From assembly GCA_015487165.1 (NCBI GenBank), contig WFQE01000022.1, forward strand, positions 1 to 64,000: DNA of 64,000 bases, written 5' to 3'. Of the stretch, positions 1 through 64,000 are shown one piece after another. Source of the stretch: Paracoccaceae bacterium. Lineage in GTDB: Bacteria > Pseudomonadota > Alphaproteobacteria > Rhodobacterales > Rhodobacteraceae. How positions within the stretch are numbered: position 1 is the first letter of the stretch; the number at the start of each line of letters is the position of its first letter. The translations under genes were made by a program, and so were the position numbers. Below the pieces are notes generated by a model, which was not told where the DNA came from, searched no databases, and worked only from the letters and a program-made list of their open reading frames with translations.

Positions 1-123
1 ATCGACACCGTTGATGCCTTTCGTGAAATGGCGGCGGAACGAAATCTGGATGACTTTTATGCTTCCGCGGCTGCGATGGGCTCGAATTATGGTGCGGTGG
101 CACAGGTCGGGGGCAACACATGA
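1..123 (+). CDS. 3' end of an unidentified protein (partial)
   Basis: The first frame is open from base 1 to a TGA at 121-123 and encodes the last 40 residues of a protein that begins upstream of the window. The tail is mildly acidic and alanine/glycine-rich and shows no recognisable motif. Its stop overlaps the start of the next gene in an ATGA arrangement, so the two are probably translationally coupled. The function is not recognisable from this fragment. Confidence 0.6.
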   Translation: MDTVDAFREMAAERNLDDFYASAAAMGSNYGAVAQVGGNT

Positions 124-767
124 TCACACGCCTTGTATTTGTGATCGTCACTCTTGGCCTTTCGGCTCCATTGCCGGCATCCGCAGGAAATGCGAACTCG
201 GAAACTTGTCTGACTGCCGAGGCGCTTGTGACTTCGGGTTCTGTTCCGGAAACTGTCGGGGTGGGTTCGTTTCCGTGCTCGGAGAACGCGGCGGCCATTC
301 TAAGCCTGTGGAAACCCGACAGATTTTCTCCACCGAGACGTGGTTATTTTATGGGAAGAAAAGTTGCGCAAGGCGACGGGTATTTTCTCTTGGCAAAGAA
401 GGCGCTGGCTACGGATTGGTGGATCGGTGATCCCGCCCTTGCCAGTGCCGCGATGACGCTTTCACTCGTCGAGCTGATGAAATCCGACAAGCCGGACAGC
501 GAAAAACTGGCGCTTTGGCTTCTATATGAAAGACGGTTGTTTGAAAGGGCCGGCGTTTTTTCTGAGCGATTCCGCATTAGCACGGCCGGGCAGTTTCATG
601 ATTTGGCGGTCAAGCGATCGAGCAGATTCCTTGCCGAGCGCCTTAGTCTCAAGTTCGAGGATCTGAGCGAAATCTCCTGTCTGGTTGCCGCGGAACGCCC
701 CGGAGCGGATCTCGGGGAAGCGGCGTCTTCGGCGATATTCAGGAAATGCAGGGAACGCATGAAATGA
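120..767 (+). CDS. secreted hypothetical protein
   Basis: A 215-residue protein begins with a clear Sec signal peptide (hydrophobic residues 5-20, cleavage likely after the ASAG region near residue 23). It carries four cysteines in the mature part, near residues 30, 53, 187 and 209, which could form two periplasmic disulfides. The ATG overlaps the stop of the upstream gene by four bases, which supports this start. The mature chain looks helical, with charged Lys/Glu segments around residues 115-180. I do not recognise the family. The flagellar island that starts 2 kb downstream makes a periplasmic accessory role possible, but the sequence does not show it. Confidence 0.7.
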   Translation: MITRLVFVIVTLGLSAPLPASAGNANSETCLTAEALVTSGSVPETVGVGSFPCSENAAAILSLWKPDRFSPPRRGYFMGRKVAQGDGYFLLAKKALATDWWIGDPALASAAMTLSLVELMKSDKPDSEKLALWLLYERRLFERAGVFSERFRISTAGQFHDLAVKRSSRFLAERLSLKFEDLSEISCLVAAERPGADLGEAASSAIFRKCRERMK

Positions 768-899
768 GCGAGCAAAATCGCATGTTCTATTAGTCGCCCG
801 TTGGTGGAAGTGAAACGATGGAGGAGATGCCCGGTGCGTAATTGCGAAGCGATAATCATCGGGAGGTGCAGATGACAAAAAAAGGTCTGCCTTGCCGTT

Positions 900-1196
900 A
901 TGACTGTCCAGGCGTTTTTGTTTGCGACCTTGATCGGGGTTTCGTTTCTGGCAAGTGCGGGAAATATATCGCAGGGCGTTGGAGAAGTCGTCGGAAAGTT
1001 CTCAGCTATGGCCTTCGTGGCCCTCGCGCCCTTTGGCATGATGAGCGCTGCACTGTCCATTGCTTTCCCGATCATGGCGAAGTCAAGGAAGTATGGGCGT
1101 GAAACGCGGTATCTGCTCAGCACGAAATATTCGATAATGTTTTTCGTCTGGAGGGAGGTTAGAGAAACATTAACGAGCGAGAACGAGGGGAAATAA
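900..1196 (+). CDS. small membrane protein, start disturbed by an A7 run
   Basis: A 98-residue reading frame encodes a hydrophobic segment at residues 3-20, a second at about 36-60, and a basic C-terminus. The best ribosome binding site, GGGAGG at 861-866, precedes an ATG at 872 that lies in another frame. Removing one A from the seven-A run at 877-883 would join that ATG to this frame and add nine residues (MTKKVCLAV) that complete a normal lipoprotein- or signal-like N-terminus. The gene is therefore either read from the poorly supported ATG at 900, or by slippage at the A run, or the run carries a sequencing error or mutation. The family is not recognised. Confidence 0.45.
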   Translation: MTVQAFLFATLIGVSFLASAGNISQGVGEVVGKFSAMAFVALAPFGMMSAALSIAFPIMAKSRKYGRETRYLLSTKYSIMFFVWREVRETLTSENEGK

Positions 1197-1222
1197 ATGC
1201 GTGGCATAGCTCACACGATCAG

Positions 1223-1248
1223 TTTCGGGGGCTGGTGAGCCCGCGAAA
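1223..1248 (+). terminator. hairpin downstream of the small membrane protein gene
   Basis: TTTCGGGGGCT (1223-1233) can pair with AGCCCGCGAAA (1238-1248) across a GGTG loop, with one G-G mismatch. No T-tract follows, so it is a weak candidate terminator or an mRNA-stabilising stem. The rest of the 205-base gap before puuD shows no reading frame I would support. Confidence 0.35.
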
Positions 1249-1401
1249 CATTTGGATCGCTACAGTATCACAGAACAGTAGACCCCCACACTCCAGACTG
1301 CATAGGTGTCCCCTTGTAAACCCGTCTTGGGCACTGTTTACTGGTTCGGCGGCGGAGCGGGCTACGGCCTTGTTCCGGCATATGAAAAATTCGGGGGGCA
1401 C

Positions 1402-2637
1402 ATGGATTATTACGCGATCATTCTTTCGTGGCTGGAATTCGCCGCGCGGTGGACACATGTGATTACGGCGATCGCATGGATCGGTTCTTCGTTCTATTTC
1501 ATCGCGCTGGATCTTGGCTTGCGCAAGCGGGAAGGCCTGCCCGAGGGGGTGCATGGCGAGGAGTGGCAGGTTCATGGTGGCGGGTTCTATCATATCCGCA
1601 AATACATGGTTGCACCGGCCGAGATGCCCGAACACCTGACCTGGTTCAAATGGGAAAGCTATTCGACCTGGCTGTCGGGTTTTGCCATGTTGACGCTGGT
1701 CTATTATGCCCGCGGCGATCTGTTTCTGGTCGACCCACAGGTGATGGAACTGTCTTTGCCGGCGGCAATCGGCATTTCTCTTGCGAGCATCGCGTTTGGC
1801 TGGATCGCTTATGACCTGATCTGCAAAAGCCGGTTTGGCGACAACAATACCCGCCTGATGCTGTTCCTCTATGTGGTTCTTGTTGGTATGGCGTGGGGCT
1901 ATGCGCAGGTGTTTTCGGGGCGCGCGGCGCTGCTGCATCTGGGGGCGTTCACTGCCACGATCATGACGGCCAATGTGTTTTTCATCATCATTCCCAACCA
2001 GAAGATCGTGGTTGCCGATCTCAAGGCCGGCCGCACCCCCGACCCGAAATACGGGCGCATTGCCAAGCAGCGTTCGACCCATAACAACTATCTGACGTTG
2101 CCGGTCATCTTTTTGATGCTGTCAAACCATTACCCGCTGGCTTTTGCCACGAAATACAACTGGATCATCGCAAGCCTGGTTTTCCTGATGGGGGTGTTGA
2201 TCCGGCACTATTTCAACTCGATGCACGGCCGAAAGGGGCGCCCGATCTGGACCTGGATTGTTACTGCCGTCATCTTTGTCGTGATCGTGTGGCTGTCAAC
2301 GCAGCCCGGCGTGCAGTCGGAGCAGTCCGAGGATGTTTCCAGCCTGCCGCCTGCCGCGGCAAGGCTGGCCTCGGCCGACGGGTTTTCGGATGTTTCCGAT
2401 ATCGTGATGTCGCGCTGCGCCATGTGCCACGCGCAAGAACCGGGCTGGCCCGGAATCGTGACGCCTCCGCGTGGCGTGGTGCTTGAAACCGAGGCCCAGA
2501 TTGCCTTGCACGGCCCGCAGATCTATCTGCAGGCCGGTCGCAGCCATGCGATGCCGCCGGCGAATGTTTCCTATATGGAGCCGGCCGAGCGGAACCAGAT
2601 CGTCGCCTGGTTTGAAGGCGCGATGCGGAAGAAATAA
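1402..2637 (+). CDS. puuD: urate hydroxylase PuuD (membrane urate oxidase with cytochrome c domain)
   Basis: The protein (411 residues from this start) matches PuuD, the integral-membrane enzyme that hydroxylates urate to 5-hydroxyisourate and passes electrons to its own C-terminal cytochrome c domain instead of to oxygen. The N-terminal motif WTHVITAIAWIGSSFYFIAL is characteristic of the family. About eight transmembrane helices fill residues 8-295. A linker leads to a heme c motif CAMCH near residue 340, with a likely distal Met in the AMPPANVSYM region. The start at 1402 is chosen because GGGGGG lies 3-8 bases upstream and the family begins just before this helix; an in-frame ATG at 1306 would add 32 residues that do not look like the family. 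No other purine-degradation gene is adjacent. Confidence 0.85.
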   Translation: MDYYAIILSWLEFAARWTHVITAIAWIGSSFYFIALDLGLRKREGLPEGVHGEEWQVHGGGFYHIRKYMVAPAEMPEHLTWFKWESYSTWLSGFAMLTLVYYARGDLFLVDPQVMELSLPAAIGISLASIAFGWIAYDLICKSRFGDNNTRLMLFLYVVLVGMAWGYAQVFSGRAALLHLGAFTATIMTANVFFIIIPNQKIVVADLKAGRTPDPKYGRIAKQRSTHNNYLTLPVIFLMLSNHYPLAFATKYNWIIASLVFLMGVLIRHYFNSMHGRKGRPIWTWIVTAVIFVVIVWLSTQPGVQSEQSEDVSSLPPAAARLASADGFSDVSDIVMSRCAMCHAQEPGWPGIVTPPRGVVLETEAQIALHGPQIYLQAGRSHAMPPANVSYMEPAERNQIVAWFEGAMRKK

Positions 2638-2719
2638 ACATAAAATTCAACCTGTTCAGGGGCGATTCAGCATTCTGCGACTACCTTTTGGGCCTCTCAC
2701 AAGGGGACAAGGGGTAACT

Positions 2720-3583
2720 ATGTCTGAAACATCCGGGGCAGGTAATGCCGGGCCGGCGCCTGTTATCATCAAGCGAAAAAAGGTCGTCGCAGGTGATGGC
2801 CATCATGGCGGCGCGTGGAAGGTGGCCTATGCGGATTTCGTCACCGCAATGATGGCGTTCTTTCTGCTGATGTGGCTGTTGAACGCGACCACTGAAAAAC
2901 AGCGCAAGGGCATTGCCGACTATTTCAACCCCACAATTCCGGTAAACCGGATTTCAGGCGGCGGCGAAGGCATGTTTGGCGGCGATAGCGTATTTTCCGA
3001 GGATTCGCTTTCCCAGAATGGCACCGGTGGCGAAACACGCTCGTCGTCACCCCAGCGACAGGCGCGCGGGCAATCCGGCGTATCCAGGGATCAAAGCCGC
3101 AAGAAAGAGGATACCGCGCTGAAGATGATCGAAACCAAGCTGAAGGGAAACAGCGGCGAAAGCGAGGTGGCGGACAAGATGTTTCGCCATATCCTGACTA
3201 GGGTGACCGACGAGGGCCTTGTGATCGAACTGTTCGATCTGCCTGATTCGGCGTTGTTCGAACAGGATTCCAGTACCCCGACAAAGCTGCTGAGGGATAT
3301 CATCAGGATGATCGCAGACCTTCTTCGCACAACGCGTAACAAGATCGCGGTTGCGGGCTACACGCTTTCCTATCCCATCGTGCTGCGCGACAACCCGGTG
3401 TGGGATCTGTCAACGGCCCGCGCGCAAAAGGCCCGGCACATGCTGGAACGGGCCGGCACCCCAGATACACGCATGCAGCGGGTTGTCGGATGGGCCGACA
3501 AGAAACCGGCGGTCAAGGATCCGATGGCCGTCCGAAACAACCGGATCGAGATCACGTTGTTGCGAAAAATTCCGGGGGGCTGA
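2720..3583 (+). CDS. motB: flagellar motor stator protein MotB
   Basis: MotB anchors the stator to peptidoglycan and forms the proton path together with MotA. The 287-residue product has a short cytoplasmic tail, then one membrane helix with the hallmark VAYADFVTAMMAFFLLMWLL. Its Asp39 corresponds to the proton-accepting residue (Asp32 in E. coli). An acidic/Ser-rich linker (about 75-140) leads to an OmpA-like C-terminal domain (about 175-285). In that domain the usual GHTD motif reads GYTLSYP, while the NNRIEITLL end is kept. The start at 2720 follows AAGGGG at suitable distance. motA is not adjacent but lies 11 kb downstream in the same island. Confidence 0.9.
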   Translation: MSETSGAGNAGPAPVIIKRKKVVAGDGHHGGAWKVAYADFVTAMMAFFLLMWLLNATTEKQRKGIADYFNPTIPVNRISGGGEGMFGGDSVFSEDSLSQNGTGGETRSSSPQRQARGQSGVSRDQSRKKEDTALKMIETKLKGNSGESEVADKMFRHILTRVTDEGLVIELFDLPDSALFEQDSSTPTKLLRDIIRMIADLLRTTRNKIAVAGYTLSYPIVLRDNPVWDLSTARAQKARHMLERAGTPDTRMQRVVGWADKKPAVKDPMAVRNNRIEITLLRKIPGG

Positions 3584-3598
3584 ATGGGGCGGCCCGGG

Positions 3599-3613
3599 TT
3601 AGGGGCTTTTTAA
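3599..3613 (+). promoter_or_regulatory. CtrA-like site upstream of flgE
   Basis: TTAG-N7-TTAA lies in the 82-base gap between motB and flgE. CtrA, which controls flagellar genes in many alphaproteobacteria including Rhodobacterales, binds TTAA-N7-TTAA(C), so this is one mismatch from the core. A second similar site occurs upstream of fliL. Confidence 0.3.
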
Positions 3614-3665
3614 GGCATTTGCGCCCATGCTGCAGCCAGTGATTGACGCAGCAGAAGGGCGTAAC

Positions 3666-4967
3666 ATGACGATCTCATCTTCACTGAATGCCGGCGTTTC
3701 TGGTCTGAACGTGATTGCCAGCAGGTTGGCCACGATCTCTGACAATATCGCAAACTCGGCCACCTATGGGTATAAACGGGAAACCGCCGATTTCCAGTCC
3801 ATGGTGTTGAACGGCGTTGGCGGGTCGTATTCGGCCGGCGGTGTGCGTGTCAGCACCCACCGCGAGATTGATCGCCCCGGCCCCCTGATTACAACCGACA
3901 ACCCAACCGATCTGGCGGTTTCGGGGCGCGGGATGATTCCGGTTACAACCGTTGCCGCGATTGGCGGCTCTTCGGGGCCGCTGCCGACCTTGCTGGTCAC
4001 GACCGGTTCCTTTCGGCCCGATGCGAACGGGATTCTACGAACCGATGGCGGCCTCGCACTGCTTGGCTGGCCCGCCAACCCAGACGGCACCATCCCCAGC
4101 TTCCCAAATGATACCTTTGACGGGTTGAAGCCGGTTCACATAGGTCAGAACCAGTTTGCCGGCGACCCCACAACAAAGGTATCACTTGGGGTCAATCTGC
4201 CAGCTACGGAAACCCGCGCGGGATCGCCGGGGACGCCGCAGGATCTGTCGGTTGAATATTTCGACAATCTGGGAACATCGGAAACACTGAAGATCACATT
4301 CAACCCCATCATTCCCGCAACTGGGGAATCCAACCAATGGAACATGGTTGTCGAGGATTCCGCCTCGGGTGGGGCTGTTATCGGTGAATACAACATCACC
4401 TTTGACAGTTCGCGCACGAATGGTGGCAGCATTTCCTCGGTGAATGTCATTTCGGGTGGCCCCTACGATCCGGTGACGGGTCAAATCCAGCTACAAGTTG
4501 CCGGTGGGGGCATGACACTGGGTATTGGAGCACCGGGGTCTCGAGATGGGTTAACCCAGCTTTCGGGCAGTTTCGCGCCGGTTTCGGTCGTCAAGGATGG
4601 CTCACCCGTCGGCAATCTCACATCGGTTGAAATCGATGCCAACGGCAACATGAGTGCGATCTATGATGTCGGCTTTACCCGACGCATATATCAGATACCT
4701 CTGGTCGATGTTCCCAATCCCAACGGATTGATTACACATAACAACCAGACCTACCAGATTTCTCCCCAAAGCGGCCCGTTTTTCCTGTGGAAAGCCGGCG
4801 ATGGCCCGGTCGGGGAACTCGTTGGTTTCGCGCGGGAAGAATCCACCACCGACATCGCGGGCGAACTTACTCAGCTCATCCAGACGCAGCGGGCCTATTC
4901 ATCCAACGCAAAGATCATACAGACGGTCGACCAGATGTTGCAGGAAACGACGAACATAAAACGATAA
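3666..4967 (+). CDS. flgE: flagellar hook protein FlgE
   Basis: FlgE polymerises into the flexible hook outside the cell after export through the flagellar type III apparatus. The 433-residue protein has the conserved N-terminal rod/hook heptad region (LNAGVSGLNVIASRLATISD, DNIANSATYGYKRE) and a C-terminal hook signature ending in QTQRAYSSNAKIIQTVDQML. The variable middle part (about 150-330) forms the surface domains. The ATG at 3666 follows AGAAGGGCG and directly precedes the conserved N-terminal helix; an upstream in-frame ATG at 3627 would place 13 extra residues before it, which does not suit the export signal. It heads flgE-flgK-flgL-flgI. Confidence 0.93.
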   Translation: MTISSSLNAGVSGLNVIASRLATISDNIANSATYGYKRETADFQSMVLNGVGGSYSAGGVRVSTHREIDRPGPLITTDNPTDLAVSGRGMIPVTTVAAIGGSSGPLPTLLVTTGSFRPDANGILRTDGGLALLGWPANPDGTIPSFPNDTFDGLKPVHIGQNQFAGDPTTKVSLGVNLPATETRAGSPGTPQDLSVEYFDNLGTSETLKITFNPIIPATGESNQWNMVVEDSASGGAVIGEYNITFDSSRTNGGSISSVNVISGGPYDPVTGQIQLQVAGGGMTLGIGAPGSRDGLTQLSGSFAPVSVVKDGSPVGNLTSVEIDANGNMSAIYDVGFTRRIYQIPLVDVPNPNGLITHNNQTYQISPQSGPFFLWKAGDGPVGELVGFAREESTTDIAGELTQLIQTQRAYSSNAKIIQTVDQMLQETTNIKR

Positions 4968-4982
4968 GACGAGGCCCCTGAC

Positions 4983-6440
4983 ATGAGCATGCTCGGCTCT
5001 CTCATGAATGCGTATTCGGGTTTGCGTGTGGCGCAGCGCAAGGTCGACGTCATTTCCCAGAATGTCGCCAATGCGATGACCGATGGATACGGGCGGCGGG
5101 AGGTCGAGGTTTCTGCCGCAACAACTGGCGGGCAGGGAACAGGTGTGCGCATCACCGGCATTCGGAGGGCAAGCGATACCCTGACGATGGCGTCGAGGCG
5201 CCTGGTGCAGGCAGAAACAGCAGGGCATCAGGCGCGTGCCGATATGCTCAAGCGGATCGAAAGGGAGATAGGGATTTCCGGAGAGGGGGGCTCGCTATCG
5301 GATCTTGTCGTTCGTTTCGAGGGCTCCCTGGTCGAAGCGCAAAGCCGGCCAGAATCGCAATCCCGTCAACAGAATGTTCTGTTCGCAGCCAAAGATCTGG
5401 TTTCGCGCATCAACCAAGTTTCTGACGCTGTACAGAATGCGCGAATGCAGGCAGAGCGGGATATCGTGAAAGATGTCGACAGGTTGAACAAGAACCTTGA
5501 ACGCATCGCCAAACTCAACGTCGATATCCGGCTGCAAGCCGGCAAGCGCAATTCTACAAACGGCCTCAAGGACGAAAGGCAACGTCTCGTTGATCAGATT
5601 TCGGATATAATCCCGATCAAGGTCTATACCCGAAAAAATGACCAGATTGCGATCACGACCCGGGGCGGGGAATCTCTTCTCGAGGGGGTGCCTTCGCATT
5701 TTTCTTTCCAGCCGGCAGGCTTGATAACTCCGCAACTCAGTTTTCAGGGCGGCGGGTTGTCAGGGTTGTTGCTCGATGGCCGCTCGGTGCAGATAGGTAC
5801 TGGAACCGGGAAACTTGATGGCGGATCCCTCGCCGCTCATTTTGAAATTCGGGACCGAATCGCTCCTCAGATCTCGGCCCAGGTCGACGCGTTTGCACGC
5901 AGTCTGACCGAAAGGTTTCAGACGCCCGGTCTGGACCCGACTGTAGGGCCTGCAGATGCAGGCCTGTTTACAGACGCGGGCCTGCGTTTCGACCCGGCAA
6001 ATGAGGCCGGTCTTGCAGGCCGGCTGCGAGTCAATGCAGCCATTGACCCGGATAATGGCGGTGCATTGTGGCGGCTGCGCGACGGGCTGGGGGCGCTGGC
6101 CCCGGGGGACAGCGGAAATTCCCGCTTGCTGGCCAATCTGGTTGATGCAGTCCAGAAGCGTGTAACCGTTGGTTCCGGCGGGTTTCCTTCTGATCCGATG
6201 AGTCTGGCAGATATGGCCGATTCCATGTCCGGCACCGTGGCATCAAAACGGTTGCATGCAGAAACGGCCCAGACCAGCACAAATAGCCGATTGCAGGGGT
6301 TGCGCCAGATCGAGCGCGCAGCGGGCGTTGATACCGACGCCGAGATGCAAAAGCTCTTGCTGGTCCAGAACGCATATGCGGCAAATGCGAAGGTGGTTTC
6401 CACAATTGACATGATGCTGAAGCAACTGATGGAGCTGTAA
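4983..6440 (+). CDS. flgK: hook-filament junction protein FlgK (HAP1)
   Basis: FlgK joins hook to filament. The 485-residue product has the N-terminal signature MNAYSGLRVAQRKVDVISQN with NVANAMTDGYGRREV (residues 10-40). It has a coiled-coil segment around 130-190 and the C-terminal flagellin-like helix ending LLVQNAYAANAKVVSTIDMM. It starts 15 bases after flgE and its stop directly abuts the flgL ATG, so it sits inside one transcription unit. Confidence 0.93.
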   Translation: MSMLGSLMNAYSGLRVAQRKVDVISQNVANAMTDGYGRREVEVSAATTGGQGTGVRITGIRRASDTLTMASRRLVQAETAGHQARADMLKRIEREIGISGEGGSLSDLVVRFEGSLVEAQSRPESQSRQQNVLFAAKDLVSRINQVSDAVQNARMQAERDIVKDVDRLNKNLERIAKLNVDIRLQAGKRNSTNGLKDERQRLVDQISDIIPIKVYTRKNDQIAITTRGGESLLEGVPSHFSFQPAGLITPQLSFQGGGLSGLLLDGRSVQIGTGTGKLDGGSLAAHFEIRDRIAPQISAQVDAFARSLTERFQTPGLDPTVGPADAGLFTDAGLRFDPANEAGLAGRLRVNAAIDPDNGGALWRLRDGLGALAPGDSGNSRLLANLVDAVQKRVTVGSGGFPSDPMSLADMADSMSGTVASKRLHAETAQTSTNSRLQGLRQIERAAGVDTDAEMQKLLLVQNAYAANAKVVSTIDMMLKQLMEL

Positions 6441-7451
6441 ATGACCATGACATCGGTGGGCGATCTGTCTTCTGCCCTCGCGCTGCGCGCGCTCAACAGA
6501 GACATGAAAAAGAGGTTTCTACAGCTTTCACAAGAGGTGGCTTCGGGTCGTGTCAGTGACGTTGCCGGCCATCTGCGGGGGGATGTCGGCGCTCTTGGAG
6601 CCCTCAACCGGGAAATGGCAATGTTGCAATCCTACAAACTTGCCGGGCATGAAGCAGCCATGCGCGGGCAGGCCATCCAGGATGCGCTGGGTATCATCCA
6701 GAACCAGACCGTCACACTTGGCACGTCATTCCTGTCCGATGGAAAGTCCGGGACATCGTCTTCCGTGAAGGCGGCGGGACAAGCCGCCCTTTCCGGCCTT
6801 GAAACTGTGGTTTCCGCCCTGAATGCCAGGCGCGGCGGCCTGGGCCTGTTTTCCGGGCAGGCGACGCGGGGACCAACCGTCATATCTGCCGGGAAAATGC
6901 TTGATGATCTAGAGGCGCGGGTCGCAAATGCATCCACACTTCAGGATGTCACCCGGATTGTGGAATCCTATTTTCAGGATCCGGCAGGCGGTTACCAGAC
7001 CAGCGCATATCAGGGTTCCACCCAACCCTCTGGCCCTGTCCGCCTGTCAGATACCGAAACGGCAAGTTTTGATGTGACCGCACTTTCGCCGGAAATTCGT
7101 ACCACCCTCCAGGGGCTGGCCCTTGCCGCCCTGACCACGAGGAATATTCCGACCAACGACATCACCAGCCGATCATCCCTTGTGTATCAGGCCGGCTCAC
7201 TTCTTGTCGGAGCCAATGACGGCATCATTTCCCTTCAGGCGAAAATCGGAACGACGCAGGCCAGAATCGATGAAATAGAGACCCGGCAGATGGCCCGCAT
7301 GACCGCTGCAGAAATCGATCGCAACGCGCTGATCAGCGCAGACCCCTATGATAGTGCGACCCGTTTGCAGGGAATTCAGAACAATTTGCAGGCGCTTTAC
7401 ATGGTTACCTCACGTGTTGCGGGCATGTCCTTGGTCGGGTTCCTGAAATGA
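6441..7451 (+). CDS. flgL: hook-filament junction protein FlgL (HAP3)
   Basis: A flagellin-related protein of 336 residues that forms the second junction layer between FlgK and the filament. The N-terminal helix (about 10-60, with QLSQEVASGRVSD-like features) and the C-terminal helix (about 270-330, NNLQALYMVTSRVAGMSL) are the D0/D1 flagellin-type domains. The ATG follows immediately after the flgK TAA; a second in-frame ATG at 6447 is possible. Its TGA overlaps the flgI ATG (ATGA), indicating coupled translation. Confidence 0.9.
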   Translation: MTMTSVGDLSSALALRALNRDMKKRFLQLSQEVASGRVSDVAGHLRGDVGALGALNREMAMLQSYKLAGHEAAMRGQAIQDALGIIQNQTVTLGTSFLSDGKSGTSSSVKAAGQAALSGLETVVSALNARRGGLGLFSGQATRGPTVISAGKMLDDLEARVANASTLQDVTRIVESYFQDPAGGYQTSAYQGSTQPSGPVRLSDTETASFDVTALSPEIRTTLQGLALAALTTRNIPTNDITSRSSLVYQAGSLLVGANDGIISLQAKIGTTQARIDEIETRQMARMTAAEIDRNALISADPYDSATRLQGIQNNLQALYMVTSRVAGMSLVGFLK

Positions 7452-8569
7452 GTTTGAACAGCCGGTTCCGAATTCTGCCCATGCTTCTGTTCGTCTTCAT
7501 TTCGTGGGCGGAGGTCGGGCAAGGGGCCTCGGTCAGGTTGAAGGATCTGGTTGATTTCGACGGTGTTCGTGGCAACGATCTGGTGGGCTATGGTCTGGTT
7601 GTCGGCCTTAACGGCACCGGTGACGGCATCAGAAATGCGCCGTTTACCGAAGAAACGATGTCAAACATCCTGGAACGTCTCGGCGTTAATGTGACGGGTG
7701 AAAAGTTTCGCCCCAAGAATGTTGCAGCTGTATTCGTCACGGCGACGCTGCCCCCATTCGCGCGGGCGGGCAGCAAGATCGATGTAACTGTTTCAACAAT
7801 TGGCGACGCCAAGAGTTTGCGCGGCGGCACACTGATACTTACACCTCTTCGTGGTGCTGATGGCCAGATCTATGCGGTCGCGCAGGGCCCAATCATTGCC
7901 GGTGGTGCCGTGGCCCAGGGCAGGGCGGCATCGGTGACCATGGGTGTTCCAACGTCGGGGGTCATTCCTTCGGGGGCGCGGGTCGAGCGCGAGATAAAGT
8001 TTGATTTCAACGATACCCGTCACCTCAGATTGGCGCTGCGAAACCCGGATTTCAGCACGGCATTGAAAATCGAGAAGGGTATCAACAGGCTGGTCGGCCG
8101 TCCGATCGCCCTCATGCAGGATTCCGGAACAGTCGAGCTGGACGTGAAAAGGTCGGGTGCAAGGAATGTCGCGCATCTGATCAGCAGAATCGAAAACCTG
8201 CCGATTCAGCCGGAACAAAAGGCAATGGTGGTGATAGACCAAAGATCGGGCACAATCGTGTTGGGCGAGGATGTTCGTATATCGAGGGTGGCCGTGTCGC
8301 AGGGAAACTTGACGCTCCGCATTCGAGAGCAGCCAAAGGTTGTTCAACCCAATCCATTCTCGAAGGGCGATACGCTTGTTGTTCCGCGCTCGGATGTGTC
8401 GCTGACCAAGGAAAAGGGCATCGGTCTGGCCGAAGTCAATGGAGAGGCCTCTTTGGCGCAGGTCATCGAGGGGCTGAATGCCTTGGGTGTTGCGCCCAAT
8501 GACCTGATCGACATCTTGAAAAGCATAAAGGCCGCTGGTGCTTTGCATGCGGAATTTGTTCTTCAGTAA
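7448..8569 (+). CDS. flgI: flagellar P-ring protein FlgI
   Basis: FlgI forms the periplasmic P ring around the rod at the peptidoglycan layer. The 373-residue precursor has a Sec signal peptide (about 1-27, cleavage after GQGA) and the family hallmark VRLKDLVDFDGVRGNDLVGY followed by GLVVGLNGTGDG. Later conserved blocks include TLRGADGQIYAVAQGP-like and KSIKAAGALHAEFVLQ at the C-terminus. It overlaps flgL by four bases and ends the flgEKLI run; the next gene converges from the other strand 18 bases away. Confidence 0.93.
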   Translation: MSLNSRFRILPMLLFVFISWAEVGQGASVRLKDLVDFDGVRGNDLVGYGLVVGLNGTGDGIRNAPFTEETMSNILERLGVNVTGEKFRPKNVAAVFVTATLPPFARAGSKIDVTVSTIGDAKSLRGGTLILTPLRGADGQIYAVAQGPIIAGGAVAQGRAASVTMGVPTSGVIPSGARVEREIKFDFNDTRHLRLALRNPDFSTALKIEKGINRLVGRPIALMQDSGTVELDVKRSGARNVAHLISRIENLPIQPEQKAMVVIDQRSGTIVLGEDVRISRVAVSQGNLTLRIREQPKVVQPNPFSKGDTLVVPRSDVSLTKEKGIGLAEVNGEASLAQVIEGLNALGVAPNDLIDILKSIKAAGALHAEFVLQ

Positions 8570-8587
8570 TATGGGTCGGCGATGTCG

Positions 8588-9124
8588 TCATTCTGCCGTG
8601 GCGGTGTTGTCTTTTGGCCTTGCGTTAATTTTTTCCCGCACCAGATCTTGAGCGGAATCCACCGGATGCCAGCATAGATTGTTCAGGTGAACCAGGGCAA
8701 GCCCGGCCCGCCTTGCGGCTGCGCTGCGGAATTCCAGAAGCACAGACTTGGCGATATGGGTTGGCCGTGAAGAAAGGGCAATTGCAGTCACGCAAGGGTG
8801 CTCGCATTCCAGGGTTTTTGCCAGCGCGCCGATAGTTGTGCCACCTTTTTCGGGTTGCGATACCCGGGCCTCGGGGCTTGGCTCCGTCCTGCGCATACGT
8901 TCCTGAAGTGACGCATGAAACTCTGCGACGACCTGTTTTATCAGGAGGTCGCGGTCTACGTCATGTGGCGATGGGAGTTCACTGCTTGCCCCGATTTCGG
9001 TTTGTCCCCGTGCCTGCTTCAATGCGTCGATGACCAGACGCGCTTTTTCGCGCTGGGGGAGTTCGCGCGCAAGATTTCGCCTGCCTTCGGTGGCGTGATC
9101 CATTGCAACGGATTCAGAGCTCAT
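8588..9124 (-). CDS. uncharacterised protein at the end of the fliF-fliP operon
   Basis: A 178-residue soluble protein. The start at 9124 gives an ATGA overlap with the fliP stop, better supported than an ATG 13 codons upstream. The N-terminal third is charged and helical (residues 15-75), a Ser/Pro/Glu-rich stretch follows (about 80-95), and the C-terminal half is compact (about 97-165, with TAIALSSRPTHIAKSV and two Cys at an ECEHPC motif). I do not recognise the family. As last gene of the fliF-fliH-fliN-fliP transcription unit it is probably a flagellar assembly or export accessory protein. Confidence 0.7.
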   Translation of the reverse strand: MSSESVAMDHATEGRRNLARELPQREKARLVIDALKQARGQTEIGASSELPSPHDVDRDLLIKQVVAEFHASLQERMRRTEPSPEARVSQPEKGGTTIGALAKTLECEHPCVTAIALSSRPTHIAKSVLLEFRSAAARRAGLALVHLNNLCWHPVDSAQDLVREKINARPKDNTATAE

Positions 9125-9861
9125 TGGTAACCTCGTACCAAAGCATCGGCCAACAGGCTCCACCCGTCGGAGACCACGAAAAAGGCCAGCTTGAACGGGA
9201 GGGAAACGACAGCCGGTGGAACCATCATCATACCCATCGACATGAGGACGGCAGCGACTACCAGGTCGATGACCAGAAAGGGCAGAAAAATCAGAAACCC
9301 GACCTCGAAGGCGCGTTGAATTTCACTAAGCATGAAGGATGGCAGCAGAACCGACAGGGCTACTTTGGCGGATCCGCCTGTTGAGCCGGTTGCCGGGATG
9401 TGACGCACGGCCTCAAGGGTGTGGATAACATTTGCATCGGTGCGGGCGAGCATGAACTTTCGAAAGGGCCCGAACACCAGAGGCAGGGCCTGATCCGGGG
9501 GAATGGTTCCGTCAATGAATGGCGATATCCCTTGTGTCCAGGCTTTGTTGAACGTGGGCTCCATCACGAAATAGGTCAGAAACAGCGAAAGGCTGACGAT
9601 CATCATCGCAGGCGGGGCCTGTTGCAGCCCGATTGCCTGGCGAAGAATCGAAAAAACCGTGACGATAAAGGGAAAGCAGGTAATCATCATCGCAAGACCG
9701 GGTGCGATGCTGAGCACCGTGATCAGCGCGAAAATCTGGATGCTGCGCAGGGTCAACGACCCCTGCCCCCCAAGATCCAGCGAAACCTGCTGCGCGTGGG
9801 CCGTTGATGCAAGGGCCATGCACATCATCCAGACAAGACCGATGCGGGCCATGATCCTCAT
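9121..9861 (-). CDS. fliP: flagellar export gate protein FliP
   Basis: FliP forms, with FliQ and FliR, the helical core of the flagellar type III export gate. The 246-residue precursor has a cleavable signal peptide (residues 1-23, AHAQ) as is usual for FliP. It then has helices containing SIQIFALITVLSIAPGLAMM, the FLTYFVMEPTFN segment and the C-terminal VLLPSFMLSEIQRAFEVGF and FLPFLVIDLVVA blocks. It starts one base after fliN and its stop overlaps the next gene by four bases. Confidence 0.95.
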   Translation of the reverse strand: MRIMARIGLVWMMCMALASTAHAQQVSLDLGGQGSLTLRSIQIFALITVLSIAPGLAMMITCFPFIVTVFSILRQAIGLQQAPPAMMIVSLSLFLTYFVMEPTFNKAWTQGISPFIDGTIPPDQALPLVFGPFRKFMLARTDANVIHTLEAVRHIPATGSTGGSAKVALSVLLPSFMLSEIQRAFEVGFLIFLPFLVIDLVVAAVLMSMGMMMVPPAVVSLPFKLAFFVVSDGWSLLADALVRGYQ

Positions 9862-9862
9862 T

Positions 9863-10168
9863 TTACAAACTGTCCTGAATATTTGCGACTTCTGTCAGCT
9901 TTACGGCCAGCTGGCCGTCGGAACCTGCTTCAGCCTCGGTCAATACGCCGCGCGCGACCAGCTTGTCGCCGATATACAATTCGACGGGGTCATCCACCTT
10001 GCGGTCGAGCGGCAACACGGAATCGGGGGTCATCTTTATGAGGTCACCGATCAGCGGCCTTGCACGGCCGACCGAAACGGTAATCTCGACAGGAACGCGG
10101 GTCAGTGGCGTGGTGCCGTCAGACAGGGATGAAATTTCCTGATCATCCGTATTGGGGGTGTCATCCAT
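9863..10168 (-). CDS. fliN: flagellar motor switch protein FliN
   Basis: A short (101-residue) protein made almost entirely of the SpoA (FliM/FliN C-terminal) domain: VPVEITVSVGRARPLIGDLI at about 25-44, then LDRKVDDPVELYIGDKLVARG. FliN forms the lower C ring and docks FliH for export. The chosen ATG overlaps the fliH 3' end by eight bases. It is shorter than the enterobacterial protein (137 residues), lacking most of the N-terminal extension. Confidence 0.9.
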   Translation of the reverse strand: MDDTPNTDDQEISSLSDGTTPLTRVPVEITVSVGRARPLIGDLIKMTPDSVLPLDRKVDDPVELYIGDKLVARGVLTEAEAGSDGQLAVKLTEVANIQDSL

Positions 10169-10775
10169 GTTGTGAACCTTCGGTCGTGGTTTCGAAAAAT
10201 GCACGCAGCTTTTTCTGCATTTCGGCGACTGCCTCTTTGGCACTGAAAAGAAATTCTTCATCCCCGTTCTGCAACCGGATCTCCCCTTCCCCCAGGTCAG
10301 GATCCCGTCGGATTTCGGGCCTGCAGGGTTGGTCGGAAACAGCGTATTCAATCCGGTTGATGAGGGCCTGATCGTCGGTCGAGACATACAGAACCACCTG
10401 GGGGTTTATCTGCTCGGCCGCGATTTCGGCGGCGCGTTTTGCCAGAAACGCCCCGGCCGCATCATTCGCCAGCCCGGGGACAACGGAATCAGCGATCGCC
10501 AGAATCAGAGGTTTCAGAGATCGAAGAACCCCTTGTCGTGCCTCGGCATGTGTGAACGATATTTCCTGTAGTTTTTCGACAAGGGCCTCTGACAGGGCAA
10601 GTTCCCGTTCGCGGAGCTCTTTGCGTACCGCGTCGGCGCCTTCGCTGAAGCCCTTTTCAAACGCGGCCGCAAGTTCATCCTCGTAGCGGGAGCTCGGGAG
10701 GAAACGAACAGGTCCCGCCAGGGTCGATGATTGGACTTCACTCCGCTTTTCATCCAGGTCGGGCAGGCTGATCAT
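10161..10775 (-). CDS. fliH: FliH-like flagellar export ATPase regulator
   Basis: A 204-residue acidic protein with a long helical segment (about 30-75) and a C-terminal V-ATPase E/G-like domain, matching the position and architecture of FliH. FliH is the stalk that binds FliI and links it to FliN. It overlaps fliF by four bases (ATGA) and fliN by eight. Sequence conservation in FliH is low, so the assignment leans on gene order between fliF and fliN. Confidence 0.75.
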   Translation of the reverse strand: MISLPDLDEKRSEVQSSTLAGPVRFLPSSRYEDELAAAFEKGFSEGADAVRKELRERELALSEALVEKLQEISFTHAEARQGVLRSLKPLILAIADSVVPGLANDAAGAFLAKRAAEIAAEQINPQVVLYVSTDDQALINRIEYAVSDQPCRPEIRRDPDLGEGEIRLQNGDEEFLFSAKEAVAEMQKKLRAFFETTTEGSQHG

Positions 10776-12292
10776 CTTGTGGGCTCCTCTTCGGATTCTA
10801 TCCAGCTTTTAAGAACCTCAATCGCCTCGCCCTGTCTTTCAGAGATGACCTGGCGTAGCTGCGAAACCGGGTCGGGCAGGGTTTCGGTCGGGTGCGCACC
10901 GGGCGAGGGTGCGGTCGCAAGAGGGGGGGTATCACTGTCGTTTGTCGAGATGACTTCAACATTCGACCGGCTCAGCAAGGGGCGCAGGACGGCCAGGCCA
11001 AGAACAAGCGCCACCACCGCAAGTATGGCGGCCTGGATCAAGGCGGTTACATCAATCGGAAACCGCGATGCAAAGGATTGAACGGCCTCGGTTCCGGCAG
11101 TTGGCGGCATCTCGAATCGCATTGATCGAACCGTAACAACATCGCCTCTTTCCTTGTTGAATCCGATGCTTGACTGCACAAGTTCGCGTAATCCATCAAG
11201 TTCTTCACTTGATCGCGGTTGCCATGTGACCTTGCCATCAGGGCCGGTTTTCCTGATGTCGTTGATCAGAACGGCAACTGTCATGCGCTTGATCTTGTTG
11301 GGGCTCTTGACGATCTCGCGTGTGGTTTGCGAGACCTCGTAATTCACGATTTCGCGTGTTTCGTTGTGGTTGGATCGGCTTGACGACCCGCTGGATTTTC
11401 CTGCCGAGGGCAGGTTGCTGGCCACCGTTACCTGGCCGGCGCCAGAGTTGGTTGCGTTACCGGTGATTTCGCGATTGTCAGTCGAGATTGCCACCCGGTT
11501 TTTAGGGTCAAGCCGCCGCTCGACAAGTTTTTCCTGATCCTTGACGGTTTCGATCGACACCTCGACCACGGCGTTTCCGGGCCCGACACGGGCCTGCAAG
11601 AGGCGCTCGACATTCTTGCGCAGGTTGTCGGCCTTGCGATCATTTCCGACGCTGTTTTCGCTGGTGGAGAGAAGCCCCCTTTCGGCATCGATTATCGCCA
11701 CCTTTTCGGGCTTGAGCCCGGCCACTGCCGAAGACACCAGGAACCTGAGAGCCCGGATCTGAGCGGCGTCAAGTGAACCGCTGGCAAGGCGCAAGGTGAC
11801 TGACGCCCGTGGTTCCGATCGTTTTTCGAAGGGGCGTGTCTTGGCGACCGCGATATGCACGCGGGCAGACCTGATGGATGGCCAGGAAAGGATTGTTCGT
11901 GCAAGTTCGCCTTCCTTGGCCCGCCAGTAGGCGGCGTCGAACATGCGGGCGGTCGTGCCAAAGCCCGAAAGGTTGTCGAGCAGCTCGTAACCTTTCTCCC
12001 CGGTTGCCGGCAAACCCTGTTGGGCCAGACTCATGCGCAGCCGGTCGCGTTTCGAAGCCTCGACATAAATGGAATCGCCTTTGACTTCGTAAGTCACGCC
12101 GCGTTGTTCCAGGGCATTGACGACTTCGCCGGAAACTGCCGGGTCAAGCCCCGAATACAGCAGCGCCATCGAGGGGTTCACGGCCATTCGCGCAAGGACC
12201 AGAACAGTGACGAACACGCCTATCGTTGTGGCAATGACAATCAGGCGCCGCCGCGAATCCAGTGTCTGCCAGAGCGATGCGATCTGATTCAA
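10772..12292 (-). CDS. fliF: flagellar MS-ring protein FliF
   Basis: FliF forms the inner-membrane MS ring, the base on which the flagellum is built. The 506-residue protein has a first membrane helix (about 17-38), then the secretin-like ring domains with MALLYSGLDPAVSGEVVNAL and SVTLRLASGSLDAAQIRALR. A Ser/Gly-rich variable loop falls around 295-310, a second membrane helix about 415-440, and a cytoplasmic tail whose LKSWIESEEE end is the FliG-binding region. It is the first gene of the leftward fliF-fliH-fliN-fliP-unknown operon and diverges from fliL. Confidence 0.95.
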   Translation of the reverse strand: MNQIASLWQTLDSRRRLIVIATTIGVFVTVLVLARMAVNPSMALLYSGLDPAVSGEVVNALEQRGVTYEVKGDSIYVEASKRDRLRMSLAQQGLPATGEKGYELLDNLSGFGTTARMFDAAYWRAKEGELARTILSWPSIRSARVHIAVAKTRPFEKRSEPRASVTLRLASGSLDAAQIRALRFLVSSAVAGLKPEKVAIIDAERGLLSTSENSVGNDRKADNLRKNVERLLQARVGPGNAVVEVSIETVKDQEKLVERRLDPKNRVAISTDNREITGNATNSGAGQVTVASNLPSAGKSSGSSSRSNHNETREIVNYEVSQTTREIVKSPNKIKRMTVAVLINDIRKTGPDGKVTWQPRSSEELDGLRELVQSSIGFNKERGDVVTVRSMRFEMPPTAGTEAVQSFASRFPIDVTALIQAAILAVVALVLGLAVLRPLLSRSNVEVISTNDSDTPPLATAPSPGAHPTETLPDPVSQLRQVISERQGEAIEVLKSWIESEEEPTR

Positions 12293-12359
12293 GTTGCTGC
12301 CCTCGAATTGCCGCGAGTCGTTCTGACTCGCCCTTCAAAAGCAAACTGGGTGTTTCGCC

Positions 12360-12374
12360 TTAACATTTGGTTAG
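12360..12374 (+). promoter_or_regulatory. CtrA-like site between divergent fliF and fliL
   Basis: TTAA-N7-TTAG lies in the 135-base divergent gap between fliF and fliL and matches the CtrA consensus TTAA-N7-TTAA at seven of eight fixed bases. CtrA control of flagellar operons is established in alphaproteobacteria; its use here is an inference from sequence and position. Confidence 0.4.
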
Positions 12375-12427
12375 CCAGAGCCCGTTATCACCGGATCAGC
12401 CGAACAAGAATGCAAGGCGCGGGAATC

Positions 12428-12946
12428 ATGCCAAAGGAAGACACGCAAGAAGATCAGCCAGGGAAAAAGGGCAAGGGCATGCTGGTCGCCTTGCTTGCCG
12501 CTGTCTTGCTGGGGGCGGGTGGTTTCCATGTCACCTATTCGGGTCTTGTGACATTGCCAGGCGGCGGCGCGGCAGGGGATCACGCCGCGCAAGGCATCCA
12601 TGCCCCCGATACGGCACAGGAAAAAGAGGCACGCGCGGCGCATCTGAATTCGGAATTCATCAAGCTCAGCCCCATGGTCATTTCCTTGGGCAACAGTGCC
12701 CGAAGCAGCTATCTGAGGTTTCGGGCCACGCTTGAGGTCGACAAGGACAAGGCAGAAATGGCCAGGGTTCTGATCCCGCGTGTCCTTGATGTGCTGAATG
12801 AATATCTGCGGGCGATCGACCCCGCCGACATAGAAAACCCCGCAATGATGAGCAGCCTGCGCGCGCAGATGTTGAGGCGGGTACAACTGGTGGCGGGACG
12901 CGCGACAGTAAAGGATCTTCTGATCGTCGAATTTGTCTTGAGCTAG
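12428..12946 (+). CDS. fliL: flagellar basal body-associated protein FliL
   Basis: A 172-residue single-pass membrane protein: a Lys/Gln-rich cytoplasmic tail, a helix at about 18-40, a short linker, then the periplasmic stomatin-like FliL domain (LSPMVISLGNSARSSYLRFR, ending VKDLLIVEFVLS). FliL surrounds the stator and raises motor load tolerance. The ATG at 12428 is preferred over one at 12410, because AAGG lies about 11 bases upstream of it. It opens the rightward operon fliL-unknown-motE-like-motA. A second FliL-type protein is encoded at 22362-22910. Confidence 0.88.
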   Translation: MPKEDTQEDQPGKKGKGMLVALLAAVLLGAGGFHVTYSGLVTLPGGGAAGDHAAQGIHAPDTAQEKEARAAHLNSEFIKLSPMVISLGNSARSSYLRFRATLEVDKDKAEMARVLIPRVLDVLNEYLRAIDPADIENPAMMSSLRAQMLRRVQLVAGRATVKDLLIVEFVLS

Positions 12947-12955
12947 GAGAACAGG

Positions 12956-13366
12956 ATGGGATTTATCGCGGATGTATTGCTGTTGTCGGCGGCGCTGCTG
13001 GCGTCATTTTATTGCTGGATGCTGGGCAAGCGGCTCAAGCGGCTGAACAACATGGACGAAGGGGTCGGTGCTGCGATCACCGCGCTGAACAGGCAGGTTG
13101 ATGAGATGAAATCGACTCTGCAGGCAATTTCCGAAACAGCCGGGAATCAGATCGATACCCTGAGGCAGTTGACGTTCGAGGCAAACAAGGCGGCAGCGCG
13201 GCTCGAACTGACGCTTGCGGCACTTCATGATGACGAGCTTGGGGGGGCTCGCGGGCCGACCCATCCCCGCAAGGCCGCGATGGACAGGTTGCAGCACATC
13301 GAAAAAGGGCAACGGTCGGCGCGTGCCTGGGCCAGAACCAGAAGGTTGTCGGCGACCGAGGTCTAG
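12956..13366 (+). CDS. membrane-anchored coiled-coil protein in the fliL-motA operon
   Basis: A 136-residue protein with one N-terminal membrane helix (about 3-22, GFIADVLLLSAALLASFYCW), then a long heptad-like cytoplasmic helix (about 30-95) and a basic tail. The ribosome site AGGAGA precedes the ATG. It resembles the small proteins of the DUF6468 type that sit between fliL and motE in Rhodobacterales flagellar clusters, but I cannot confirm the family. A scaffolding or stator-associated role is inferred from context only. Confidence 0.7.
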   Translation: MGFIADVLLLSAALLASFYCWMLGKRLKRLNNMDEGVGAAITALNRQVDEMKSTLQAISETAGNQIDTLRQLTFEANKAAARLELTLAALHDDELGGARGPTHPRKAAMDRLQHIEKGQRSARAWARTRRLSATEV

Positions 13367-13368
13367 CC

Positions 13369-13959
13369 ATGAAACAGGCCAAGTCCCCTTCGGGAAAACC
13401 GCTGACCGTGATCATCCTGACGCTGTTGACGTCGGCGGCCATCCGGCTTGGGGCCGGCGATCTTGCGGGCGCGTCGGAAAAGATCTTGTCCGAACCTCCG
13501 GCGCCGCGCGTTGAAAAGGTCGCGAAAAAGGTCGAGAAATGCCAGCAACCGCCTGACGTCGTGGCCTTGATGCGCGTGCTTAATGAACGCAAGGCACGGC
13601 TGGACCAGCGTGAAAAGCGCCTGCAAGACCGGCTGCAGGCGCTGAATATTGCACAAAAGAAGCTGGACGAAAACCGCAAGGCGCTTGTCGCTGCCGAGAA
13701 ACGCCTGGAAGAGACGCTGACCATTGCCGACAAGGCCGCCGAGCAGGATCTCGCCAAACTGACAGCAGTATACGAGGACATGAAACCGAAAAATGCCGCA
13801 CGGCTGTTTGAATCCATGGCGCCGGAATTTGCGGCGGGTTTTCTGGGCAGGATGGACCCCCAGCGCGCTGCGGCAATCATGTCCAGCATCCAGCCACAGA
13901 GAGCCTATGAAATAAGCCTGATCTTGGCGGGAAGAAACGCCGGCGCCCCAGAAAACTGA
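13369..13959 (+). CDS. MotE-like protein (MgtE N-domain fold)
   Basis: A 196-residue protein with an N-terminal membrane or signal segment (about 12-33), a long coiled coil (about 60-125, rich in Lys/Arg/Glu heptads) and a C-terminal MgtE-N-like helical domain (about 130-190: YEDMKPKNAARLFESM, then GFLGRMDPQRAAAIMSSI). This is the architecture of MotE, the periplasmic chaperone that stabilises MotC in rhizobia. It begins two bases after the upstream stop and lies 84 bases before motA, so a stator-assembly role is likely. Confidence 0.75.
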   Translation: MKQAKSPSGKPLTVIILTLLTSAAIRLGAGDLAGASEKILSEPPAPRVEKVAKKVEKCQQPPDVVALMRVLNERKARLDQREKRLQDRLQALNIAQKKLDENRKALVAAEKRLEETLTIADKAAEQDLAKLTAVYEDMKPKNAARLFESMAPEFAAGFLGRMDPQRAAAIMSSIQPQRAYEISLILAGRNAGAPEN

Positions 13960-14043
13960 AGCGGCGATCAGGAAATATTAAAGGCTGACGCGCCAAATTC
14001 CCAACAGTCATGACGAATTCGTACATCGAGGGTCATCCACCTC

Positions 14044-14916
14044 ATGATAGGCATTTTCGGAATAGTATTTGTCCTCGTCATTGTGTTTGGCGGGTTCATA
14101 CTGGGCGGCGGGAAGATGGGTGTCATCATGCATGCCGCACCTATCGAGGGGACGATTATCCTTGGGGCCGCCATCGGCGCATTTGCCATCGGAAATGACG
14201 CAAGCGGCCTGAAACACACGCTCAAGGACATGGGCAAGGTTTTCAAGGGTGCGCACTGGAAAAAGCAGGATTACCAGGACCTTCTGTGCCTGCTGTTCGA
14301 ACTGATCCGCCTGGGCAGGCAAAACCCGATGGCGCTTGAAGAACATATCGAGACGCCAGAAAGTTCGGCAATATTTTCACGGTTCCCCCGCATCCAGGCC
14401 GACAAGGAGGCGGTTTCACTGATTTGCGACACGTTGCGCGCGGCAATGATGAACTACGATGATCCGAACCAGGTCGAGGAGGTGCTCGACAAGCGCATGG
14501 AAAACAATTTCCATCACGCCCTGCACTCGAGCCATGCCTTGCAGTCGCTTGCCGACGGGTTGCCTGCCTTGGGTATTGTCGCGGCTGTTCTTGGCATCAT
14601 CAAGACCATGAGCTCGATCGACCAACCCCCCGAGGTTCTAGGCGAATTGATCGGCAGTGCATTGGTGGGCACATTTCTGGGTGTGTTGCTGGCCTATGGA
14701 TTTGTTGCCCCCTTTGCATCCAAGGTAAAGCTGGTGGTGGAAAGCGACCAGAATTTCTATCGGTTGATCCGTGAAGTTCTTGTTGCCAATCTTTATAATC
14801 ACCCGCCAAACAACTGCATCGAAGTGGGAAGGCAGAATGTGCCCGGACATGTGCGCCCAAGCTATGCCGAGTTGGAAGAGGCCCTCAAGGACGTCAAGCA
14901 AAGGGCGGCAGAATGA
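14044..14916 (+). CDS. motA: flagellar motor stator protein MotA
   Basis: MotA forms the five-fold ring of the stator around the MotB dimer and couples ion flow to torque. The 290-residue product has four membrane helices (about 3-25, 32-52, 170-190, 203-225). The conserved block LPALGIVAAVLGIIKTMSSI with IGSALVGTFLGVLLAYG carries the proline and glycine positions needed for torque. The long cytoplasmic loop between helices 2 and 3 bears the charged residues that contact FliG. Its stop overlaps the start of the next large gene (ATGA). Confidence 0.93.
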   Translation: MIGIFGIVFVLVIVFGGFILGGGKMGVIMHAAPIEGTIILGAAIGAFAIGNDASGLKHTLKDMGKVFKGAHWKKQDYQDLLCLLFELIRLGRQNPMALEEHIETPESSAIFSRFPRIQADKEAVSLICDTLRAAMMNYDDPNQVEEVLDKRMENNFHHALHSSHALQSLADGLPALGIVAAVLGIIKTMSSIDQPPEVLGELIGSALVGTFLGVLLAYGFVAPFASKVKLVVESDQNFYRLIREVLVANLYNHPPNNCIEVGRQNVPGHVRPSYAELEEALKDVKQRAAE

Positions 14917-17144
14917 AACGCTTCGCGCTTGTGTTGGCGTGTGCGCTCATATTGGCCTTGCCAGCGGAGGCAGGGGACTTTTGGATTCGTTCAGGTAACG
15001 GCGGAAACAGCCGCAATCTGGTTGTTGGCATGCCCAGCAATACCAGGTGGCGCGTAAGCTGGAATGAAAACGGCTATGTGCTTGCCTTCGATCCGCCGCC
15101 GCCGGCGCTTGATCTGTCGGCGGTTCGACCACGTTCCGGCGGGGATCAGCGGCCGACAGTTGCGTTGGCCGGACCGGGGAAGCTTTTTCTTGTGCCCGGC
15201 AAGAAGAAATATCTGACGACAAAGCAGGTGTTGCCGGGTCTGTTGGTTCTTGAATTCGACGACGGCCCACCGCGGCACGAGCCTTGGGGAACATTCAAGC
15301 ATGCAAAGAACAGCGCAACGGCAGACGGTGCCGCGCCACGCCACGCAAAAAACAAGAGCCTGCAACAACCGGAAAAGACAAGCCACAGAAAAGCGGTGCA
15401 GGGTCTGTTGAAGCCGGACATCGGTATCGTGATGTTGCGCGCGGAAATCGAGAAAAGCATGAAAACGGCTTTTGACGAAGGGCTGCTTGAGGCGGCACCG
15501 GATGGCCAGGCCGAACAATTCCCCGCGGGAAATTCCGAAACTTCGTTCGGGGCATCAGGGGCTGACCCTGCGTTCACGGGGAATATCAGGATACGCTCGG
15601 TCTTTGATGCGCTCAAACACAGGGCAGGGCCGGAGCTGAAGAATGCGACCAAAGGCTGCCCTTCGAACGAGGTTTTCAAGCTTCCATTCCCCGAAGGTCG
15701 AAAACATGATGATGCCAGTGCGCTGTCTCGTCTTCGTGCCAATATCACTGGTGAATTCGACAAGATTGACCCTGAAAAATTCACCGCGCTTGTCCGGTTT
15801 CAGATTTCGCGCCGTCTTGGGGTCGAGGCTGCCGCGCTGTTACATTCGCATCCCGGTATTGCGCGCCACCAGGATATTCTTCTGGACATGGCGTCCCTCG
15901 TCGAAGGCGGCGGCATGTCATCGAATGGCATGTTGCGCCAATTCATCCATTGCCCTGATGACGCAGGTGTCTGGGCATTGGCAGCGCAGAGCATTGCTCA
16001 TGCGCAGGGTCTGATGATCCCGGATGGCCTTGCCCAGACCTTTTCAAAGATGCCCGGGGGCCTGCGCCATATCCTCGGGCCGATTATCGTGGAAGGTCTT
16101 GTAGAGCATGGGAAATTGCGAATGGCGGGCAAGATCATCGCCATGACGGCCCGTGCCCCTGGAAGCGAGGGTGATCGTTTTCAGCTGGCGCGCGCAAAGC
16201 TGAATCTGAAACGGCGAAAATGGAATGCGGGGTTGGAGATTCTTGAAAAGATAGCGAAAACGCGCACGCCTTCCGCGCCAGAGGCAATGGCGTTGGTGTT
16301 GGAGACACGGCTTGAAACCGGCCTGGACATCCCCCCCCACATTGTGGACCTGGCACAGGCATTGGCGTTTCAGACGCGATTTACCAAAATCGGCCGCAGG
16401 TTGAAACGTGCCGAAATCCTGACCCGCGCACATGCCCAACATCAAGAACAGGCGTTTGAGGAAGTGCTGCATGAAAAGCAGATCGGAAACTTTGACGAAC
16501 GGCTGACGACGAACATCATCGCAGGAATATTTCTTTCCTTTGATCCGAAAAAGCGCAGTTCGGCAGAACTGGCGCGCGTATATTTTCGTTATCGACACTT
16601 GCTGACATCCGATCCCGGTATGGATGACGCGCGCCGGCATCTGGCGATGGTGCTGTATTCAGCCTTGCCCGCGACCACCCTGAAATTGCTTGATCCACTC
16701 AAGAATCGACAGGTTCCTGCCGACATCTTGCTGAAAGCGCGGGCATTTCTTGAAAATGATCAACCTCGTCAGGCCATTGTGGCGCTCAATGGCCTGAATT
16801 CAGCCCCCGCGCAAGAAATTCGTCGTCAGGCGTTCGAGCGGATGGGACGCTATGACGAAGCGCTTGACCAGTCCTTGAAACATGCCCCGCAGAACGAGAC
16901 CGTTCAGCAAACCGCCTGGCGCGCGGGCCGATGGGACATCGTGAAAAACGCGCATGACAAGCTGAGCCGCGATGCTGCCCGGTATCTTGCCGGGACGGGG
17001 GATTCACGGGATGGATCGGTGCTGGCCCGGCATCTGCGACCGCCGCAAAAACTGAGGCTTTCCAAGTTGAGGAAAATCCTGAAAGACAGCCAGGAATCGC
17101 GTCGCCAGATCGACCAGCTTTTGAAAAAATACCCAACGCCGTAG
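14913..17144 (+). CDS. large periplasmic helical-repeat protein coupled to motA
   Basis: A 743-residue protein with a clear Sec signal peptide (residues 1-20, LPAEAGD). The first domain (about 20-115) is beta-rich, with repeated Leu-Val strands. A low-complexity Lys/Gln/Ala linker spans about 120-160, and a long all-helical part (about 260-740) has the spacing of TPR or Sel1-like repeats (for instance QAIVALNGLNSAPAQEIRRQ). It starts inside the motA stop codon, so the two are translated together. No family is certain. By position and export it could be the counterpart of MotC, the periplasmic stator partner found with MotE-type proteins. Confidence 0.7.
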   Translation: MKRFALVLACALILALPAEAGDFWIRSGNGGNSRNLVVGMPSNTRWRVSWNENGYVLAFDPPPPALDLSAVRPRSGGDQRPTVALAGPGKLFLVPGKKKYLTTKQVLPGLLVLEFDDGPPRHEPWGTFKHAKNSATADGAAPRHAKNKSLQQPEKTSHRKAVQGLLKPDIGIVMLRAEIEKSMKTAFDEGLLEAAPDGQAEQFPAGNSETSFGASGADPAFTGNIRIRSVFDALKHRAGPELKNATKGCPSNEVFKLPFPEGRKHDDASALSRLRANITGEFDKIDPEKFTALVRFQISRRLGVEAAALLHSHPGIARHQDILLDMASLVEGGGMSSNGMLRQFIHCPDDAGVWALAAQSIAHAQGLMIPDGLAQTFSKMPGGLRHILGPIIVEGLVEHGKLRMAGKIIAMTARAPGSEGDRFQLARAKLNLKRRKWNAGLEILEKIAKTRTPSAPEAMALVLETRLETGLDIPPHIVDLAQALAFQTRFTKIGRRLKRAEILTRAHAQHQEQAFEEVLHEKQIGNFDERLTTNIIAGIFLSFDPKKRSSAELARVYFRYRHLLTSDPGMDDARRHLAMVLYSALPATTLKLLDPLKNRQVPADILLKARAFLENDQPRQAIVALNGLNSAPAQEIRRQAFERMGRYDEALDQSLKHAPQNETVQQTAWRAGRWDIVKNAHDKLSRDAARYLAGTGDSRDGSVLARHLRPPQKLRLSKLRKILKDSQESRRQIDQLLKKYPTP

Positions 17145-17301
17145 ATGCCCGCCAGTCGCGACCGGCTTTACCCTTTGTAAATCGCTGAAACATAGCCTGA
17201 ACCCGATGATTCTCAGAACGGGAAATCCGGTGCTCTGGCCGCTTTCAATCAACCCGAAACACAACGCAGCGCGGCCCGTGCTTTCGCGGTGGCAGGGCAG
17301 A

Positions 17302-18042
17302 ATGCGCACTGGCGGACGTATTGGTCTGGCCCGGGTGTTCAACCACGTCTTTGTCGCGCTGCTTATCGTCTGGGGAATTATGGTTGTGTCACCAACCGGG
17401 CTGGCAGCGTCAACCGATGCGGACAGATGTGTATTATCGGCGCATCGGGCAGCGCAGCGCACAGGTGTGCCGGCAACGATCCTTCTGGCCGTCTCACTTG
17501 TCGAAACCGGACGTGGCAAGGGCCGCGATCGGCGCCCCTGGCCCTGGACAGTCAACCTGAAGGGCAAGGGTTTCTGGTTTGCCTCGCGCAACGAGGCCGA
17601 AAGATTCGCCCGGCGCACCCTTGGGAATGGGCAACGCCTTTTCGATGTCGGCTGTTTTCAGATCAATTACAGATGGCACGGAAGCGAATTCAGCTCGATC
17701 TCTTCAATGTTCGAGCCCGATACTAATGCATTATACGCCGCCAGATTTCTAAAGCGCCTTTACAGGGAAAAGGGTAACTGGATGGCGGCAGTCGGCGCGT
17801 ATCATTCGCGGGACAAGAAACGCGCATCGCGATACGCGGCAAGGTTCATCAGAATTCTCAATACGCTGCCGACAGAAAACCCTGCTGGCCCGCGTCTCGC
17901 GCAGGGCAAGCTTGTGTCTGAACCCGCGCTGCACGAGGCGACCAATAATTACCCGTTATTAAGCGTTGCGCGTCAGGCGCATGCAGCGCGGGGTTCGCTG
18001 GTATTTCTGGATGATCACACGGTCGGTGCATTGATCGAATGA
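17302..18042 (+). CDS. flagellar lytic transglycosylase (SltF-type)
   Basis: A periplasmic SLT-fold transglycosylase of about 246 residues. It has a signal-anchor segment (residues 12-33 from this start) and a catalytic domain containing ILLAVSLVETGRGKG, where the Glu is the likely catalytic acid. FDVGCFQINYRWHG follows. The segment NWMAAVGAYHS is typical of the substrate groove. Rod-penetrating flagellar muramidases such as Rhodobacter SltF are encoded at similar positions. The ATG at 17302 places the hydrophobic segment correctly; an in-frame ATG at 17206 would add 32 residues. The gene ends in an ATGA overlap with flhA. Confidence 0.8.
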   Translation: MRTGGRIGLARVFNHVFVALLIVWGIMVVSPTGLAASTDADRCVLSAHRAAQRTGVPATILLAVSLVETGRGKGRDRRPWPWTVNLKGKGFWFASRNEAERFARRTLGNGQRLFDVGCFQINYRWHGSEFSSISSMFEPDTNALYAARFLKRLYREKGNWMAAVGAYHSRDKKRASRYAARFIRILNTLPTENPAGPRLAQGKLVSEPALHEATNNYPLLSVARQAHAARGSLVFLDDHTVGALIE

Positions 18043-20120
18043 GCGAGGTATCGTCCCCGGTGGCTGCCAGATTGTTTCAGCCGACGATCCTGTTGGCAAT
18101 GGCCCTCATGGCGGTCATCGTGATGATGATCCTGCCGATGCCGTCATGGGTGCTGGATATCGGTCTGGCCGTGTCCTTTGCGTTGGCGATCCTTATCTTT
18201 ACGGTGACGCTGTTCATCGAGAGGCCGCTGGATTTTTCCGCATTTCCGACCATTCTTCTGGCATCGCTGATGTTGCGCCTTTCGCTGAATGTATCATCGA
18301 CAAAGCTGATTATCGGCCAGGGGCATACCGGCCCCGCAGCAGCCGGGCGGGTGATCGAGGGATTTGCGAATTTCGTGATGGGTGGCAGCGTCCTGATCGG
18401 TCTGGTGGTGTTTGGCGTTCTGATGATCGTGAATTTCATCGTGATCACCAAGGGTGCGGCCCGTATGGCAGAGGTCGGCGCACGCTTTGCCCTTGATGGA
18501 ATGCCGGGCAAGCAGCTGGCAATCGACAGCGACATGTCCGCAGGCGCCATCTCCCATGAAGAGGCCAAGCGGCGCAGGCAGATGGAACAGGCGGAAACCA
18601 CCTTTTTCGGCTCGCTCGACGGGGCGTCCAAATTCGTCAAGGGCGATGCGGTTGCGGGGTTGCTGATTACCCTGCTGAATCTGGTCGTCGGCCTGACGAT
18701 CGGCGTAGGCGTTCATGGTATGCCTTTGCAGAAAGCGATCGAGAACTATGCGATCCTGACTGTTGGTGATGGTCTTGTATCGCAGATACCCGCCGTCATC
18801 ATATCGATTGCCTCGGCGCTGTTGCTGTCGCGCGGGGGCACGACCGGGGCTGCCGACAAGGCGCTGTTCGAACAGCTTGGCAGGCACCCTTCGGCGCTGA
18901 TCACGGTTGCGGTTCTGCTGTTCATGTTTGCGCTTGTTCCCGGCTTGCCTTTCGTTCCGTTCATGGCTGGCGCCTTGGCTCTTGGGGGGGCAGGGGTGTA
19001 TCTGGCCCGGCGTCGAAAGGAACAGGCACAAGGCGTGCCTCCCGAGCCGGTGGTCGAGACGACCCGCGCAGAAACGCTTGGCGACCGGCTGGACGTGGAC
19101 GAAATCCATGTCGAGTTCGCCCCCGACCTGGTGCCCATCGCCATGGATCAGGGCAACGGCCTGGACGCCAGAATAGACAACATGCGCGAACATATTGCCG
19201 CAACCTATGGCCTGCTGCTTCCCGAAATACGGCTGACGGACAACCCCACCTTGCCCGAGGGCACCTACACGATCAGGATACAGGGTGTCGAAGAGGCGCG
19301 CGACCGGTTGGAAACCGGCAAGGTTCTGGTCTTGCTTGGCGAAACCCAGCCTGGCGAGGGCGACATCGTGCGCGAGCCCGTTTATGGCGCCCCGGCCAGA
19401 TGGGTGCCGGCCGATCAGCGCGAAGAGGCCAGCATTCAGGGCCTGACCGTGGTTTCCCCGGCCGAAGTTCTGGCGACCCATCTGCTGGAAACCCTCAAGC
19501 GCAATTTTTCCAAGCTTCTGAATTACCGCAGCCTGCGCCTGATGCTGGATGAATTTGCCAATCTTTCAGATCCCAAAAAGGCCGAGATGAATCAGCGGAT
19601 GCTGGATTCCCTGATCCCCGAAAAGGTGCCGTTCGAACTGCTGCTGGCGGTATTGCGCCTGCTGCTGGACGAACAGGTTTCGATCAGGAATCTAGCGCTT
19701 GTACTCGAGGCAATTGCCGAAGCGCGGGCCCGCCTGAACACGGCCGAAGAGATCGCCGAATATGTCCGCCAGCGCCTGGGATTCCAGATCGTTGCCGAAT
19801 ATCGCCGTCAGGATGGAACCATCCCCCTGATACAGCTTTCCCCCGAGTGGGAAGAGAAGTTTCGCGAACACGCAGTGGCAGGTGAAGGTGTTCTCGAAGA
19901 AGTCGCCCTGCCCCCGGAAGAGTTCAACCGCCTTGCCGAGGCGGTGAATGACAAGCTGAACTCCGCCAGTGAAACCGGCGATTACCCTGTCATCGTCACG
20001 TCGTCACGACGCAGGCGGTTTCTTCGCATGGTGCTGTCGTCCAAGGGCGTCCGAAACCCGGTTCTGTCATACGAGGAAATCGGCGTGTCGGCACGCCCTG
20101 CACTGGTAGGGGTCGCCTGA
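18039..20120 (+). CDS. flhA: flagellar export gate protein FlhA
   Basis: FlhA is the large proton-using export gate subunit. The 693-residue protein has eight N-terminal membrane helices (about 15-320), including the conserved FHIPEP region (FSAFPTILLASLMLRLSLNV, and KGAARMAEVGARFALDGMPG with KQLAIDSDMSAG). It has a linker with charged residues and the cytoplasmic FlhA-C domains (about 350-690), which bind chaperone-substrate complexes. It overlaps the transglycosylase gene by four bases and is followed one base later by fliR. Confidence 0.96.
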   Translation: MSEVSSPVAARLFQPTILLAMALMAVIVMMILPMPSWVLDIGLAVSFALAILIFTVTLFIERPLDFSAFPTILLASLMLRLSLNVSSTKLIIGQGHTGPAAAGRVIEGFANFVMGGSVLIGLVVFGVLMIVNFIVITKGAARMAEVGARFALDGMPGKQLAIDSDMSAGAISHEEAKRRRQMEQAETTFFGSLDGASKFVKGDAVAGLLITLLNLVVGLTIGVGVHGMPLQKAIENYAILTVGDGLVSQIPAVIISIASALLLSRGGTTGAADKALFEQLGRHPSALITVAVLLFMFALVPGLPFVPFMAGALALGGAGVYLARRRKEQAQGVPPEPVVETTRAETLGDRLDVDEIHVEFAPDLVPIAMDQGNGLDARIDNMREHIAATYGLLLPEIRLTDNPTLPEGTYTIRIQGVEEARDRLETGKVLVLLGETQPGEGDIVREPVYGAPARWVPADQREEASIQGLTVVSPAEVLATHLLETLKRNFSKLLNYRSLRLMLDEFANLSDPKKAEMNQRMLDSLIPEKVPFELLLAVLRLLLDEQVSIRNLALVLEAIAEARARLNTAEEIAEYVRQRLGFQIVAEYRRQDGTIPLIQLSPEWEEKFREHAVAGEGVLEEVALPPEEFNRLAEAVNDKLNSASETGDYPVIVTSSRRRRFLRMVLSSKGVRNPVLSYEEIGVSARPALVGVA

Positions 20121-20121
20121 G

Positions 20122-20898
20122 ATGACACAGGCGTTCCTGCAAATGCTGCAATCGCTGGGGGCAATGTCACTGACCCCGGTTGTCATCTTTTTCCGGGTGT
20201 CCGCAGCAATGTTCATGATGCCGGGTTTTGGTGAACATGCTGTTCCCGTGCGGATAAAGCTGATTCTCGCCGTGATGTTTACCTTGATCGTATGGCCAAT
20301 TGCCTCGGAAGACGTCGGGCTGCACTGGCCGGAACCCTCGTTCCAGGTGATCATCATCGAAGCGGTCATCGGGCTGGGGATGGGGGCATTCTTCAGGTTG
20401 CTGGTGCAGATGCTGGAGATTGCGGGCATGATCGCCGCGCAGGCGATGTCTCTTTCCCAACTGTTCGGTGGCGCGCCCGGGCAGGACCCCATGCCGGCAA
20501 TCGGCAATCTGTTGACGGTGTCGGGTCTGGCCCTTGCAATGATGGCGGGCCTTCACGTCAAGTTGGCCTTGGCTCTGGCCCTGTCTTATCAAGCCTTTCA
20601 TCCCGGGCAGTTGCCCGATCCGACCGATTTTTCGATCTGGGGAATTTCGGGTCTCGCGGGCGCGTTTTACAAGGCGTTTTCCCTTGCCGGCCCGTTTGTT
20701 CTGGTTTCGCTGGTTTACAACCTGGCGCTGGGCGTCATCAACAAGGCGATGCCGCAGCTGATGGTGGCGTTCATCGGTGCGCCGGCGATCACATTGGCGG
20801 CGATTATCCTTCTCGCCGTGTCGGCGCCATTCATCCTGAGCCATTGGCTGTCCTTCATGGACATGGCCCTTTCCAACCCGTTCGGAGATATATGGTGA
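20122..20898 (+). CDS. fliR: flagellar export gate protein FliR
   Basis: A 258-residue polytopic protein with about six membrane helices, matching FliR of the export gate core. Conserved features are VIFFRVSAAMFMMPGFGEHA near the N-terminus, EIAGMIAAQAMSLSQLFGGA in the middle, and the LALGVINKAMPQLMVAFIGA block near residue 215. Its stop overlaps the start of flhB by seven bases. Confidence 0.93.
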   Translation: MTQAFLQMLQSLGAMSLTPVVIFFRVSAAMFMMPGFGEHAVPVRIKLILAVMFTLIVWPIASEDVGLHWPEPSFQVIIIEAVIGLGMGAFFRLLVQMLEIAGMIAAQAMSLSQLFGGAPGQDPMPAIGNLLTVSGLALAMMAGLHVKLALALALSYQAFHPGQLPDPTDFSIWGISGLAGAFYKAFSLAGPFVLVSLVYNLALGVINKAMPQLMVAFIGAPAITLAAIILLAVSAPFILSHWLSFMDMALSNPFGDIW

Positions 20899-21992
20899 GC
20901 GGCGGATCCGACGGTGAAGAAAAAACCTTTCAGCCGACCGAGCGCAAGTTGCAGGAGGCGCGTCGCAAGGGTGATCTCGTGCGCTCGCCCGACATTTCCG
21001 CAACCGCCGCCTATCTGGGGCTGACGCTCGCCCTGGTCATATTCGGGGCGCATCTTGTTCGGGTTTCCGGCAGTGTTCTGGCCGGGGTGCTGGGGCGCGC
21101 CGACACTCTTTCCGTGGCTGTTCTCGGGCCGGGAGGGGCAGGTCTGGCAATGTCTCTGGTTTCCGATGCTCTCGTCCCGCTTTTGCCCCTGTTTCTGTTT
21201 CCGGCCGCGATGGCCCTGCTGTCCGTTCTGGGCCAGCGGGCGGTCGTGTTTTCGCCCGACAAGTTGCGGTTCAAGCTTTCCCGCATCTCGCCACTTGCCG
21301 GATTGCGAAACAAGTTCGGGGCGTCGGGCCTGTTCGAATTCTTCAAGGCGCTGGTCAAGATGCTGGTTTTTTCGGCGCTGACCGGCGTCATCCTGTGGCG
21401 CAGGATGCCCGAGCTTCTGGCCAGTTCCATGGCGACCCCAAAGCAGGTTTCGGTGATGATCGGGGGCAACATAAGCAGCTTTCTGTGGGCCGTCGTGATC
21501 ATCTCGGCGGTTATTTCAGTTGTCGATTACGGCTGGCAGTTCTTTTCCCTGCGGCGTCGGCTGATGATGTCGCGTCAGGAAATGAAAGAGGAAACCCGCG
21601 AAAGCGAGGGCGATCCGGCGCTCAAGCAGAAGCGGCGCGAAAAAGGGTATGATATTGCCACCCAGCGCATGATGCAGGATATCCCGGATGCCGATGTTCT
21701 GATCGTCAACCCCCAGCACTACGCCGTTGCCCTGAAATGGGACAGGTCGCCCGGCTCGGCCCCGGTCTGCGTGGCCAAAGGGGTGGATGAAATAGCGGCA
21801 AGGATGCGCGAGATTGCGGCAGAGGAAGGCGTGCCGATCCATCGCGACCCACCGACGGCACGGACGATATATGCCACCGTGGAAATCGGACAAGAGATCC
21901 TGCCCAAACAGTATCGCGCGGTGGCCGCGGCGATTCGCTATGCAGAAGAAATGCGGAAACTGGCAAGGGGACGGCCGTGGAAAAAACGTTGA
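20892..21992 (+). CDS. flhB: flagellar export switch protein FlhB, with NPQH cleavage motif
   Basis: FlhB sets substrate specificity of the export apparatus and normally cleaves itself between Asn and Pro of an NPTH motif. This 366-residue protein has the N-terminal EKTFQPTERKLQEARRKGDL, four membrane helices (about 36-215), and the cytoplasmic helix SRQEMKEETRESEGDP. The cleavage loop reads NPQH at residues 273-276 (bases 21708-21719), Gln replacing Thr. Asn, Pro and His are kept, so autocleavage may still occur at altered rate. An ATG at 20892 is followed directly by GTG; either could initiate. Confidence 0.93.
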   Translation: MVSGGSDGEEKTFQPTERKLQEARRKGDLVRSPDISATAAYLGLTLALVIFGAHLVRVSGSVLAGVLGRADTLSVAVLGPGGAGLAMSLVSDALVPLLPLFLFPAAMALLSVLGQRAVVFSPDKLRFKLSRISPLAGLRNKFGASGLFEFFKALVKMLVFSALTGVILWRRMPELLASSMATPKQVSVMIGGNISSFLWAVVIISAVISVVDYGWQFFSLRRRLMMSRQEMKEETRESEGDPALKQKRREKGYDIATQRMMQDIPDADVLIVNPQHYAVALKWDRSPGSAPVCVAKGVDEIAARMREIAAEEGVPIHRDPPTARTIYATVEIGQEILPKQYRAVAAAIRYAEEMRKLARGRPWKKR

Positions 21993-22378
21993 GGGAACTG
22001 GCATCCCTGTTGAAAGCGGGACAGGTACACAAGGATTTCTGCCTGGCCAGATTTCGTGAAATCGACCATGAGAAAAGAACCATGGAGGCCAGGATAGAGG
22101 CGCTGGAAAGCCAGCGATCCCCAAACATTGCCACCGTGGCAGAAGGTGTGCTTGCTGAAAGGTGGATGGAATGGCGCCGGGGGCAGCTGAAAAAGTTGAC
22201 GGCAGAGCTGGCTGAAATCGGCACCCGATGGACCCTTGCCCGAAAACAGGCCCAGAGGGCAGTTGGCCGGGTTGAGGTGATCCAGGAACTGATCAAACGC
22301 CAATCGGAATCTCTGGCCAGCAGAAGGGCTCGCAAGGCCGAACATGACGGCCCGGAAAACGCTACGCGTCTTGTCTGA
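21977..22378 (+). CDS. FliJ-like coiled-coil protein downstream of flhB
   Basis: A 133-residue, highly charged, predicted all-helical protein starting inside the flhB 3' end (16-base overlap). Length and coiled-coil nature resemble FliJ, the small export ATPase rotor that binds FliI and FlhA, and no other fliJ candidate is seen near fliI here. FliJ sequences are poorly conserved, so this remains a positional guess. The 3' end runs 17 bases into the converging fliL-like gene. Confidence 0.55.
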   Translation: MEKTLRELASLLKAGQVHKDFCLARFREIDHEKRTMEARIEALESQRSPNIATVAEGVLAERWMEWRRGQLKKLTAELAEIGTRWTLARKQAQRAVGRVEVIQELIKRQSESLASRRARKAEHDGPENATRLV

Positions 22379-22910
22379 CGATATTGGTGATCAGCACATC
22401 CGATACGGCATTGCCCAGAACCTTGCGGGCGGCCTCGAAAAGAGAACTGCGCAGGTCGGTCATTTTTTCACCGTCCGTGAAATCGCCTTCGAACCCGCCG
22501 GCATTGGCGTGTCTGAACAGGGCGCGCAGCAGGGCGTCGCGCAGACGGGGTTCGCGGCTGAACACGACCTCCTTGTTGCCGGCGGTAACCTCGATGCTGA
22601 TGGAAAGCACCACCAGCGACGCCACGCGTTCCCCGCTGACCACCGGCACAACGAACTGGTTGTTCAGTTTCACATATTCGACATCACCGGGCTTTGCCTC
22701 TCCTTGAGCAGGCCCTTCCTTCTGGGTGTTTGCCGTCTTTGTTTCGCCACCATGCGCACCGGTTGCCGGGCTTTCGGGCGATTGGTGTGCGGTGGGCCCC
22801 GTCTGGTGTACCTTGTCATTTTTCGGCGGCGCAGGCTTGAGGAAAAAACCGGCGCCAGCACCGGCTGCAAGACCGAGAAGCGCAATGATGACGGGGATGA
22901 TCTTTTTCAT
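22362..22910 (-). CDS. second FliL-family protein
   Basis: A 182-residue single-pass membrane protein with helix at about 4-24, a Pro/Gly/Thr/Gln-rich linker (about 28-75) and a periplasmic FliL-type domain: YVKLNNQFVVPVVSGERVAS, LVVLSISIEV, LRDALLRALFRHANAGGF, then a C-terminal LGNAVSDVLITNIVRQDA. It ends the leftward flgBC-fliEQ-flgFGAH operon, nine bases after flgH. With the FliL at 12428-12946 the island has two FliL-type proteins of clearly different sequence. Confidence 0.8.
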   Translation of the reverse strand: MKKIIPVIIALLGLAAGAGAGFFLKPAPPKNDKVHQTGPTAHQSPESPATGAHGGETKTANTQKEGPAQGEAKPGDVEYVKLNNQFVVPVVSGERVASLVVLSISIEVTAGNKEVVFSREPRLRDALLRALFRHANAGGFEGDFTDGEKMTDLRSSLFEAARKVLGNAVSDVLITNIVRQDA

Positions 22911-22919
22911 GTCGCGACC

Positions 22920-23639
22920 TCAAAATGGCAGGATGTGTTCAAGGATCTGTTGACCGACGCGCGGTTTCTGCACCGATGAAATCATGCCACGCCCGCCATA
23001 AGAGATGCGCGCCGATGCGATCCGGTCATATGTGATCTCGTTGGCCCGCGAGATGTCTTCGGGGCGCACGAAGCCCGAAACCAGAAGCGCGCGCAGCTCA
23101 CTGTTGATCCTGACCTCTTGCGTGCCGTGAATTTCAAGATAGCCGTTGGGCAGAACGCGGGTGACAGTTGCGGCGATCCTCAGGGTGAGTTTTTCCTTCC
23201 GCTGTATGGTGCCGGTGCCTTTTGCCGTGCTGTTTGATGAAACATCCACGGCATTCGCACTGGTTGCGCCCGCGGGCAGGGTTGAATCCAGCGACTGCGG
23301 CAGCCCGAACAGCGAAGGCATCGCCAGTTTCTGACTGCCCTGTCGCGAGCGGGTCGAACTGTTCGACATTTCGGCCTTGTCGTTTATCTGAATCACCACC
23401 GTCAGAAGGTCGCCCAGATTTCTGGCGCGCCGGTCCCCCAACAAGGATGTCGGGCCGGAATGCCATAACGATGCCCGCGCATGTCTGGCCGGTTTGCGTG
23501 GCTGCATTCCTGCGGCGGTCATTGCCAGATAGTCATCGGTTTCGGTCGGAGGGGTAAGGGCCGGCGCCTTGCCGACATTTTCAAGGTCGCTGCACGCTGC
23601 GGCAAGCAGCAGGCAAAAAACCGCAGGCGCTTTTCTCAT
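22920..23639 (-). CDS. flgH: flagellar L-ring protein FlgH
   Basis: An outer-membrane lipoprotein of 239 residues that forms the L ring. The signal peptide ends with a lipobox LAAAC, Cys16 being the lipidation site. The mature protein shows the family blocks SLLGDRRARNLGDLLTVVIQ and INDKAEMSNSS, and ends with ISYGGRGMISSVQKPRVGQQ. It overlaps flgA by four bases. Confidence 0.94.
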   Translation of the reverse strand: MRKAPAVFCLLLAAACSDLENVGKAPALTPPTETDDYLAMTAAGMQPRKPARHARASLWHSGPTSLLGDRRARNLGDLLTVVIQINDKAEMSNSSTRSRQGSQKLAMPSLFGLPQSLDSTLPAGATSANAVDVSSNSTAKGTGTIQRKEKLTLRIAATVTRVLPNGYLEIHGTQEVRINSELRALLVSGFVRPEDISRANEITYDRIASARISYGGRGMISSVQKPRVGQQILEHILPF

Positions 23640-24055
23640 GGTGATACCTTCACTTGTCCGGCGCCGGACACCACGCCACGGATTGTTGCATGCGAGCCGA
23701 GATTCATGACGGGAATGCGGTCTCCGACGCCCCCGCGGGCCAGGGCGCGGCCTTCGGTCGTGATTGACAGTGCCCCCTTGTCGTAGATCAGAAGAACCAG
23801 CTGGTTGCGCTGAACCACGGCAGGCTGGCCGATATCACCAGCCATGATCGGCCGGCCCGGATACAGGGTAACGCGGGCCTCCTTGCCCACAATCCGTGAA
23901 ACGTTCCGAAGGGCACCGGCCGCATTTCCCTGCTGCACTTCCAGGTCGGACGCCGAAATCACCGTGCGCGCAGGGATTACATGCACCGGGGTGACAAATT
24001 GCGCCAGCGCAATACCAGGGGCGCAAAGGAAGATTGCTGCCAGAGCGCGGATCAT
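23636..24055 (-). CDS. flgA: P-ring assembly chaperone FlgA
   Basis: A 139-residue periplasmic protein with a signal peptide (1-18, IALAQ), corresponding to the C-terminal SAF-like half of enterobacterial FlgA (PARTVISASDLEVQ, VGKEARVTLYPGRPIMAGDI, VMNLGSHATIRGVVSGAG). The short form is usual in alphaproteobacteria. It acts as chaperone for P-ring assembly and overlaps both flgG and flgH by four bases. Confidence 0.92.
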   Translation of the reverse strand: MIRALAAIFLCAPGIALAQFVTPVHVIPARTVISASDLEVQQGNAAGALRNVSRIVGKEARVTLYPGRPIMAGDIGQPAVVQRNQLVLLIYDKGALSITTEGRALARGGVGDRIPVMNLGSHATIRGVVSGAGQVKVSP

Positions 24056-24837
24056 CGGATCTGGGTGGTTGCGGCCAGCATCTGGTCGGCGGCGGTGATG
24101 ACCTTGGCGTTCAGCTCGTATCCGCGCTGGGCCTCGATCAGGTCGGTGATCTGACGGACCGCGTCAACAGACGAATTTTCCAGATAACCCTGCTGAATCA
24201 GGCCCATACCTGCATTGCCGGCCTGATCCGTGATGGGCGATCCCGAAGCTGCGGTTTCGGCAAACAGGTTGTCGCCCAGGGCCTCGAGGCCCTTTTCATT
24301 GGTAAAGCCGGTCAGCGTGATCTGGCCCAGAAGTTCGGGCGCTGGACGATCCGCAAATGTGGCATACACCTCACCTGTTGTCGAAATCTTGATGCTTTTG
24401 GCATCCGGCGGAATGGTAATGTCCGGCACCAGCGGATAGCCTTGCGAGGTTACGATCTGCCCCTCTCCCGACCGTTTGAATGACCCGTCGCGGGTATAGG
24501 CCGAGCTGCCATTGGGCATGGTCACCTCGAAATACCCCTTGCCGTCGATTGCCAGATCCAGGTCGCCCCCCGTCTGTGCCAGCGACCCCTGGTTGATGTT
24601 CATGGAAATGGCTGTCGGACGCACGCCCAGACCGACCTGCACCCCCGTTGGCACCATGGTGCCGCTGGTCGCCGTGATCGCCCCGGGGCGCGTCAGTTGC
24701 TGATAGCCCAGATCGGCAAATTCGGCGCGTCGCGGGTTATAGGCGGTCGTGTTCATGTTTGCGAGATTGTTTGAAATCACCTCGACCCGCATCTGCTGGG
24801 CACTCATTCCCGTGGCGGCAATGCTTAGCGCACGCAT
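24052..24837 (-). CDS. flgG: distal rod protein FlgG
   Basis: FlgG builds the distal rod. The 261-residue protein starts MRALSIAATGMSAQQMRVEV, followed by ISNNLANMNTTAYNPRRAEF, and ends with the conserved EAQRGYELNAKVITAADQML. The ATG at 24837 follows GGGAGAATAAC; an upstream in-frame start would add 28 residues before the export helix and is rejected. It lies 16 bases after flgF. Confidence 0.95.
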   Translation of the reverse strand: MRALSIAATGMSAQQMRVEVISNNLANMNTTAYNPRRAEFADLGYQQLTRPGAITATSGTMVPTGVQVGLGVRPTAISMNINQGSLAQTGGDLDLAIDGKGYFEVTMPNGSSAYTRDGSFKRSGEGQIVTSQGYPLVPDITIPPDAKSIKISTTGEVYATFADRPAPELLGQITLTGFTNEKGLEALGDNLFAETAASGSPITDQAGNAGMGLIQQGYLENSSVDAVRQITDLIEAQRGYELNAKVITAADQMLAATTQIR

Positions 24838-24853
24838 GTTATTCTCCCTTTTT

Positions 24854-25570
24854 CTATCTCCCGAGGGTGCGGATGACCGAACGAATCCGCTGATCCTCGC
24901 GGTCGAGGAATTTCTGACCAAGTTCGTAGTTGCGCTGAATTTCGATCAGCCGCGTGATCTCGGTCACCGGGTTGACGTTGGACTGTTCAAGAAACCCCTG
25001 TCGCACGGATGTGTTTTCGACCGGCACCAGCGGGGAATCGGTCTTGAAAAGAACCCCCGACTGATTTGCCAGGTCGGTGGGCGAGGAGGGTTCGGCAATC
25101 ATCAGCTGGGCCAGCGGCTGGCCATCTGCCGAAAGCGTCCCGTCGGGCGCCAGCTTGATATCATGTGCTGCGGGGGGGATGAATATGGGGGAACCCCCGC
25201 TGTCCAGAACCCGATACCCGTCTGGTGAAACAAGCTCGCCCTGCGCGTTCGACGTGAATGCCCCGGCTCGGGTCAGGCGGTTGCCATCGGGGGTTTGCAA
25301 AACGAAAAATCCCTGCCCCGATATCGCAAAATCCAAGGGGTTGCCCGTTTCGACAAGGGCGCCCTGCGTGGTATCGATAAATCTTGCATTGGCCGTTGCC
25401 ATGGAAAGCGACGGCGATCCCGGCCCGGTGGGCAGGGCATATTCCGAGAAAATCAGCGCTTCCCGGCGAAAACCTGTGGTTGACGCATTCGCCACGTTGT
25501 TCGCAACCTTTTCCAGTTGCCGCAAAAGACCGGTCTGGCGGGTCAGGCTGACATAGCCGGCATTGTCCAT
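24854..25570 (-). CDS. flgF: proximal rod protein FlgF
   Basis: A 238-residue rod protein with the N-terminal region YVSLTRQTGLLRQLEKVANN (residues 5-24), leading into the VANASTTGFRREAL signature. The C-terminus is IEIQRNYELGQKFLDREDQR. It precedes flgG in the usual flgF-flgG order and follows fliQ by 25 bases. Confidence 0.92.
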   Translation of the reverse strand: MDNAGYVSLTRQTGLLRQLEKVANNVANASTTGFRREALIFSEYALPTGPGSPSLSMATANARFIDTTQGALVETGNPLDFAISGQGFFVLQTPDGNRLTRAGAFTSNAQGELVSPDGYRVLDSGGSPIFIPPAAHDIKLAPDGTLSADGQPLAQLMIAEPSSPTDLANQSGVLFKTDSPLVPVENTSVRQGFLEQSNVNPVTEITRLIEIQRNYELGQKFLDREDQRIRSVIRTLGR

Positions 25571-25595
25571 GGGGTTCTCCTGCGTGGTTGGGGGA

Positions 25596-25871
25596 TCATT
25601 TTCCGATTCCCGCGATCATGGGGATGATCTGATCGGTGAAAAAACCATCGAGCGTGCGGCCCATCACGCCGACCGAAAGCCAGAACGCAATCACGATCGA
25701 GGCCAGCTTGGGCACGAATGTGAGGGTCATTTCCTGGATCGATGTCAGCGCCTGCAAAAGGCCGATGGCAAGCCCCACGACAAGTGCCACAAGCAGGATC
25801 GGTGCGGAAATGTTGACCGCCGCCCACAGGGCCTGGCGCACCATGTCGTAGAGGGCATTTTCGTTGAACAT
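25596..25871 (-). CDS. fliQ: flagellar export gate protein FliQ
   Basis: A 91-residue protein with two membrane helices (about 13-38 and 53-78) and the conserved stretch VGLAIGLLQALTSIQEMTLT, FliQ of the FliPQR export gate. Its start overlaps the fliE stop by one base. Its placement between fliE and flgF, away from fliP and fliR, is normal for Rhodobacterales. Confidence 0.93.
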   Translation of the reverse strand: MFNENALYDMVRQALWAAVNISAPILLVALVVGLAIGLLQALTSIQEMTLTFVPKLASIVIAFWLSVGVMGRTLDGFFTDQIIPMIAGIGK

Positions 25872-26161
25872 CAGACGGGCATCCTGAGGATTTCCTGATA
25901 GGCCTCGACAACCTTGTCCCTGACGGTCACGGCGGATTCTATTGCAAGGGCGCTGCGTGCCATGCTTTCGGCCAGATCGGGCAGGCTGGCCTGGCCCTGC
26001 ATTGCCTGCATGGCGGTTTTCTCGCCTTCACGCAGGGTTGACACGAAATCCTGTGCCGCCTTGCCCAGGTTCTGGGAAAACTGGCCGTCCGGGGCGCCCG
26101 GTTGCGCGGCCTGACGGGCAGATGAATACAGGCGATTGGCCGAGAGCGTCTTGACATCCAT
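25871..26161 (-). CDS. fliE: hook-basal body complex protein FliE
   Basis: A 96-residue helical protein that links the MS ring and export gate to the rod. The C-terminal half carries the family pattern SALAIESAVTVRDKVVEAYQ followed by EILRMPV. It lies 18 bases after flgC and overlaps fliQ by one base. Confidence 0.9.
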   Translation of the reverse strand: MDVKTLSANRLYSSARQAAQPGAPDGQFSQNLGKAAQDFVSTLREGEKTAMQAMQGQASLPDLAESMARSALAIESAVTVRDKVVEAYQEILRMPV

Positions 26162-26179
26162 TCTGGAGCCTCCGTTGGT

Positions 26180-26572
26180 TTACCTCTTCAGAAGTGACAG
26201 CGCATCGCGGGCCATTTGCCTGGCCTGATCGAACATGCGCATGTTGGCCTCGTAGCTGCGCTGCGTTTCTCGCGCGTCAGCTATTTCGATGATGAGATTG
26301 ACGTTGGATCCCTCGAAATACCCGCTTGAGTCCGCCAGCGGATGCGAGGGGTCATATATCTTTCGCAGCGGCGACGGGTCCAATGCGGGTGTGCCGGCCC
26401 TCACCGTCGCAAGAGATGTTTCGGGATCGAAGCTTTGCCCGAAGGTCACGGTTTTTCGCCTGTATCCGGGCGTATCGGCATTTGCGATGTTTTCCGCGGC
26501 CAGACGCAGGCGCAACGATTGCGCCGTCATGCCGCTGGCCGAAACGGCCATGGATTTTTCGAGACTGTTCAT
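26180..26572 (-). CDS. flgC: proximal rod protein FlgC
   Basis: A 130-residue rod protein with the N-terminal KSMAVSASGMTAQSLRLRLA, followed by AENIANADTPGYRRKTVTFG, and the C-terminal domain SNVNLIIEIADARETQRSYE. It starts nine bases after flgB in the standard flgB-flgC-fliE order. Confidence 0.94.
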   Translation of the reverse strand: MNSLEKSMAVSASGMTAQSLRLRLAAENIANADTPGYRRKTVTFGQSFDPETSLATVRAGTPALDPSPLRKIYDPSHPLADSSGYFEGSNVNLIIEIADARETQRSYEANMRMFDQARQMARDALSLLKR

Positions 26573-26581
26573 GGTGTTCCG

Positions 26582-26968
26582 CTACCGCCCAAGGCTGGCC
26601 CTCAGAATTTCAAGTGATTTGAAATAGATGCCCAGCGCCATATCGTAGTCTTGCCGTGTTTCGGCGGCTTTGGTCATCTCGTGTTCAAGGGAAACATTGT
26701 TGCCGTTTGGCGATGCCTCCAGCCCGCTTTCGCGGATGACTTCATGCACGAAATCCTGATTGGCCGAGGCGATATGGTCTGGACGGGTGGTTCGCAGAGA
26801 AAGCGGCGCCTCACCTTGAGAGAACACCTGCGCAAAGGGCGGAATGTCGCGGGTCTTGTAGGCGGGCGTATCCGCGTTGGCGATATTTTCGGCTATGAGC
26901 GCGTGCCTTTGATCGGCGTATCTGGCCATTTGCTGTGCCGTGGACAGAATGTCGAGACTGATACTCAT
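26582..26968 (-). CDS. flgB: proximal rod protein FlgB
   Basis: A 128-residue rod protein with ALIAENIANADTPAYKTRDI near residue 23 and a C-terminal helix (MTKAAETRQDYDMALGIYFK). First gene of the leftward operon flgB-flgC-fliE-fliQ-flgF-flgG-flgA-flgH-fliL2. It diverges from fliI across an 86-base gap that must hold both promoters; a TTAACC half-site occurs at 27002-27007. Confidence 0.93.
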   Translation of the reverse strand: MSISLDILSTAQQMARYADQRHALIAENIANADTPAYKTRDIPPFAQVFSQGEAPLSLRTTRPDHIASANQDFVHEVIRESGLEASPNGNNVSLEHEMTKAAETRQDYDMALGIYFKSLEILRASLGR

Positions 26969-27040
26969 GAGGGCTTCTCCCTGGTCCGTGTAAAGACGGG
27001 CTTAACCCTGATTTCTTTAGAAAAGGTAAGCAGTGGATCA

Positions 27041-27047
27041 GAGGAGG
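27041..27047 (+). promoter_or_regulatory. ribosome binding site fixing the TTG start of fliI
   Basis: GAGGAGG, a near-perfect Shine-Dalgarno sequence, ends seven bases before a TTG at 27055. No in-frame ATG or GTG lies closer, so it supports initiation at TTG. Confidence 0.6.
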
Positions 27048-27054
27048 ATTCGCC

Positions 27055-28389
27055 TTGGGCGATGTTTTCGCGCCGCTTTTTGCGGGTTTGAAAAGGATAT
27101 CGGCGGTCAAGCCGCTTGGCCGGGTTGTCGGTTCGCGCAGCGGCACGATTCTGGTCGAGGGTCTGTCCGGCAGCTGCAAGCTGGGCGACGGGGTTGTGGT
27201 TCGGCCCAGCACAGGGCAGGCCATTCCTGGCGAGGTTCTGCGCCTTGAGCGCGACCATGTTGCCGTTCTGTTGTCGTCTGATGCGCGCGGCATCGCGCTG
27301 GGCGACAGGGTCGTGCGGCAAACCGATCAGTTTCTGTATCCGCATGAAAGCTGGATCGGCAGGATAATGGATTCACGCGCCCGGCCCCTTGATGGAAAGG
27401 AACTTTTGACCGGCGCGCGCGCATATGCCTGCCAGGCCCCCCCTCCGGCGGCGGCCGAGCGCCGTGCATTCGGCCCGCGGCTTGAAACGCGGCAGGGCCT
27501 GTTCAATACCATCCTGCCCATCGTGCAGGGGCAACGCATCGGCCTGTTTGCCGGCTCGGGCGTGGGCAAGACCACGTTGATCGGCCGGTTTGCCCGCGAT
27601 ATCGAGGCAGATGTTACCGTCATTGCGCTGGTGGGTGAACGCGGGCGCGAGCTGCGCGACTTTACCGAAAAAGTGCTGGGCCAGGCCGGGTTGCGGCGTT
27701 CCGTGGTGGTGGTCGAGACCTCGGACAAGTCGCCACTTGATAAACGCCGGGCTGCCTGGAGCGCGGTCAGCATCGCCGAATATTTTCGGGATCAAGGCAA
27801 GCAGGTGCTTTTCATTCTTGATTCCGTCACCCGCTTTGCCGAGGCGCATCGTGAAATCGCCCTCTTGTCGGGCGAACCGGCCACCATGCGGGGGTTTCCC
27901 CCCTCGACCTCGCAGTTGATCATGTCGTTATGTGAACGAACCGGGCCTGGTGCCGGCGGCGGCGGTGATATCACGGCGATATTTTCGGTTCTGGTCGCCG
28001 GCTCTGACATGGAAGAGCCGCTGGCCGATATTGTTCGCGGTGTGCTTGACGGGCATGTGGTTCTTGACCGAACCATCGCCGAAAGGGGGCGGTTTCCGGC
28101 GGTTGATGTGCTGCGCTCGGTATCGCGAAGCCTGCCAGAGGCCGCCAGCGACGGGGAAAACCTGTTGATCCAGAAGGCCCGGAAGGTTCTTGGCACATAT
28201 GAATCTGCGCAGTTGATGATACGTTCGGGCCTGTATGCCGTCGGAAGCGATCCCGAGATCGACAAGGCGATCGAAATCTGGCCGAAACTCGAGGAGTTCT
28301 TTGCCGAATCACAGGGGCTTGATACGGCGGCAAGCTTTGCACGGCTGGCCGAATGTCTGGAATGTTCCGAACAGAAGGATGACATGTAA
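27055..28389 (+). CDS. fliI: flagellum-specific export ATPase FliI
   Basis: FliI is the F1-beta-like ATPase of flagellar export. The 444-residue protein has a Walker A motif GSGVGKTT at about residues 167-174 and a Walker B-type LFILDSVTRFAEAHREIALL. The family signature PPSTSQLIMSLCERTGPGAG and a C-terminal chaperone-binding domain follow. Translation probably begins at TTG, given the strong GAGGAGG upstream. It diverges from flgB and is followed by a converging histidine kinase gene 11 bases later. Confidence 0.95.
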   Translation: MGDVFAPLFAGLKRISAVKPLGRVVGSRSGTILVEGLSGSCKLGDGVVVRPSTGQAIPGEVLRLERDHVAVLLSSDARGIALGDRVVRQTDQFLYPHESWIGRIMDSRARPLDGKELLTGARAYACQAPPPAAAERRAFGPRLETRQGLFNTILPIVQGQRIGLFAGSGVGKTTLIGRFARDIEADVTVIALVGERGRELRDFTEKVLGQAGLRRSVVVVETSDKSPLDKRRAAWSAVSIAEYFRDQGKQVLFILDSVTRFAEAHREIALLSGEPATMRGFPPSTSQLIMSLCERTGPGAGGGGDITAIFSVLVAGSDMEEPLADIVRGVLDGHVVLDRTIAERGRFPAVDVLRSVSRSLPEAASDGENLLIQKARKVLGTYESAQLMIRSGLYAVGSDPEIDKAIEIWPKLEEFFAESQGLDTAASFARLAECLECSEQKDDM

Positions 28390-28400
28390 ACCGGCCGTGG

Positions 28401-29861
28401 TCAGGTGCGCCGGATCTTCAGAATCGCCCTGGTCCCCTTGGCCCAGGATTCGAATTCCAGCGCCCCACCATGTTGCAGCGCGATTGTCGAGACGATCGTC
28501 AGGCCCAGGCCGGACCCTTTTACAAAGCTGGCGTTTTCGCCGCGCACAAAGGGGGCGATCAGGCGGGGCAAGGCGTCGTCGGGCATGGCGCCGCCTTCGT
28601 CTTCTATGATGATCGAGGCGGTCATTGAATCGGCCTTCAGGTAAACCGTGGCGCGGCGCCCGTATTTCAGTGCGTTGTCGATCAGGTTGTTGATCGCGCG
28701 TTCAAGCGACACCGGCCGCGCGGTTACCAGAATTCGCCGGGGGTCTTCGTCAGACAACGAAACCATTCCACCACCCCCAAAAACCGAGCGGGTGCGGTCA
28801 AGTTCGATCACCGGCGTTTCGCGCAGTGTCACGGGTTTTCCCGTGTCTTCGTAATCGGCAACGATCGAGGCAAGCAGCGCGGTCAGGGAAATTCGCCGCG
28901 GCTCTTCGGCGTTCATTTCCGACCGGGTATAGGTCAGCACGCTTTCGATCATGCCGGTCATCTGGTCGATATCGGCGTTGAGGCGTGCGCGCAGTTCTTC
29001 GTCTTCGATCAGCGCCGAGCGCAGGCGCAACCGTGTCGCGGGTGTGCCCAGGTCGTGGCTGACGCCCGACAGCACCAGCGCGCGTTTTTCAAGCCTGTCC
29101 TGTTCGACCGACACATATTCATTCAACGCGCGCGCAATGTCGCGCAGTTCGTCGGGGCCGGTTTCCTTGAATTCCAGTTTCCCGCCAAAGCTGCCACGGC
29201 TTGCCAGGGTTTCGGCAAAATTCCTGAACCGGGAAGATGTGTCCGCAATCCGGGCAAGAACAAAGATCATGCCGCCGACCAGCACCGCCAGCGCAACAAG
29301 ACGCATGTCCGTGGGCGCGGCAGAGCAGCCCCAGATGCCGGGGCCTTCGATCTTTTGCCACTTTCCTTGCTCGAAACGGGCGATCAGGATCGGGTCATCG
29401 CAATAACTGGCCATCAGCTTGACCAGCTCGCCCAGCTGTGCGGCGGGAGGAATCCCCCGCGTCGAGGGAAGGCGTGCAAGCGGATACCGCAGATTGCGTG
29501 AAACGACATGCAGCTGAAGCCGCTCGCCCGTCATCTGGGATTCCTGTCTGGAGATGATGGACATCGATGTCAGGAGGGCAGGCGATGGCAGGTCGGGAAA
29601 ATCCTGCACGCGCATGGTGGCACGCGTTGTTCCGGTGGGCTCTTCCATTGGGGTGATCGTTATTCCCGGCGGGGGCGGGCCGTCGCCGCCGAGCGACTGG
29701 TAAAGGAACAGCCCGGTTTCATAAGCCCGATCCAGATGCGCCCGCCAGGCCGCTTGCGACGACATCCATAGCCAGGCGGAAACCATGCCCGTCAACAGCG
29801 CCACGACTGCCCAGCTGATGGCACGAGCCCTGAGAGATGACAGGACACGCACCCTAATCAT
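28401..29861 (-). CDS. EnvZ-type sensor histidine kinase of the glucose-transport locus
   Basis: A 486-residue membrane kinase with helices at about 14-33 and 186-204, enclosing a periplasmic sensor domain of some 150 residues. A HAMP-like segment follows, then a HisKA box VSHDLGTPATRLRLR with phospho-acceptor His269, and an ATPase domain with NLIDNALKYG and GSGLGLTIVS. It overlaps the response regulator gene by eight bases. Its position beside a glucose-type ABC operon resembles the GtrS-GltR pair of pseudomonads, so sensing of a sugar or sugar acid is a reasonable inference, not shown directly. Confidence 0.88.
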   Translation of the reverse strand: MIRVRVLSSLRARAISWAVVALLTGMVSAWLWMSSQAAWRAHLDRAYETGLFLYQSLGGDGPPPPGITITPMEEPTGTTRATMRVQDFPDLPSPALLTSMSIISRQESQMTGERLQLHVVSRNLRYPLARLPSTRGIPPAAQLGELVKLMASYCDDPILIARFEQGKWQKIEGPGIWGCSAAPTDMRLVALAVLVGGMIFVLARIADTSSRFRNFAETLASRGSFGGKLEFKETGPDELRDIARALNEYVSVEQDRLEKRALVLSGVSHDLGTPATRLRLRSALIEDEELRARLNADIDQMTGMIESVLTYTRSEMNAEEPRRISLTALLASIVADYEDTGKPVTLRETPVIELDRTRSVFGGGGMVSLSDEDPRRILVTARPVSLERAINNLIDNALKYGRRATVYLKADSMTASIIIEDEGGAMPDDALPRLIAPFVRGENASFVKGSGLGLTIVSTIALQHGGALEFESWAKGTRAILKIRRT

Positions 29862-30594
29862 CCGAAACGGTTACATCGGTGGCAAGAACATAGCCGACGC
29901 CGCGTTCTGTTCGCAGGATCCGCGGAGCTTTTGGGTTGGCCTCGATCTTGGACCGCAAACGACCGACCAGAACATCTATGGCGCGGCTTTCGGCAACATC
30001 CAGGGCTGTGCCCGCCTCTCGGGTTATCACCAGCGCATCGGCGATTTCGACGCGGGTCAACGGAATGTGGGGGTTGGCGAGCAGAACCTTGAGCAAGCCG
30101 GTTTCACGCCGCGAAAGGGAAACCTGAAAACCCTGCGGTGACAGAACGATGTCTCGCTTGCCGTCATAGGTCCAGCCGGCAAAATGATAGGTTGCGGTAT
30201 TGCGCCGGTATCCCAGCGATGCAGACCGGTGGCCGCGCCGAAGAACCGCGCGCACCCTGGCCAGCAGCAGGTCGGGGTTGAAAGGCTTGGCGATATAATC
30301 GTCTGCACCGACTTCATATCCGGCCATGCGCTGGTGATCGGCGGACAGCGCCGATACCAGAATGATTGGCACGTCATGTTCCTTTCGCAGCGCAGCACAG
30401 ATTTCGACGCCGCTTTCGTCGCCCAGCATCACGTCAAGAAGGATGAGGTCGATGCGTCCATGCGAAAACAGGTTTTCGATTTCCGCGCGGCTGGCCCCCG
30501 TCAGAACCATGAAGCCGTTCTTGCGCAGAAATTCCGACATCATCCGGCACATCTCGGGGTCGTCATCAACGACCAGAAGTCTCGGAATCGGCAT
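29854..30594 (-). CDS. OmpR-family response regulator of the glucose-transport locus
   Basis: A 246-residue regulator: receiver domain with acidic pocket Asp10-Asp12 and phosphorylation site Asp54 (LILLDVMLGDESG), Lys near 104 (YIAKPFNPDLLLARVRAVLR), then a winged-helix DNA-binding domain (about 145-240, with VDVLVGRLRSKIEANPKAPR-like recognition region). The ATG at 30594 follows AGGGGAAAT. It is divergent from the ABC operon, and tandem half-sites lie between them. Confidence 0.9.
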   Translation of the reverse strand: MPIPRLLVVDDDPEMCRMMSEFLRKNGFMVLTGASRAEIENLFSHGRIDLILLDVMLGDESGVEICAALRKEHDVPIILVSALSADHQRMAGYEVGADDYIAKPFNPDLLLARVRAVLRRGHRSASLGYRRNTATYHFAGWTYDGKRDIVLSPQGFQVSLSRRETGLLKVLLANPHIPLTRVEIADALVITREAGTALDVAESRAIDVLVGRLRSKIEANPKAPRILRTERGVGYVLATDVTVSDD

Positions 30595-30634
30595 CGATAT
30601 TTCCCCTGCTGGCCCATGTGGCGACCTAGTGTTT

Positions 30635-30680
30635 GTAACACTGTGCAACAAAATCAATAGAATGGTAACAACATGTAACG
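30635..30680 (+). promoter_or_regulatory. tandem OmpR-type operator between response regulator and sugar ABC operon
   Basis: Two boxes each contain a pair of direct half-sites with 10-bp period: GTAACA (30635-30640) and GCAACA (30645-30650), then GTAACA (30665-30670) and GTAACG (30675-30680). The boxes are 30 bp apart, so all four half-sites fall on one face of the helix. Tandem direct half-sites of this period are typical of OmpR/PhoB-family binding. The adjacent regulator is the obvious candidate; no binding data exist here. Confidence 0.55.
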
Positions 30681-30800
30681 AACCGATCGAAAATTCGCGT
30701 CGATCACGGGTTTTGGCCGGCTGAAGCAATTGAACGCAAGCGATGATCAAGCCGAGGATACGCCAGCGTCGCCATGTCGTGCGACTGCAAGTGGGAGGAA

Positions 30801-32051
30801 ATGATGTTTACGAGAACTACGTTTGCGGCCGCGACTGCGGCTTTGCTCATGACTGGCTCGGCAGCGATGGCCGGACCGAAAGCCGAAGTCCTGCATTGGT
30901 GGACATCGGGCGGCGAGGCCAAGGCCGTTGCCGTTCTGCAAAAGGAATTTGCCGATAATGGCGGCGAATGGACAGACATGCCGGTTGCCGGTGGTGGTGG
31001 CGATGCCGCCATGACCGCGCTCAGGGCACGGGTGCTGTCGGGCAATCCGCCGACCGCCGTGCAGCTCAAGGGGCCGGCAATTCAGGAATGGTATGCCGAG
31101 GGCGTTCTTGCCGATATTTCCGATGTTGCCAAGGCCGAGGGCTGGGACAAGATCCTGCCGCCCGCCATTGCCAAGCACATGAAATGTGACGGCAAGTGGT
31201 GTGCGGCGCCGGTGAATGTCCACCGTGTTGACTGGATCTGGGCCAATGCCGACATCCTGAAGAAATACAATATCAAGATGCCGACGACCTGGGCCGAATT
31301 CAATGCCGCGGCCGACAAGCTCAAGGCCGCTGGCGTGACGCCGCTGGCCCATGGTGGTCAGGCCTGGCAGGACGCAACCGTGTTCGAGGCAATCGCCAAG
31401 GGCATTCTCGGGGCCGACGGTTTCCGCAAGGCGTTTGTCGAGCTTGATACCGCCACCCTGACCTCGGACAAGATGATCGCGGTCTTTGACCAGATGCGCA
31501 AGATGCGCGGCTATGTTGATGACAACTTTTCGGGTCGTGACTGGAACCTCGCAACGGCGATGGTCATGAACGGCGAGGCAGCCTTCCAGATCATGGGAGA
31601 CTGGGCAAAAGGCGAATTCATGGCCGCAGGCAAGGTGCCGGGCAAGGATTTCCTTTGCGGGGCAACCCCCGGTGGCGGGTTCCTGTATAATGTTGACAGC
31701 TTTGCCATGTTCAAGGTTGCCGGCGCAGACCGGCAGGCAGGGCAGAAACTGCTGGCCAAGCTGATCGTTGGCAAGAACTTCCAGAAGGTGTTCAACCTTT
31801 ACAAGGGCTCGATCCCTGTGCGGACCGATGTATCGCTGGATGATTTTGACGTCTGCGCACACAAGTCCGCTGCCGACATGGCCGCAGCCAGCGCCGATGG
31901 CTCGCTTCTGCCCAGCTATGCCCACGGCATGGCTCTGCGCAGCGCGCAGTCGGGTGCGATCACCGATGTGGTGACTGCGTTCTTCAACTCGGACATGTCC
32001 TCGGCCGATGCGGTCAAGGCACTGGCCAAGGCCGTCAAGAACAGCCTGTAA
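30801..32051 (+). CDS. sugar ABC transporter substrate-binding protein (glucose type)
   Basis: A 416-residue periplasmic protein with a Sec signal peptide (about 1-23, SAAMAG). The mature start EVLHWWTSGGEAKAVAVLQK, together with GGGGDAAMTALRARVLSGNP, is characteristic of the glucose/mannose binding proteins of CUT1 transporters (GtsA-like). Two pairs of Cys occur in the mature chain. GGGAGGAA precedes a double ATG at 30801/30804. The operon continues with two permeases, an ATPase and glucokinase, which points to glucose as the substrate. Confidence 0.88.
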   Translation: MMFTRTTFAAATAALLMTGSAAMAGPKAEVLHWWTSGGEAKAVAVLQKEFADNGGEWTDMPVAGGGGDAAMTALRARVLSGNPPTAVQLKGPAIQEWYAEGVLADISDVAKAEGWDKILPPAIAKHMKCDGKWCAAPVNVHRVDWIWANADILKKYNIKMPTTWAEFNAAADKLKAAGVTPLAHGGQAWQDATVFEAIAKGILGADGFRKAFVELDTATLTSDKMIAVFDQMRKMRGYVDDNFSGRDWNLATAMVMNGEAAFQIMGDWAKGEFMAAGKVPGKDFLCGATPGGGFLYNVDSFAMFKVAGADRQAGQKLLAKLIVGKNFQKVFNLYKGSIPVRTDVSLDDFDVCAHKSAADMAAASADGSLLPSYAHGMALRSAQSGAITDVVTAFFNSDMSSADAVKALAKAVKNSL

Positions 32052-32062
32052 GGCAGGAAACC

Positions 32063-32091
32063 TCTCTCCGGCGTCACGGGCGCCGGAGAGA
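32063..32091 (+). terminator. stem-loop between binding protein and permease genes
   Basis: TCTCTCCGGCG (32063-32073) pairs perfectly with CGCCGGAGAGA (32081-32091) across a seven-base loop. Such stems after binding-protein genes protect the upstream mRNA or partly terminate, giving more binding protein than permease. No T-tract follows, so partial effect is more likely than full termination. Confidence 0.6.
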
Positions 32092-32112
32092 AACATTCAG
32101 GGAATGAAAATC

Positions 32113-32982
32113 ATGGCATGGCTGGAAAAACACGTCCCGAAGATGGTTCTGGCACCGTCTTTCGCGGTTATCCTGTTTTTCGTCTATGGTTTCATCGGCT
32201 GGACGGCATGGGTTTCGCTGACGCGTTCGCGCCTGTTGCCGCGGTACGATATTGTCGGCTTTATCCAGTATCAGCGGCTGTTTGATTCCCCTCGCTGGGA
32301 TACGGCGATTTCCAACCTTTTCATCTTTGGGTTTCTTTTCATCGTGATTTCGATGTTCCTGGGGCTTTTTCTGGCGATCCTGCTGGATCAGAAAATCCGT
32401 ACCGAGGGCATGTTGCGCACGATCTATCTTTACCCCATGGCGCTGTCGCTGATCGTGACCGGGACCGCTTGGAAGTGGATCCTTAACCCAGGCCTTGGCA
32501 TCGAGGCGGTGGTGCGCGGCTGGGGCTTTGAAAACTTTCGCTTCGATTGGCTGATAAATCCGGATTATGCCATTTACACAATCGTGATCGCGGGCGTCTG
32601 GCAGGCATCCGGCTTTGTCATGGCGCTGTTTCTTGCGGGCCTCAGATCCGTTGATGACGAGATCATCAAGGCCGCCCAGGTTGATGGTATTCCGACCCTG
32701 CGCATCTATTCGGCCATCATCATTCCATCCATGGCGCCGATCTTTCTTTCGGCTTTCATCGTGCTGGCGCATCTCGCGATCAAGAGCTTTGACCTGGTGA
32801 TTGCCCTGACCGGCGGCGGTCCGGGCTATGCCACGGATCTGCCGGCCACCTACATGTATGCCCTGGCGTTTTCACGCGGGGATATCGGGCAGGCGGCAAG
32901 CTCGGCCATGGTCATGATGATGGTCGTCTTTGCGATTGTCGTTCCCTACCTGTATTCCGAGCTGAGGGCCAAAAATGACTGA
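32113..32982 (+). CDS. sugar ABC transporter permease 1
   Basis: A 289-residue MalF-type inner-membrane permease with about six helices. The cytoplasmic EAA loop, which docks the ATPase, reads EIIKAAQVDGIPTLRIYSAI near residue 180. ATG 32113 is preferred because AGGGA lies about nine bases upstream; an in-frame ATG at 32104 is almost on top of that site. It overlaps the second permease gene by eight bases. Confidence 0.88.
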   Translation: MAWLEKHVPKMVLAPSFAVILFFVYGFIGWTAWVSLTRSRLLPRYDIVGFIQYQRLFDSPRWDTAISNLFIFGFLFIVISMFLGLFLAILLDQKIRTEGMLRTIYLYPMALSLIVTGTAWKWILNPGLGIEAVVRGWGFENFRFDWLINPDYAIYTIVIAGVWQASGFVMALFLAGLRSVDDEIIKAAQVDGIPTLRIYSAIIIPSMAPIFLSAFIVLAHLAIKSFDLVIALTGGGPGYATDLPATYMYALAFSRGDIGQAASSAMVMMMVVFAIVVPYLYSELRAKND

Positions 32983-33874
32983 TATCACATCGGAAAACAC
33001 GGGCCGGCCCTTGGCACATGCGGTGCGAAACATCCTGTTGCGATGGCTGTTGCTGGCGTTGCTGGGGCTTTTTGCGCTGTATTACCTGATGCCCCTGTTC
33101 GTGATGCTCACGACCTCGCTCAAGTCGCTTGAAGAAATCCGCACCGGATCACTGGTGGCGTTGCCGCGCGAGGTGACATTCGATGCCTGGGCCAAGGCCT
33201 GGTCGGGTGCCTGCACCGGTATTCAGTGCGAAGGCGTGCGACCGTTTTTCTGGAATTCGATATTGCTGGCGGTGCCAGCGGTGTTTCTGTCCACCCTGTT
33301 CGGGGCGGTAAATGGCTATGTGATCGCCCATTGGCGGTTTCGGGGGTCGAACCTGATCTTTTCGCTGATGCTGTTCGGGTGCTTCATTCCTTTCCAGGTC
33401 GTGTTGTTGCCCATGGCTCGCGTGCTGGGGATCATGGGGCTTGCGGGCACCATTCCCGGCCTGATCTTCGTGCATGTGGTTTACGGGCTTGGATTCACCA
33501 CGCTGTTTTTCCGCAACTACTATGTGACGATCCCGCAAGAGCTTGTCAAAGCTGCCAAAATCGATGGCGCGGGATTTTTCAGAATTTTCTGGTCGATCTT
33601 TCTTCCGTTGAGCTTGCCCATCGTGGTGGTCACGGTCATCTGGCAGTTCACCCAGATCTGGAACGACTTTCTTTTTGGTGTTTCCTTCAGCCAGTCGGGC
33701 ACGCAGCCCGTGACGGTTGCGCTGAACAACATCGTCAATTCAACGACCGGTGTGAAGGAATACAATGTGGATATGGCCGCGGCGATCATTGCCGCTTTGC
33801 CGACCATGCTGGTTTACGTGATCGCTGGAAAATACTTCATCCGCGGGCTCACCGCCGGCTCTGTGAAAGGGTAA
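32975..33874 (+). CDS. sugar ABC transporter permease 2
   Basis: A 299-residue MalG-type permease with six helices and the EAA loop ELVKAAKIDGAGFFRIFWSI (about 188-207). It partners with the preceding permease and is followed three bases later by the ATPase gene. Similarity in layout to GtsC-type glucose permeases fits the rest of the operon. Confidence 0.88.
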   Translation: MTDITSENTGRPLAHAVRNILLRWLLLALLGLFALYYLMPLFVMLTTSLKSLEEIRTGSLVALPREVTFDAWAKAWSGACTGIQCEGVRPFFWNSILLAVPAVFLSTLFGAVNGYVIAHWRFRGSNLIFSLMLFGCFIPFQVVLLPMARVLGIMGLAGTIPGLIFVHVVYGLGFTTLFFRNYYVTIPQELVKAAKIDGAGFFRIFWSIFLPLSLPIVVVTVIWQFTQIWNDFLFGVSFSQSGTQPVTVALNNIVNSTTGVKEYNVDMAAAIIAALPTMLVYVIAGKYFIRGLTAGSVKG

Positions 33875-33877
33875 GAC

Positions 33878-34975
33878 ATGGCGCACATCCTCGAAGTGAG
33901 AAACCTCGTCAAGAATTACGGGTCGGTGGAAATCCTCAAGGATATCAACGTCTCGATCGAATCTGGCGAGTTTCTGGTTCTGGTCGGCCCATCAGGCTGC
34001 GGGAAATCCACATTGCTGAACTGCATTGCCGGGCTGGAGCCTATCAATGCAGGTGAAATCATCATTGCCGGGCGCAACATGAAGGGTGTGTCGCCCAAGG
34101 ACCGTGACATTGCCATGGTGTTTCAGTCTTACGCGCTTTACCCGACGATGACCGTTGCCCGAAACATCACCTTTGGCATGAAGGTGCGGGGGGTGGATGC
34201 TGCCACCCAGCAGGCCAAGCTGGCCGAGGTGGCCCGCCAGCTGCAGATCGAACCGCTGCTGAATCGACGGCCGGGGCAATTGTCGGGTGGCCAGCGTCAG
34301 CGGGTTGCCATGGGGCGGGCGCTTGTCCGCGACCCCAAGTTGTTTCTGTTTGACGAACCGCTTTCAAATCTCGATGCCAAGCTGCGGGTCGAGATGAGGA
34401 TCGAGATCAAGAGGTTGCATCAGGATCTTGGGGCTTCGATGGTTTACGTCACCCATGATCAGATCGAAGCGATGACGCTTGCGACAAAGATCGTGGTGAT
34501 GAAGGATGGGCAGGTTCAGCAGATCGGCACACCCTCGGAAATCTATAATCGGCCGGCCAATTTGTTTGTTGCCGATTTCATGGGCTCTCCGGCAATGAAC
34601 CTGCTTCCGGCGCGGACGATCCGCAACGGTTCGGGCACACAGATCGAAATCGCCCGCGACGGCGAAGAACCGCTGATCCTGCGCGATCACTGGAGCCCGG
34701 ACCTGCCTGAAAAGGTGATCATGGGCCTGCGTCCCGAAGACATCGCCGAAGCCGGGTATCGCAGTGGCGAAAAGGTGCAGACCGCGACATGCAAGGTTGA
34801 ACTGGTGGAGTTGGCCGGTGCCGATACCTATGTGGTTTCTCGCCTTGGCGGCAAGGAGGTCACCGCGCGTTTCCATGCCGAAACCCAGGCGCGTCCGGGG
34901 CAGTCGCTGGAATTCGCGTTCGATCTTGCCAAGGTGTCCTATTTCGATCCCGATACAGGGCAACGTCTGAACTGA
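33878..34975 (+). CDS. sugar ABC transporter ATP-binding protein (MalK/GtsD type)
   Basis: A 365-residue ATPase with Walker A GPSGCGKST (about 37-45), signature LSGGQRQRVAMGRALV, Walker B LFLFDEPLSNLDAKLR and His-loop VTHDQIEAMTL. A C-terminal TOBE/regulatory domain (about 240-365) follows, as in MalK-type subunits of CUT1 sugar transporters. It energises the two permeases encoded just upstream. Confidence 0.92.
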   Translation: MAHILEVRNLVKNYGSVEILKDINVSIESGEFLVLVGPSGCGKSTLLNCIAGLEPINAGEIIIAGRNMKGVSPKDRDIAMVFQSYALYPTMTVARNITFGMKVRGVDAATQQAKLAEVARQLQIEPLLNRRPGQLSGGQRQRVAMGRALVRDPKLFLFDEPLSNLDAKLRVEMRIEIKRLHQDLGASMVYVTHDQIEAMTLATKIVVMKDGQVQQIGTPSEIYNRPANLFVADFMGSPAMNLLPARTIRNGSGTQIEIARDGEEPLILRDHWSPDLPEKVIMGLRPEDIAEAGYRSGEKVQTATCKVELVELAGADTYVVSRLGGKEVTARFHAETQARPGQSLEFAFDLAKVSYFDPDTGQRLN

Positions 34976-35001
34976 AGCGGCCCAGGGAATGCGGTTATCT
35001 G

Positions 35002-35934
35002 ATGACGATACTTGTTGCGGATATCGGTGGCACGAACACACGTCTCGCGCTTGCCAGGCGGGGGGGGATCATTGATCGCACCATTGCGTATTACCGGAAC
35101 GGCGACCACGCCTCGATTGGCGATATTCTCACGCAATACCTTGGTGCGGGGGATGTGCCTGATCGAATCGAGGCATGTTGTGTTGCGATCGCCGGGCCGG
35201 TGTTTGGTGGTCGCGGCCGCCTGACAAATATTGACTGGGAAATATCCGAGGCCGAGCTGAAATCGATTACCGGCGCCCCCTATGTGCGGGTTCTCAATGA
35301 CCTTACGGCGCTGGGCTTTGCGCTGGGCCACCTGCCTGACGCAAGTCAGCAATGTATTCGGCGGGCTGTTGGTGCGGGGGGTGGCAATGGGCAGTCGCTG
35401 GTCATCGGTATCGGAACGGGTTTCAATGTCTGCCCAGCGGTGACCTTGCCAAACGGCAAATCCATATGCCTGGAATCCGAAAGCGGCCATGCCGACCTGC
35501 CGGTGCGCCTTCGTGACACGCTGCATGACCATGTTGGTGCCGGTGCCAGTGTGTTCGAAACCCTGGAAGACCTGTTTTCAGGCGCGGGCCTGGCCCGGTT
35601 TCACAAGCTGCTCAGCAAGGGGGATGTTCGCACGCCAGAACAGATCACCGGCGCCGCTGATGGCCGGGCAACTGTTGAAACCTATGCGCAACTTGTGGCG
35701 ATCCTGTGTCAGGAACTTTTCCTGCGCCATTTTCCGCAGAGCGGCATCCATCTTGCGGGAAGTGTCGCGCGCGGCATTTTTGGTTCAAGGCCAGGTCAGG
35801 GCGCGTTTGCCGCGACAGATGCGAATATAAATTTTGCGCACCGGTATCTTGAGACACCCATTTACCTGCTGACCGATGACGCGGTCGCGCTGGCCGGATG
35901 TGTCCAGGCTGCCCTGGGCGGTGATGGCGGCTGA
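35002..35934 (+). CDS. glk: glucokinase
   Basis: A 310-residue kinase of the Glk (not ROK) family, phosphorylating glucose with ATP. The phosphate-binding loop ADIGGTNTRLALA is at residues 6-18. RLTNIDWEISEAEL with VRVLNDLTALGFAL follows, and GIGTGFNVCPAV marks the second ATP-binding motif. Its place 26 bases after the ABC ATPase gene supports glucose as the transported sugar. It converges on bhcR with one base between the stops. Confidence 0.9.
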   Translation: MTILVADIGGTNTRLALARRGGIIDRTIAYYRNGDHASIGDILTQYLGAGDVPDRIEACCVAIAGPVFGGRGRLTNIDWEISEAELKSITGAPYVRVLNDLTALGFALGHLPDASQQCIRRAVGAGGGNGQSLVIGIGTGFNVCPAVTLPNGKSICLESESGHADLPVRLRDTLHDHVGAGASVFETLEDLFSGAGLARFHKLLSKGDVRTPEQITGAADGRATVETYAQLVAILCQELFLRHFPQSGIHLAGSVARGIFGSRPGQGAFAATDANINFAHRYLETPIYLLTDDAVALAGCVQAALGGDGG

Positions 35935-35935
35935 T

Positions 35936-36787
35936 TCAGGCGATGTCTTTCCCGGCCACCGCCCCGCGTAGTTTACCCCCGATCATTTCGGTGATGCGCT
36001 CGGCGGCTTTTCTGACGATCGGCCCGGTGGACAGGATGACTTCGTCTGAAAATCGCACGGCCGGACCCGATACCGAAATGCCGGCAATGGTTTCACCAAA
36101 GGCATTATAGATCGGCGCCGCGACACAGCGCATACCGCTATAGCGTTCTTCATTGTCCAGCGCCCATCCTCGCTTGCGACTGGTTTCCAGATCCCGAAAC
36201 AACGCATCCGCCGATGTCAGGGTGTTGGGCGTAAACCGTCGAAGACCGGTTTTCCGGAGGGTCTTTTCAACGTCCTTGCGCTCCATATTGGCCAACAGGG
36301 CCTTGCCGATGCCTGACGCGTGCATTTCCGAGCGGGTTCCGGGGCGAAAAAAGGCGCGTATGGGGTTGTGGGTTTCGACCTGGCTGACAAACACCACATG
36401 CGTGCCGTCCATGATGCCCAGATTGGCCGTCTCGCCCGTTTCCTGCATCAGTTTTCGCATGGTGTCGCGCGCGGCATCCACCAGATTGGTGCGCACCAGA
36501 TATGAACTGCCCACCCGAAAGGCGCCGACCCCGATCATCCATTCCTGGGTGTTTTCGTCAAATTCGACAAAGCCGTGGTTCTGAAGTGTCGCAAGCACCC
36601 GGTGCGCCGTCGAGGGCGGCATTCCCGCCTGAAGCGCAAGCTCGCTGAGGGTGGCGCCGTTGACCCTGGCGAGGGCCTCCAGAATCAGAAGGCCCCGGTC
36701 GAGGGCCTGGACTGTCGAGGCACCGTTTTCCTTGCGAATCGACCTGGGCCTGCCGCGTTTCCTCGTGCCATTATTCTGCTCGTTCAA
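35936..36787 (-). CDS. bhcR: IclR-family regulator of the beta-hydroxyaspartate cycle
   Basis: A 283-residue IclR regulator: winged helix (about 22-85, TVQALDRGLLILEALARVNG, then LSELALQAGMPPSTAHRVLA) and a C-terminal effector domain (about 100-270). In Paracoccus denitrificans the IclR protein BhcR, divergent from bhcABCD, binds the bhc promoter and responds to glyoxylate; the identical arrangement here gives the name. The start is TTG at 36787, with AAGGAG seven bases upstream; a TTG at 36823 would be longer but lacks a binding site. Confidence 0.88.
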   Translation of the reverse strand: MNEQNNGTRKRGRPRSIRKENGASTVQALDRGLLILEALARVNGATLSELALQAGMPPSTAHRVLATLQNHGFVEFDENTQEWMIGVGAFRVGSSYLVRTNLVDAARDTMRKLMQETGETANLGIMDGTHVVFVSQVETHNPIRAFFRPGTRSEMHASGIGKALLANMERKDVEKTLRKTGLRRFTPNTLTSADALFRDLETSRKRGWALDNEERYSGMRCVAAPIYNAFGETIAGISVSGPAVRFSDEVILSTGPIVRKAAERITEMIGGKLRGAVAGKDIA

Positions 36788-37007
36788 GGGTATTCTCCTT
36801 GGTCTTGTTGCCGGAATCTTCAATTTTTCTATTAATAAAAAAGTTTTCCAGAAATGCCTATTTCGGAATTTGAAAAATGAAAAATGGTGAATTTACAGAT
36901 TAGTAGCAATTTATATCCAAAATTAGAAATGTTTTTCAAAAAAATTGTAAATTTGTTGGAACTGGGCAACAATCAAGGTCAGACAAGATATCAACAAAGG
37001 ATTCGCC
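36788..37007 (+). promoter_or_regulatory. AT-rich divergent bhcR/bhcA control region
   Basis: This 220-base gap is markedly more AT-rich than anything around it. It holds an imperfect inverted repeat, TTCCAGAAAT (36846-36855) with ATTTCGGAA (36860-36868), of the size IclR proteins bind. It also holds a perfect long-range pair TTTGAAAAA (36869-36877) and TTTTTCAAA (36932-36940). It should contain both promoters and the BhcR operator. Confidence 0.6.
36846..36868 (+). promoter_or_regulatory. candidate BhcR operator (inverted repeat)
   Basis: The arms TTCC(A)GAAAT and ATTTCGGAA are complementary apart from a single extra A in the left arm, separated by four bases. IclR-family operators are often such A/T-cored TTCC/GGAA palindromes. 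The position between bhcR and bhcA fits. Confidence 0.45.
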
Positions 37008-38198
37008 ATGTCAGGCCAGAACCCGGTTTTCATTCCGGGCCCGACAAATATCCCCGACCCGATCCGCCATGCCATGGCGGTGCAGACGATGGATCACCGC
37101 GCGCCGGATTTCGCCACAACCCTGCGCCCGGTGCTGGCGGACCTCAAGCGCCTGTTCAAGACGGAAACGGCCGAGATCATCACCTTCCCCTCCAGCGGCA
37201 CGGGCGGCTGGGAGGCGGCTGTGACCAATACGCTCAGCCCCGGCGACAAGGTGCTGGTCGCGCGCTATGGCATGTTCAGCCACCGCTGGATCGACCTTTG
37301 TCAGCGGCATTTCCTGGATGTCGAGGTGATCGAATGCGAATGGGGCACGGGCGCCCCCGCCGACCTGTTTGCCGAACGCCTGGCGGCAGATACCGATCAT
37401 CGGATCAAGGCGGTGCTGGTCACCCATAACGAAACCGCAACCGGGGTATTGTCCGATATCAGAGCCGTGCGCGCGGCCCTGGATGGCTGCGATCACCCGG
37501 CGATGCTGTATGTCGATTGCGTCAGCTCGCTGGCCTCGATGGATTTCCGCATGGATGAATGGGGCGTCGATCTGGCGATTTCGGGCTCGCAAAAGGGGCT
37601 GATGCTGGCCGCCGGCATGGCCATTGTCGCCGTCAGCCAGAAGGCCATGAAAGCCACCGAAATCGCCACCAGTCCGCGCTGTTATTTCGATTTTCGGGAC
37701 ATGCTGAAGGCCAACGCAGCCGCAGGTTACCCCTATACGCCGCCTTTGCAGCTGATATTCGGCCTGCGCAAAAGCCTTGAGATGCTGTTTGACGAGGGGC
37801 TGGACAATGTCTTTGGCCGCCACCACCGCCTTGCCGAGGGCGTGCGCCGCGCGGTTGCCGCCTGGGGGCTGGAACTGGTGGCGAAATCGCCCGAGCTGTA
37901 TTCGGATTCCGTCACCGCGATTTACGTGCCCGAAGGGTTCAATGCCGACGCGCTGGTGAACCACGCCTATGATGCCTATGGCGTTTCCTTTGGCGTGGGG
38001 CTGGGTGAGATGGCCGGCCGCGCCTTTCGCATCGGCCATCTGGGCGCGCTGACCGATGTCATGGTTCTGTCGGGGCTGGCGACCATCGAGATGGCCATGA
38101 AGGACCTCGACTATCCGATCACGCTGGGCAGCGGGGTTGCGGCGGCGCAGGAGTATTTCCGCGCAACCGCCCGCGCCGCCATGTCGAACGCCGCCTGA
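37008..38198 (+). CDS. bhcA: aspartate-glyoxylate aminotransferase BhcA
   Basis: A 396-residue class V aminotransferase that transfers the amino group of aspartate to glyoxylate, yielding oxaloacetate and glycine, the first step of the beta-hydroxyaspartate cycle. The start FIPGPTNIPDPIRHAMAVQT with MDHRAPDF and the PLP-lysine motif SGSQKGLMLAAGMAIVAVS (about 198-216) match the family. It leads bhcABCD. Serine-glyoxylate aminotransferase is the nearest alternative, but the four-gene context decides. Confidence 0.93.
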   Translation: MSGQNPVFIPGPTNIPDPIRHAMAVQTMDHRAPDFATTLRPVLADLKRLFKTETAEIITFPSSGTGGWEAAVTNTLSPGDKVLVARYGMFSHRWIDLCQRHFLDVEVIECEWGTGAPADLFAERLAADTDHRIKAVLVTHNETATGVLSDIRAVRAALDGCDHPAMLYVDCVSSLASMDFRMDEWGVDLAISGSQKGLMLAAGMAIVAVSQKAMKATEIATSPRCYFDFRDMLKANAAAGYPYTPPLQLIFGLRKSLEMLFDEGLDNVFGRHHRLAEGVRRAVAAWGLELVAKSPELYSDSVTAIYVPEGFNADALVNHAYDAYGVSFGVGLGEMAGRAFRIGHLGALTDVMVLSGLATIEMAMKDLDYPITLGSGVAAAQEYFRATARAAMSNAA

Positions 38199-38213
38199 GG
38201 AGGGATGCCCTTG

Positions 38214-39161
38214 ATGCAGATACCCACCTATGAAGATGTCGTTGCCGCCCACGAGCGCATCCGTCCCCATGTGCATGAAACCTCGGTTCTGACCTCGACC
38301 TATTTCAATGGTCTGACCGGCGCCGAGCTGTTCTTCAAATGCGAGAATTTTCAAAAGGCCGGCGTGTTCAAGGCGCGCGGGGCCAGCAATGCCGTCTTCT
38401 CACTCACGGAAGACCAGGCAGCCCGTGGTGTCGCAACCCACAGTTCCGGCAACCACGGGCTGTCGCTGTCCTATGCGGCCGGGCGGCGCGGCATCCCGTG
38501 CCATGTGGTCATGCCCCGCACCGCGCCCGAGGCCAAGAAACAGGCCGTGCGTGGCTATGGCGGCACGATCACCGAATGCGAACCCTCGACCAGCAGCCGT
38601 GAAGAGGTGTTTGCGCAGGTCGTGGCCGAAACCGGTGCCGAATTCGTGCATCCCTATAATGACCCGCGCGTCATCGCGGGGCAGGGGACATGTTCGCGCG
38701 AGCTGCTGTCGCAGGTGGACGGGCTTGATGCCGTGATCGCCCCGATCGGCGGCGGCGGCATGGTGTCGGGCACCTGCCTGACGCTGTCCAATATCGCACC
38801 GGATGTGGAAATCCTTGCCGCCGAGCCGAAACAGGCCGATGACGCATACCGCAGTTTCAAGGCCGGCCACATCATCGCCGATGACGCGCCAGAGACGGTC
38901 GCCGATGGCCTGAAGGTGCCGCTCAAGGAACTGACCTGGCATTTCGTCAGCAACCACGTGACCGACATCCTGCTGGCCGAAGAGGACGAGATCATCGACG
39001 CCATGTATCTGATCTGGCAGCGCATGAAGATCGTGGTCGAGCCATCCAGCGCGGTGACGCTGGCCACCATCCTGAAAAACAGGGACCGGTTTGCAGGCAA
39101 GCGCGTGGGCGTGATCCTGACCGGGGGCAATGTCGATCTGAAAAAACTGCCCTGGATGTGA
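38214..39161 (+). CDS. bhcB: beta-hydroxyaspartate dehydratase BhcB
   Basis: A 315-residue PLP enzyme of the serine/threonine dehydratase fold that removes water from (2R,3S)-beta-hydroxyaspartate, giving iminosuccinate. The PLP lysine lies in VFKARGASNAVFSL (about 47-60), with HSSGNHGLSLSYAAG and a phosphate-binding GGGGM loop. GGAGGG at 38199-38204 sits nine bases before the ATG at 38214, which is therefore preferred over ATG 38205, immediately adjacent to it. Confidence 0.92.
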   Translation: MQIPTYEDVVAAHERIRPHVHETSVLTSTYFNGLTGAELFFKCENFQKAGVFKARGASNAVFSLTEDQAARGVATHSSGNHGLSLSYAAGRRGIPCHVVMPRTAPEAKKQAVRGYGGTITECEPSTSSREEVFAQVVAETGAEFVHPYNDPRVIAGQGTCSRELLSQVDGLDAVIAPIGGGGMVSGTCLTLSNIAPDVEILAAEPKQADDAYRSFKAGHIIADDAPETVADGLKVPLKELTWHFVSNHVTDILLAEEDEIIDAMYLIWQRMKIVVEPSSAVTLATILKNRDRFAGKRVGVILTGGNVDLKKLPWM

Positions 39162-39182
39162 TCCGGGCAAGGAGGAATGACC

Positions 39183-40340
39183 ATGAAGGACATGAATTTC
39201 GAGGAATACGAGGTCGGCTACAACATTCCCGCCAAGCCGGGGATGAGCTTTGACGAAATCCAGACCCCCTGCCTGATCATCGACATGGATCAGCTGGAAA
39301 AGAATCTGGACAAGATGCAGGCGGATGCCGACGCGATGGGGATGCGTCTGCGCATACATGGCAAGATGCACAAATCGGCCGATGTTGCAAAGATGCAGAT
39401 CGAACGCGGCGCCTGTGGCATCTGCTGCCAGAAGGTAAGCGAGGCCGAGGCCTTTGCCCGCAATGGCATCAAGGACATTCTGGTCTCGAACCAGGTGCGC
39501 GACCCCGCCAAGATCGACCGCCTTGCGCGCCTGCCGAAACTGGGCGTGCGCACGCTGGTCTGTGTGGATGATCCCGAAAACGTGGCCGATCTTTCTGCCG
39601 CTGCCGAAAAGCATGGGACCGAGATCGAATGCCTGGTCGAAATCGACTGCGGCGCCGGGCGTTGCGGGGTGACGACCTCTCAGGATGTGGTCAATATTGC
39701 CAAGCTGATCGATGCGGCTCCGGGGCTGAAATTTTCCGGCATTCAGGCCTATCAGGGCGCGATGCAGCATCTCGATCGTTATGAGGACCGCAAGGAAAAG
39801 ATCGATATCGCCGTTGCCATGGTCAAGGACGCCGTTCAGGCGCTGAAATCGCAGGGGCTGGAATGCGACATCATTGGTGGCGGTGGCACTGGCAGCTATT
39901 ATTTCGAGGGCGCCTCGGGCGTTTATAACGAGCTGCAATGTGGCTCTTACGCCTTCATGGATGCCGATTACGGCCGCATCCTGGATGAAAACGGCGTGCC
40001 GATCGGCGAAAGCCAGTTTGCCAGCTCGCTGTTCCTGCTGACCTCGGTGATGAGCCATGCGAAGGCCGACAAGGCGGTGGTCGATGCCGGCCTCAAGGCC
40101 CAGTCGGTCGATAGCGGCCTGCCCAAGGTTCATGGGATCGAGGGCGTCGAATATATCAAATGTTCCGACGAACACGGCGTGATCGCCGACCCCGAGGGCA
40201 AGCTGCAGATCAACCAGAAGATCAAGCTGATCCCCGGCCATTGCGACCCCACCTGCAATGTCCACGACTGGTATGTGCTGGTGCGCGGCGACAAGGTCGA
40301 GGACGTGATCCCGGTGACGGCAAGGGGGCTGGCCTACTGA
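39183..40340 (+). CDS. bhcC: beta-hydroxyaspartate aldolase BhcC
   Basis: A 385-residue PLP aldolase of the D-threonine aldolase (alanine racemase-like) fold that condenses glycine with glyoxylate to beta-hydroxyaspartate. The PLP-lysine region is HGKMHKSADVAKMQIERGA (about 59-77). Metal-binding candidates lie at the C-terminus in IPGHCDPTCNVHDW. GGAGG ends seven bases before the ATG at 39183, better than the in-frame ATG at 39177. Its stop overlaps the bhcD start by one base. Confidence 0.92.
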   Translation: MKDMNFEEYEVGYNIPAKPGMSFDEIQTPCLIIDMDQLEKNLDKMQADADAMGMRLRIHGKMHKSADVAKMQIERGACGICCQKVSEAEAFARNGIKDILVSNQVRDPAKIDRLARLPKLGVRTLVCVDDPENVADLSAAAEKHGTEIECLVEIDCGAGRCGVTTSQDVVNIAKLIDAAPGLKFSGIQAYQGAMQHLDRYEDRKEKIDIAVAMVKDAVQALKSQGLECDIIGGGGTGSYYFEGASGVYNELQCGSYAFMDADYGRILDENGVPIGESQFASSLFLLTSVMSHAKADKAVVDAGLKAQSVDSGLPKVHGIEGVEYIKCSDEHGVIADPEGKLQINQKIKLIPGHCDPTCNVHDWYVLVRGDKVEDVIPVTARGLAY

Positions 40341-41305
40341 TGCTGATCGTATCCGAGGAAACCTGCCAGAAGGTCGTGACCCGCAAGGCCGCCTATGATG
40401 CGGTCGAGGCCGTGTTCGGGGCCATGGCGCGGGGTGATGCGTGGAACTTTCCGGTGGTGCGCGAGGCCATCGGGCATGCGGATGCGCTGTATGGTTTCAA
40501 GTCGGGTTTTGACCGGGCCGGGCTGACGCTGGGCGTCAAGGCGGGGGGCTATTGGCCCCATAACATGGACAAGGGGCTGACCAACCACCAGTCGACCGTG
40601 TTCCTGTTCGATCCCGACACCGGGCAGCTGTCGGCGCTGGTTGGCGGCAACTACCTGACGGCGGTGCGCACGGCGGCGTCAAGCTCGATCTCGATCAACC
40701 ATCTTGCGCGCAAGGATTCAAAGGTGCTCGGCATGGTCGGGGCCGGTCATCAGGCGCAGTTCCAGCTGCGCGCCGCCGCCGAGCAACGCAATTTCGAGCG
40801 CGTCATCGCCTGGAACTATCACCCCGACATGCTGCCGTCTCTGGGCAAGGTGGCGGCCGAGCTGGGCTTGCCCTTTGAGGCAGTCGAACGCGAACAGCTG
40901 GGCGCCGAGGCCGATGTCATCGTGTCGATTACCTCGGCCCATGATGCGCTGTTGATGAAGGGCTGGATCAAACCGGGCACGCATATCGCCTGCATGGGCA
41001 CCGACACCAAGGGTAAACAAGAGCTCGATCCCGAACTGGTGGCTGCGGCGACGGTGTTCACCGACGAGATCGCCCAGTCGATCACCATTGGCGAAACCCA
41101 GCATGCGGTAGCTGCGGGCCTGTTGGCCGAGGACGACATCACGCCCATCGGCATGGTCATCAATGGCGATCATCCGGGCCGCACATCGGATGACGAGATC
41201 ACCCTTTTCGACGGCACCGGCGTGGGCTTGCAGGATCTCGCCGTTGCGTCGGTTGCGGCGCGGCTGGCGCAGGAACAGGGCGAAGCACAGGAAATCACGC
41301 TTTGA
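40340..41305 (+). CDS. bhcD: iminosuccinate reductase BhcD
   Basis: A 321-residue member of the ornithine cyclodeaminase/mu-crystallin family that reduces iminosuccinate to aspartate with NAD(P)H, closing the cycle. The Rossmann motif GMVGAGHQAQFQLRAAAEQ lies at about 131-149, and LTAVRTAASSSISINHLA is the conserved substrate region. TGATG coupling to bhcC and family order identify it. Confidence 0.93.
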   Translation: MLIVSEETCQKVVTRKAAYDAVEAVFGAMARGDAWNFPVVREAIGHADALYGFKSGFDRAGLTLGVKAGGYWPHNMDKGLTNHQSTVFLFDPDTGQLSALVGGNYLTAVRTAASSSISINHLARKDSKVLGMVGAGHQAQFQLRAAAEQRNFERVIAWNYHPDMLPSLGKVAAELGLPFEAVEREQLGAEADVIVSITSAHDALLMKGWIKPGTHIACMGTDTKGKQELDPELVAAATVFTDEIAQSITIGETQHAVAAGLLAEDDITPIGMVINGDHPGRTSDDEITLFDGTGVGLQDLAVASVAARLAQEQGEAQEITL

Positions 41306-41358
41306 ACTGGATACGGCAGGAACAAATGCAGGAGGAACCCATCGGGAAGTGAACGAGA

Positions 41359-41375
41359 TCGCCGCTTAGCGGCGA
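41359..41375 (+). terminator. hairpin between bhcD and the TRAP binding-protein gene
   Basis: TCGCCGC (41359-41365) and GCGGCGA (41369-41375) form a perfect seven-base stem with TTA loop in the 102-base gap before the TRAP genes. It is followed by AAGGAATTT, not a T-tract. It may separate expression levels of bhcABCD and the transporter, leaving them in one transcript. Confidence 0.4.
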
Positions 41376-41407
41376 AAGGAATTTGTCAGTGAACAGGGAG
41401 GAAAACC

Positions 41408-42511
41408 ATGACAAAGACAACCAACAGACGCGATTTCCTTATGAAATCAGCGGCCGCAGCAGCAGGGGCGGGCGCACTTGCCGCGCCGTCTCTGGCGACC
41501 GCCGCCGGACAGACCATCACCTGGAAGCTCCAGACATCATGGCCCGGCGGTATCGGCTTGCAGATCTTCAAGGATTGGTGCCACTCGATCGAGGAACGCA
41601 CCTCGGGTCAGCTGAAATTCATTCCCTTTGGCGCCAAGGATGTCGTCGGTGATTTCCAGCTGTTCGACGCGGTGAAAAATGGCGTTCTCGATGCCATGAA
41701 CCCGTTCACGCTGTATTGGGCCGGCCGGATTCCGGCGGCTGTGTTCCTGAGCTCGTATCCGATGGGTCTGCGTAACCCCGGTGAATGGGACACCTTCTAT
41801 TACGGTCTTGGCGGGCTGGAAATGGCGCGCAAGCTGTTTGCCGATCAGGGGATGTATTATGTCGGCCCCGTACAGCACGGGCCCAACATCATCCACTCCA
41901 AGGTGCCGATCCGTTCGGTTGACGACTTCCGCGGCCGCAAGATGCGCCTTCCCGGCGGTATGGTCGCCGAGGTGTTCCAGGAACTGGGCGCCAAGACGAC
42001 GCTGCTTCCGGGTTCGGAGATCTTCCCGGCACTGGAAAAGGGCACGATCGACGTGGCCGACTATGTGGGCCCCGCGATCAACTATGCGCTGGGCTTCAGC
42101 CAGGTGACCAAATACATCTCGATGGGCCCGCCGGGAATGATGTCGGTTTACCAGCCTGTCGACCTGATGGACATCACCGTCGGCATGAAGTCGTGGAACG
42201 CGCTGCCGCCCGAGATGAAAGTCTTTGTCGAGGCCGAGGTGCATCGTTATTCCGACCTGCACCATGCCGCGATCCAGGCCGCCGACCAGGAAGCCTGGAA
42301 GAAGTTCGAGGCAGACGGCACCGAGGTTACCCGCCTCAGCACCGACGATGTCGAGGTCATCACCGAAATCGCCGTGCGTCGCTGGTATGCCTGGGCCAAC
42401 AAGGACAAGGCCGCAGCCCAGATCTTCAAGACGCAGCTCGATTACATGATGTCGCCGTCGCTGGGTTATGTGACCGAAGACATGATCGCGGGCCAGACGC
42501 TCAAGCTCTGA
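41408..42511 (+). CDS. TRAP transporter substrate-binding protein (DctP type)
   Basis: A 367-residue periplasmic receptor with a twin-arginine-like leader (NRRDFLMKS, residues 6-14, then an Ala-rich hydrophobic run to about 33). The mature protein starts ITWKLQTSWPGGIGLQIFKD and has the DctP signature RKMRLPGGMVAEVFQELGAK with a conserved substrate-binding Arg. Location directly after bhcABCD suggests uptake of a cycle-related small acid such as glycolate, a keto acid or hydroxyaspartate. That is inference. Confidence 0.88.
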   Translation: MTKTTNRRDFLMKSAAAAAGAGALAAPSLATAAGQTITWKLQTSWPGGIGLQIFKDWCHSIEERTSGQLKFIPFGAKDVVGDFQLFDAVKNGVLDAMNPFTLYWAGRIPAAVFLSSYPMGLRNPGEWDTFYYGLGGLEMARKLFADQGMYYVGPVQHGPNIIHSKVPIRSVDDFRGRKMRLPGGMVAEVFQELGAKTTLLPGSEIFPALEKGTIDVADYVGPAINYALGFSQVTKYISMGPPGMMSVYQPVDLMDITVGMKSWNALPPEMKVFVEAEVHRYSDLHHAAIQAADQEAWKKFEADGTEVTRLSTDDVEVITEIAVRRWYAWANKDKAAAQIFKTQLDYMMSPSLGYVTEDMIAGQTLKL

Positions 42512-42530
42512 TGCCCTTGTTTTGAAAGCA

Positions 42531-42560
42531 GGCTTATCCGGTTTCAAGACCGGGTAGGCC
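42531..42560 (+). terminator. stem-loop between TRAP receptor and small-permease genes
   Basis: Bases 42531-42542 can pair with 42549-42560 (twelve pairs including two G-U) across a TTCAAG loop. As after many binding-protein genes, this would stabilise the receptor mRNA or attenuate read-through to the membrane subunits. Confidence 0.5.
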
Positions 42561-42609
42561 GACTGATTTATCACTCATAACAATCCGGTGGTCTTACGGG
42601 AGAGAGCCC

Positions 42610-43824
42610 ATGCCGAGCGTCGAGTTCGTCTTACCGCATTGGTTATACTGGTCGGGTCTGGTCATATTCCCGCTGATAGCCATGTATCTGTCGCGGCAGA
42701 TACAACCGACACCAGGGTCGCGTTCGATCGGTGTCGCTTATTTCATATGGTTGGTCGGGGGCTTGTTCGGCTTTCACCGGCTGTATCTCAAGAACAGGTG
42801 GGGTTTTTTATACTGGCCGCTTTTTGCCGTGATCCTGTATGCCAACGGGATCGAACGCGAGGTGCGCGTTGTCTACTCCGACGCTGTTGCCGCAGTCGAG
42901 GCAATCGACAAGTCAGTCGAGCGTTCCCAGGCCCGCATCAAGAAGGCCGATGCGATCATCGCGCGGACAAACAGCGCAATCGCAAAGCTGCCTGCCGATG
43001 ACGAACGTGCCCGCGCCCGGCTTGAGCGCAAGATCAAGAAGCAGGAAACACGCAAGCAAAAGGCAATCGCCAAGATCGCAGAGCTGAAGGCCGAGGTTCA
43101 AGGCCTGCGCCCCAAGATCGAAGAAGCATCAAAGCTGCGCGAAAAATGGTCTTACACGGCCTTTTACGCATTTCTGATCATCCTCGCCTTCATGGCCATC
43201 GACGCCATATTGATGCGCCGAATGCTGCGCCAGGCGCTGGAAAAACTGCGGGAACATCCGGATGACCCGATCGACCGCGAAATCCTGAAGGATGACCGCC
43301 TGCTGGCAGGAAAGGGCATCTTTGGCGCGATCGACCGTCTGTCGCTGTTCACGGGCGAATTTGTCGCCTTCTGGTCGGTGATCGCGGTGTTCGCCTATTA
43401 CTACGAGGTCATCGTGCGCTATGTCTTCAACTCTCCCACCAACTGGGTGCATGAGGGCATGTTCCTGATGTTCGGGATGCAATACATGATTGCGGGCGCC
43501 TATGCGATGCTGACCGAAAGCCATGTGCGCGTGGACATCTTCTATGCCAAGTTCAGCCCGCGCGGAAAGGCGATCACGGATCTCATCACCTCGGTCTTTT
43601 TCTTCATCTTTGCCGGCACGCTGCTGTGGACGGGCATGATCTTTGCGGCCGATTCCATTGGTCAGCACGAGGTCAGCTTTACCGAATGGGCAATCCAGTA
43701 CTGGCCGGTCAAGGTCACAATCGTCATTGGTGCCGCGCTGCTGATCCTGCAGGGCATATCAAAGCTGGCCAAGGACATATCACTCGTCTTTTCACCGGAA
43801 CGGGAGCTGACCAATGGGTCTTGA
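42610..43824 (+). CDS. TRAP small permease with N-terminal TM2 domain and coiled coil
   Basis: A 404-residue protein, at least twice the usual DctQ length. Residues about 15-80 form two membrane helices with GGLFGFHRLYLKNRWG, the pattern of a TM2 domain. Residues 95-175 are a strongly charged coiled coil (Lys/Glu/Ala/Arg heptads). A third helix lies at about 180-200. The C-terminal part (about 240-395) is a standard DctQ with four helices. The gene overlaps the DctM gene by eleven bases, so this fused form is the small subunit of the transporter. What the extra half does is unknown. Confidence 0.88.
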   Translation: MPSVEFVLPHWLYWSGLVIFPLIAMYLSRQIQPTPGSRSIGVAYFIWLVGGLFGFHRLYLKNRWGFLYWPLFAVILYANGIEREVRVVYSDAVAAVEAIDKSVERSQARIKKADAIIARTNSAIAKLPADDERARARLERKIKKQETRKQKAIAKIAELKAEVQGLRPKIEEASKLREKWSYTAFYAFLIILAFMAIDAILMRRMLRQALEKLREHPDDPIDREILKDDRLLAGKGIFGAIDRLSLFTGEFVAFWSVIAVFAYYYEVIVRYVFNSPTNWVHEGMFLMFGMQYMIAGAYAMLTESHVRVDIFYAKFSPRGKAITDLITSVFFFIFAGTLLWTGMIFAADSIGQHEVSFTEWAIQYWPVKVTIVIGAALLILQGISKLAKDISLVFSPERELTNGS

Positions 43825-45139
43825 AATTGAAATCGGTTGGCTGACCCTGATCATGTTCGGGTCATTGCTGGCCCTTCTCATGGCGGGCTTGCCCCTTGCC
43901 TTTGTCACCGGCGGTCTGGCGATCGTGTTCCTGTTCATCCTGGGTGACGGGGACACGCTGAACATCGTTCCCAGCCGCATCTTTCCACTGATGACCGACT
44001 ATCAGCTGTCGGCGATACCGCTGTTCATATTCATGGCGGCAATGCTCGAACGAGCGGGCATAATCAAGGACATGTTCGACGTGATCTACAAGTTGCTGGG
44101 CGGCCTCAAGGGTGGTCTTGCAACGGCGACGATCATTGCCTCGACGATCCTGGCGGCCATGGTCGGCGTCATCGGCGCGGCGGTTGTGACCATGGGCATC
44201 ATTGCCCTGCCCGCGATGCTGGAACGCAAGTACGATCCCCGCATCGCGATGGGCTCGATCATGGCTGGCGGCACGCTGGGTATTCTGATCCCGCCCTCGA
44301 TCCTGGCGATCATCTATGCGGTGGTGGCGGAACAGTCGGTGGGCGAGCTGTTCATCGGCGCGGTCTTTCCGGGGCTGATGCTGTCGGGGATGTATGTGGC
44401 CTATGTGACCATCCGCTGCTACATCAACCCCGAGCTGGGCCCACCCATCCCGGTGGAAGAGCGGATCAATTTCCGTCAGAAGATGGCCTTGCTGCGCAAG
44501 ATGGGGGCGCCGATCATTCTGATCATGGTCGTCTTTGCGGCGCTGTTTTCGGGCGCTGCCACCCCGGTGGAGGCCGCCGGTATTGGCACCTTTGGCTCCT
44601 TTGTCGTGGCGGCACTGCACGGGCAGCTTGACTGGCGAACCATCCGCGAGGCCTCGATCACGACCCTCAAGGCATCCAGCATGGTCATATGGATCATGTT
44701 CGGCGCGACCATCTTTGTCGGCCTTTATGTGCTGGAAGGCGGACAGCAATTCGTGACCTCGGCGCTGGACGCGACCGGGCTGGGCAAGTGGGGCATCCTG
44801 ATCCTGATGATGCTGATCCTGATCGTGCTGGGCATGTTCCTTGACTGGGTGGGCATCTTGTTGCTGGCGGTCCCGATCTTCGTGCCGATCGTCAAGAGCC
44901 TCGGCTTCGATCCGCTGTGGTTCGGCGTGCTGTATCTGGTCAACATGCAGATGAGCTTTCTCTCCCCTCCGTTCGGCTATGCGCTGTTCTATCTGCGCGG
45001 GGTGGCGCCGCCGGAAATTCCGATGTCGGAGATTTTCAAGGCGGCGCTGCCGTTCCTCGGCATCCAGCTGTTGGCGCTGATCATCTGCATGATCTTCCCG
45101 GAAATCATCCTGTGGCTGCCGCGAATGATTTACGGTTGA
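43814..45139 (+). CDS. TRAP transporter large permease (DctM type)
   Basis: A 441-residue polytopic protein with about eleven to twelve helices. The family signatures are GSLLALLMAGLPLAFVTGGL near the N-terminus, MGSIMAGGTLGILIPPSILA in the middle and NMQMSFLSPPFGYALFYLRG near the C-terminus. It forms the sodium-coupled transport channel with the DctQ subunit. It ends the bhc-TRAP gene run and is followed by a strong hairpin. Confidence 0.93.
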   Translation: MGLEIEIGWLTLIMFGSLLALLMAGLPLAFVTGGLAIVFLFILGDGDTLNIVPSRIFPLMTDYQLSAIPLFIFMAAMLERAGIIKDMFDVIYKLLGGLKGGLATATIIASTILAAMVGVIGAAVVTMGIIALPAMLERKYDPRIAMGSIMAGGTLGILIPPSILAIIYAVVAEQSVGELFIGAVFPGLMLSGMYVAYVTIRCYINPELGPPIPVEERINFRQKMALLRKMGAPIILIMVVFAALFSGAATPVEAAGIGTFGSFVVAALHGQLDWRTIREASITTLKASSMVIWIMFGATIFVGLYVLEGGQQFVTSALDATGLGKWGILILMMLILIVLGMFLDWVGILLLAVPIFVPIVKSLGFDPLWFGVLYLVNMQMSFLSPPFGYALFYLRGVAPPEIPMSEIFKAALPFLGIQLLALIICMIFPEIILWLPRMIYG

Positions 45140-45169
45140 TCAGACGGCCCGAACAAGGCTGGCAACAAG

Positions 45170-45203
45170 TACCGGGGCATGCGCAAGTCGTATTGCCCCG
45201 GTA
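45170..45203 (+). terminator. hairpin downstream of the TRAP operon
   Basis: TACCGGGGCA (45170-45179) pairs perfectly with TGCCCCGGTA (45194-45203) over a 14-base loop, 30 bases after the dctM stop and before the converging gene. It is the natural transcription end for both converging units. A second smaller stem (TTGCCCG with CGGGCAA) is at 45245-45262. Confidence 0.6.
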
Positions 45204-45277
45204 TCCGTTTGAACGCTTTGCTTTCCGTTTGTCGCGCCAAGGCATTGCCCGTTGCCGGGCAAGCGGTGCCGTGCTGG

Positions 45278-45775
45278 TCAGGTTTCGCCACCGGCAGGGT
45301 GGTCGGGGGTCGCATGTATGGCGACCTGTTCGATGCGTGCGTCCTGGGGGCTGATGATGCGAAAGCTTTCGCGCACGCCTGCCTCGGTAAGTTCGCGCAT
45401 GACGGTCAGCAAGGTGTTTTCATCATGCTCGGCGCAAAGATCAGCCATGTGCTCCAGCTCTTCGCGTGCGACGGGTGTTGCCGCGTCGATACTTGGCGCG
45501 CCCCAGTAGGTCACGAAATGGCTGGCCAGCCCGTGAACCAGCGACTCGAACTCGTCAGCCGTGATCCGGGTCACTGCAACAAAGGTCACGCGGCCAAAGC
45601 TTTCCAGCCCGAGCCAGCCATTGGCAAAGGCCTGGCGGGCCTTGCCGACAAGATCGGCCTCGGTCCAGTTGGAAAACTCGAACCCGCCGCTGATGGCCCA
45701 TTCCCCGGTTCGTGCCGGGTTGTGAAATATCTGCGTGTCGCTTTCGTCCAGGTGAATGGCGCGGGCAAGTTTCAT
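45278..45775 (-). CDS. DUF6505-type small protein
   Basis: A 165-residue soluble acidic protein with the family-like start KLARAIHLDESDTQIF and the central WTEADLVGKARQAFANGWLG. No enzyme motif is visible. It overlaps the upstream lipoate-ligase-like gene by four bases and sits in the four-gene unit DUF6494-mrp-ligase-like-DUF6505, next to the formate dehydrogenase genes. Its function is unknown; a maturation role is possible from context. Confidence 0.75.
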   Translation of the reverse strand: MKLARAIHLDESDTQIFHNPARTGEWAISGGFEFSNWTEADLVGKARQAFANGWLGLESFGRVTFVAVTRITADEFESLVHGLASHFVTYWGAPSIDAATPVAREELEHMADLCAEHDENTLLTVMRELTEAGVRESFRIISPQDARIEQVAIHATPDHPAGGET

Positions 45776-46518
45776 GTCGGTTTTTCCCCTTCAAGGCGCG
45801 ATGACAGGGGTACCACGATGGTTTCCCTGCCTTGCCGCAGCAACATGCCGAAATTTTCGTCCACCCCCACGAATGTTCCGGCAAGGGGGGCTGTGTGGTG
45901 GTTGACCTCGATATCCTTGCCGATTTCCTCGACCAGCCCGCGCCATTGCTCGTGCAACTGGGCGCGCTCGCTGCCCTCAAGGGCGTTAAGCCAGACCAGA
46001 GAATGCCGCGACCAGCTTTCCAGCAGCCGGATGGGAGAGACCTCGCCGCAGCCTTCCTGATACAGCGAGGTCTTGTCCGGTGTCAGGCCGGGGTCGTCCT
46101 CGGAAGCGGGGATCAACTGCAACTCCAGCCCGATCACCAGCCAGTCGGGCACAGCGTCTGCGTCCGTGGTCGAGGCGGCCACGCGCAGGCGGCCGCATTC
46201 GGCGCCGTTGACCTTGATCAGGCCATCCCATGTCAGGTGAACGGCGACCTCGGGCGGGGCAAGCGCGCCAAGGGCATTCTGAAAGCCCACGGCGCAGGCA
46301 ATCATTGCCGCCATGGCCGATTCAAGCGGTTCTTCCGGGGCAAGGACGATTGCCGCGCGCAGCCGGTCCGGGGTGATATTGTGAACGACAAGCCCCGCAT
46401 CAACCCCAAGCACCGCCTGCGCACGGGCCTTGTCAAAGGGATCGACCCCTGCAACCGCCAGCCCTGACAAGAGCGGGGGAAAGCTGGGCCCTGCCTCGAT
46501 TTCGAATTCATCGGTCAT
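45772..46518 (-). CDS. biotin/lipoate-protein ligase family protein
   Basis: A 248-residue protein with the fold signature of the biotin/lipoate ligase family, including the region LTWDGLIKVNGAECGRLRVA and a C-terminal SH3-like domain (about 195-240, APLAGTFVGVDENFGMLLRQ). The classical biotin-binding GRGRxG motif is not seen, so it may not be a normal ligase. It is coupled by overlaps to mrp upstream and DUF6505 downstream. Confidence 0.78.
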   Translation of the reverse strand: MTDEFEIEAGPSFPPLLSGLAVAGVDPFDKARAQAVLGVDAGLVVHNITPDRLRAAIVLAPEEPLESAMAAMIACAVGFQNALGALAPPEVAVHLTWDGLIKVNGAECGRLRVAASTTDADAVPDWLVIGLELQLIPASEDDPGLTPDKTSLYQEGCGEVSPIRLLESWSRHSLVWLNALEGSERAQLHEQWRGLVEEIGKDIEVNHHTAPLAGTFVGVDENFGMLLRQGRETIVVPLSSRLEGEKPT

Positions 46519-47588
46519 CAGACATGTCCTGCGTCGATCAATCCACGGGCAAGCGCGCGAAAGGCCTGGGCGGGTGCGCTGTCGGGATTCGAGGCCACGA
46601 TCGGGGCGCCGCCATCGGATGCGCGCCGGATGTCCAGATGCAGTGGCAGTTCGGCCAACAGCGGCACACCGATCTTTTCGGCCTCGTCGCGAACGCCGCC
46701 ATGGCCAAAGGTGTGTTCCTCGTGTCCGCAGTTGGAACAGATATGCGTGGACATGTTTTCGATCATCCCCAGGATGGTGACACCCATCTTGTTGAACATG
46801 TCAATCCCCTTGCGCGCATCCAGCAGCGCCACATCCTGGGGGGTCGATACGATGATTGCCCCGGTCAGTTCCGCCTTTTGCGACAATGTCATCTGGACGT
46901 CGCCTGTGCCCGGCGGCAGGTCGACAAGCAGCACGTCGAGCTGGCCCCACTGCACCTGGCTGAGCATCTGTTGCAGTGCACCCATCAGCATCGGGCCACG
47001 CCAGACGACGGCCTCGTCGTCGCGGGTCATCAGGCCGATCGACATCATGGTGACCCCGTGGTTTCGCAGCGGCAGGATGGTCTTGCCGTCGGGCGATGCC
47101 GGCCGACCCGAGATGCCCAGCATGCGCGGCTGCGACGGGCCAAAGACGTCGGCGTCCAGCAGGCCGACGCGCCGCCCCTCGGCCGCCAGTGCAACGGCCA
47201 GATTGACGGAAACCGTCGATTTTCCGACCCCGCCCTTGCCTGATGCTATGGCGATGATGTGCTTGACGCCGGGGATCTTTTGCGGGCCTTTTGCCGCGGC
47301 CGGTTTGGCCCCACCCTTTAGGTCGGGCGGCGGCGGGGGCGCGCTATGCGCAGTCATCACGACCGAGACCTGATCAACCCCGGCAATGGCTTTGATCGCC
47401 TCTTGGGCGGCAGTGCGCACGGGCTCCAGTGTTTTCGCATGAACCGGATCGACCTCCAGCACAAAACGAACATTGTGCCCCTCGACGACCAGTGCGCGCA
47501 CCATTCCCGCCGAAACGATATCATTGCCGCTGATGGGGTCGCTGATTGCGCCCAGTGCCTTGAGGATGTCTTGTCTTGCGATGCTCAT
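46518..47588 (-). CDS. apbC: Mrp/ApbC-type iron-sulfur carrier ATPase
   Basis: A 356-residue P-loop NTPase that carries and delivers [4Fe-4S] clusters. It has an N-terminal MIP18-like domain (about 1-85) and a deviant Walker [10 protein letters not shown] near residue 118. The CSNC motif in [17 protein letters not shown] is the cluster-binding CxxC. The ATG at 47588 is chosen over a start 23 codons upstream because it begins the conserved first domain. Placement near formate dehydrogenase, a multi-cluster enzyme, is suggestive. Confidence 0.9.
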
Positions 47589-47610
47589 GTGCCGTGGCTC
47601 CTGCGATGGT

Positions 47611-47811
47611 TCATTCAGCCCCCTTGATGCGACCCTCGACCACATGTTCAAGATCAAGTTCGTCGATGCTCAGCACGACGCGGGCGGTGAATTCCCGGCC
47701 GCGGGTCGCCTCTGGCCCGGCCTTGCGCATGGCCTCTTCGATGGCTTGCTGCGAGGTCACGCCGACCTGTTTCAGAAACTTGCGCATCGTCATGTTGAAA
47801 TCTTCGCTCAT
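47611..47811 (-). CDS. DUF6494-type small protein
   Basis: A 66-residue helical protein ([20 protein letters not shown] at the start, ending [13 protein letters not shown]) of the DUF6494 type, a family without known function. It lies 22 bases upstream of mrp in the same orientation and is the first gene of the unit. The size and absence of cysteines suggest a small adaptor. Confidence 0.75.
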
Positions 47812-47897
47812 GGTGTTTCTCCGGTTTGAATTGACGTTGGGGCGGGCGTCACCCTAGCATCATGGGGCAAAAGGTCAGGCAGGGGCGAACGAAAAAC

Positions 47898-48662
47898 ATG
47901 CGGAAACTCGGAATTCTTGTGCTTGTTCTGTCGGCTCTTGCCGGGGCTCGTCTGTCCGCACAGTCTGGCAGGCTTGTTGTGGCTGCTGATCAGCAGCTGA
48001 TCGAAAGCGGTTTCACGGCTTTCGTGATCCCGCGTTTTGCCCTCAAGACCGGGATTGCCGTTTCCGTTCACGCAATCGGGCCGGGTAGTGATGCTGCCAG
48101 TGTCAGGATTGTCGCCGGCGCCGGCCAAGGGATGGCCGTCTTCGAGGGGTTCGGGCGGATCTATTCGCTGGTGATGGCAGAGGATGCACCACCCCAGGCA
48201 ACCCGATTTGCCGCATGGATGCGTTCCGGGGTGGGTGGGCGCACCATCGCGCAGTTTCGGTATGACGGCAAACAGGTCTTCAAACCCGTCGAACAGGCCC
48301 TGGCGGCACTGGAACCGACCGTGTTCAAGGGTAATGCTGTGCGCGGGGAACGGTTGGCTTACGCAAATTGCGGGCGATGCCATGTCATCGGCGCCAGGAA
48401 CCGGATGAAGGGGATCGGCTCGACCCCGTCCTTTGGCGCGCTCAGGGCGTTGAAGGATTGGCAAGAAAGGTTTCAGACCTTCTATGTGCGCAACCCCCAT
48501 CCGGCGGTGGTTCAGGTTGCGGATATCACCATGCCGTTTTCGGCTGCGCGCCCGACGCCGATGCATCCGGTCGAAATCACGCAGGACGAATTGCATGACA
48601 TCCTTGCCTTTGTCGCCGCGCTCGAGCCGGCGGATCTGGGGGCCCCGATCCGGCATCAGTGA
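47898..48662 (+). CDS. periplasmic fusion: reduced TupA-like domain and cytochrome c
   Basis: A 254-residue exported protein (signal peptide about 1-22). Residues about 25-63 resemble the start of TupA/ModA-type oxyanion receptors (ESGFTAFVIPRFALKTGIAV), and residues 102-130 resemble their end (RFAAWMRSGVGGRTIAQFRY, DGKQVFKP). The central lobe is nearly absent. Residues about 145-245 are a monoheme cytochrome c with CGRCH at 158-162 and a likely axial Met in DITMPF. The ATG at 47898 starts the signal peptide; one 12 codons upstream is in frame. It lies within the formate dehydrogenase locus and ends overlapping the converging ferredoxin gene by seven bases. Confidence 0.7.
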   Translation: MRKLGILVLVLSALAGARLSAQSGRLVVAADQQLIESGFTAFVIPRFALKTGIAVSVHAIGPGSDAASVRIVAGAGQGMAVFEGFGRIYSLVMAEDAPPQATRFAAWMRSGVGGRTIAQFRYDGKQVFKPVEQALAALEPTVFKGNAVRGERLAYANCGRCHVIGARNRMKGIGSTPSFGALRALKDWQERFQTFYVRNPHPAVVQVADITMPFSAARPTPMHPVEITQDELHDILAFVAALEPADLGAPIRHQ

Positions 48663-50620
48663 TCCCGGCGTTTCTTGCCATCAAGGTAATCTTCGGTTGT
48701 CATGACCTGCGGGCGCTCGGCCCCGCGCAAGGGGCTGTCCTTGCTGTGATACTGGGCCTGTACACGGCAGTCGTCGCACATCTGGATCATGCGCGCGCTT
48801 TGCGATGTTGCGAACATCGCATGTTTGCCGGCAAGCTGATCCATGATCCGATCGATCGTCGACTTCACACCAAATGGCTTGCCGCATTCGACGCATTCGA
48901 AAGGCTCTTCCTCGTGCAGGATGCGCTGGGCAAGTGCGGCGTCGGAAAGATCAAGCTGTGGTTCAAGGGTAATGGCCTTTTCGGGGCAGGCATTGCGGCA
49001 GATTCCGCATTGCAGGCAGGCATCTTCCTGAAAGCGCAGCTGGGGCTGGTCGGGGTTGTCGCCAAGCGCCCCGGTGGGGCAGAGCGAGACACAGGCCAGG
49101 CACAAGGTGCAGGCATCGGAATTTATCACCACCGCACCATAGGGGGCGTTGGGTGGCAGTGGCACCGGCGCGTCGGCCTGACCCAGGATCGCGCTTGCGG
49201 CCAGTCGGGTGATCTGCCGGCGGCTGCCCATGGGCAATATGGGGGTGCAGAGCGGGGTCAGGGGGGCGGGTTCGCGTAGCGCATCGGCCAATAGCTGGGG
49301 GTCGTTCAGGTCAAGCAGCCGAATGCGGCCCGTGCCGGCAATGGCCTCGGCCAGCGCAACCTCGCCCTCGATGATGTCGCGCTCGGAATCGGGGGCCAGA
49401 AGGATATCGACCGAGGGAAAACCGGCGGCCAGCGCGGCCAGCATTTCCGCATGCCCAAAGCCTGCCAGAGTTGCGGTTTCAAGGGGGATCACATCTGGTG
49501 GCAAACCGCGGTCAAACCGTGCGCAAAGGGCGATCATCTCGGCCCCGTGACCGCTATCGTGAACCAGCAGCCTCGGGTTTTTTCCGCCTGCGTTTTCATA
49601 TGTTTGCGACAGGGTCTTCAGGCGCCGGAACAGGAATTCCCCGGCAGGTGCATCATATGTGATGGCCCCCGATGGGCAAAGCGCCGAACACGCGCCGCAG
49701 CCGGCACACACCGCGGCATCAACCGAAACATATTCGCCGTCTGGCGACAGCGCGCCGGTGGGGCAGGCATCCACGCATTTCGAACATCCCGTGATACCGG
49801 CCCGGGAATGGGCGCAAAGTGGCTGGCTGAGCTTGATATGGAAAGGCTTGTCAAATTCTCCGACCAGCTGGGATGCCTCGAAGGTCGCACGGGCAACAGC
49901 CAGCGGATCACCGGGGTCGGCGTGGACATAGCCGTCTCTTTTGTGTCCGGCCGGGAAAAGGGTTTGTCCTTTCCGCAGATCAAGAATGATATCGCATTCG
50001 GTATGCGCACCGTCACGGGGTTCGGTCAGTCCGAATGTGCCGCGCCCGGCCGGGTTGACCTGCTGCAAGGCGTCTATCTGAACGGTGAAATTGCCCAGCG
50101 CACCGCTTGCCAGCCCAAGCTTTCCGACCACGATTTCAAACCGGCGATCCAGCGGGATTTCGTCGATTGTTTCCACCAGTACGGTAACCGCCAGACTGTC
50201 GGCCAGTTGCGTGGCCACGGGTATTACTGTTTCCGGATCGCCAACAATCAGGCAGCGCCCTTCCGAGTGCAGATCAAGCAGTTTCGTCGCTGGCCTTTCC
50301 AGCAGAGAATCCGCTACAAGCGCCGCCATTTTCGGGGTGGCTTCCTGGCCCTCATCCGTCCATCCGGCCCGGTCCCTGATGTCGATGAAATCCAATATGT
50401 CGTGCCCGGATTCCTCGGTGATCTCCTGAAATATTTCACGTTCCTGCTGACAGGCGATGATTGCGTTGCCCTTGGCAATTTCCGCCGCCGCCGCGTCCAG
50501 CTGTGATACGCACAGATTCGTGTAAACGCGCGAACACTGCACACCGGCAGAGGCTTCAATGCTGTCCTTGTCGATCTTCTGACTTCCAAGACAGTCGCAT
50601 AGAATCAATCGTTTAGGCAT
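48656..50620 (-). CDS. multi-cluster 4Fe-4S ferredoxin protein of the formate dehydrogenase locus
   Basis: A 654-residue cytoplasmic protein with four ferredoxin-type clusters: two near residues 272-315 (CSKCVDACPTGAL, CAGCGACSALCPSGAI) and two near 500-555 (CTLCLACVSLCPTGAL, CLQCGICRNACPEKAI). A C-terminal pair of CxxC motifs is also present (ECVECGKPFG, MCDDCR). The N-terminal 200 residues carry further cysteines (LCDCLGS, LCVSQ) and may bind another cofactor. Proteins of this kind accompany FDH/DUF3305/DUF3306/TorD clusters in many proteobacteria. It is divergent from DUF3305. Confidence 0.88.
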   Translation of the reverse strand: MPKRLILCDCLGSQKIDKDSIEASAGVQCSRVYTNLCVSQLDAAAAEIAKGNAIIACQQEREIFQEITEESGHDILDFIDIRDRAGWTDEGQEATPKMAALVADSLLERPATKLLDLHSEGRCLIVGDPETVIPVATQLADSLAVTVLVETIDEIPLDRRFEIVVGKLGLASGALGNFTVQIDALQQVNPAGRGTFGLTEPRDGAHTECDIILDLRKGQTLFPAGHKRDGYVHADPGDPLAVARATFEASQLVGEFDKPFHIKLSQPLCAHSRAGITGCSKCVDACPTGALSPDGEYVSVDAAVCAGCGACSALCPSGAITYDAPAGEFLFRRLKTLSQTYENAGGKNPRLLVHDSGHGAEMIALCARFDRGLPPDVIPLETATLAGFGHAEMLAALAAGFPSVDILLAPDSERDIIEGEVALAEAIAGTGRIRLLDLNDPQLLADALREPAPLTPLCTPILPMGSRRQITRLAASAILGQADAPVPLPPNAPYGAVVINSDACTLCLACVSLCPTGALGDNPDQPQLRFQEDACLQCGICRNACPEKAITLEPQLDLSDAALAQRILHEEEPFECVECGKPFGVKSTIDRIMDQLAGKHAMFATSQSARMIQMCDDCRVQAQYHSKDSPLRGAERPQVMTTEDYLDGKKRRDH

Positions 50621-50804
50621 GGCGGTTCCCGTCGGTTCAACATCGGAGCGGCCCTTGTGCCCGATGACCTTTCCGTTCTGATAGGCGCGAAGCGGCGCCG
50701 GCGTAAAGCCTTTTCACCGCACAGGGGCCGTTGGCGGCAAGTCGAATCAGTCGGTGATTCGGGGTTGTGAAATCAACCGATAAATTTGGTCAGGAATGCG
50801 AAAA

Positions 50805-50817
50805 GGACAAATTGTCC
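50805..50817 (+). promoter_or_regulatory. 13-bp palindrome, copy 1
   Basis: GGACAAATTGTCC is a perfect palindrome around one central base (GGACAA/TTGTCC). Together with the copy at 50846-50858 it looks like an operator pair, 41 bp centre to centre, about four helical turns. Confidence 0.5.
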
Positions 50818-50845
50818 CCCAGAGTTTTCGCAACCCGTGCCATCC

Positions 50846-50858
50846 GGACGAAATGTCC
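50846..50858 (+). promoter_or_regulatory. 13-bp palindrome, copy 2
   Basis: GGACGAAATGTCC has the same GGAC/GTCC arms and length as copy 1, with a differing centre. Position upstream of the DUF3305 gene suggests control of the rightward FDH operon. Confidence 0.5.
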
Positions 50859-50989
50859 AGTTTTTCCGCGCCGGTCAGAACGAAAACACCGGCAAGTGCG
50901 AAATCATTTGATCGGGGGTCGAGAAGCACACATTCTTGTGAAGGAAAAGCGCATCAGGGTCAGCTTTGCGGCATGGGATAGGAGTTGAA

Positions 50990-51553
50990 ATGGAAACAGC
51001 GAGCATTTCGATGCCGCTCGGGATTGTCGTAAGAAAATCGCCGGGTGTCACCCGTTGGGCCGGTTGGGTCTGGCGGGTGGTCGGTGTTCTTCCTGCTGCG
51101 CGCAACGAAACCTGGAAAGAGTTGCGACGCGAGGGCGAGGCGGTCGAATATCATGCCGCAACCGTCGATCTTGAACTGCACCGGACCGAGGCCGAGGCCT
51201 ATGTTGCCGAGCTATCCACACAATCGCCTTCGGTTTACGTGATCATGCGCGAGGGCGAGGATCCCGGCACTGTCGAGGATATCGAGATCGTTCTGGCCAC
51301 CGTGTCGCCCTTTGAGGCGCAGGATTATGCCGATACCGGCGAAGAGCTGGTCGAGCCGGTGCCCATGCCCCCGGCCCTGCGTGAATGGGTTCAGGATTTC
51401 GTCGAAACCCATCACCAGCAAAAGGAATTCATCAAGCGCCGGCGCGACAAGAAGCGCGTCGATCTGGTCGAGGACGGGGTTGGCGATCCGCGCATTTCCC
51501 AGCCAAGCGATGTATACCGCGCGCCCGGCCGCAAACGTGGGGTGGTCCAGTGA
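50990..51553 (+). CDS. DUF3305 protein, formate dehydrogenase accessory
   Basis: A 187-residue soluble protein of the DUF3305 family (start SISMPLGIVVRKSPGVTRWA with GWVWRVVGVLP), found almost only in gene clusters with formate dehydrogenases. AGGAG precedes the ATG at 50990. The C-terminus is basic (EFIKRRRDKKRVD). First gene of the rightward FDH operon, ending in a one-base overlap with DUF3306. Its biochemical role is not established. Confidence 0.88.
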   Translation: METASISMPLGIVVRKSPGVTRWAGWVWRVVGVLPAARNETWKELRREGEAVEYHAATVDLELHRTEAEAYVAELSTQSPSVYVIMREGEDPGTVEDIEIVLATVSPFEAQDYADTGEELVEPVPMPPALREWVQDFVETHHQQKEFIKRRRDKKRVDLVEDGVGDPRISQPSDVYRAPGRKRGVVQ

Positions 51554-52167
51554 TGTCAGCAACAGACCGGCCGGCAGACAAGCCCCTTGACGCGTGGTCG
51601 CGTCGCAAGGCCCGTGTGCGCGCGGAAGAAGAGGCCCTCGCCCGGCGCAAAGCCCAGGCCGAGACCCAGCGCCAGCAGGCGGCGCTTGCCGAAAAGACGG
51701 ATGAAGAGATCCTGGCCGAGCTGAACCTTCCCGATCCTGACAGCCTCAAGACCGGCGACGACATCGCGGGTTTCATGCAGGCGACAATCCCCGAACGTCT
51801 GCGCAGGCGGGCCCTGCGCAAGTTGTGGACACTCAACCCCGTGCTGGCCAATGTCGATGGCCTGGTTGACTATGGCGAGGATTTCACCGGTAAGGGTGCG
51901 GTCGGCGAAGTGATCGAGACGATCTACAAGGTCGGTCGCGGCATGCTGGGCGATATCAAAGACGACGACGCCCCTGTTGTGGCAGCTCCCGCAGAAGAAC
52001 AGCCCGTCGAGCAAGCGGATGATCTGGATGAACCGGATGACTCTGCCACAGATTCCGAGCCTCACGCAGATACCGCGCCCGCCTCGCTTGTCGAAGAGGC
52101 AGCGATACAGCGGCGCCCCCGGCGCATGCGTTTTTCCTTTGACGATACCCTTCCAGACGGAACCTGA
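51553..52167 (+). CDS. DUF3306 protein, formate dehydrogenase accessory
   Basis: A 204-residue soluble protein: a charged helical N-terminus (residues 10-55), the conserved DUF3306 core (about 55-135, DDIAGFMQATIPERLRRRAL, KLWTLNPVLANVDGLVDYGE), and an acidic low-complexity tail. DUF3306 genes consistently follow DUF3305 in FDH clusters. The start overlaps the DUF3305 stop by one base (TGATG), as expected for coupled genes. Confidence 0.88.
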   Translation: MSATDRPADKPLDAWSRRKARVRAEEEALARRKAQAETQRQQAALAEKTDEEILAELNLPDPDSLKTGDDIAGFMQATIPERLRRRALRKLWTLNPVLANVDGLVDYGEDFTGKGAVGEVIETIYKVGRGMLGDIKDDDAPVVAAPAEEQPVEQADDLDEPDDSATDSEPHADTAPASLVEEAAIQRRPRRMRFSFDDTLPDGT

Positions 52168-52170
52168 CAG

Positions 52171-52779
52171 ATGATGGCCATGACCACAGAAACCGACATC
52201 CCCGAAGAGGACCGCCTGCGCGCGGATTTCTACGATTTCCTGGGCGCGCTTCTGGCGGGGCCACCTGACAAGGCGCTTTTGAAAAAGACCGCGGCGCTTG
52301 GCGGAGACGACAGCCCTCTGGGGCAAGCGGTCAGCGCCATGGCGCGGGTGGCGGCGATTTCCAACCCGACCGGGGTCGAGCGCGAATTCACCGCGTTGTT
52401 CATCGGTGTTGGGCGCGGCGAATTGCTACCCTATGCCAGCTATTACCTGACCGGCTTTCTGAACGAAAAGCCGCTTGCAGTGTTGCGCAAGGAAATGGCC
52501 GCGCTGTGCATCACGCGCGCGCCCAATGTGTTCGAACCCGAAGACAATATCGCGTCGCTGTTCGAGATGATGGCCGGAATGATCACCGGGCGTTTCGGCA
52601 AGCCGGTGCCGCTGGCCCGTCAGGCCGAATTCTTCAACCGCCATATCGGCCCCTGGGCCGAACATTTCTTTGCCGATCTCGAGGGGGCCGAAAACTCGGT
52701 CTTTTACGCATCTGTGGGTGCGGCGGGAAAGGCATTCATCGAGATCGAGCGCGAGGCCTTCCGCATGGCGGCGGGCTGA
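52171..52779 (+). CDS. TorD-family molybdoenzyme chaperone
   Basis: A 202-residue all-helical protein of the TorD/DmsD family, which holds the Tat-dependent molybdoenzyme until its cofactor is inserted. Typical features are RADFYDFLGALLAGPPD near the N-terminus, the FTALFIGVGRGELLPYASYY block and EPEDNIASLFEMMAGMI. Located directly before the Tat protein and FDH alpha genes, its client should be that catalytic subunit. Three in-frame ATGs (52171, 52174, 52180) could start it. Confidence 0.88.
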   Translation: MMAMTTETDIPEEDRLRADFYDFLGALLAGPPDKALLKKTAALGGDDSPLGQAVSAMARVAAISNPTGVEREFTALFIGVGRGELLPYASYYLTGFLNEKPLAVLRKEMAALCITRAPNVFEPEDNIASLFEMMAGMITGRFGKPVPLARQAEFFNRHIGPWAEHFFADLEGAENSVFYASVGAAGKAFIEIEREAFRMAAG

Positions 52780-52855
52780 ACGCACGAGAGGGGCATCCCT
52801 GGGGGGAGACCCGAACAACCGCCCTGCAAAGGGCACATCAACAGGAGGAAGAGAG

Positions 52856-53050
52856 ATGAGCGAAAAGGAAAAGGAAGGCGCGCCCAGCCGCCGCGACTTT
52901 CTCAAGCTCGCTTCGGTTTCCGCACCGGCGGCGGTGGCAGCCACCGCCCTGGCCACGACCGAAGCCGAGGCCGAGACGGCCCGAACCGGCGAGGGGGGGA
53001 TGCGGGATACCGCACATATCCGCGCCTATCTGGACAGCGCCCGCTTTTGA
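52856..53050 (+). CDS. small twin-arginine protein of the formate dehydrogenase locus
   Basis: A 64-residue protein with the twin-arginine motif PSRRDFLKLAS (about 10-20), a weakly hydrophobic Ala-rich stretch and a mature part of only some 25 residues. GGAGGAAGAGAG precedes the ATG. Short 'formate dehydrogenase region Tat target' proteins occupy this position in related clusters. It might be an export partner of FDH or a decoy for the chaperone; neither is shown. Confidence 0.8.
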   Translation: MSEKEKEGAPSRRDFLKLASVSAPAAVAATALATTEAEAETARTGEGGMRDTAHIRAYLDSARF

Positions 53051-53054
53051 GGGG

Positions 53055-53072
53055 CTGACCGGAACCGGTCAG
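53055..53072 (+). promoter_or_regulatory. palindrome upstream of fdhA
   Basis: CTGACCGG and CCGGTCAG flank AA, forming a perfect eight-base stem or operator in the gap between the small Tat gene and fdhA. It is immediately followed by a 19-base sequence repeated at the fdhA start. Confidence 0.4.
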
Positions 53073-53090
53073 GGGTAGCGAGACGCCCCC
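53072..53090 (+). repeat. 19-bp near-perfect direct repeat, copy 1 (fdhA leader)
   Basis: GGGGTAGCGAGACGCCCCC recurs at 53181-53199 with a single A/T difference. Both copies have complementary GGGG and CCCC ends and could form small hairpins flanking the fdhA ribosome binding site. Confidence 0.5.
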
Positions 53091-53159
53091 TGGATCGGAG
53101 CAGCAACAATCAATCCGGCAGACGCGGCGCATGGCCGTTTTGCCAAAAGGGAGAAACAC

Positions 53160-56054
53160 ATGCTCAGGAAAAAAACCAACGGGGTTGCGAGACGCCCCCA
53201 GCGGACAAGTCTCCTGTCAGAACTGGCCGAGAAATCGGTTGACCGGCGCGCGTTCCTGCGCGGCTCGGGTCTTGCCATCGGCGGGCTGGCCGCCATCGGT
53301 GCGACCGGCGGAACAGTTACCCGCGCATCGGCCCAGCAGGCCGTCAAGGGCGCAGTCGATACGATCAAGACCGTCTGCACCCATTGCTCGGTCGGCTGTA
53401 CGGTTATTGCCGAGGTCGATAACGGCGTCTGGGTCGGGCAGGAACCCGGCTGGGACAGCCCGTTCAACCTTGGGGCCCATTGTGCCAAGGGTGCCTCGGT
53501 ACGTGAACACGCCCATGGCGAACGCCGCCTGAAATACCCGATGAAGAAAGAAGGCGGTGTCTGGAAGCGCATCAGCTGGGAACAGGCGATCAACGAGATC
53601 GGCGACAAGATGCTGAAGATCCGCGAAGAAAGCGGCCCCGATAGCGTCTATTGGCTGGGCAGCGCCAAGCACAGCAACGAACAGGCCTATCTGTTCCGCA
53701 AGTTCGCCGCCTATTGGGGCACCAACAACGTCGATCACCAGGCACGGATCTGCCATTCGACCACGGTTGCGGGTGTTGCCAATACATGGGGCTACGGCGC
53801 CATGACCAACAGCTATAACGACATCCACAACAGCCGCGCGATGATCCTGTTCGGCTCGAACCCGGCCGAGGCGCATCCGGTGTCGCTGTTGCATATCCTC
53901 AAGGCCAAGGAACAGAACAACGCGCCGTTGATCGTGGTCGATCCGCGGTTTACGCGCACGGCGGCGCACGCCGACGAATATGTGCGTATCCGCCCCGGCA
54001 CCGATGTTGCCGTGATCTGGGGTATCCTTTGGCACATCTTCGAAAATGGCTGGGAAGACAAGGAATTCATCCGCACCCGTGTCTACGGCATGGACGAGAT
54101 CCGCGCCGAGGTGAAGAAATGGACCCCGGATGAGGTCGAGCGCGTCACCGGCGTGCCCGGCAGCCAGATGGAGCGCGTCGCCCGCACGCTGGCCAACAAC
54201 CGCCCCGGCACGCTGATCTGGTGCATGGGCGGCACCCAGCACCATATCGGCAACAACAACACCCGCGCCTACTGCATCCTGCAGCTTGCACTTGGCAACA
54301 TGGCGCGCGCCGGTGGCGGGGCCAACATTTTCCGCGGCCATGACAATGTGCAGGGCGCGACGGATGTCTGCGTTCTCAGCCACAGCCTGCCCGGCTATTA
54401 CGGCCTGTCGGGTGGCGCATGGGCACATTGGGCCCGCGTCTGGGAAGAGGATCTCGATTGGCTCAAGGGCCGGTTCGACAAGCTCAAGACCAAGGACGGC
54501 AAGGAAAAGTCCCTGATGAACCTCAAGGGCATTCCTGTCAGCCGTTGGATTGATGGCGTGCTTGAGAAGAAGGACAATATCGACCAGCCCGACAATGTGC
54601 GTGCGATGGTTCTGTGGGGCCATGCGCCCAACTCGCAGACCCGCGGCGTCGAGATGAAAAAGGCGATGGAGATGCTCGACCTGCTGGTCGTGGTTGACCC
54701 CTATCCGACAGTCTCGGCCGTCATGCATGACCGCACCGACGGGGTGTATCTGCTGCCCGCCTCGACCCAGTTCGAGACCCGCGGCTCGGTCACCGCTTCG
54801 AACCGTTCGGTGCAGTGGCGTGACAAGGTTGTCGAACCCCTGTTCGAAAGCCTGCCGGATCACGTCATCATGGCCAAGTTCGCCAAGAAGCTGGGCTTTG
54901 CCGACCGTCTGTTCCGCAATATCAGCATGGACGGCGAGGACGAGCCAAATGTCGAGGACATCCTGCGCGAGATCAATCGCGGCATGTGGACCATCGGTTA
55001 TACCGGCTGGGCGCCCGAGCGCATCAAGGCGCATATGAAGTACCAGCACACCTTTGACCGGACCACGCTCCAAGCCGTGGGTGGCCCGCTTGACGGTGAA
55101 TATTACGGCCTGCCGTGGCCGTGCTGGGGCACGCCCGAAATGAAACACCCGGGCACGCCGATCCTTTATGACATGAGCAAACCCGTCGCCAAGGGCGGCC
55201 TGACCTTCCGCGCCCGCTTTGGCGTTGAGAGAAACGGCGTCAACCTGCTGGCCGAGGGGGTGTATTCGCAGGGCTCGGAAATCAAGGATGGCTACCCCGA
55301 GTTCACCATGGCGATGCTCAAGCAGCTTGGCTGGGACAAGGATCTGACCGACGAGGAACGCGCCACCATCGAAAAGATCGCCGGCGACAAGACCAACTGG
55401 AAGACCGACCTTTCGGGCGGCATCCAGCGCGTCGCGATCAAGCATGGCTGCGCCCCCTTCGGCAACGCCAAGGCGCGTGCCGTGGTCTGGACCTTCCCCG
55501 ACCCGGTGCCTGTTCACCGCGAGCCGCTATACACCCCGCGGCGCGACCTTGTGGCGGATTATCCGACCTACAAGGACAAGCGGGCCTATCGTCTGCCCAC
55601 GCTTTATGAATCGATCCAGAAACAGGATTTCAGCAAGGATTATCCCATGATCCTGACATCCGGTCGCTTGGTCGAATACGAAGGCGGTGGCGACGAGACG
55701 CGTTCGAACCCCTGGCTGGCCGAGCTTCAGCAAGAGATGTTTGCGGAAATCCATCCGCGTGATGCCAATAATCTGGGTATCCGCGATGGTCAGGACATCT
55801 GGGTCGAGGGCGCCGAAGGGGCCAAGGTCAAGGTCAAGGCGATGGTCACCCGTCGGGTCGGCGAAGGCGTTGTCTTCATGCCGTTCCACTTTGGCGGTCA
55901 TTTCCAGGGCAAGGACCTGCGGGACAAATATCCCGACGGGGCCGACCCCTATGTGCTTGGCGAAGCGGCCAACACGGCGATGACCTATGGCTATGACAGC
56001 GTGACCCAGATGCAGGAGACGAAAGTCACCCTGTGCAAGGTCACCGCAGCGTAA
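53160..56054 (+). CDS. fdhA: formate dehydrogenase alpha subunit (Mo/W, cysteine type, Tat-exported)
   Basis: A 964-residue catalytic subunit oxidising formate to carbon dioxide. The Tat motif DRRAFLRGSG is at residues 28-37. Cys73, Cys76, Cys80 and Cys108 bind the proximal [4Fe-4S] cluster. Cys199 in QARICHSTTVAGV is the expected metal ligand, so the enzyme uses cysteine, not selenocysteine. Conserved molybdopterin guanine dinucleotide regions follow, ending in the typical C-terminal barrel (VMPFHFGGH-like). AAAAGGGAG precedes the ATG. The Tat signal and cytochrome b subunit place the active site in the periplasm. Confidence 0.95.
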   Translation: MLRKKTNGVARRPQRTSLLSELAEKSVDRRAFLRGSGLAIGGLAAIGATGGTVTRASAQQAVKGAVDTIKTVCTHCSVGCTVIAEVDNGVWVGQEPGWDSPFNLGAHCAKGASVREHAHGERRLKYPMKKEGGVWKRISWEQAINEIGDKMLKIREESGPDSVYWLGSAKHSNEQAYLFRKFAAYWGTNNVDHQARICHSTTVAGVANTWGYGAMTNSYNDIHNSRAMILFGSNPAEAHPVSLLHILKAKEQNNAPLIVVDPRFTRTAAHADEYVRIRPGTDVAVIWGILWHIFENGWEDKEFIRTRVYGMDEIRAEVKKWTPDEVERVTGVPGSQMERVARTLANNRPGTLIWCMGGTQHHIGNNNTRAYCILQLALGNMARAGGGANIFRGHDNVQGATDVCVLSHSLPGYYGLSGGAWAHWARVWEEDLDWLKGRFDKLKTKDGKEKSLMNLKGIPVSRWIDGVLEKKDNIDQPDNVRAMVLWGHAPNSQTRGVEMKKAMEMLDLLVVVDPYPTVSAVMHDRTDGVYLLPASTQFETRGSVTASNRSVQWRDKVVEPLFESLPDHVIMAKFAKKLGFADRLFRNISMDGEDEPNVEDILREINRGMWTIGYTGWAPERIKAHMKYQHTFDRTTLQAVGGPLDGEYYGLPWPCWGTPEMKHPGTPILYDMSKPVAKGGLTFRARFGVERNGVNLLAEGVYSQGSEIKDGYPEFTMAMLKQLGWDKDLTDEERATIEKIAGDKTNWKTDLSGGIQRVAIKHGCAPFGNAKARAVVWTFPDPVPVHREPLYTPRRDLVADYPTYKDKRAYRLPTLYESIQKQDFSKDYPMILTSGRLVEYEGGGDETRSNPWLAELQQEMFAEIHPRDANNLGIRDGQDIWVEGAEGAKVKVKAMVTRRVGEGVVFMPFHFGGHFQGKDLRDKYPDGADPYVLGEAANTAMTYGYDSVTQMQETKVTLCKVTAA
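53181..53199 (+). repeat. 19-bp near-perfect direct repeat, copy 2 (fdhA codons 8-14)
   Basis: GGGGTTGCGAGACGCCCCC lies inside the fdhA leader-peptide codons and matches copy 1 at 53072-53090 at 18 of 19 bases. Confidence 0.5.
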
Positions 56055-56065
56055 GGAGAAAAAAC

Positions 56066-56659
56066 ATGGCACGAATGAAATTTCTTTGTGACGCCGAACG
56101 CTGCATCGAGTGCAACGCCTGTGTCACCGCCTGCAAGAACGAGCACGAGGTTCCCTGGGGTATCAACCGGCGGCGGGTCGTCACCATCAATGACGGCACA
56201 CCGGGGGAACGGTCGATCTCGATCGCCTGCATGCATTGTTCCGATGCACCCTGCATGGCGGTCTGCCCGGTAGACGTGTTCTACCAGACCCCCGACGGTG
56301 TGGTGCTGCATTCCAAGGATCTGTGCATCGGTTGCGGTTACTGCTTTTACGCATGCCCCTTTGGCGCGCCGCAGTATCCGCAGGCCGGCAATTTCGGCAG
56401 CCGCGGCAAGATGGACAAGTGCACCTTCTGCAACGGTGGCCCGGAAGAGGACATGTCGCAGGCCGAGTTCCAGAAATACGGCCGCAACCGGATCGCCGAG
56501 GGCAAGCTGCCCATCTGCGCCGAAATGTGTGCGACCAAGGCCCTGCTGGCGGGCGATGGCGACGTGGTGTCAGCCATCTACCGCGAGCGCGTCGTCGCGC
56601 GCGGCTTTGGCTCGGGCGCCTGGGGCTGGGGCACGGCCTATGGCCAGAAGGGCGGCTGA
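56066..56659 (+). CDS. fdh3B: formate dehydrogenase iron-sulfur (beta) subunit
   Basis: A 197-residue electron-transfer subunit with four [4Fe-4S] clusters: CIECNACVTACKNEHEVP, CMHCSDAPCMAVCP, CIGCGYCFYACPFGAPQ, plus CTFCNGG with a later CAEMCATKAL. It passes electrons from the catalytic subunit to the membrane cytochrome b. It follows fdhA by 11 bases with AAGGAGAAAAAAC before the ATG. It has no own signal, so it is exported bound to the alpha subunit. Confidence 0.94.
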   Translation: MARMKFLCDAERCIECNACVTACKNEHEVPWGINRRRVVTINDGTPGERSISIACMHCSDAPCMAVCPVDVFYQTPDGVVLHSKDLCIGCGYCFYACPFGAPQYPQAGNFGSRGKMDKCTFCNGGPEEDMSQAEFQKYGRNRIAEGKLPICAEMCATKALLAGDGDVVSAIYRERVVARGFGSGAWGWGTAYGQKGG

Positions 56660-56722
56660 GGCGTTCTGATGCCTGATGCCGGCCACCCAATAATGCGGGA
56701 GGGCCGGTATCGCACAAGATTA

Positions 56723-56760
56723 CGGGTGCCACGAGCGGCATTGTCGTTTCGTGGCACCCG
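56723..56760 (+). terminator. strong hairpin between beta and gamma subunit genes
   Basis: CGGGTGCCACGA (56723-56734) pairs perfectly with TCGTGGCACCCG (56749-56760) over a 14-base loop in the 130-base gap. No T-tract follows; it probably stabilises the fdhAB message or reduces read-through to the gamma subunit and two-component genes. Confidence 0.55.
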
Positions 56761-56789
56761 GTTCATGCCATAAAAGAGGGGGAAGAAAG

Positions 56790-58001
56790 ATGTGGTTCAC
56801 CCGCATGGCCGCCGTCATGCTGAGCGTTGCCCTGCTTGCGGGAACCAGCGCTCCGGCGGTTTCACAGAATTCGGACAACACGCGCGCGGCAACCGGTGGT
56901 GCGCAGACGCTTGAAGACATACTTGCCCGGCAGAAGGGCCTGAAGGTGGACAGCCGGTTCCGCAGTTCGCAAATAGGTTCGCCTGACGCGGCCCAACCGG
57001 CAACGGCACCGCTGGGCACATTGGGGGGCGCGTCGGATGCCGATGTCTTTCGCGCACTTCGATACGGCAAGGCGCGGCTGACCTCGACAGTCCCCGGAGA
57101 GCTGGGAAAGGTTGTCATTCAGGATGGAGGCATGCGCTGGCTTGAATTCAGGCGTGGGCCGCTGCCCAGATATGGCGGCTTTGCGCTGGTTGCGGTGATC
57201 GTCCTGCTGGCGCTGTTCTATTCGATCCGCGGTCGCATTCGTCTGGACGGCAAGCCGGCGGGGCGAACCATCGTGCGTTTCAAGACCCTTGAACGCATCG
57301 GCCACTGGTCGATGGCCATTCCTTTCGTCGTTCTTGCATTGACGGGGTTGACCCTGACCTTTGGCCGTGTCGCGCTGATCCCCGTTCTGGGCAAACCTGC
57401 CTTTTCGCTGGTCGCGGCCGGGGGGAAATATCTGCACCATTATCTTGCCTGGGTTTTCATGTTCGGGCTGGTGCTTAGCGCAGCTCTGTGGATATGGGAC
57501 AACATTCCCGCGCGCCATGATCTGAAATGGCTGATGCGGGCAGGCGGGTTGCTGACCAAGGGCGTTCATCCCCCCGCGGGCAAGTTCAACGCCGGTGAAA
57601 AGATCCTGTTCTGGATTGTCATCCTGTTTGGTCTGATCGTCTCGCTGACCGGCCTGTCATTGCTGTTCCCATACAGCATCGACATCGTGACGCCGGTGCT
57701 TGGCGTGTTCGACAGGCTCGGTTTGGCCGACGTACTGGGCTTTGGGGTGACTGAAGGGACATTCACGCCGCAGGAACAGATGCAGATTGCGCAGCTCTGG
57801 CATGCGGTTGTCGCCTTTGCCTTCATGGCCGTGATCCTGGGGCACATATATATCGGCACGATCGGCATGGAGGGTGCGCTTGACGCCATGACCAAGGGCG
57901 AGGTTGATATAGAGTGGGCGAAGGAGCATCATGACCTCTGGTATGAAGAGGTTGTTTCCGCCGAATCCGACAAGCGGGGGGCAGAAACGCCCGCCGAATG
58001 A
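56790..58001 (+). CDS. fdhC: formate dehydrogenase cytochrome b (gamma) subunit
   Basis: A 403-residue membrane subunit that anchors the enzyme and passes electrons to quinone. Residues 1-26 look like a signal peptide or first helix. A periplasmic stretch follows (about 27-130), then five membrane helices (about 137-385) with heme-ligand His candidates in FKTLERIGHWSMAIPFVVLA, KYLHHYLAWVFMFGLVLSAA and IAQLWHAVVAFAFMAVILGH. The ATG at 56790 is preferred to an in-frame ATG at 56751 inside the hairpin. Its stop overlaps the regulator gene by four bases. Confidence 0.92.
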   Translation: MWFTRMAAVMLSVALLAGTSAPAVSQNSDNTRAATGGAQTLEDILARQKGLKVDSRFRSSQIGSPDAAQPATAPLGTLGGASDADVFRALRYGKARLTSTVPGELGKVVIQDGGMRWLEFRRGPLPRYGGFALVAVIVLLALFYSIRGRIRLDGKPAGRTIVRFKTLERIGHWSMAIPFVVLALTGLTLTFGRVALIPVLGKPAFSLVAAGGKYLHHYLAWVFMFGLVLSAALWIWDNIPARHDLKWLMRAGGLLTKGVHPPAGKFNAGEKILFWIVILFGLIVSLTGLSLLFPYSIDIVTPVLGVFDRLGLADVLGFGVTEGTFTPQEQMQIAQLWHAVVAFAFMAVILGHIYIGTIGMEGALDAMTKGEVDIEWAKEHHDLWYEEVVSAESDKRGAETPAE

Positions 58002-59410
58002 GGGGCCCGCTCTGCATGGCCGTAACACGAAAGATCGATATGCCCCCCGGGGCAGCAGGACAATCCGGGGCAGAGTTCGGCCCCGGGCTGGCCTCGTCAT
58101 CGATTCTGGTCGTCGATGACGAACCGGGCATGCGAAACTTTCTGGTCAAGATCCTGACCCCGCGCTGCAAGAAGGTGGAACAGGCCGCCAATGTCGAAGA
58201 GGCCTCGCGTGCGCTGGATAGATCGCATTTCGATATTGTCATCCTCGACAATGTGATGCCGGGCAAGTCCGGGTTGGAATGGCTGCACGAGCAACGCAAG
58301 GTCGGTTTTTTTGCCGATGCGATCCTGATCACCGCCTTTGCCGATCTGGAAACCGCAATTCAGGCCTTGCGGGCCGGCGCGGCGGATTTCGTGCTGAAAC
58401 CGTTCCGTTCAAACCAGATCCTGAATGCTGTTGCCCGCAGTATCGACAGGCAGCATCTGCGTCGTGAAAACTATCTGCTGAAATATGAATTGTCGGCCGA
58501 TGCGACCGCCGGTCGGGGACGGCTGCTTGGCCGTTCACAGGTGATTTCCGATATTCGCACCATGCTGGAAAGGGTAGCCTCGGCACCGACCCCGGTGCTG
58601 TTCACCGGCGACAGCGGCACCGGCAAGGAAATCGCGGCACGCACCCTTCACGCCATGTCTGACCGGGCGGACAAGCCGTTCGTGCCGGTGAACTGTGCGG
58701 CGGTGTCGCCTGACGCCATTGCCAACGAGCTGTTCGGATCTATTTCGGGCGGGTTTGATGGCAATGATGATCGTCGCGATGGCCTGCTGTTTCACGCCCG
58801 CGGCGGAACGCTGTTCTTTGACGAAATCAGGGAAATGCCCCTGTCTGTTCAGGCGACCCTGCTGCGGGTGATCGAGGAAATGCGCATTCGCCCCATCGGT
58901 TCTGCCCGCGAGGTGCCACTGAACCTGCGCCTGATGTTTGCAACCAACGCCGACCTTGAAGAAGCCGTGAAAGAGGGTCATTTCCGCAAGGACCTGTTCC
59001 ACCGGATCAATGTTCTGAACATCCGCATGCCGCGCTTGGCCGAGCGCAAGGAAGACATCTTTGATCTGGCGTCCATGTTCATGAAAAAGCTGTCGCATGA
59101 ATTGGGCGTTCCCCCGCTGCCTCTGCCCGAAGGGGTGCTGATCAAGATGGCCTGCTATGACTGGCCGGGCAATGTGCGCGAGCTGCGCAACCTGATCGAG
59201 CGGTCCTTGATCCTTGGGGAATATCCACCCGAATTCTGCGACGCCAACGAATGTGAATCGCCCGAAGCGGTGGATTCCCTGCAGGCAGTCGAGCGTCGCC
59301 ACATTCTGGCGGTTCTCGAAGCATGCAACGGAAACCGGGCCGAGGCCGCGCGGCGTCTTGGCGTCTCACGCAAGACCATCGACCGAAAATGCGCGATGTG
59401 GAATGTCTGA
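57998..59410 (+). CDS. NtrC-type response regulator lacking the GAFTGA loop
   Basis: A 470-residue regulator: receiver domain with Asp40/Asp41 and phosphorylation site Asp84 (IVILDNVMPGKSG), AAA+ domain with Walker A GDSGTGKE (204-211) and Walker B GGTLFFDEI (269-277), and a Fis-type helix-turn-helix (about 440-465, EAARRLGVSRKTIDRKC). The loop that contacts sigma-54, normally GAFTGA, reads GGFDGN at 251-256. Such degenerate loops occur in relatives that activate sigma-70 promoters, like Rhodobacter capsulatus NtrC. Co-transcription with FDH suggests it controls this locus. Confidence 0.9.
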   Translation: MRGPLCMAVTRKIDMPPGAAGQSGAEFGPGLASSSILVVDDEPGMRNFLVKILTPRCKKVEQAANVEEASRALDRSHFDIVILDNVMPGKSGLEWLHEQRKVGFFADAILITAFADLETAIQALRAGAADFVLKPFRSNQILNAVARSIDRQHLRRENYLLKYELSADATAGRGRLLGRSQVISDIRTMLERVASAPTPVLFTGDSGTGKEIAARTLHAMSDRADKPFVPVNCAAVSPDAIANELFGSISGGFDGNDDRRDGLLFHARGGTLFFDEIREMPLSVQATLLRVIEEMRIRPIGSAREVPLNLRLMFATNADLEEAVKEGHFRKDLFHRINVLNIRMPRLAERKEDIFDLASMFMKKLSHELGVPPLPLPEGVLIKMACYDWPGNVRELRNLIERSLILGEYPPEFCDANECESPEAVDSLQAVERRHILAVLEACNGNRAEAARRLGVSRKTIDRKCAMWNV

Positions 59411-61457
59411 GGCCCGTCCCGCACAAGATACGCGGCTGCGCAAGGTGAAGGATCCGCAGCGTCGGGCATGGTATCGATCGGTCAGGTTCCGCCTGCTGAT
59501 GATCGCCCTGCTGCCGATGCTGGTGGTCATGCCGTTGTTTCTGGCGGTGGTCATTGCGAACTGGTCGGCGCGTTTCGACAAGCTGCTGATCGCCAAGGTG
59601 AATGGCGAGCTGACCATCGCGCATCAGTATTTTTCGCGCCTCAAGGAACGCGCCAGCGAACAGGTGCAGGGGCTTGGGGCTTCGGCGCGGTTCAAGGAAA
59701 CCCTCGCGCGGGGTTCGGACAGTGTCTTGCAGCAGTTTCTGGATGCCGAGCGCAGGAAATACGGATTCGATTTCCTGTATTACATTGCTCCGGGCGGCCA
59801 TTTCGTTTCGTCCCCGCGTCTGGAAAGGGCTGTCAACTATCACAAATGGCCCGTGGTGCATGCGGCGTTGGCGGGCAAGGGCAGCACGGTCGTGGATATT
59901 TTCAGCCGTGATGACCTGATGGCAATCTCGCCCGCCCTGGCCGAGCAGGCGCGTATCAAGCTGGTCCCAACCAAGGCGGCAGCCCCGACCAGCCGCACCG
60001 AGGAAACCCGCGGCATGGTGATCCATACCGCGGCACCTGTCAGCGTCGGAGGCGGCGCGCTGGTCGCCGGTGTGCTGCTGAACCGCAACCTTGATTTCAT
60101 CGATACCATCAACGATCTGGTCTATCCGGCCCAAAGCCTGACCGAAGGCAGTCGCGGCACGGCCACGCTGTTTCTTGATGATGTGAGGGTGTCAACCAAT
60201 GTGCGGTTGTTCGAAAACGTGCGCGCGCTGGGCACCCGCGTTTCGGTCATCGTGCGTGATACGGTTCTGGGGCAGGGCAAGGTCTGGTTGGATCGCGCCT
60301 TTGTGGTGAATGACTGGTATATCTCGGCCTACGAGCCGATCATCGACAGTTTCGGCAAGCGGGTTGGCATGCTGTATGTCGGTTTTCTCGATACGCCGTT
60401 CCGCGCGGCCAAGCTGCGCACATTGATGACCATCGGCGGGGGATTCGTTTTGCTGATCCTGTTGTCGGTGCCGGTGTTTCTGTATTGGGCGCGGTCGATC
60501 TTTCACCCGCTCGAGGCGATGGTGGCGACCATCGGCCGGGTGGAAAAGGGTGATCTGGGAGCGCGCACCGGCATTCGCGGCGCGGATGACGAGATCGGGC
60601 GCGTGTCTGAACATCTGGATCTGTTGCTGGAACAGGTGCAGGAACGCGACAGGCGCCTGCGCGAATGGGCGGACGAGCTGGAACGCCGCGTGGCCGAGCG
60701 CACCCGCGACCTGCGCGAGGCCAACCAGCGGCTGGAAGCAACGACCAAGCAGCTGGTGGTTTCGGAAAAGCTGGCCGCGATCGGTGAAATCACCGCCGGC
60801 ATCGCCCATGAAATCAACAACCCGATTGCCGTGATTCAGGGAAACCTGGATGTCATTCGCGAACAGATTGGTGATGACGCCCTTCCCGTCGAGACCGAAT
60901 TCAAGCTGATCTATGAACAGGTCCATTCGATCAATGTGCTGGTCAACAAGCTGCTGCAATTTGCACGCCCCGAAGAATATGCCGGGGTTGTCGAGCATCA
61001 CAGCCCGAATGACGTGATCCGGGATTCCATTCCGCTGGTCCAGCACCTGCTGAACAAGGTCGATATCACGCTGGAGATGGATCTGGTGGCCTCACGCGTC
61101 GTGGCAATGAACCGGACCGAATTGCAGCAGGTGCTGATCAATCTGATCGTGAACGCCATTCATGCCATGCCCGATGGTGGCAGGCTGACTCTGCGCAGCC
61201 GCGACTTTGATAATGAAGGCACGCCCGGCGTCGAAATAGAGGTCACGGATACAGGCCACGGAATGCCGCCCGAGGTTCTGAAAAGCGTGTTTGACCCGTT
61301 TTTCACAACCAAACGCGAGGAAGGCACGGGGTTGGGCCTTTCAATCAGCCAAAAGCTGGTCTTGCGCAGTGGCGGACATATTCGGGCCAACAGCGCTCTG
61401 GAAAAGGGAACGACCTTTGTGATCTGGATTCCAGGGGAGGAGCCTGACGCAATCTGA
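59403..61457 (+). CDS. sensor histidine kinase with periplasmic Cache-like domain, FDH operon
   Basis: A 684-residue kinase: helix at about 30-52, a large periplasmic sensor (about 55-335) of double-Cache character, second helix (about 340-360), HAMP (about 362-415), coiled coil, HisKA with phospho-acceptor His in AGIAHEINNPIAVIQG, and ATPase boxes QVLINLIVNAIHAM, DTGHGMPPEV and GTGLGLSISQKLV. The ATG at 59403 overlaps the regulator's stop by eight bases, better supported than a much longer in-frame extension through that gene. It should sense a periplasmic small molecule, perhaps formate. Confidence 0.9.
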   Translation: MSEARPAQDTRLRKVKDPQRRAWYRSVRFRLLMIALLPMLVVMPLFLAVVIANWSARFDKLLIAKVNGELTIAHQYFSRLKERASEQVQGLGASARFKETLARGSDSVLQQFLDAERRKYGFDFLYYIAPGGHFVSSPRLERAVNYHKWPVVHAALAGKGSTVVDIFSRDDLMAISPALAEQARIKLVPTKAAAPTSRTEETRGMVIHTAAPVSVGGGALVAGVLLNRNLDFIDTINDLVYPAQSLTEGSRGTATLFLDDVRVSTNVRLFENVRALGTRVSVIVRDTVLGQGKVWLDRAFVVNDWYISAYEPIIDSFGKRVGMLYVGFLDTPFRAAKLRTLMTIGGGFVLLILLSVPVFLYWARSIFHPLEAMVATIGRVEKGDLGARTGIRGADDEIGRVSEHLDLLLEQVQERDRRLREWADELERRVAERTRDLREANQRLEATTKQLVVSEKLAAIGEITAGIAHEINNPIAVIQGNLDVIREQIGDDALPVETEFKLIYEQVHSINVLVNKLLQFARPEEYAGVVEHHSPNDVIRDSIPLVQHLLNKVDITLEMDLVASRVVAMNRTELQQVLINLIVNAIHAMPDGGRLTLRSRDFDNEGTPGVEIEVTDTGHGMPPEVLKSVFDPFFTTKREEGTGLGLSISQKLVLRSGGHIRANSALEKGTTFVIWIPGEEPDAI

Positions 61458-61516
61458 AAGCACTACGCCAAGGCCGCCCCTCTTGAAGAGGTGCGTTCGC
61501 CCCTTGCCTGCATCAG

Positions 61517-61843
61517 TCAGTTCAGTGGCGCGGAAACCCTGTAACGACCATTGTTCAACCCGCCAAACATGGCGGAAATGTCTGGGTGGTCGACCGGCTC
61601 GCCGCTTTCGTCAGGCAGAAGGTTCTGCTCGGACACATATGCGACGTAATACGAGTTCTCGTTTTCGGCCAGCAGATGGTAGAAGGGTTGCTCCTTGCTG
61701 GGGCGGTTCTCTTCGGGAATCGCAGCCCACCATTCTTCGGAATTTGCAAAAACCGGATCAATATCGAAAATGACGCCGCGGAAAGAAAATTTCCGATGCC
61801 TGACCACTTGGCCGATGCTGTATTTTGCGCTTTTTCTTAACAT
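61517..61843 (-). CDS. hspQ: heat shock protein HspQ
   Basis: A 108-residue protein of the HspQ/YccV family (SIGQVVRHRKFSFRGVIFDI, with FANSEEWWAAIP, PFYHLLAENEN and YVSEQNLLPD). In E. coli HspQ is a specificity factor for the Lon protease and binds hemimethylated DNA. Its gene converges on the FDH kinase gene and is divergent from the AEC carrier gene. Confidence 0.92.
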   Translation of the reverse strand: MLRKSAKYSIGQVVRHRKFSFRGVIFDIDPVFANSEEWWAAIPEENRPSKEQPFYHLLAENENSYYVAYVSEQNLLPDESGEPVDHPDISAMFGGLNNGRYRVSAPLN

Positions 61844-61939
61844 GGCTGATTACATCCCCCGTGAAACTTAGTAACCCTTCACAAAATTCCTGTCCACCAG
61901 CCGGACTGTCGCAATGCACATTTTTTCGGGAAACAATGC

Positions 61940-62821
61940 ATGTCCATTATCTTGACAGTTCTTCAGATCGTCGCGCCCGTCTTCATCCTTGCGGGTATCG
62001 GATTTGTCTGGGTCAAGCTGGGTGAGGAATACCGCGTCAAGTTTGTGACCCGCTTGTCGATGACGATGGGGATCCCCGCATTGGTGTTCACGTCATTGAT
62101 GAAAACCCGCATCGACCCGGCGGCCCTGACCGATATGATCTATGCCAGCCTGCTTGCCTATGGAGGCATGACGGTGGTGGTTTTCGCTGTCGTCAAGCTG
62201 TTCAGGCTGGACATGCGAACATATCTGGCACCGCTGCTGTTCGGCAATACCGGGAACCTCGGCCTGCCGTTGGCCCTGTTTGCCTTTGGCGAGGTGGGGT
62301 TGAGCTATGCCGTTGTAATATTCGCAATAATGGCAATTTATTCCTTCACCTTTGGCGTGTGGATGGTGTCGGGCGGCGGGTCGCCCCTGAAGGTGTTGAA
62401 AGAGCCGCTGGTCGGGGCAACCCTGTTGGGGGCGCTTTTTCTTTACAATGGCTGGCAGACACCGGACTGGATCACCAACACGCTGGATCTGATAGGGCAG
62501 ATGGCCATTCCCCTGATGCTGATCACCTTGGGCGTTGCTGTCGCGCGGCTCAAGCCGGTGGGTTTTGGCAGGGCGTTGCTGCTGTCGATCTTCAAGGTGA
62601 TTGCGGCGGTCGCGGTGTCGGCAGGGGCGGCATACTGGCTTGATCTGTCGCCGGTTCCCTTTGCCGTTCTGGTGCTGCAGGTCTCGACACCTGTTGCGGT
62701 TACGTCATACTTGTTGGCCGAAAAATACGAGGCAGACGCCGAATCCGTTGCCGGGCTTGTTGTCGTTTCGACCGTCGTTTCCCTTGTATCGCTTCCGGTG
62801 ATTCTGGCCTTTCTGCTGTAG
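61940..62821 (+). CDS. AEC-family transporter
   Basis: A 293-residue integral membrane protein of the auxin efflux carrier family with about ten helices: start ILTVLQIVAPVFILAGIGFV, central FGNTGNLGLPLALFAFGEVG, ending with the conserved PVAVTSYLLAEKYEADAESV. Bacterial members move carboxylic or amino acids such as malate or malonate, but the substrate cannot be told from sequence. It is monocistronic as far as visible, with a 96-base gap to hspQ holding divergent promoters. Confidence 0.9.
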   Translation: MSIILTVLQIVAPVFILAGIGFVWVKLGEEYRVKFVTRLSMTMGIPALVFTSLMKTRIDPAALTDMIYASLLAYGGMTVVVFAVVKLFRLDMRTYLAPLLFGNTGNLGLPLALFAFGEVGLSYAVVIFAIMAIYSFTFGVWMVSGGGSPLKVLKEPLVGATLLGALFLYNGWQTPDWITNTLDLIGQMAIPLMLITLGVAVARLKPVGFGRALLLSIFKVIAAVAVSAGAAYWLDLSPVPFAVLVLQVSTPVAVTSYLLAEKYEADAESVAGLVVVSTVVSLVSLPVILAFLL

Positions 62822-62896
62822 AGGGCGTTTGCAGGGGCTTTCGCCGAGGGGCGTGTTCGGCCTAGAATGGCCGCAACGAACAAGGGGCAGGTGCGC

Positions 62897-63478
62897 GTGA
62901 TCAACAAGGCAGTTATTTCTCTGGTGTTGTTTCTTTCCGCCTGTGCGGGGGTGACCCCGCCACCGACCAACCTTGATAATGCCTGCGCCATTGCCCAGGA
63001 ACGCCCGAAATGGTTCAAGGCGATGGCCCGTGTGCAGGAAAAGTGGCAGGTGCCGATTTCTGTTCAGCTGGCGGTGATCTATCAGGAAAGCAAGTTTCGC
63101 GGCGATGCCCGTACGCCGCTGGCCTTCAAGCTGGGGGTCATTCCCATGGGCAGGGATTCCTCGGCCTATGGCTATGCGCAGGCGATCGACAGCACATGGA
63201 AGTGGTACCAACGCGAGACGGGAAACTTCAGCGCAAGGCGCGACAGGTTCGAGGATGCGGTCGATTTCATGGGTTGGTACATGGACCAGTCAACGCAAAA
63301 GCTCGGCATCCCCAAGACAAGTGCGCGCAAGCAGTATCTGGCCTATCACGACGGGCATTCCGGCTATCGGCGCGGAACGCACCGGCGCAAGCGGTGGCTG
63401 ATGCGCATATCGCGCGATGTTCAGAAACGTGCAAAAATCTACGCAAAGCAGCTGAGCGAATGCAGCCCTGGGAAATAG
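62897..63478 (+). CDS. lytic transglycosylase-like lipoprotein
   Basis: A 193-residue protein with SLT-like catalytic domain (VQLAVIYQESKFRGDARTPL, where the Glu is the likely catalytic acid, then DSSAYGYAQAIDSTWKWYQR and YHDGHSGYRRGTH). Starting at GTG 62897, the leader VINKAVISLVLFLSAC is a short signal with lipobox cysteine at residue 16. An in-frame ATG at 62867 would add ten residues. AAGGGG lies nine bases before the GTG. It likely acts on peptidoglycan from the inner face of the outer membrane. Confidence 0.85.
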   Translation: MINKAVISLVLFLSACAGVTPPPTNLDNACAIAQERPKWFKAMARVQEKWQVPISVQLAVIYQESKFRGDARTPLAFKLGVIPMGRDSSAYGYAQAIDSTWKWYQRETGNFSARRDRFEDAVDFMGWYMDQSTQKLGIPKTSARKQYLAYHDGHSGYRRGTHRRKRWLMRISRDVQKRAKIYAKQLSECSPGK

Positions 63479-63482
63479 CGGC

Positions 63483-64000
63483 TCAGCGGTCTGGCGTGCG
63501 TTTCTGAATCTCCAGCTCGACGCTGAACAGGCTGTCTGGAAGGGGAATTCCGGTTTCCAGATCGCCCAGGATCACCGTGGTCTTGTTGCCATCCTGATCG
63601 GTGATGACCCATTGACGCAGCTCGATCGGATTGTCGGTAAAGACAAGGTCGATATAGCCGATTTCCGGGCGTTTGGGATCCTGCGCCCTGATTGTCGTGG
63701 CGGTTCCGTCAAAGCTGTGATCCGTGATCATCTTGTCGCGGGTCAGATCGACATCCCTGGCCAGGATGACCGACAGGGGCGTGCGTTTCAGGGGGTATTG
63801 CTGAGGCGGCTCGTTTGACTTGAAATCGAAAATGGCAACATTGCCGCCACCTGCGATGACAAGCGCGGCATTGGGGGGATCATATTCGAACCGCATCCTG
63901 CCGGGCCTGCGGATATACAGCTTGCCGGTCGAGATCGTGCCATCCGGGTTGATCTGGGTGATCCGGGCCTTGGCGGTTTCAAGCCTGTTCAGCCAGTCCG
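63483..64000 (-). CDS. lolA: outer-membrane lipoprotein carrier LolA (partial, 5' end outside window)
   Basis: The minus-strand frame is open from the window end to the stop at 63483, giving the last 171 or so residues of LolA, the periplasmic chaperone carrying lipoproteins from LolCDE to the outer membrane. Diagnostic segments are ITQINPDGTISTGKLYIRRP with PGRMRFEYDPP near the start of the visible part, and KRPEIGYIDLVFTDNPIELR with QWVITDQDGNKTTV near the end. Signal peptide and start lie beyond base 64000. It converges on the transglycosylase gene four bases away. Confidence 0.9.
   Translation of the reverse strand, partial: DWLNRLETAKARITQINPDGTISTGKLYIRRPGRMRFEYDPPNAALVIAGGGNVAIFDFKSNEPPQQYPLKRTPLSVILARDVDLTRDKMITDHSFDGTATTIRAQDPKRPEIGYIDLVFTDNPIELRQWVITDQDGNKTTVILGDLETGIPLPDSLFSVELEIQKRTPDR

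Follow-up and report, generated by a model that had tools for sequence, protein, structure and literature searches.

The window, meaning the whole stretch of 64,000 nucleotides that was analysed, carries a locus for a formate dehydrogenase (FDH) and, within it, a gene whose product joins part of a tungstate receptor to a cytochrome (Table 1). The open reading frame of this gene is real, and it encodes 254 residues followed by a stop. The gene faces away from the small gene and the Mrp-type ATPase on one side and runs tail to tail into the gene for the multi-[4Fe-4S] protein on the other, beyond which lie the genes for DUF3305, DUF3306, the chaperone and the three subunits of the enzyme. A promoter and terminator scan gave one promoter-like match upstream of the fusion gene and was otherwise uninformative, and a Pfam search with part of the small gene (47611..47811) gave no match. 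The locus is of the same operon type as the FDH loci with TorD, DUF3305 and DUF3306 described in PMC4464133, the excerpted text of which mentions neither the fusion nor a standalone cytochrome. The gene order is the same in Sagittula, where the enzyme carries FDH3 names and the fusion is annotated as 'hypothetical protein'; in Sulfitobacter the fusion is annotated as 'c-type cytochrome', and genes for an ABC permease, an ATPase and a substrate-binding protein adjoin the DUF6505 gene. The Cache-domain kinase and sigma-54 regulator that follow the FDH genes are a possible sensor of formate or C1 compounds, and several relatives (L111, L167, L172, L173 and L182) likewise have a sigma-54 regulator next to FDH. 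Further upstream in the window (42610-43824, forward strand) is a TRAP DctQ subunit whose 404 aa include, ahead of the DctQ domain, a long additional part where TM2 and DUF4407 give weak matches below their cut-offs.

Table 1. The fusion-protein gene, the parts of its product and the neighbouring genes, with positions in the window.
Feature	Position	Strand	Basis
DUF6505 protein	45278..45775	-	PF20115, 5.9e-80
Biotin/lipoate ligase-like protein with DUF4444	45772..46518	-	PF16917, 1.5e-69
Mrp/NBP35-type Fe-S carrier ATPase (ORF limits)	46518..47657	-	PF10609, 4.7e-100; neighbour in relatives too
Small gene, called DUF6494 by position	47611..47811	-	Reading frame; Sagittula same-slot annotation
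Fusion protein gene	47898..48662	+	ORF; homologs in 133/390 genomes of the order, two with the cytochrome half only
Signal peptide, residues 1-21	47898..47960	+	By eye: hydrophobic start ending LSAQ
TupA lobe A, lobe B deleted, oxyanion motif lost; residues 23-133	47964..48296	+	Model, profile and PDB searches
Monoheme c-type cytochrome domain, residues 142-254	48321..48659	+	PF00034 and standalone homologs
Heme attachment motif CGRCH, residues 158-162	48369..48383	+	C158, R160, C161 and H162 invariant in 49/49
His201 of NPHP motif, candidate distal heme ligand	48498..48500	+	His in 49/49 fusions
654-aa multi-[4Fe-4S] protein	48656..50620	-	Tail to tail with the fusion gene, 7-base overlap
DUF3305	50966..51553	+	PF11749, 2.8e-41
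DUF3306 (ORF limits)	51385..52167	+	PF11748, 1.1e-19
TorD/NarJ-type chaperone	52171..52779	+	PF02613, 1.9e-26
Small twin-arginine signal protein	52856..53050	+	SRRDFLKLAS in ORF 52670-53050; Sagittula same-slot annotation
FDH alpha subunit (FdhA), twin-arginine signal by eye	53160..56054	+	PF00384, 2e-48; Sagittula slot is FDH alpha
FDH beta subunit, 4Fe-4S	56069..56659	+	Same slot annotated FDH3 beta in Sagittula
FDH gamma subunit, cytochrome b561	56793..58001	+	PF01292, 1.3e-23
Sigma-54 response regulator and Cache-domain histidine kinase, after the FDH genes	58013-61457	+	

The fusion protein has a two-part build, a TupA lobe followed by a monoheme cytochrome c, and from its start it is probably exported to the periplasm. 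It is under purifying selection, with a dN/dS of 0.133 relative to the nearest relative (L001), 0.246 in the lobe and 0.056 in the cytochrome, and 22 residues are invariant across 49 aligned fusions. As the earlier note had supposed, a protein of this build does not appear to have been described: none was found in the open-licence literature, searched by titles and the beginnings of abstracts, among the matches listed.

The first part had been described from the letters as a shrunken TupA-like domain with its middle missing, and this is borne out by both structure and sequence. AlphaFold2, run on five sequences, models blocks of residues 21-130 at pLDDT 72-92, and the best VIA match of the model is the TupA structure 5my5 (Z 16.2, 1.8 Å, 111 residues, 22% identity), with residues 23..133 of the model aligned onto residues 2..251 of the 5my5 chain. 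Next come 3cvg (Z 14.0), 3muq (13.2) and ModA structures (up to 12.5); 3lr1, the other TupA structure, scores only 12.3, level with ModA. The resemblance to periplasmic binding proteins that had been suspected was thus recovered by structure prediction, with 5my5 also at the top of a Foldseek search with the full model, but only at E 3.9e-3, there being nothing in that search at E <= 0.001. A search of all PDB chains with a sequence profile, free of any model, placed 3muq (9.6e-5), 3cvg (0.0055), 5my5 (0.0061) and 3lr1 (0.012) on top; of these, 5my5 and 3lr1 bear the name TupA in their titles, 3cvg carries the label 'putative metal binding protein', and 3muq is grouped with TupA structures in the excerpted text of PMC5517513. 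A profile of residues 23-134 matched both ends, in order, of 30/30 TupA loci (full E 5.7e-15 to 3e-5, Z 1000), as against 2/25 ModA loci (E 0.08 and 0.5) and 0/25 PstS loci, in a control for which the loci were picked by family models, only frames of at least 200 aa were used and the PstS matches were all below their own family cut-off. The weakest of the 30 TupA loci was the window genome's own TupA (L098). When the full profile was run against whole genomes, it likewise matched TupA-sized frames from further families and classes at both of their ends, and those tested (L065, L068-L071, L073) are TupA by tblastn, being 45-50% identical to the TupA of the window genome.

Family models and profile-profile alignment are less telling. 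NCBIfam TupA is the family matched by most members (10/49, best 7.2e-5), and the window protein alone reaches E 0.042 against it; at 13.2 bits it falls below the NF041772 cut-off of 400 bits, which is however a weak criterion here, since 0/61 genomes of the window's family reach it. In hhalign, the lobe aligned with full TupA only over the first half (P 1.8e-4), with ModA over the last half (P 1.1e-3) and with PstS at 0.48, results given little weight because the TupA rows had ragged N-termini. Taken as a whole, the resemblance to the two ends of TupA, without the part between them, is genuine and exceeds chance. According to the portion of PMC5517513 consulted, lobe A of TupA is made up of residues 2-76 and 201-251 and lobe B of residues 91-200. 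The fusion protein shares with TupA (5my5, 3lr1; NF041772) the fold and sequence of lobe A, with both ends in order; it differs in lacking lobe B, and with it the two-lobed cleft, as no other stretch before the cytochrome could hold that lobe, in lacking the TTTS motif and in carrying a fused cytochrome. The TupA-like nature of the N-terminal part given in the earlier note therefore stands, while its extent of 105 residues is corrected to residues 23-133 (111 aa). Full-length tupA is encoded separately in all 27 sampled genomes that carry the fusion.

The second part is the monoheme cytochrome with CGRCH that had been read from the sequence, the motif lying at residues 158-162. Pfam PF00034 (Cytochrom_C) matches it with 21.6 bits against a gathering threshold of 21.3, and CxxCH together with this match would fit a class I c-type cytochrome; 24/49 members match Cytochrom_C at E <= 0.01. 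It shares CxxCH, the NPHP/RPHP region and the locus with the standalone monoheme cytochromes of FDH loci, which lack the TupA lobe. An alignment of 64 cytochrome domains was made from 50 fusions and 14 standalone proteins, the window's row being omitted as a copy (L005) with L001 as its stand-in. The heme His is present in 64/64 domains, as is the His in the PH motif. Three relatives that match the profile (L066, L067, L074) carry PHPxM, and the whole cytochrome group of the fusion differs from them in lacking this axial Met: it is present in 0/64 domains, with Phe in its place in 56/64. In the fusions alone the column holds Phe in 46/49, and in the window protein it holds Val204. Met170, eight residues past the heme His, is found in 38/49 fusions and 45/64 domains. 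His201 is a candidate rather than a proven axial ligand, since the three Met-bearing relatives share this His. In two standalone cytochromes (L107:9745-10032 and L187:9760-10047) a second His, in PHPAH and PHPVH respectively, stands where the PHPxM relatives have Met, a hint that the distal ligand may vary in this group. The cytochrome domain modelled alone reached pLDDT 43, and a profile of 16 cytochromes matched no PDB chain at E <= 0.01.

Homologs at E 1e-5 occur in 50/139 genera of the order, and among its 390 genomes 131 have the fusion, G110 and G227 having the cytochrome half only; in G204 the fusion is cut near a contig end, its match contains one stop, and the search for DUF3305 found nothing. 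A class-wide draw of 385 genomes gave 17 with a match at E 1e-10, comprising seven fusions (five from the window's family and two from family f156) and ten cytochromes alone. Fusion relatives are also present on five plasmid records (Sagittula, Tateyamaria and Sulfitobacter), and no relative was found in the viral contigs searched. Linkage was assessed systematically in 78 genomes, G227 and G204 being searched but excluded. In counts uncorrected for relatedness, DUF3305, a marker of the FDH locus, and TupA are both present in all 27 sampled genomes with the fusion, whereas of the 51 without it 14 have DUF3305 and 29 TupA (14 with both, 15 with TupA only and 22 with neither). The claim that the gene belongs to an FDH locus holds in the window, where the alpha, beta and gamma subunits are encoded, and in its relatives, as the fusion lies within 5 kb of DUF3305 in 26/27. 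The sole exception is G325, where DUF3305 is 236 kb away and the fusion is still accompanied by the genes for Mrp, the ligase-like protein and DUF6505 (L180). The earlier note had suggested looking for the same fusion near FDH genes, and a tblastn survey of 29 long fusion loci (L001-L004, L037-L054, L109-L111, L180, L181, L191, L192) bears the link out: leaving out L004 and L181, which end before the FDH side, FdhA is present in 25/27, the two without it being L180 and L192. The genes for DUF6505, the ligase-like protein and Mrp (45278-47811, reverse strand, in the window) stay with the fusion in these two stretches as well.

The link does not run equally in the other direction. Of the sampled genomes with DUF3305, 14/41 have no fusion. 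Eight of them (L166-L169, L172, L173, L176, L182), and likewise L183 (from G227, outside the sample), otherwise keep the FDH gene order, with no match to the fusion protein in the interval from Mrp to the 4Fe-4S gene. In the remaining six (L170, L171, L174, L175, L177, L178) FDH is more distant, with FdhA at 58-73%. The fusion protein is accessory and dispensable, since it is absent from so many genomes with DUF3305, often with the FDH order intact. Next to Mrp in that more distant clade lies a frame of ~420 aa that resembles a cytochrome and carries CAVCH (L171:8105-9379 and L174:1120-2382, both on the reverse strand).

Cytochromes without the lobe bear on where the fusion came from. Fourteen such loci were read in genomic context, and eight lie near FDH-locus genes: six with FdhA itself in the stretch (L105, L184, L186, L188, L189, L193), L106 with DUF3305, DUF3306, the 4Fe-4S protein and DUF6505, and L190 with no more than the genes for the 4Fe-4S and ligase-like proteins. 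In the six others (L035, L036, L107, L185, L187 and L194, the last cut at a contig start) no FDH-locus genes were found. TupA lies in the stretch of 6/14 (L105, L106, L188, L189, L190, L193), all of them among the eight FDH-linked ones, and in L106 the cytochrome, tupB, tupC and tupA follow one another on one strand. In L186 (family f172) a standalone cytochrome occupies exactly the slot of the fusion gene, between Mrp and the 4Fe-4S gene. Because standalone cytochromes stand near both FDH-locus genes and tupA, the fusion probably arose from a pair of genes that shared a locus. Its likely single origin would then have been the addition of lobe A of TupA, the full-length form of which (tupBCA) is often encoded in the same locus, to a small monoheme cytochrome c of the kind seen in FDH loci of other alphaproteobacterial families; the cytochrome would have been in the FDH locus first, and the lobe would have come later, probably once. 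In a cytochrome tree built on few columns and with many open forks, L035 and L036 nest among the fusions (97/88); because of this nesting they look like lobe losses, and they appear to have shed the lobe and left the FDH locus.

What the lobe can still do is constrained by its residues. The residues of TupA that bind the oxyanion are, in the available part of PMC5517513, T9-11, S12, H59, R118, T124 and D170, the TTTS motif lying in lobe A and R118, T124 and D170 opposite. This motif is found in 0/52 family proteins (49 distinct), as against STTS or VTTS in 27/31 anchor-found rows of TupA frames, the remaining four being anchor matches elsewhere; and in columns 65-80, near the place of His59 of TupA, no His is among the six commonest residues. 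The lobe thus seems to bind tungstate no longer. The earlier note had offered redox-dependent sensing or delivery of an oxyanion as one role of the protein, and with the motif gone in 52/52 such a role is unlikely. It was rejected as the main reading on account of the lost motif and the missing lobe B, and that the protein binds tungstate or molybdate at all, so as to sense or deliver it, is very improbable, the TupA relationship of the lobe and the FDH locus notwithstanding. The TupA of the window genome itself reads AVTTSF at the motif, and its tupBCA genes lie on another contig (L115, contig C71, 10-8070), after genes that by eye resemble those of a respiratory nitrate reductase.

A lobe that has lost its oxyanion motif might still dock on the permease TupB and regulate tungstate uptake for FDH in a redox-dependent manner, and the presence of TupA in 27/27 sampled fusion genomes speaks for this, as does its position within 20 kb of DUF3305 in 17/27. 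Nevertheless, such nearness is seen in 25/42 DUF3305 genomes overall and about as often without the fusion (8/15), so it is independent of the fusion; the tupBCA genes of the window genome are on a separate contig, and a single lobe would be missing half of the surface with which a receptor faces its permease. This is quite unlikely. We consider just as doubtful the broader idea that a one-lobed, heme-bearing descendant of TupA docks redox-dependently to the tungstate permease or to FDH and so makes the supply of tungsten, or the activation of the enzyme, depend on periplasmic redox state.

Other explanations assign the work to the cytochrome. The lobe could be a vestige that does nothing itself and is tolerated as a long stretch ahead of a cytochrome that works alone, which would suit the higher dN/dS of the lobe than of the cytochrome and the standalone cytochromes in the same slot (L186) or nested among fusions (L035/L036). 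Yet the lobe's dN/dS is well below 1, it has been retained in about 50 genera, and its residues G38, P45, R46, F47, K50, W107 and G113 are among those invariant in 49/49 fusions, which makes a mere remnant rather unlikely. Alternatively, a heme without its Met ligand might be a sensor or protective heme (for oxygen, NO or peroxide) serving FDH or the pair of Cache kinase and NtrC-type regulator, rather than an electron carrier; the loss of the PHPxM Met throughout the group, mostly to Phe, and the kinase and sigma-54 regulator genes after the FDH genes are consistent with such a function. It is improbable all the same, as the invariant His201 may ligate the heme and make it six-coordinate, as may Met170 where it is kept, and the kinase pair was seen in only some related loci.

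The reading that best accommodates these observations, to which we give a probability of about 0.5, is that the fusion protein serves the adjacent, apparently Tat-exported W/Mo FDH of the FDH3 type as an accessory redox partner in the periplasm. FdhA and the fusion protein both have export signals by eye. The lobe would act as a docking or adaptor surface and the heme would exchange electrons with FDH, with the outcome being either a route beside the path through cytochrome b and quinone or the reduction and activation of FDH. A soluble cytochrome is not required, because a cytochrome b gamma subunit already belongs to FDHs of this type; and the two fusion loci that lie apart from FDH with the Mrp side kept (L180, L192) count against a redox partner, as do the absence of the gene from 14/41 sampled DUF3305 genomes and the apparent departure of L035 and L036 from the FDH locus. 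Of the roles offered earlier, a periplasmic electron acceptor with a degenerate binding domain comes closest, inasmuch as a redox protein with a degenerate domain, be it acceptor or donor, fits best.

The nearest parallel in working is found in methanol dehydrogenases. As given in the excerpt of PMC9728263, MxaJ has a two-lobed periplasmic-binding-protein fold, and its role as an adaptor that links the dehydrogenase to the cytochrome is a proposal; in PMC7391723, also seen in part, mutants without xoxG or xoxJ match those without xoxF1 and xoxF2 in their growth on methanol when lanthanum is supplied. Common to MxaJ/MxaG, XoxJ/XoxG and the present case is a receptor-like protein and a cytochrome for one periplasmic dehydrogenase (going by the same parts of PMC9728263 and PMC7391723), and in the FDH loci the receptor-like part, the cytochrome and the dehydrogenase are likewise encoded together. 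The fusion protein would work like MxaJ, the receptor-like adaptor, and MxaG, the cytochrome, in one chain. Those partners are separate proteins, however, MxaJ is two-lobed and the enzyme is a different one; the comparison is one of working only.

Here, then, a transport receptor appears to have been reduced to one lobe and put to use as part of a redox protein, both of its likely parents being found in one kind of locus. The fusion, which public plasmid records of Roseobacteraceae name 'c-type cytochrome' or 'hypothetical protein', draws attention to a group of cytochromes, apparently unstudied, that is tied to W/Mo FDH in the Alphaproteobacteria, including the Roseobacteraceae, and it offers a case in which the idea of receptor-like adaptors of the MxaJ kind can be tested. 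If it is true that the protein passes electrons from formate, it would constitute a new branch of formate respiration.
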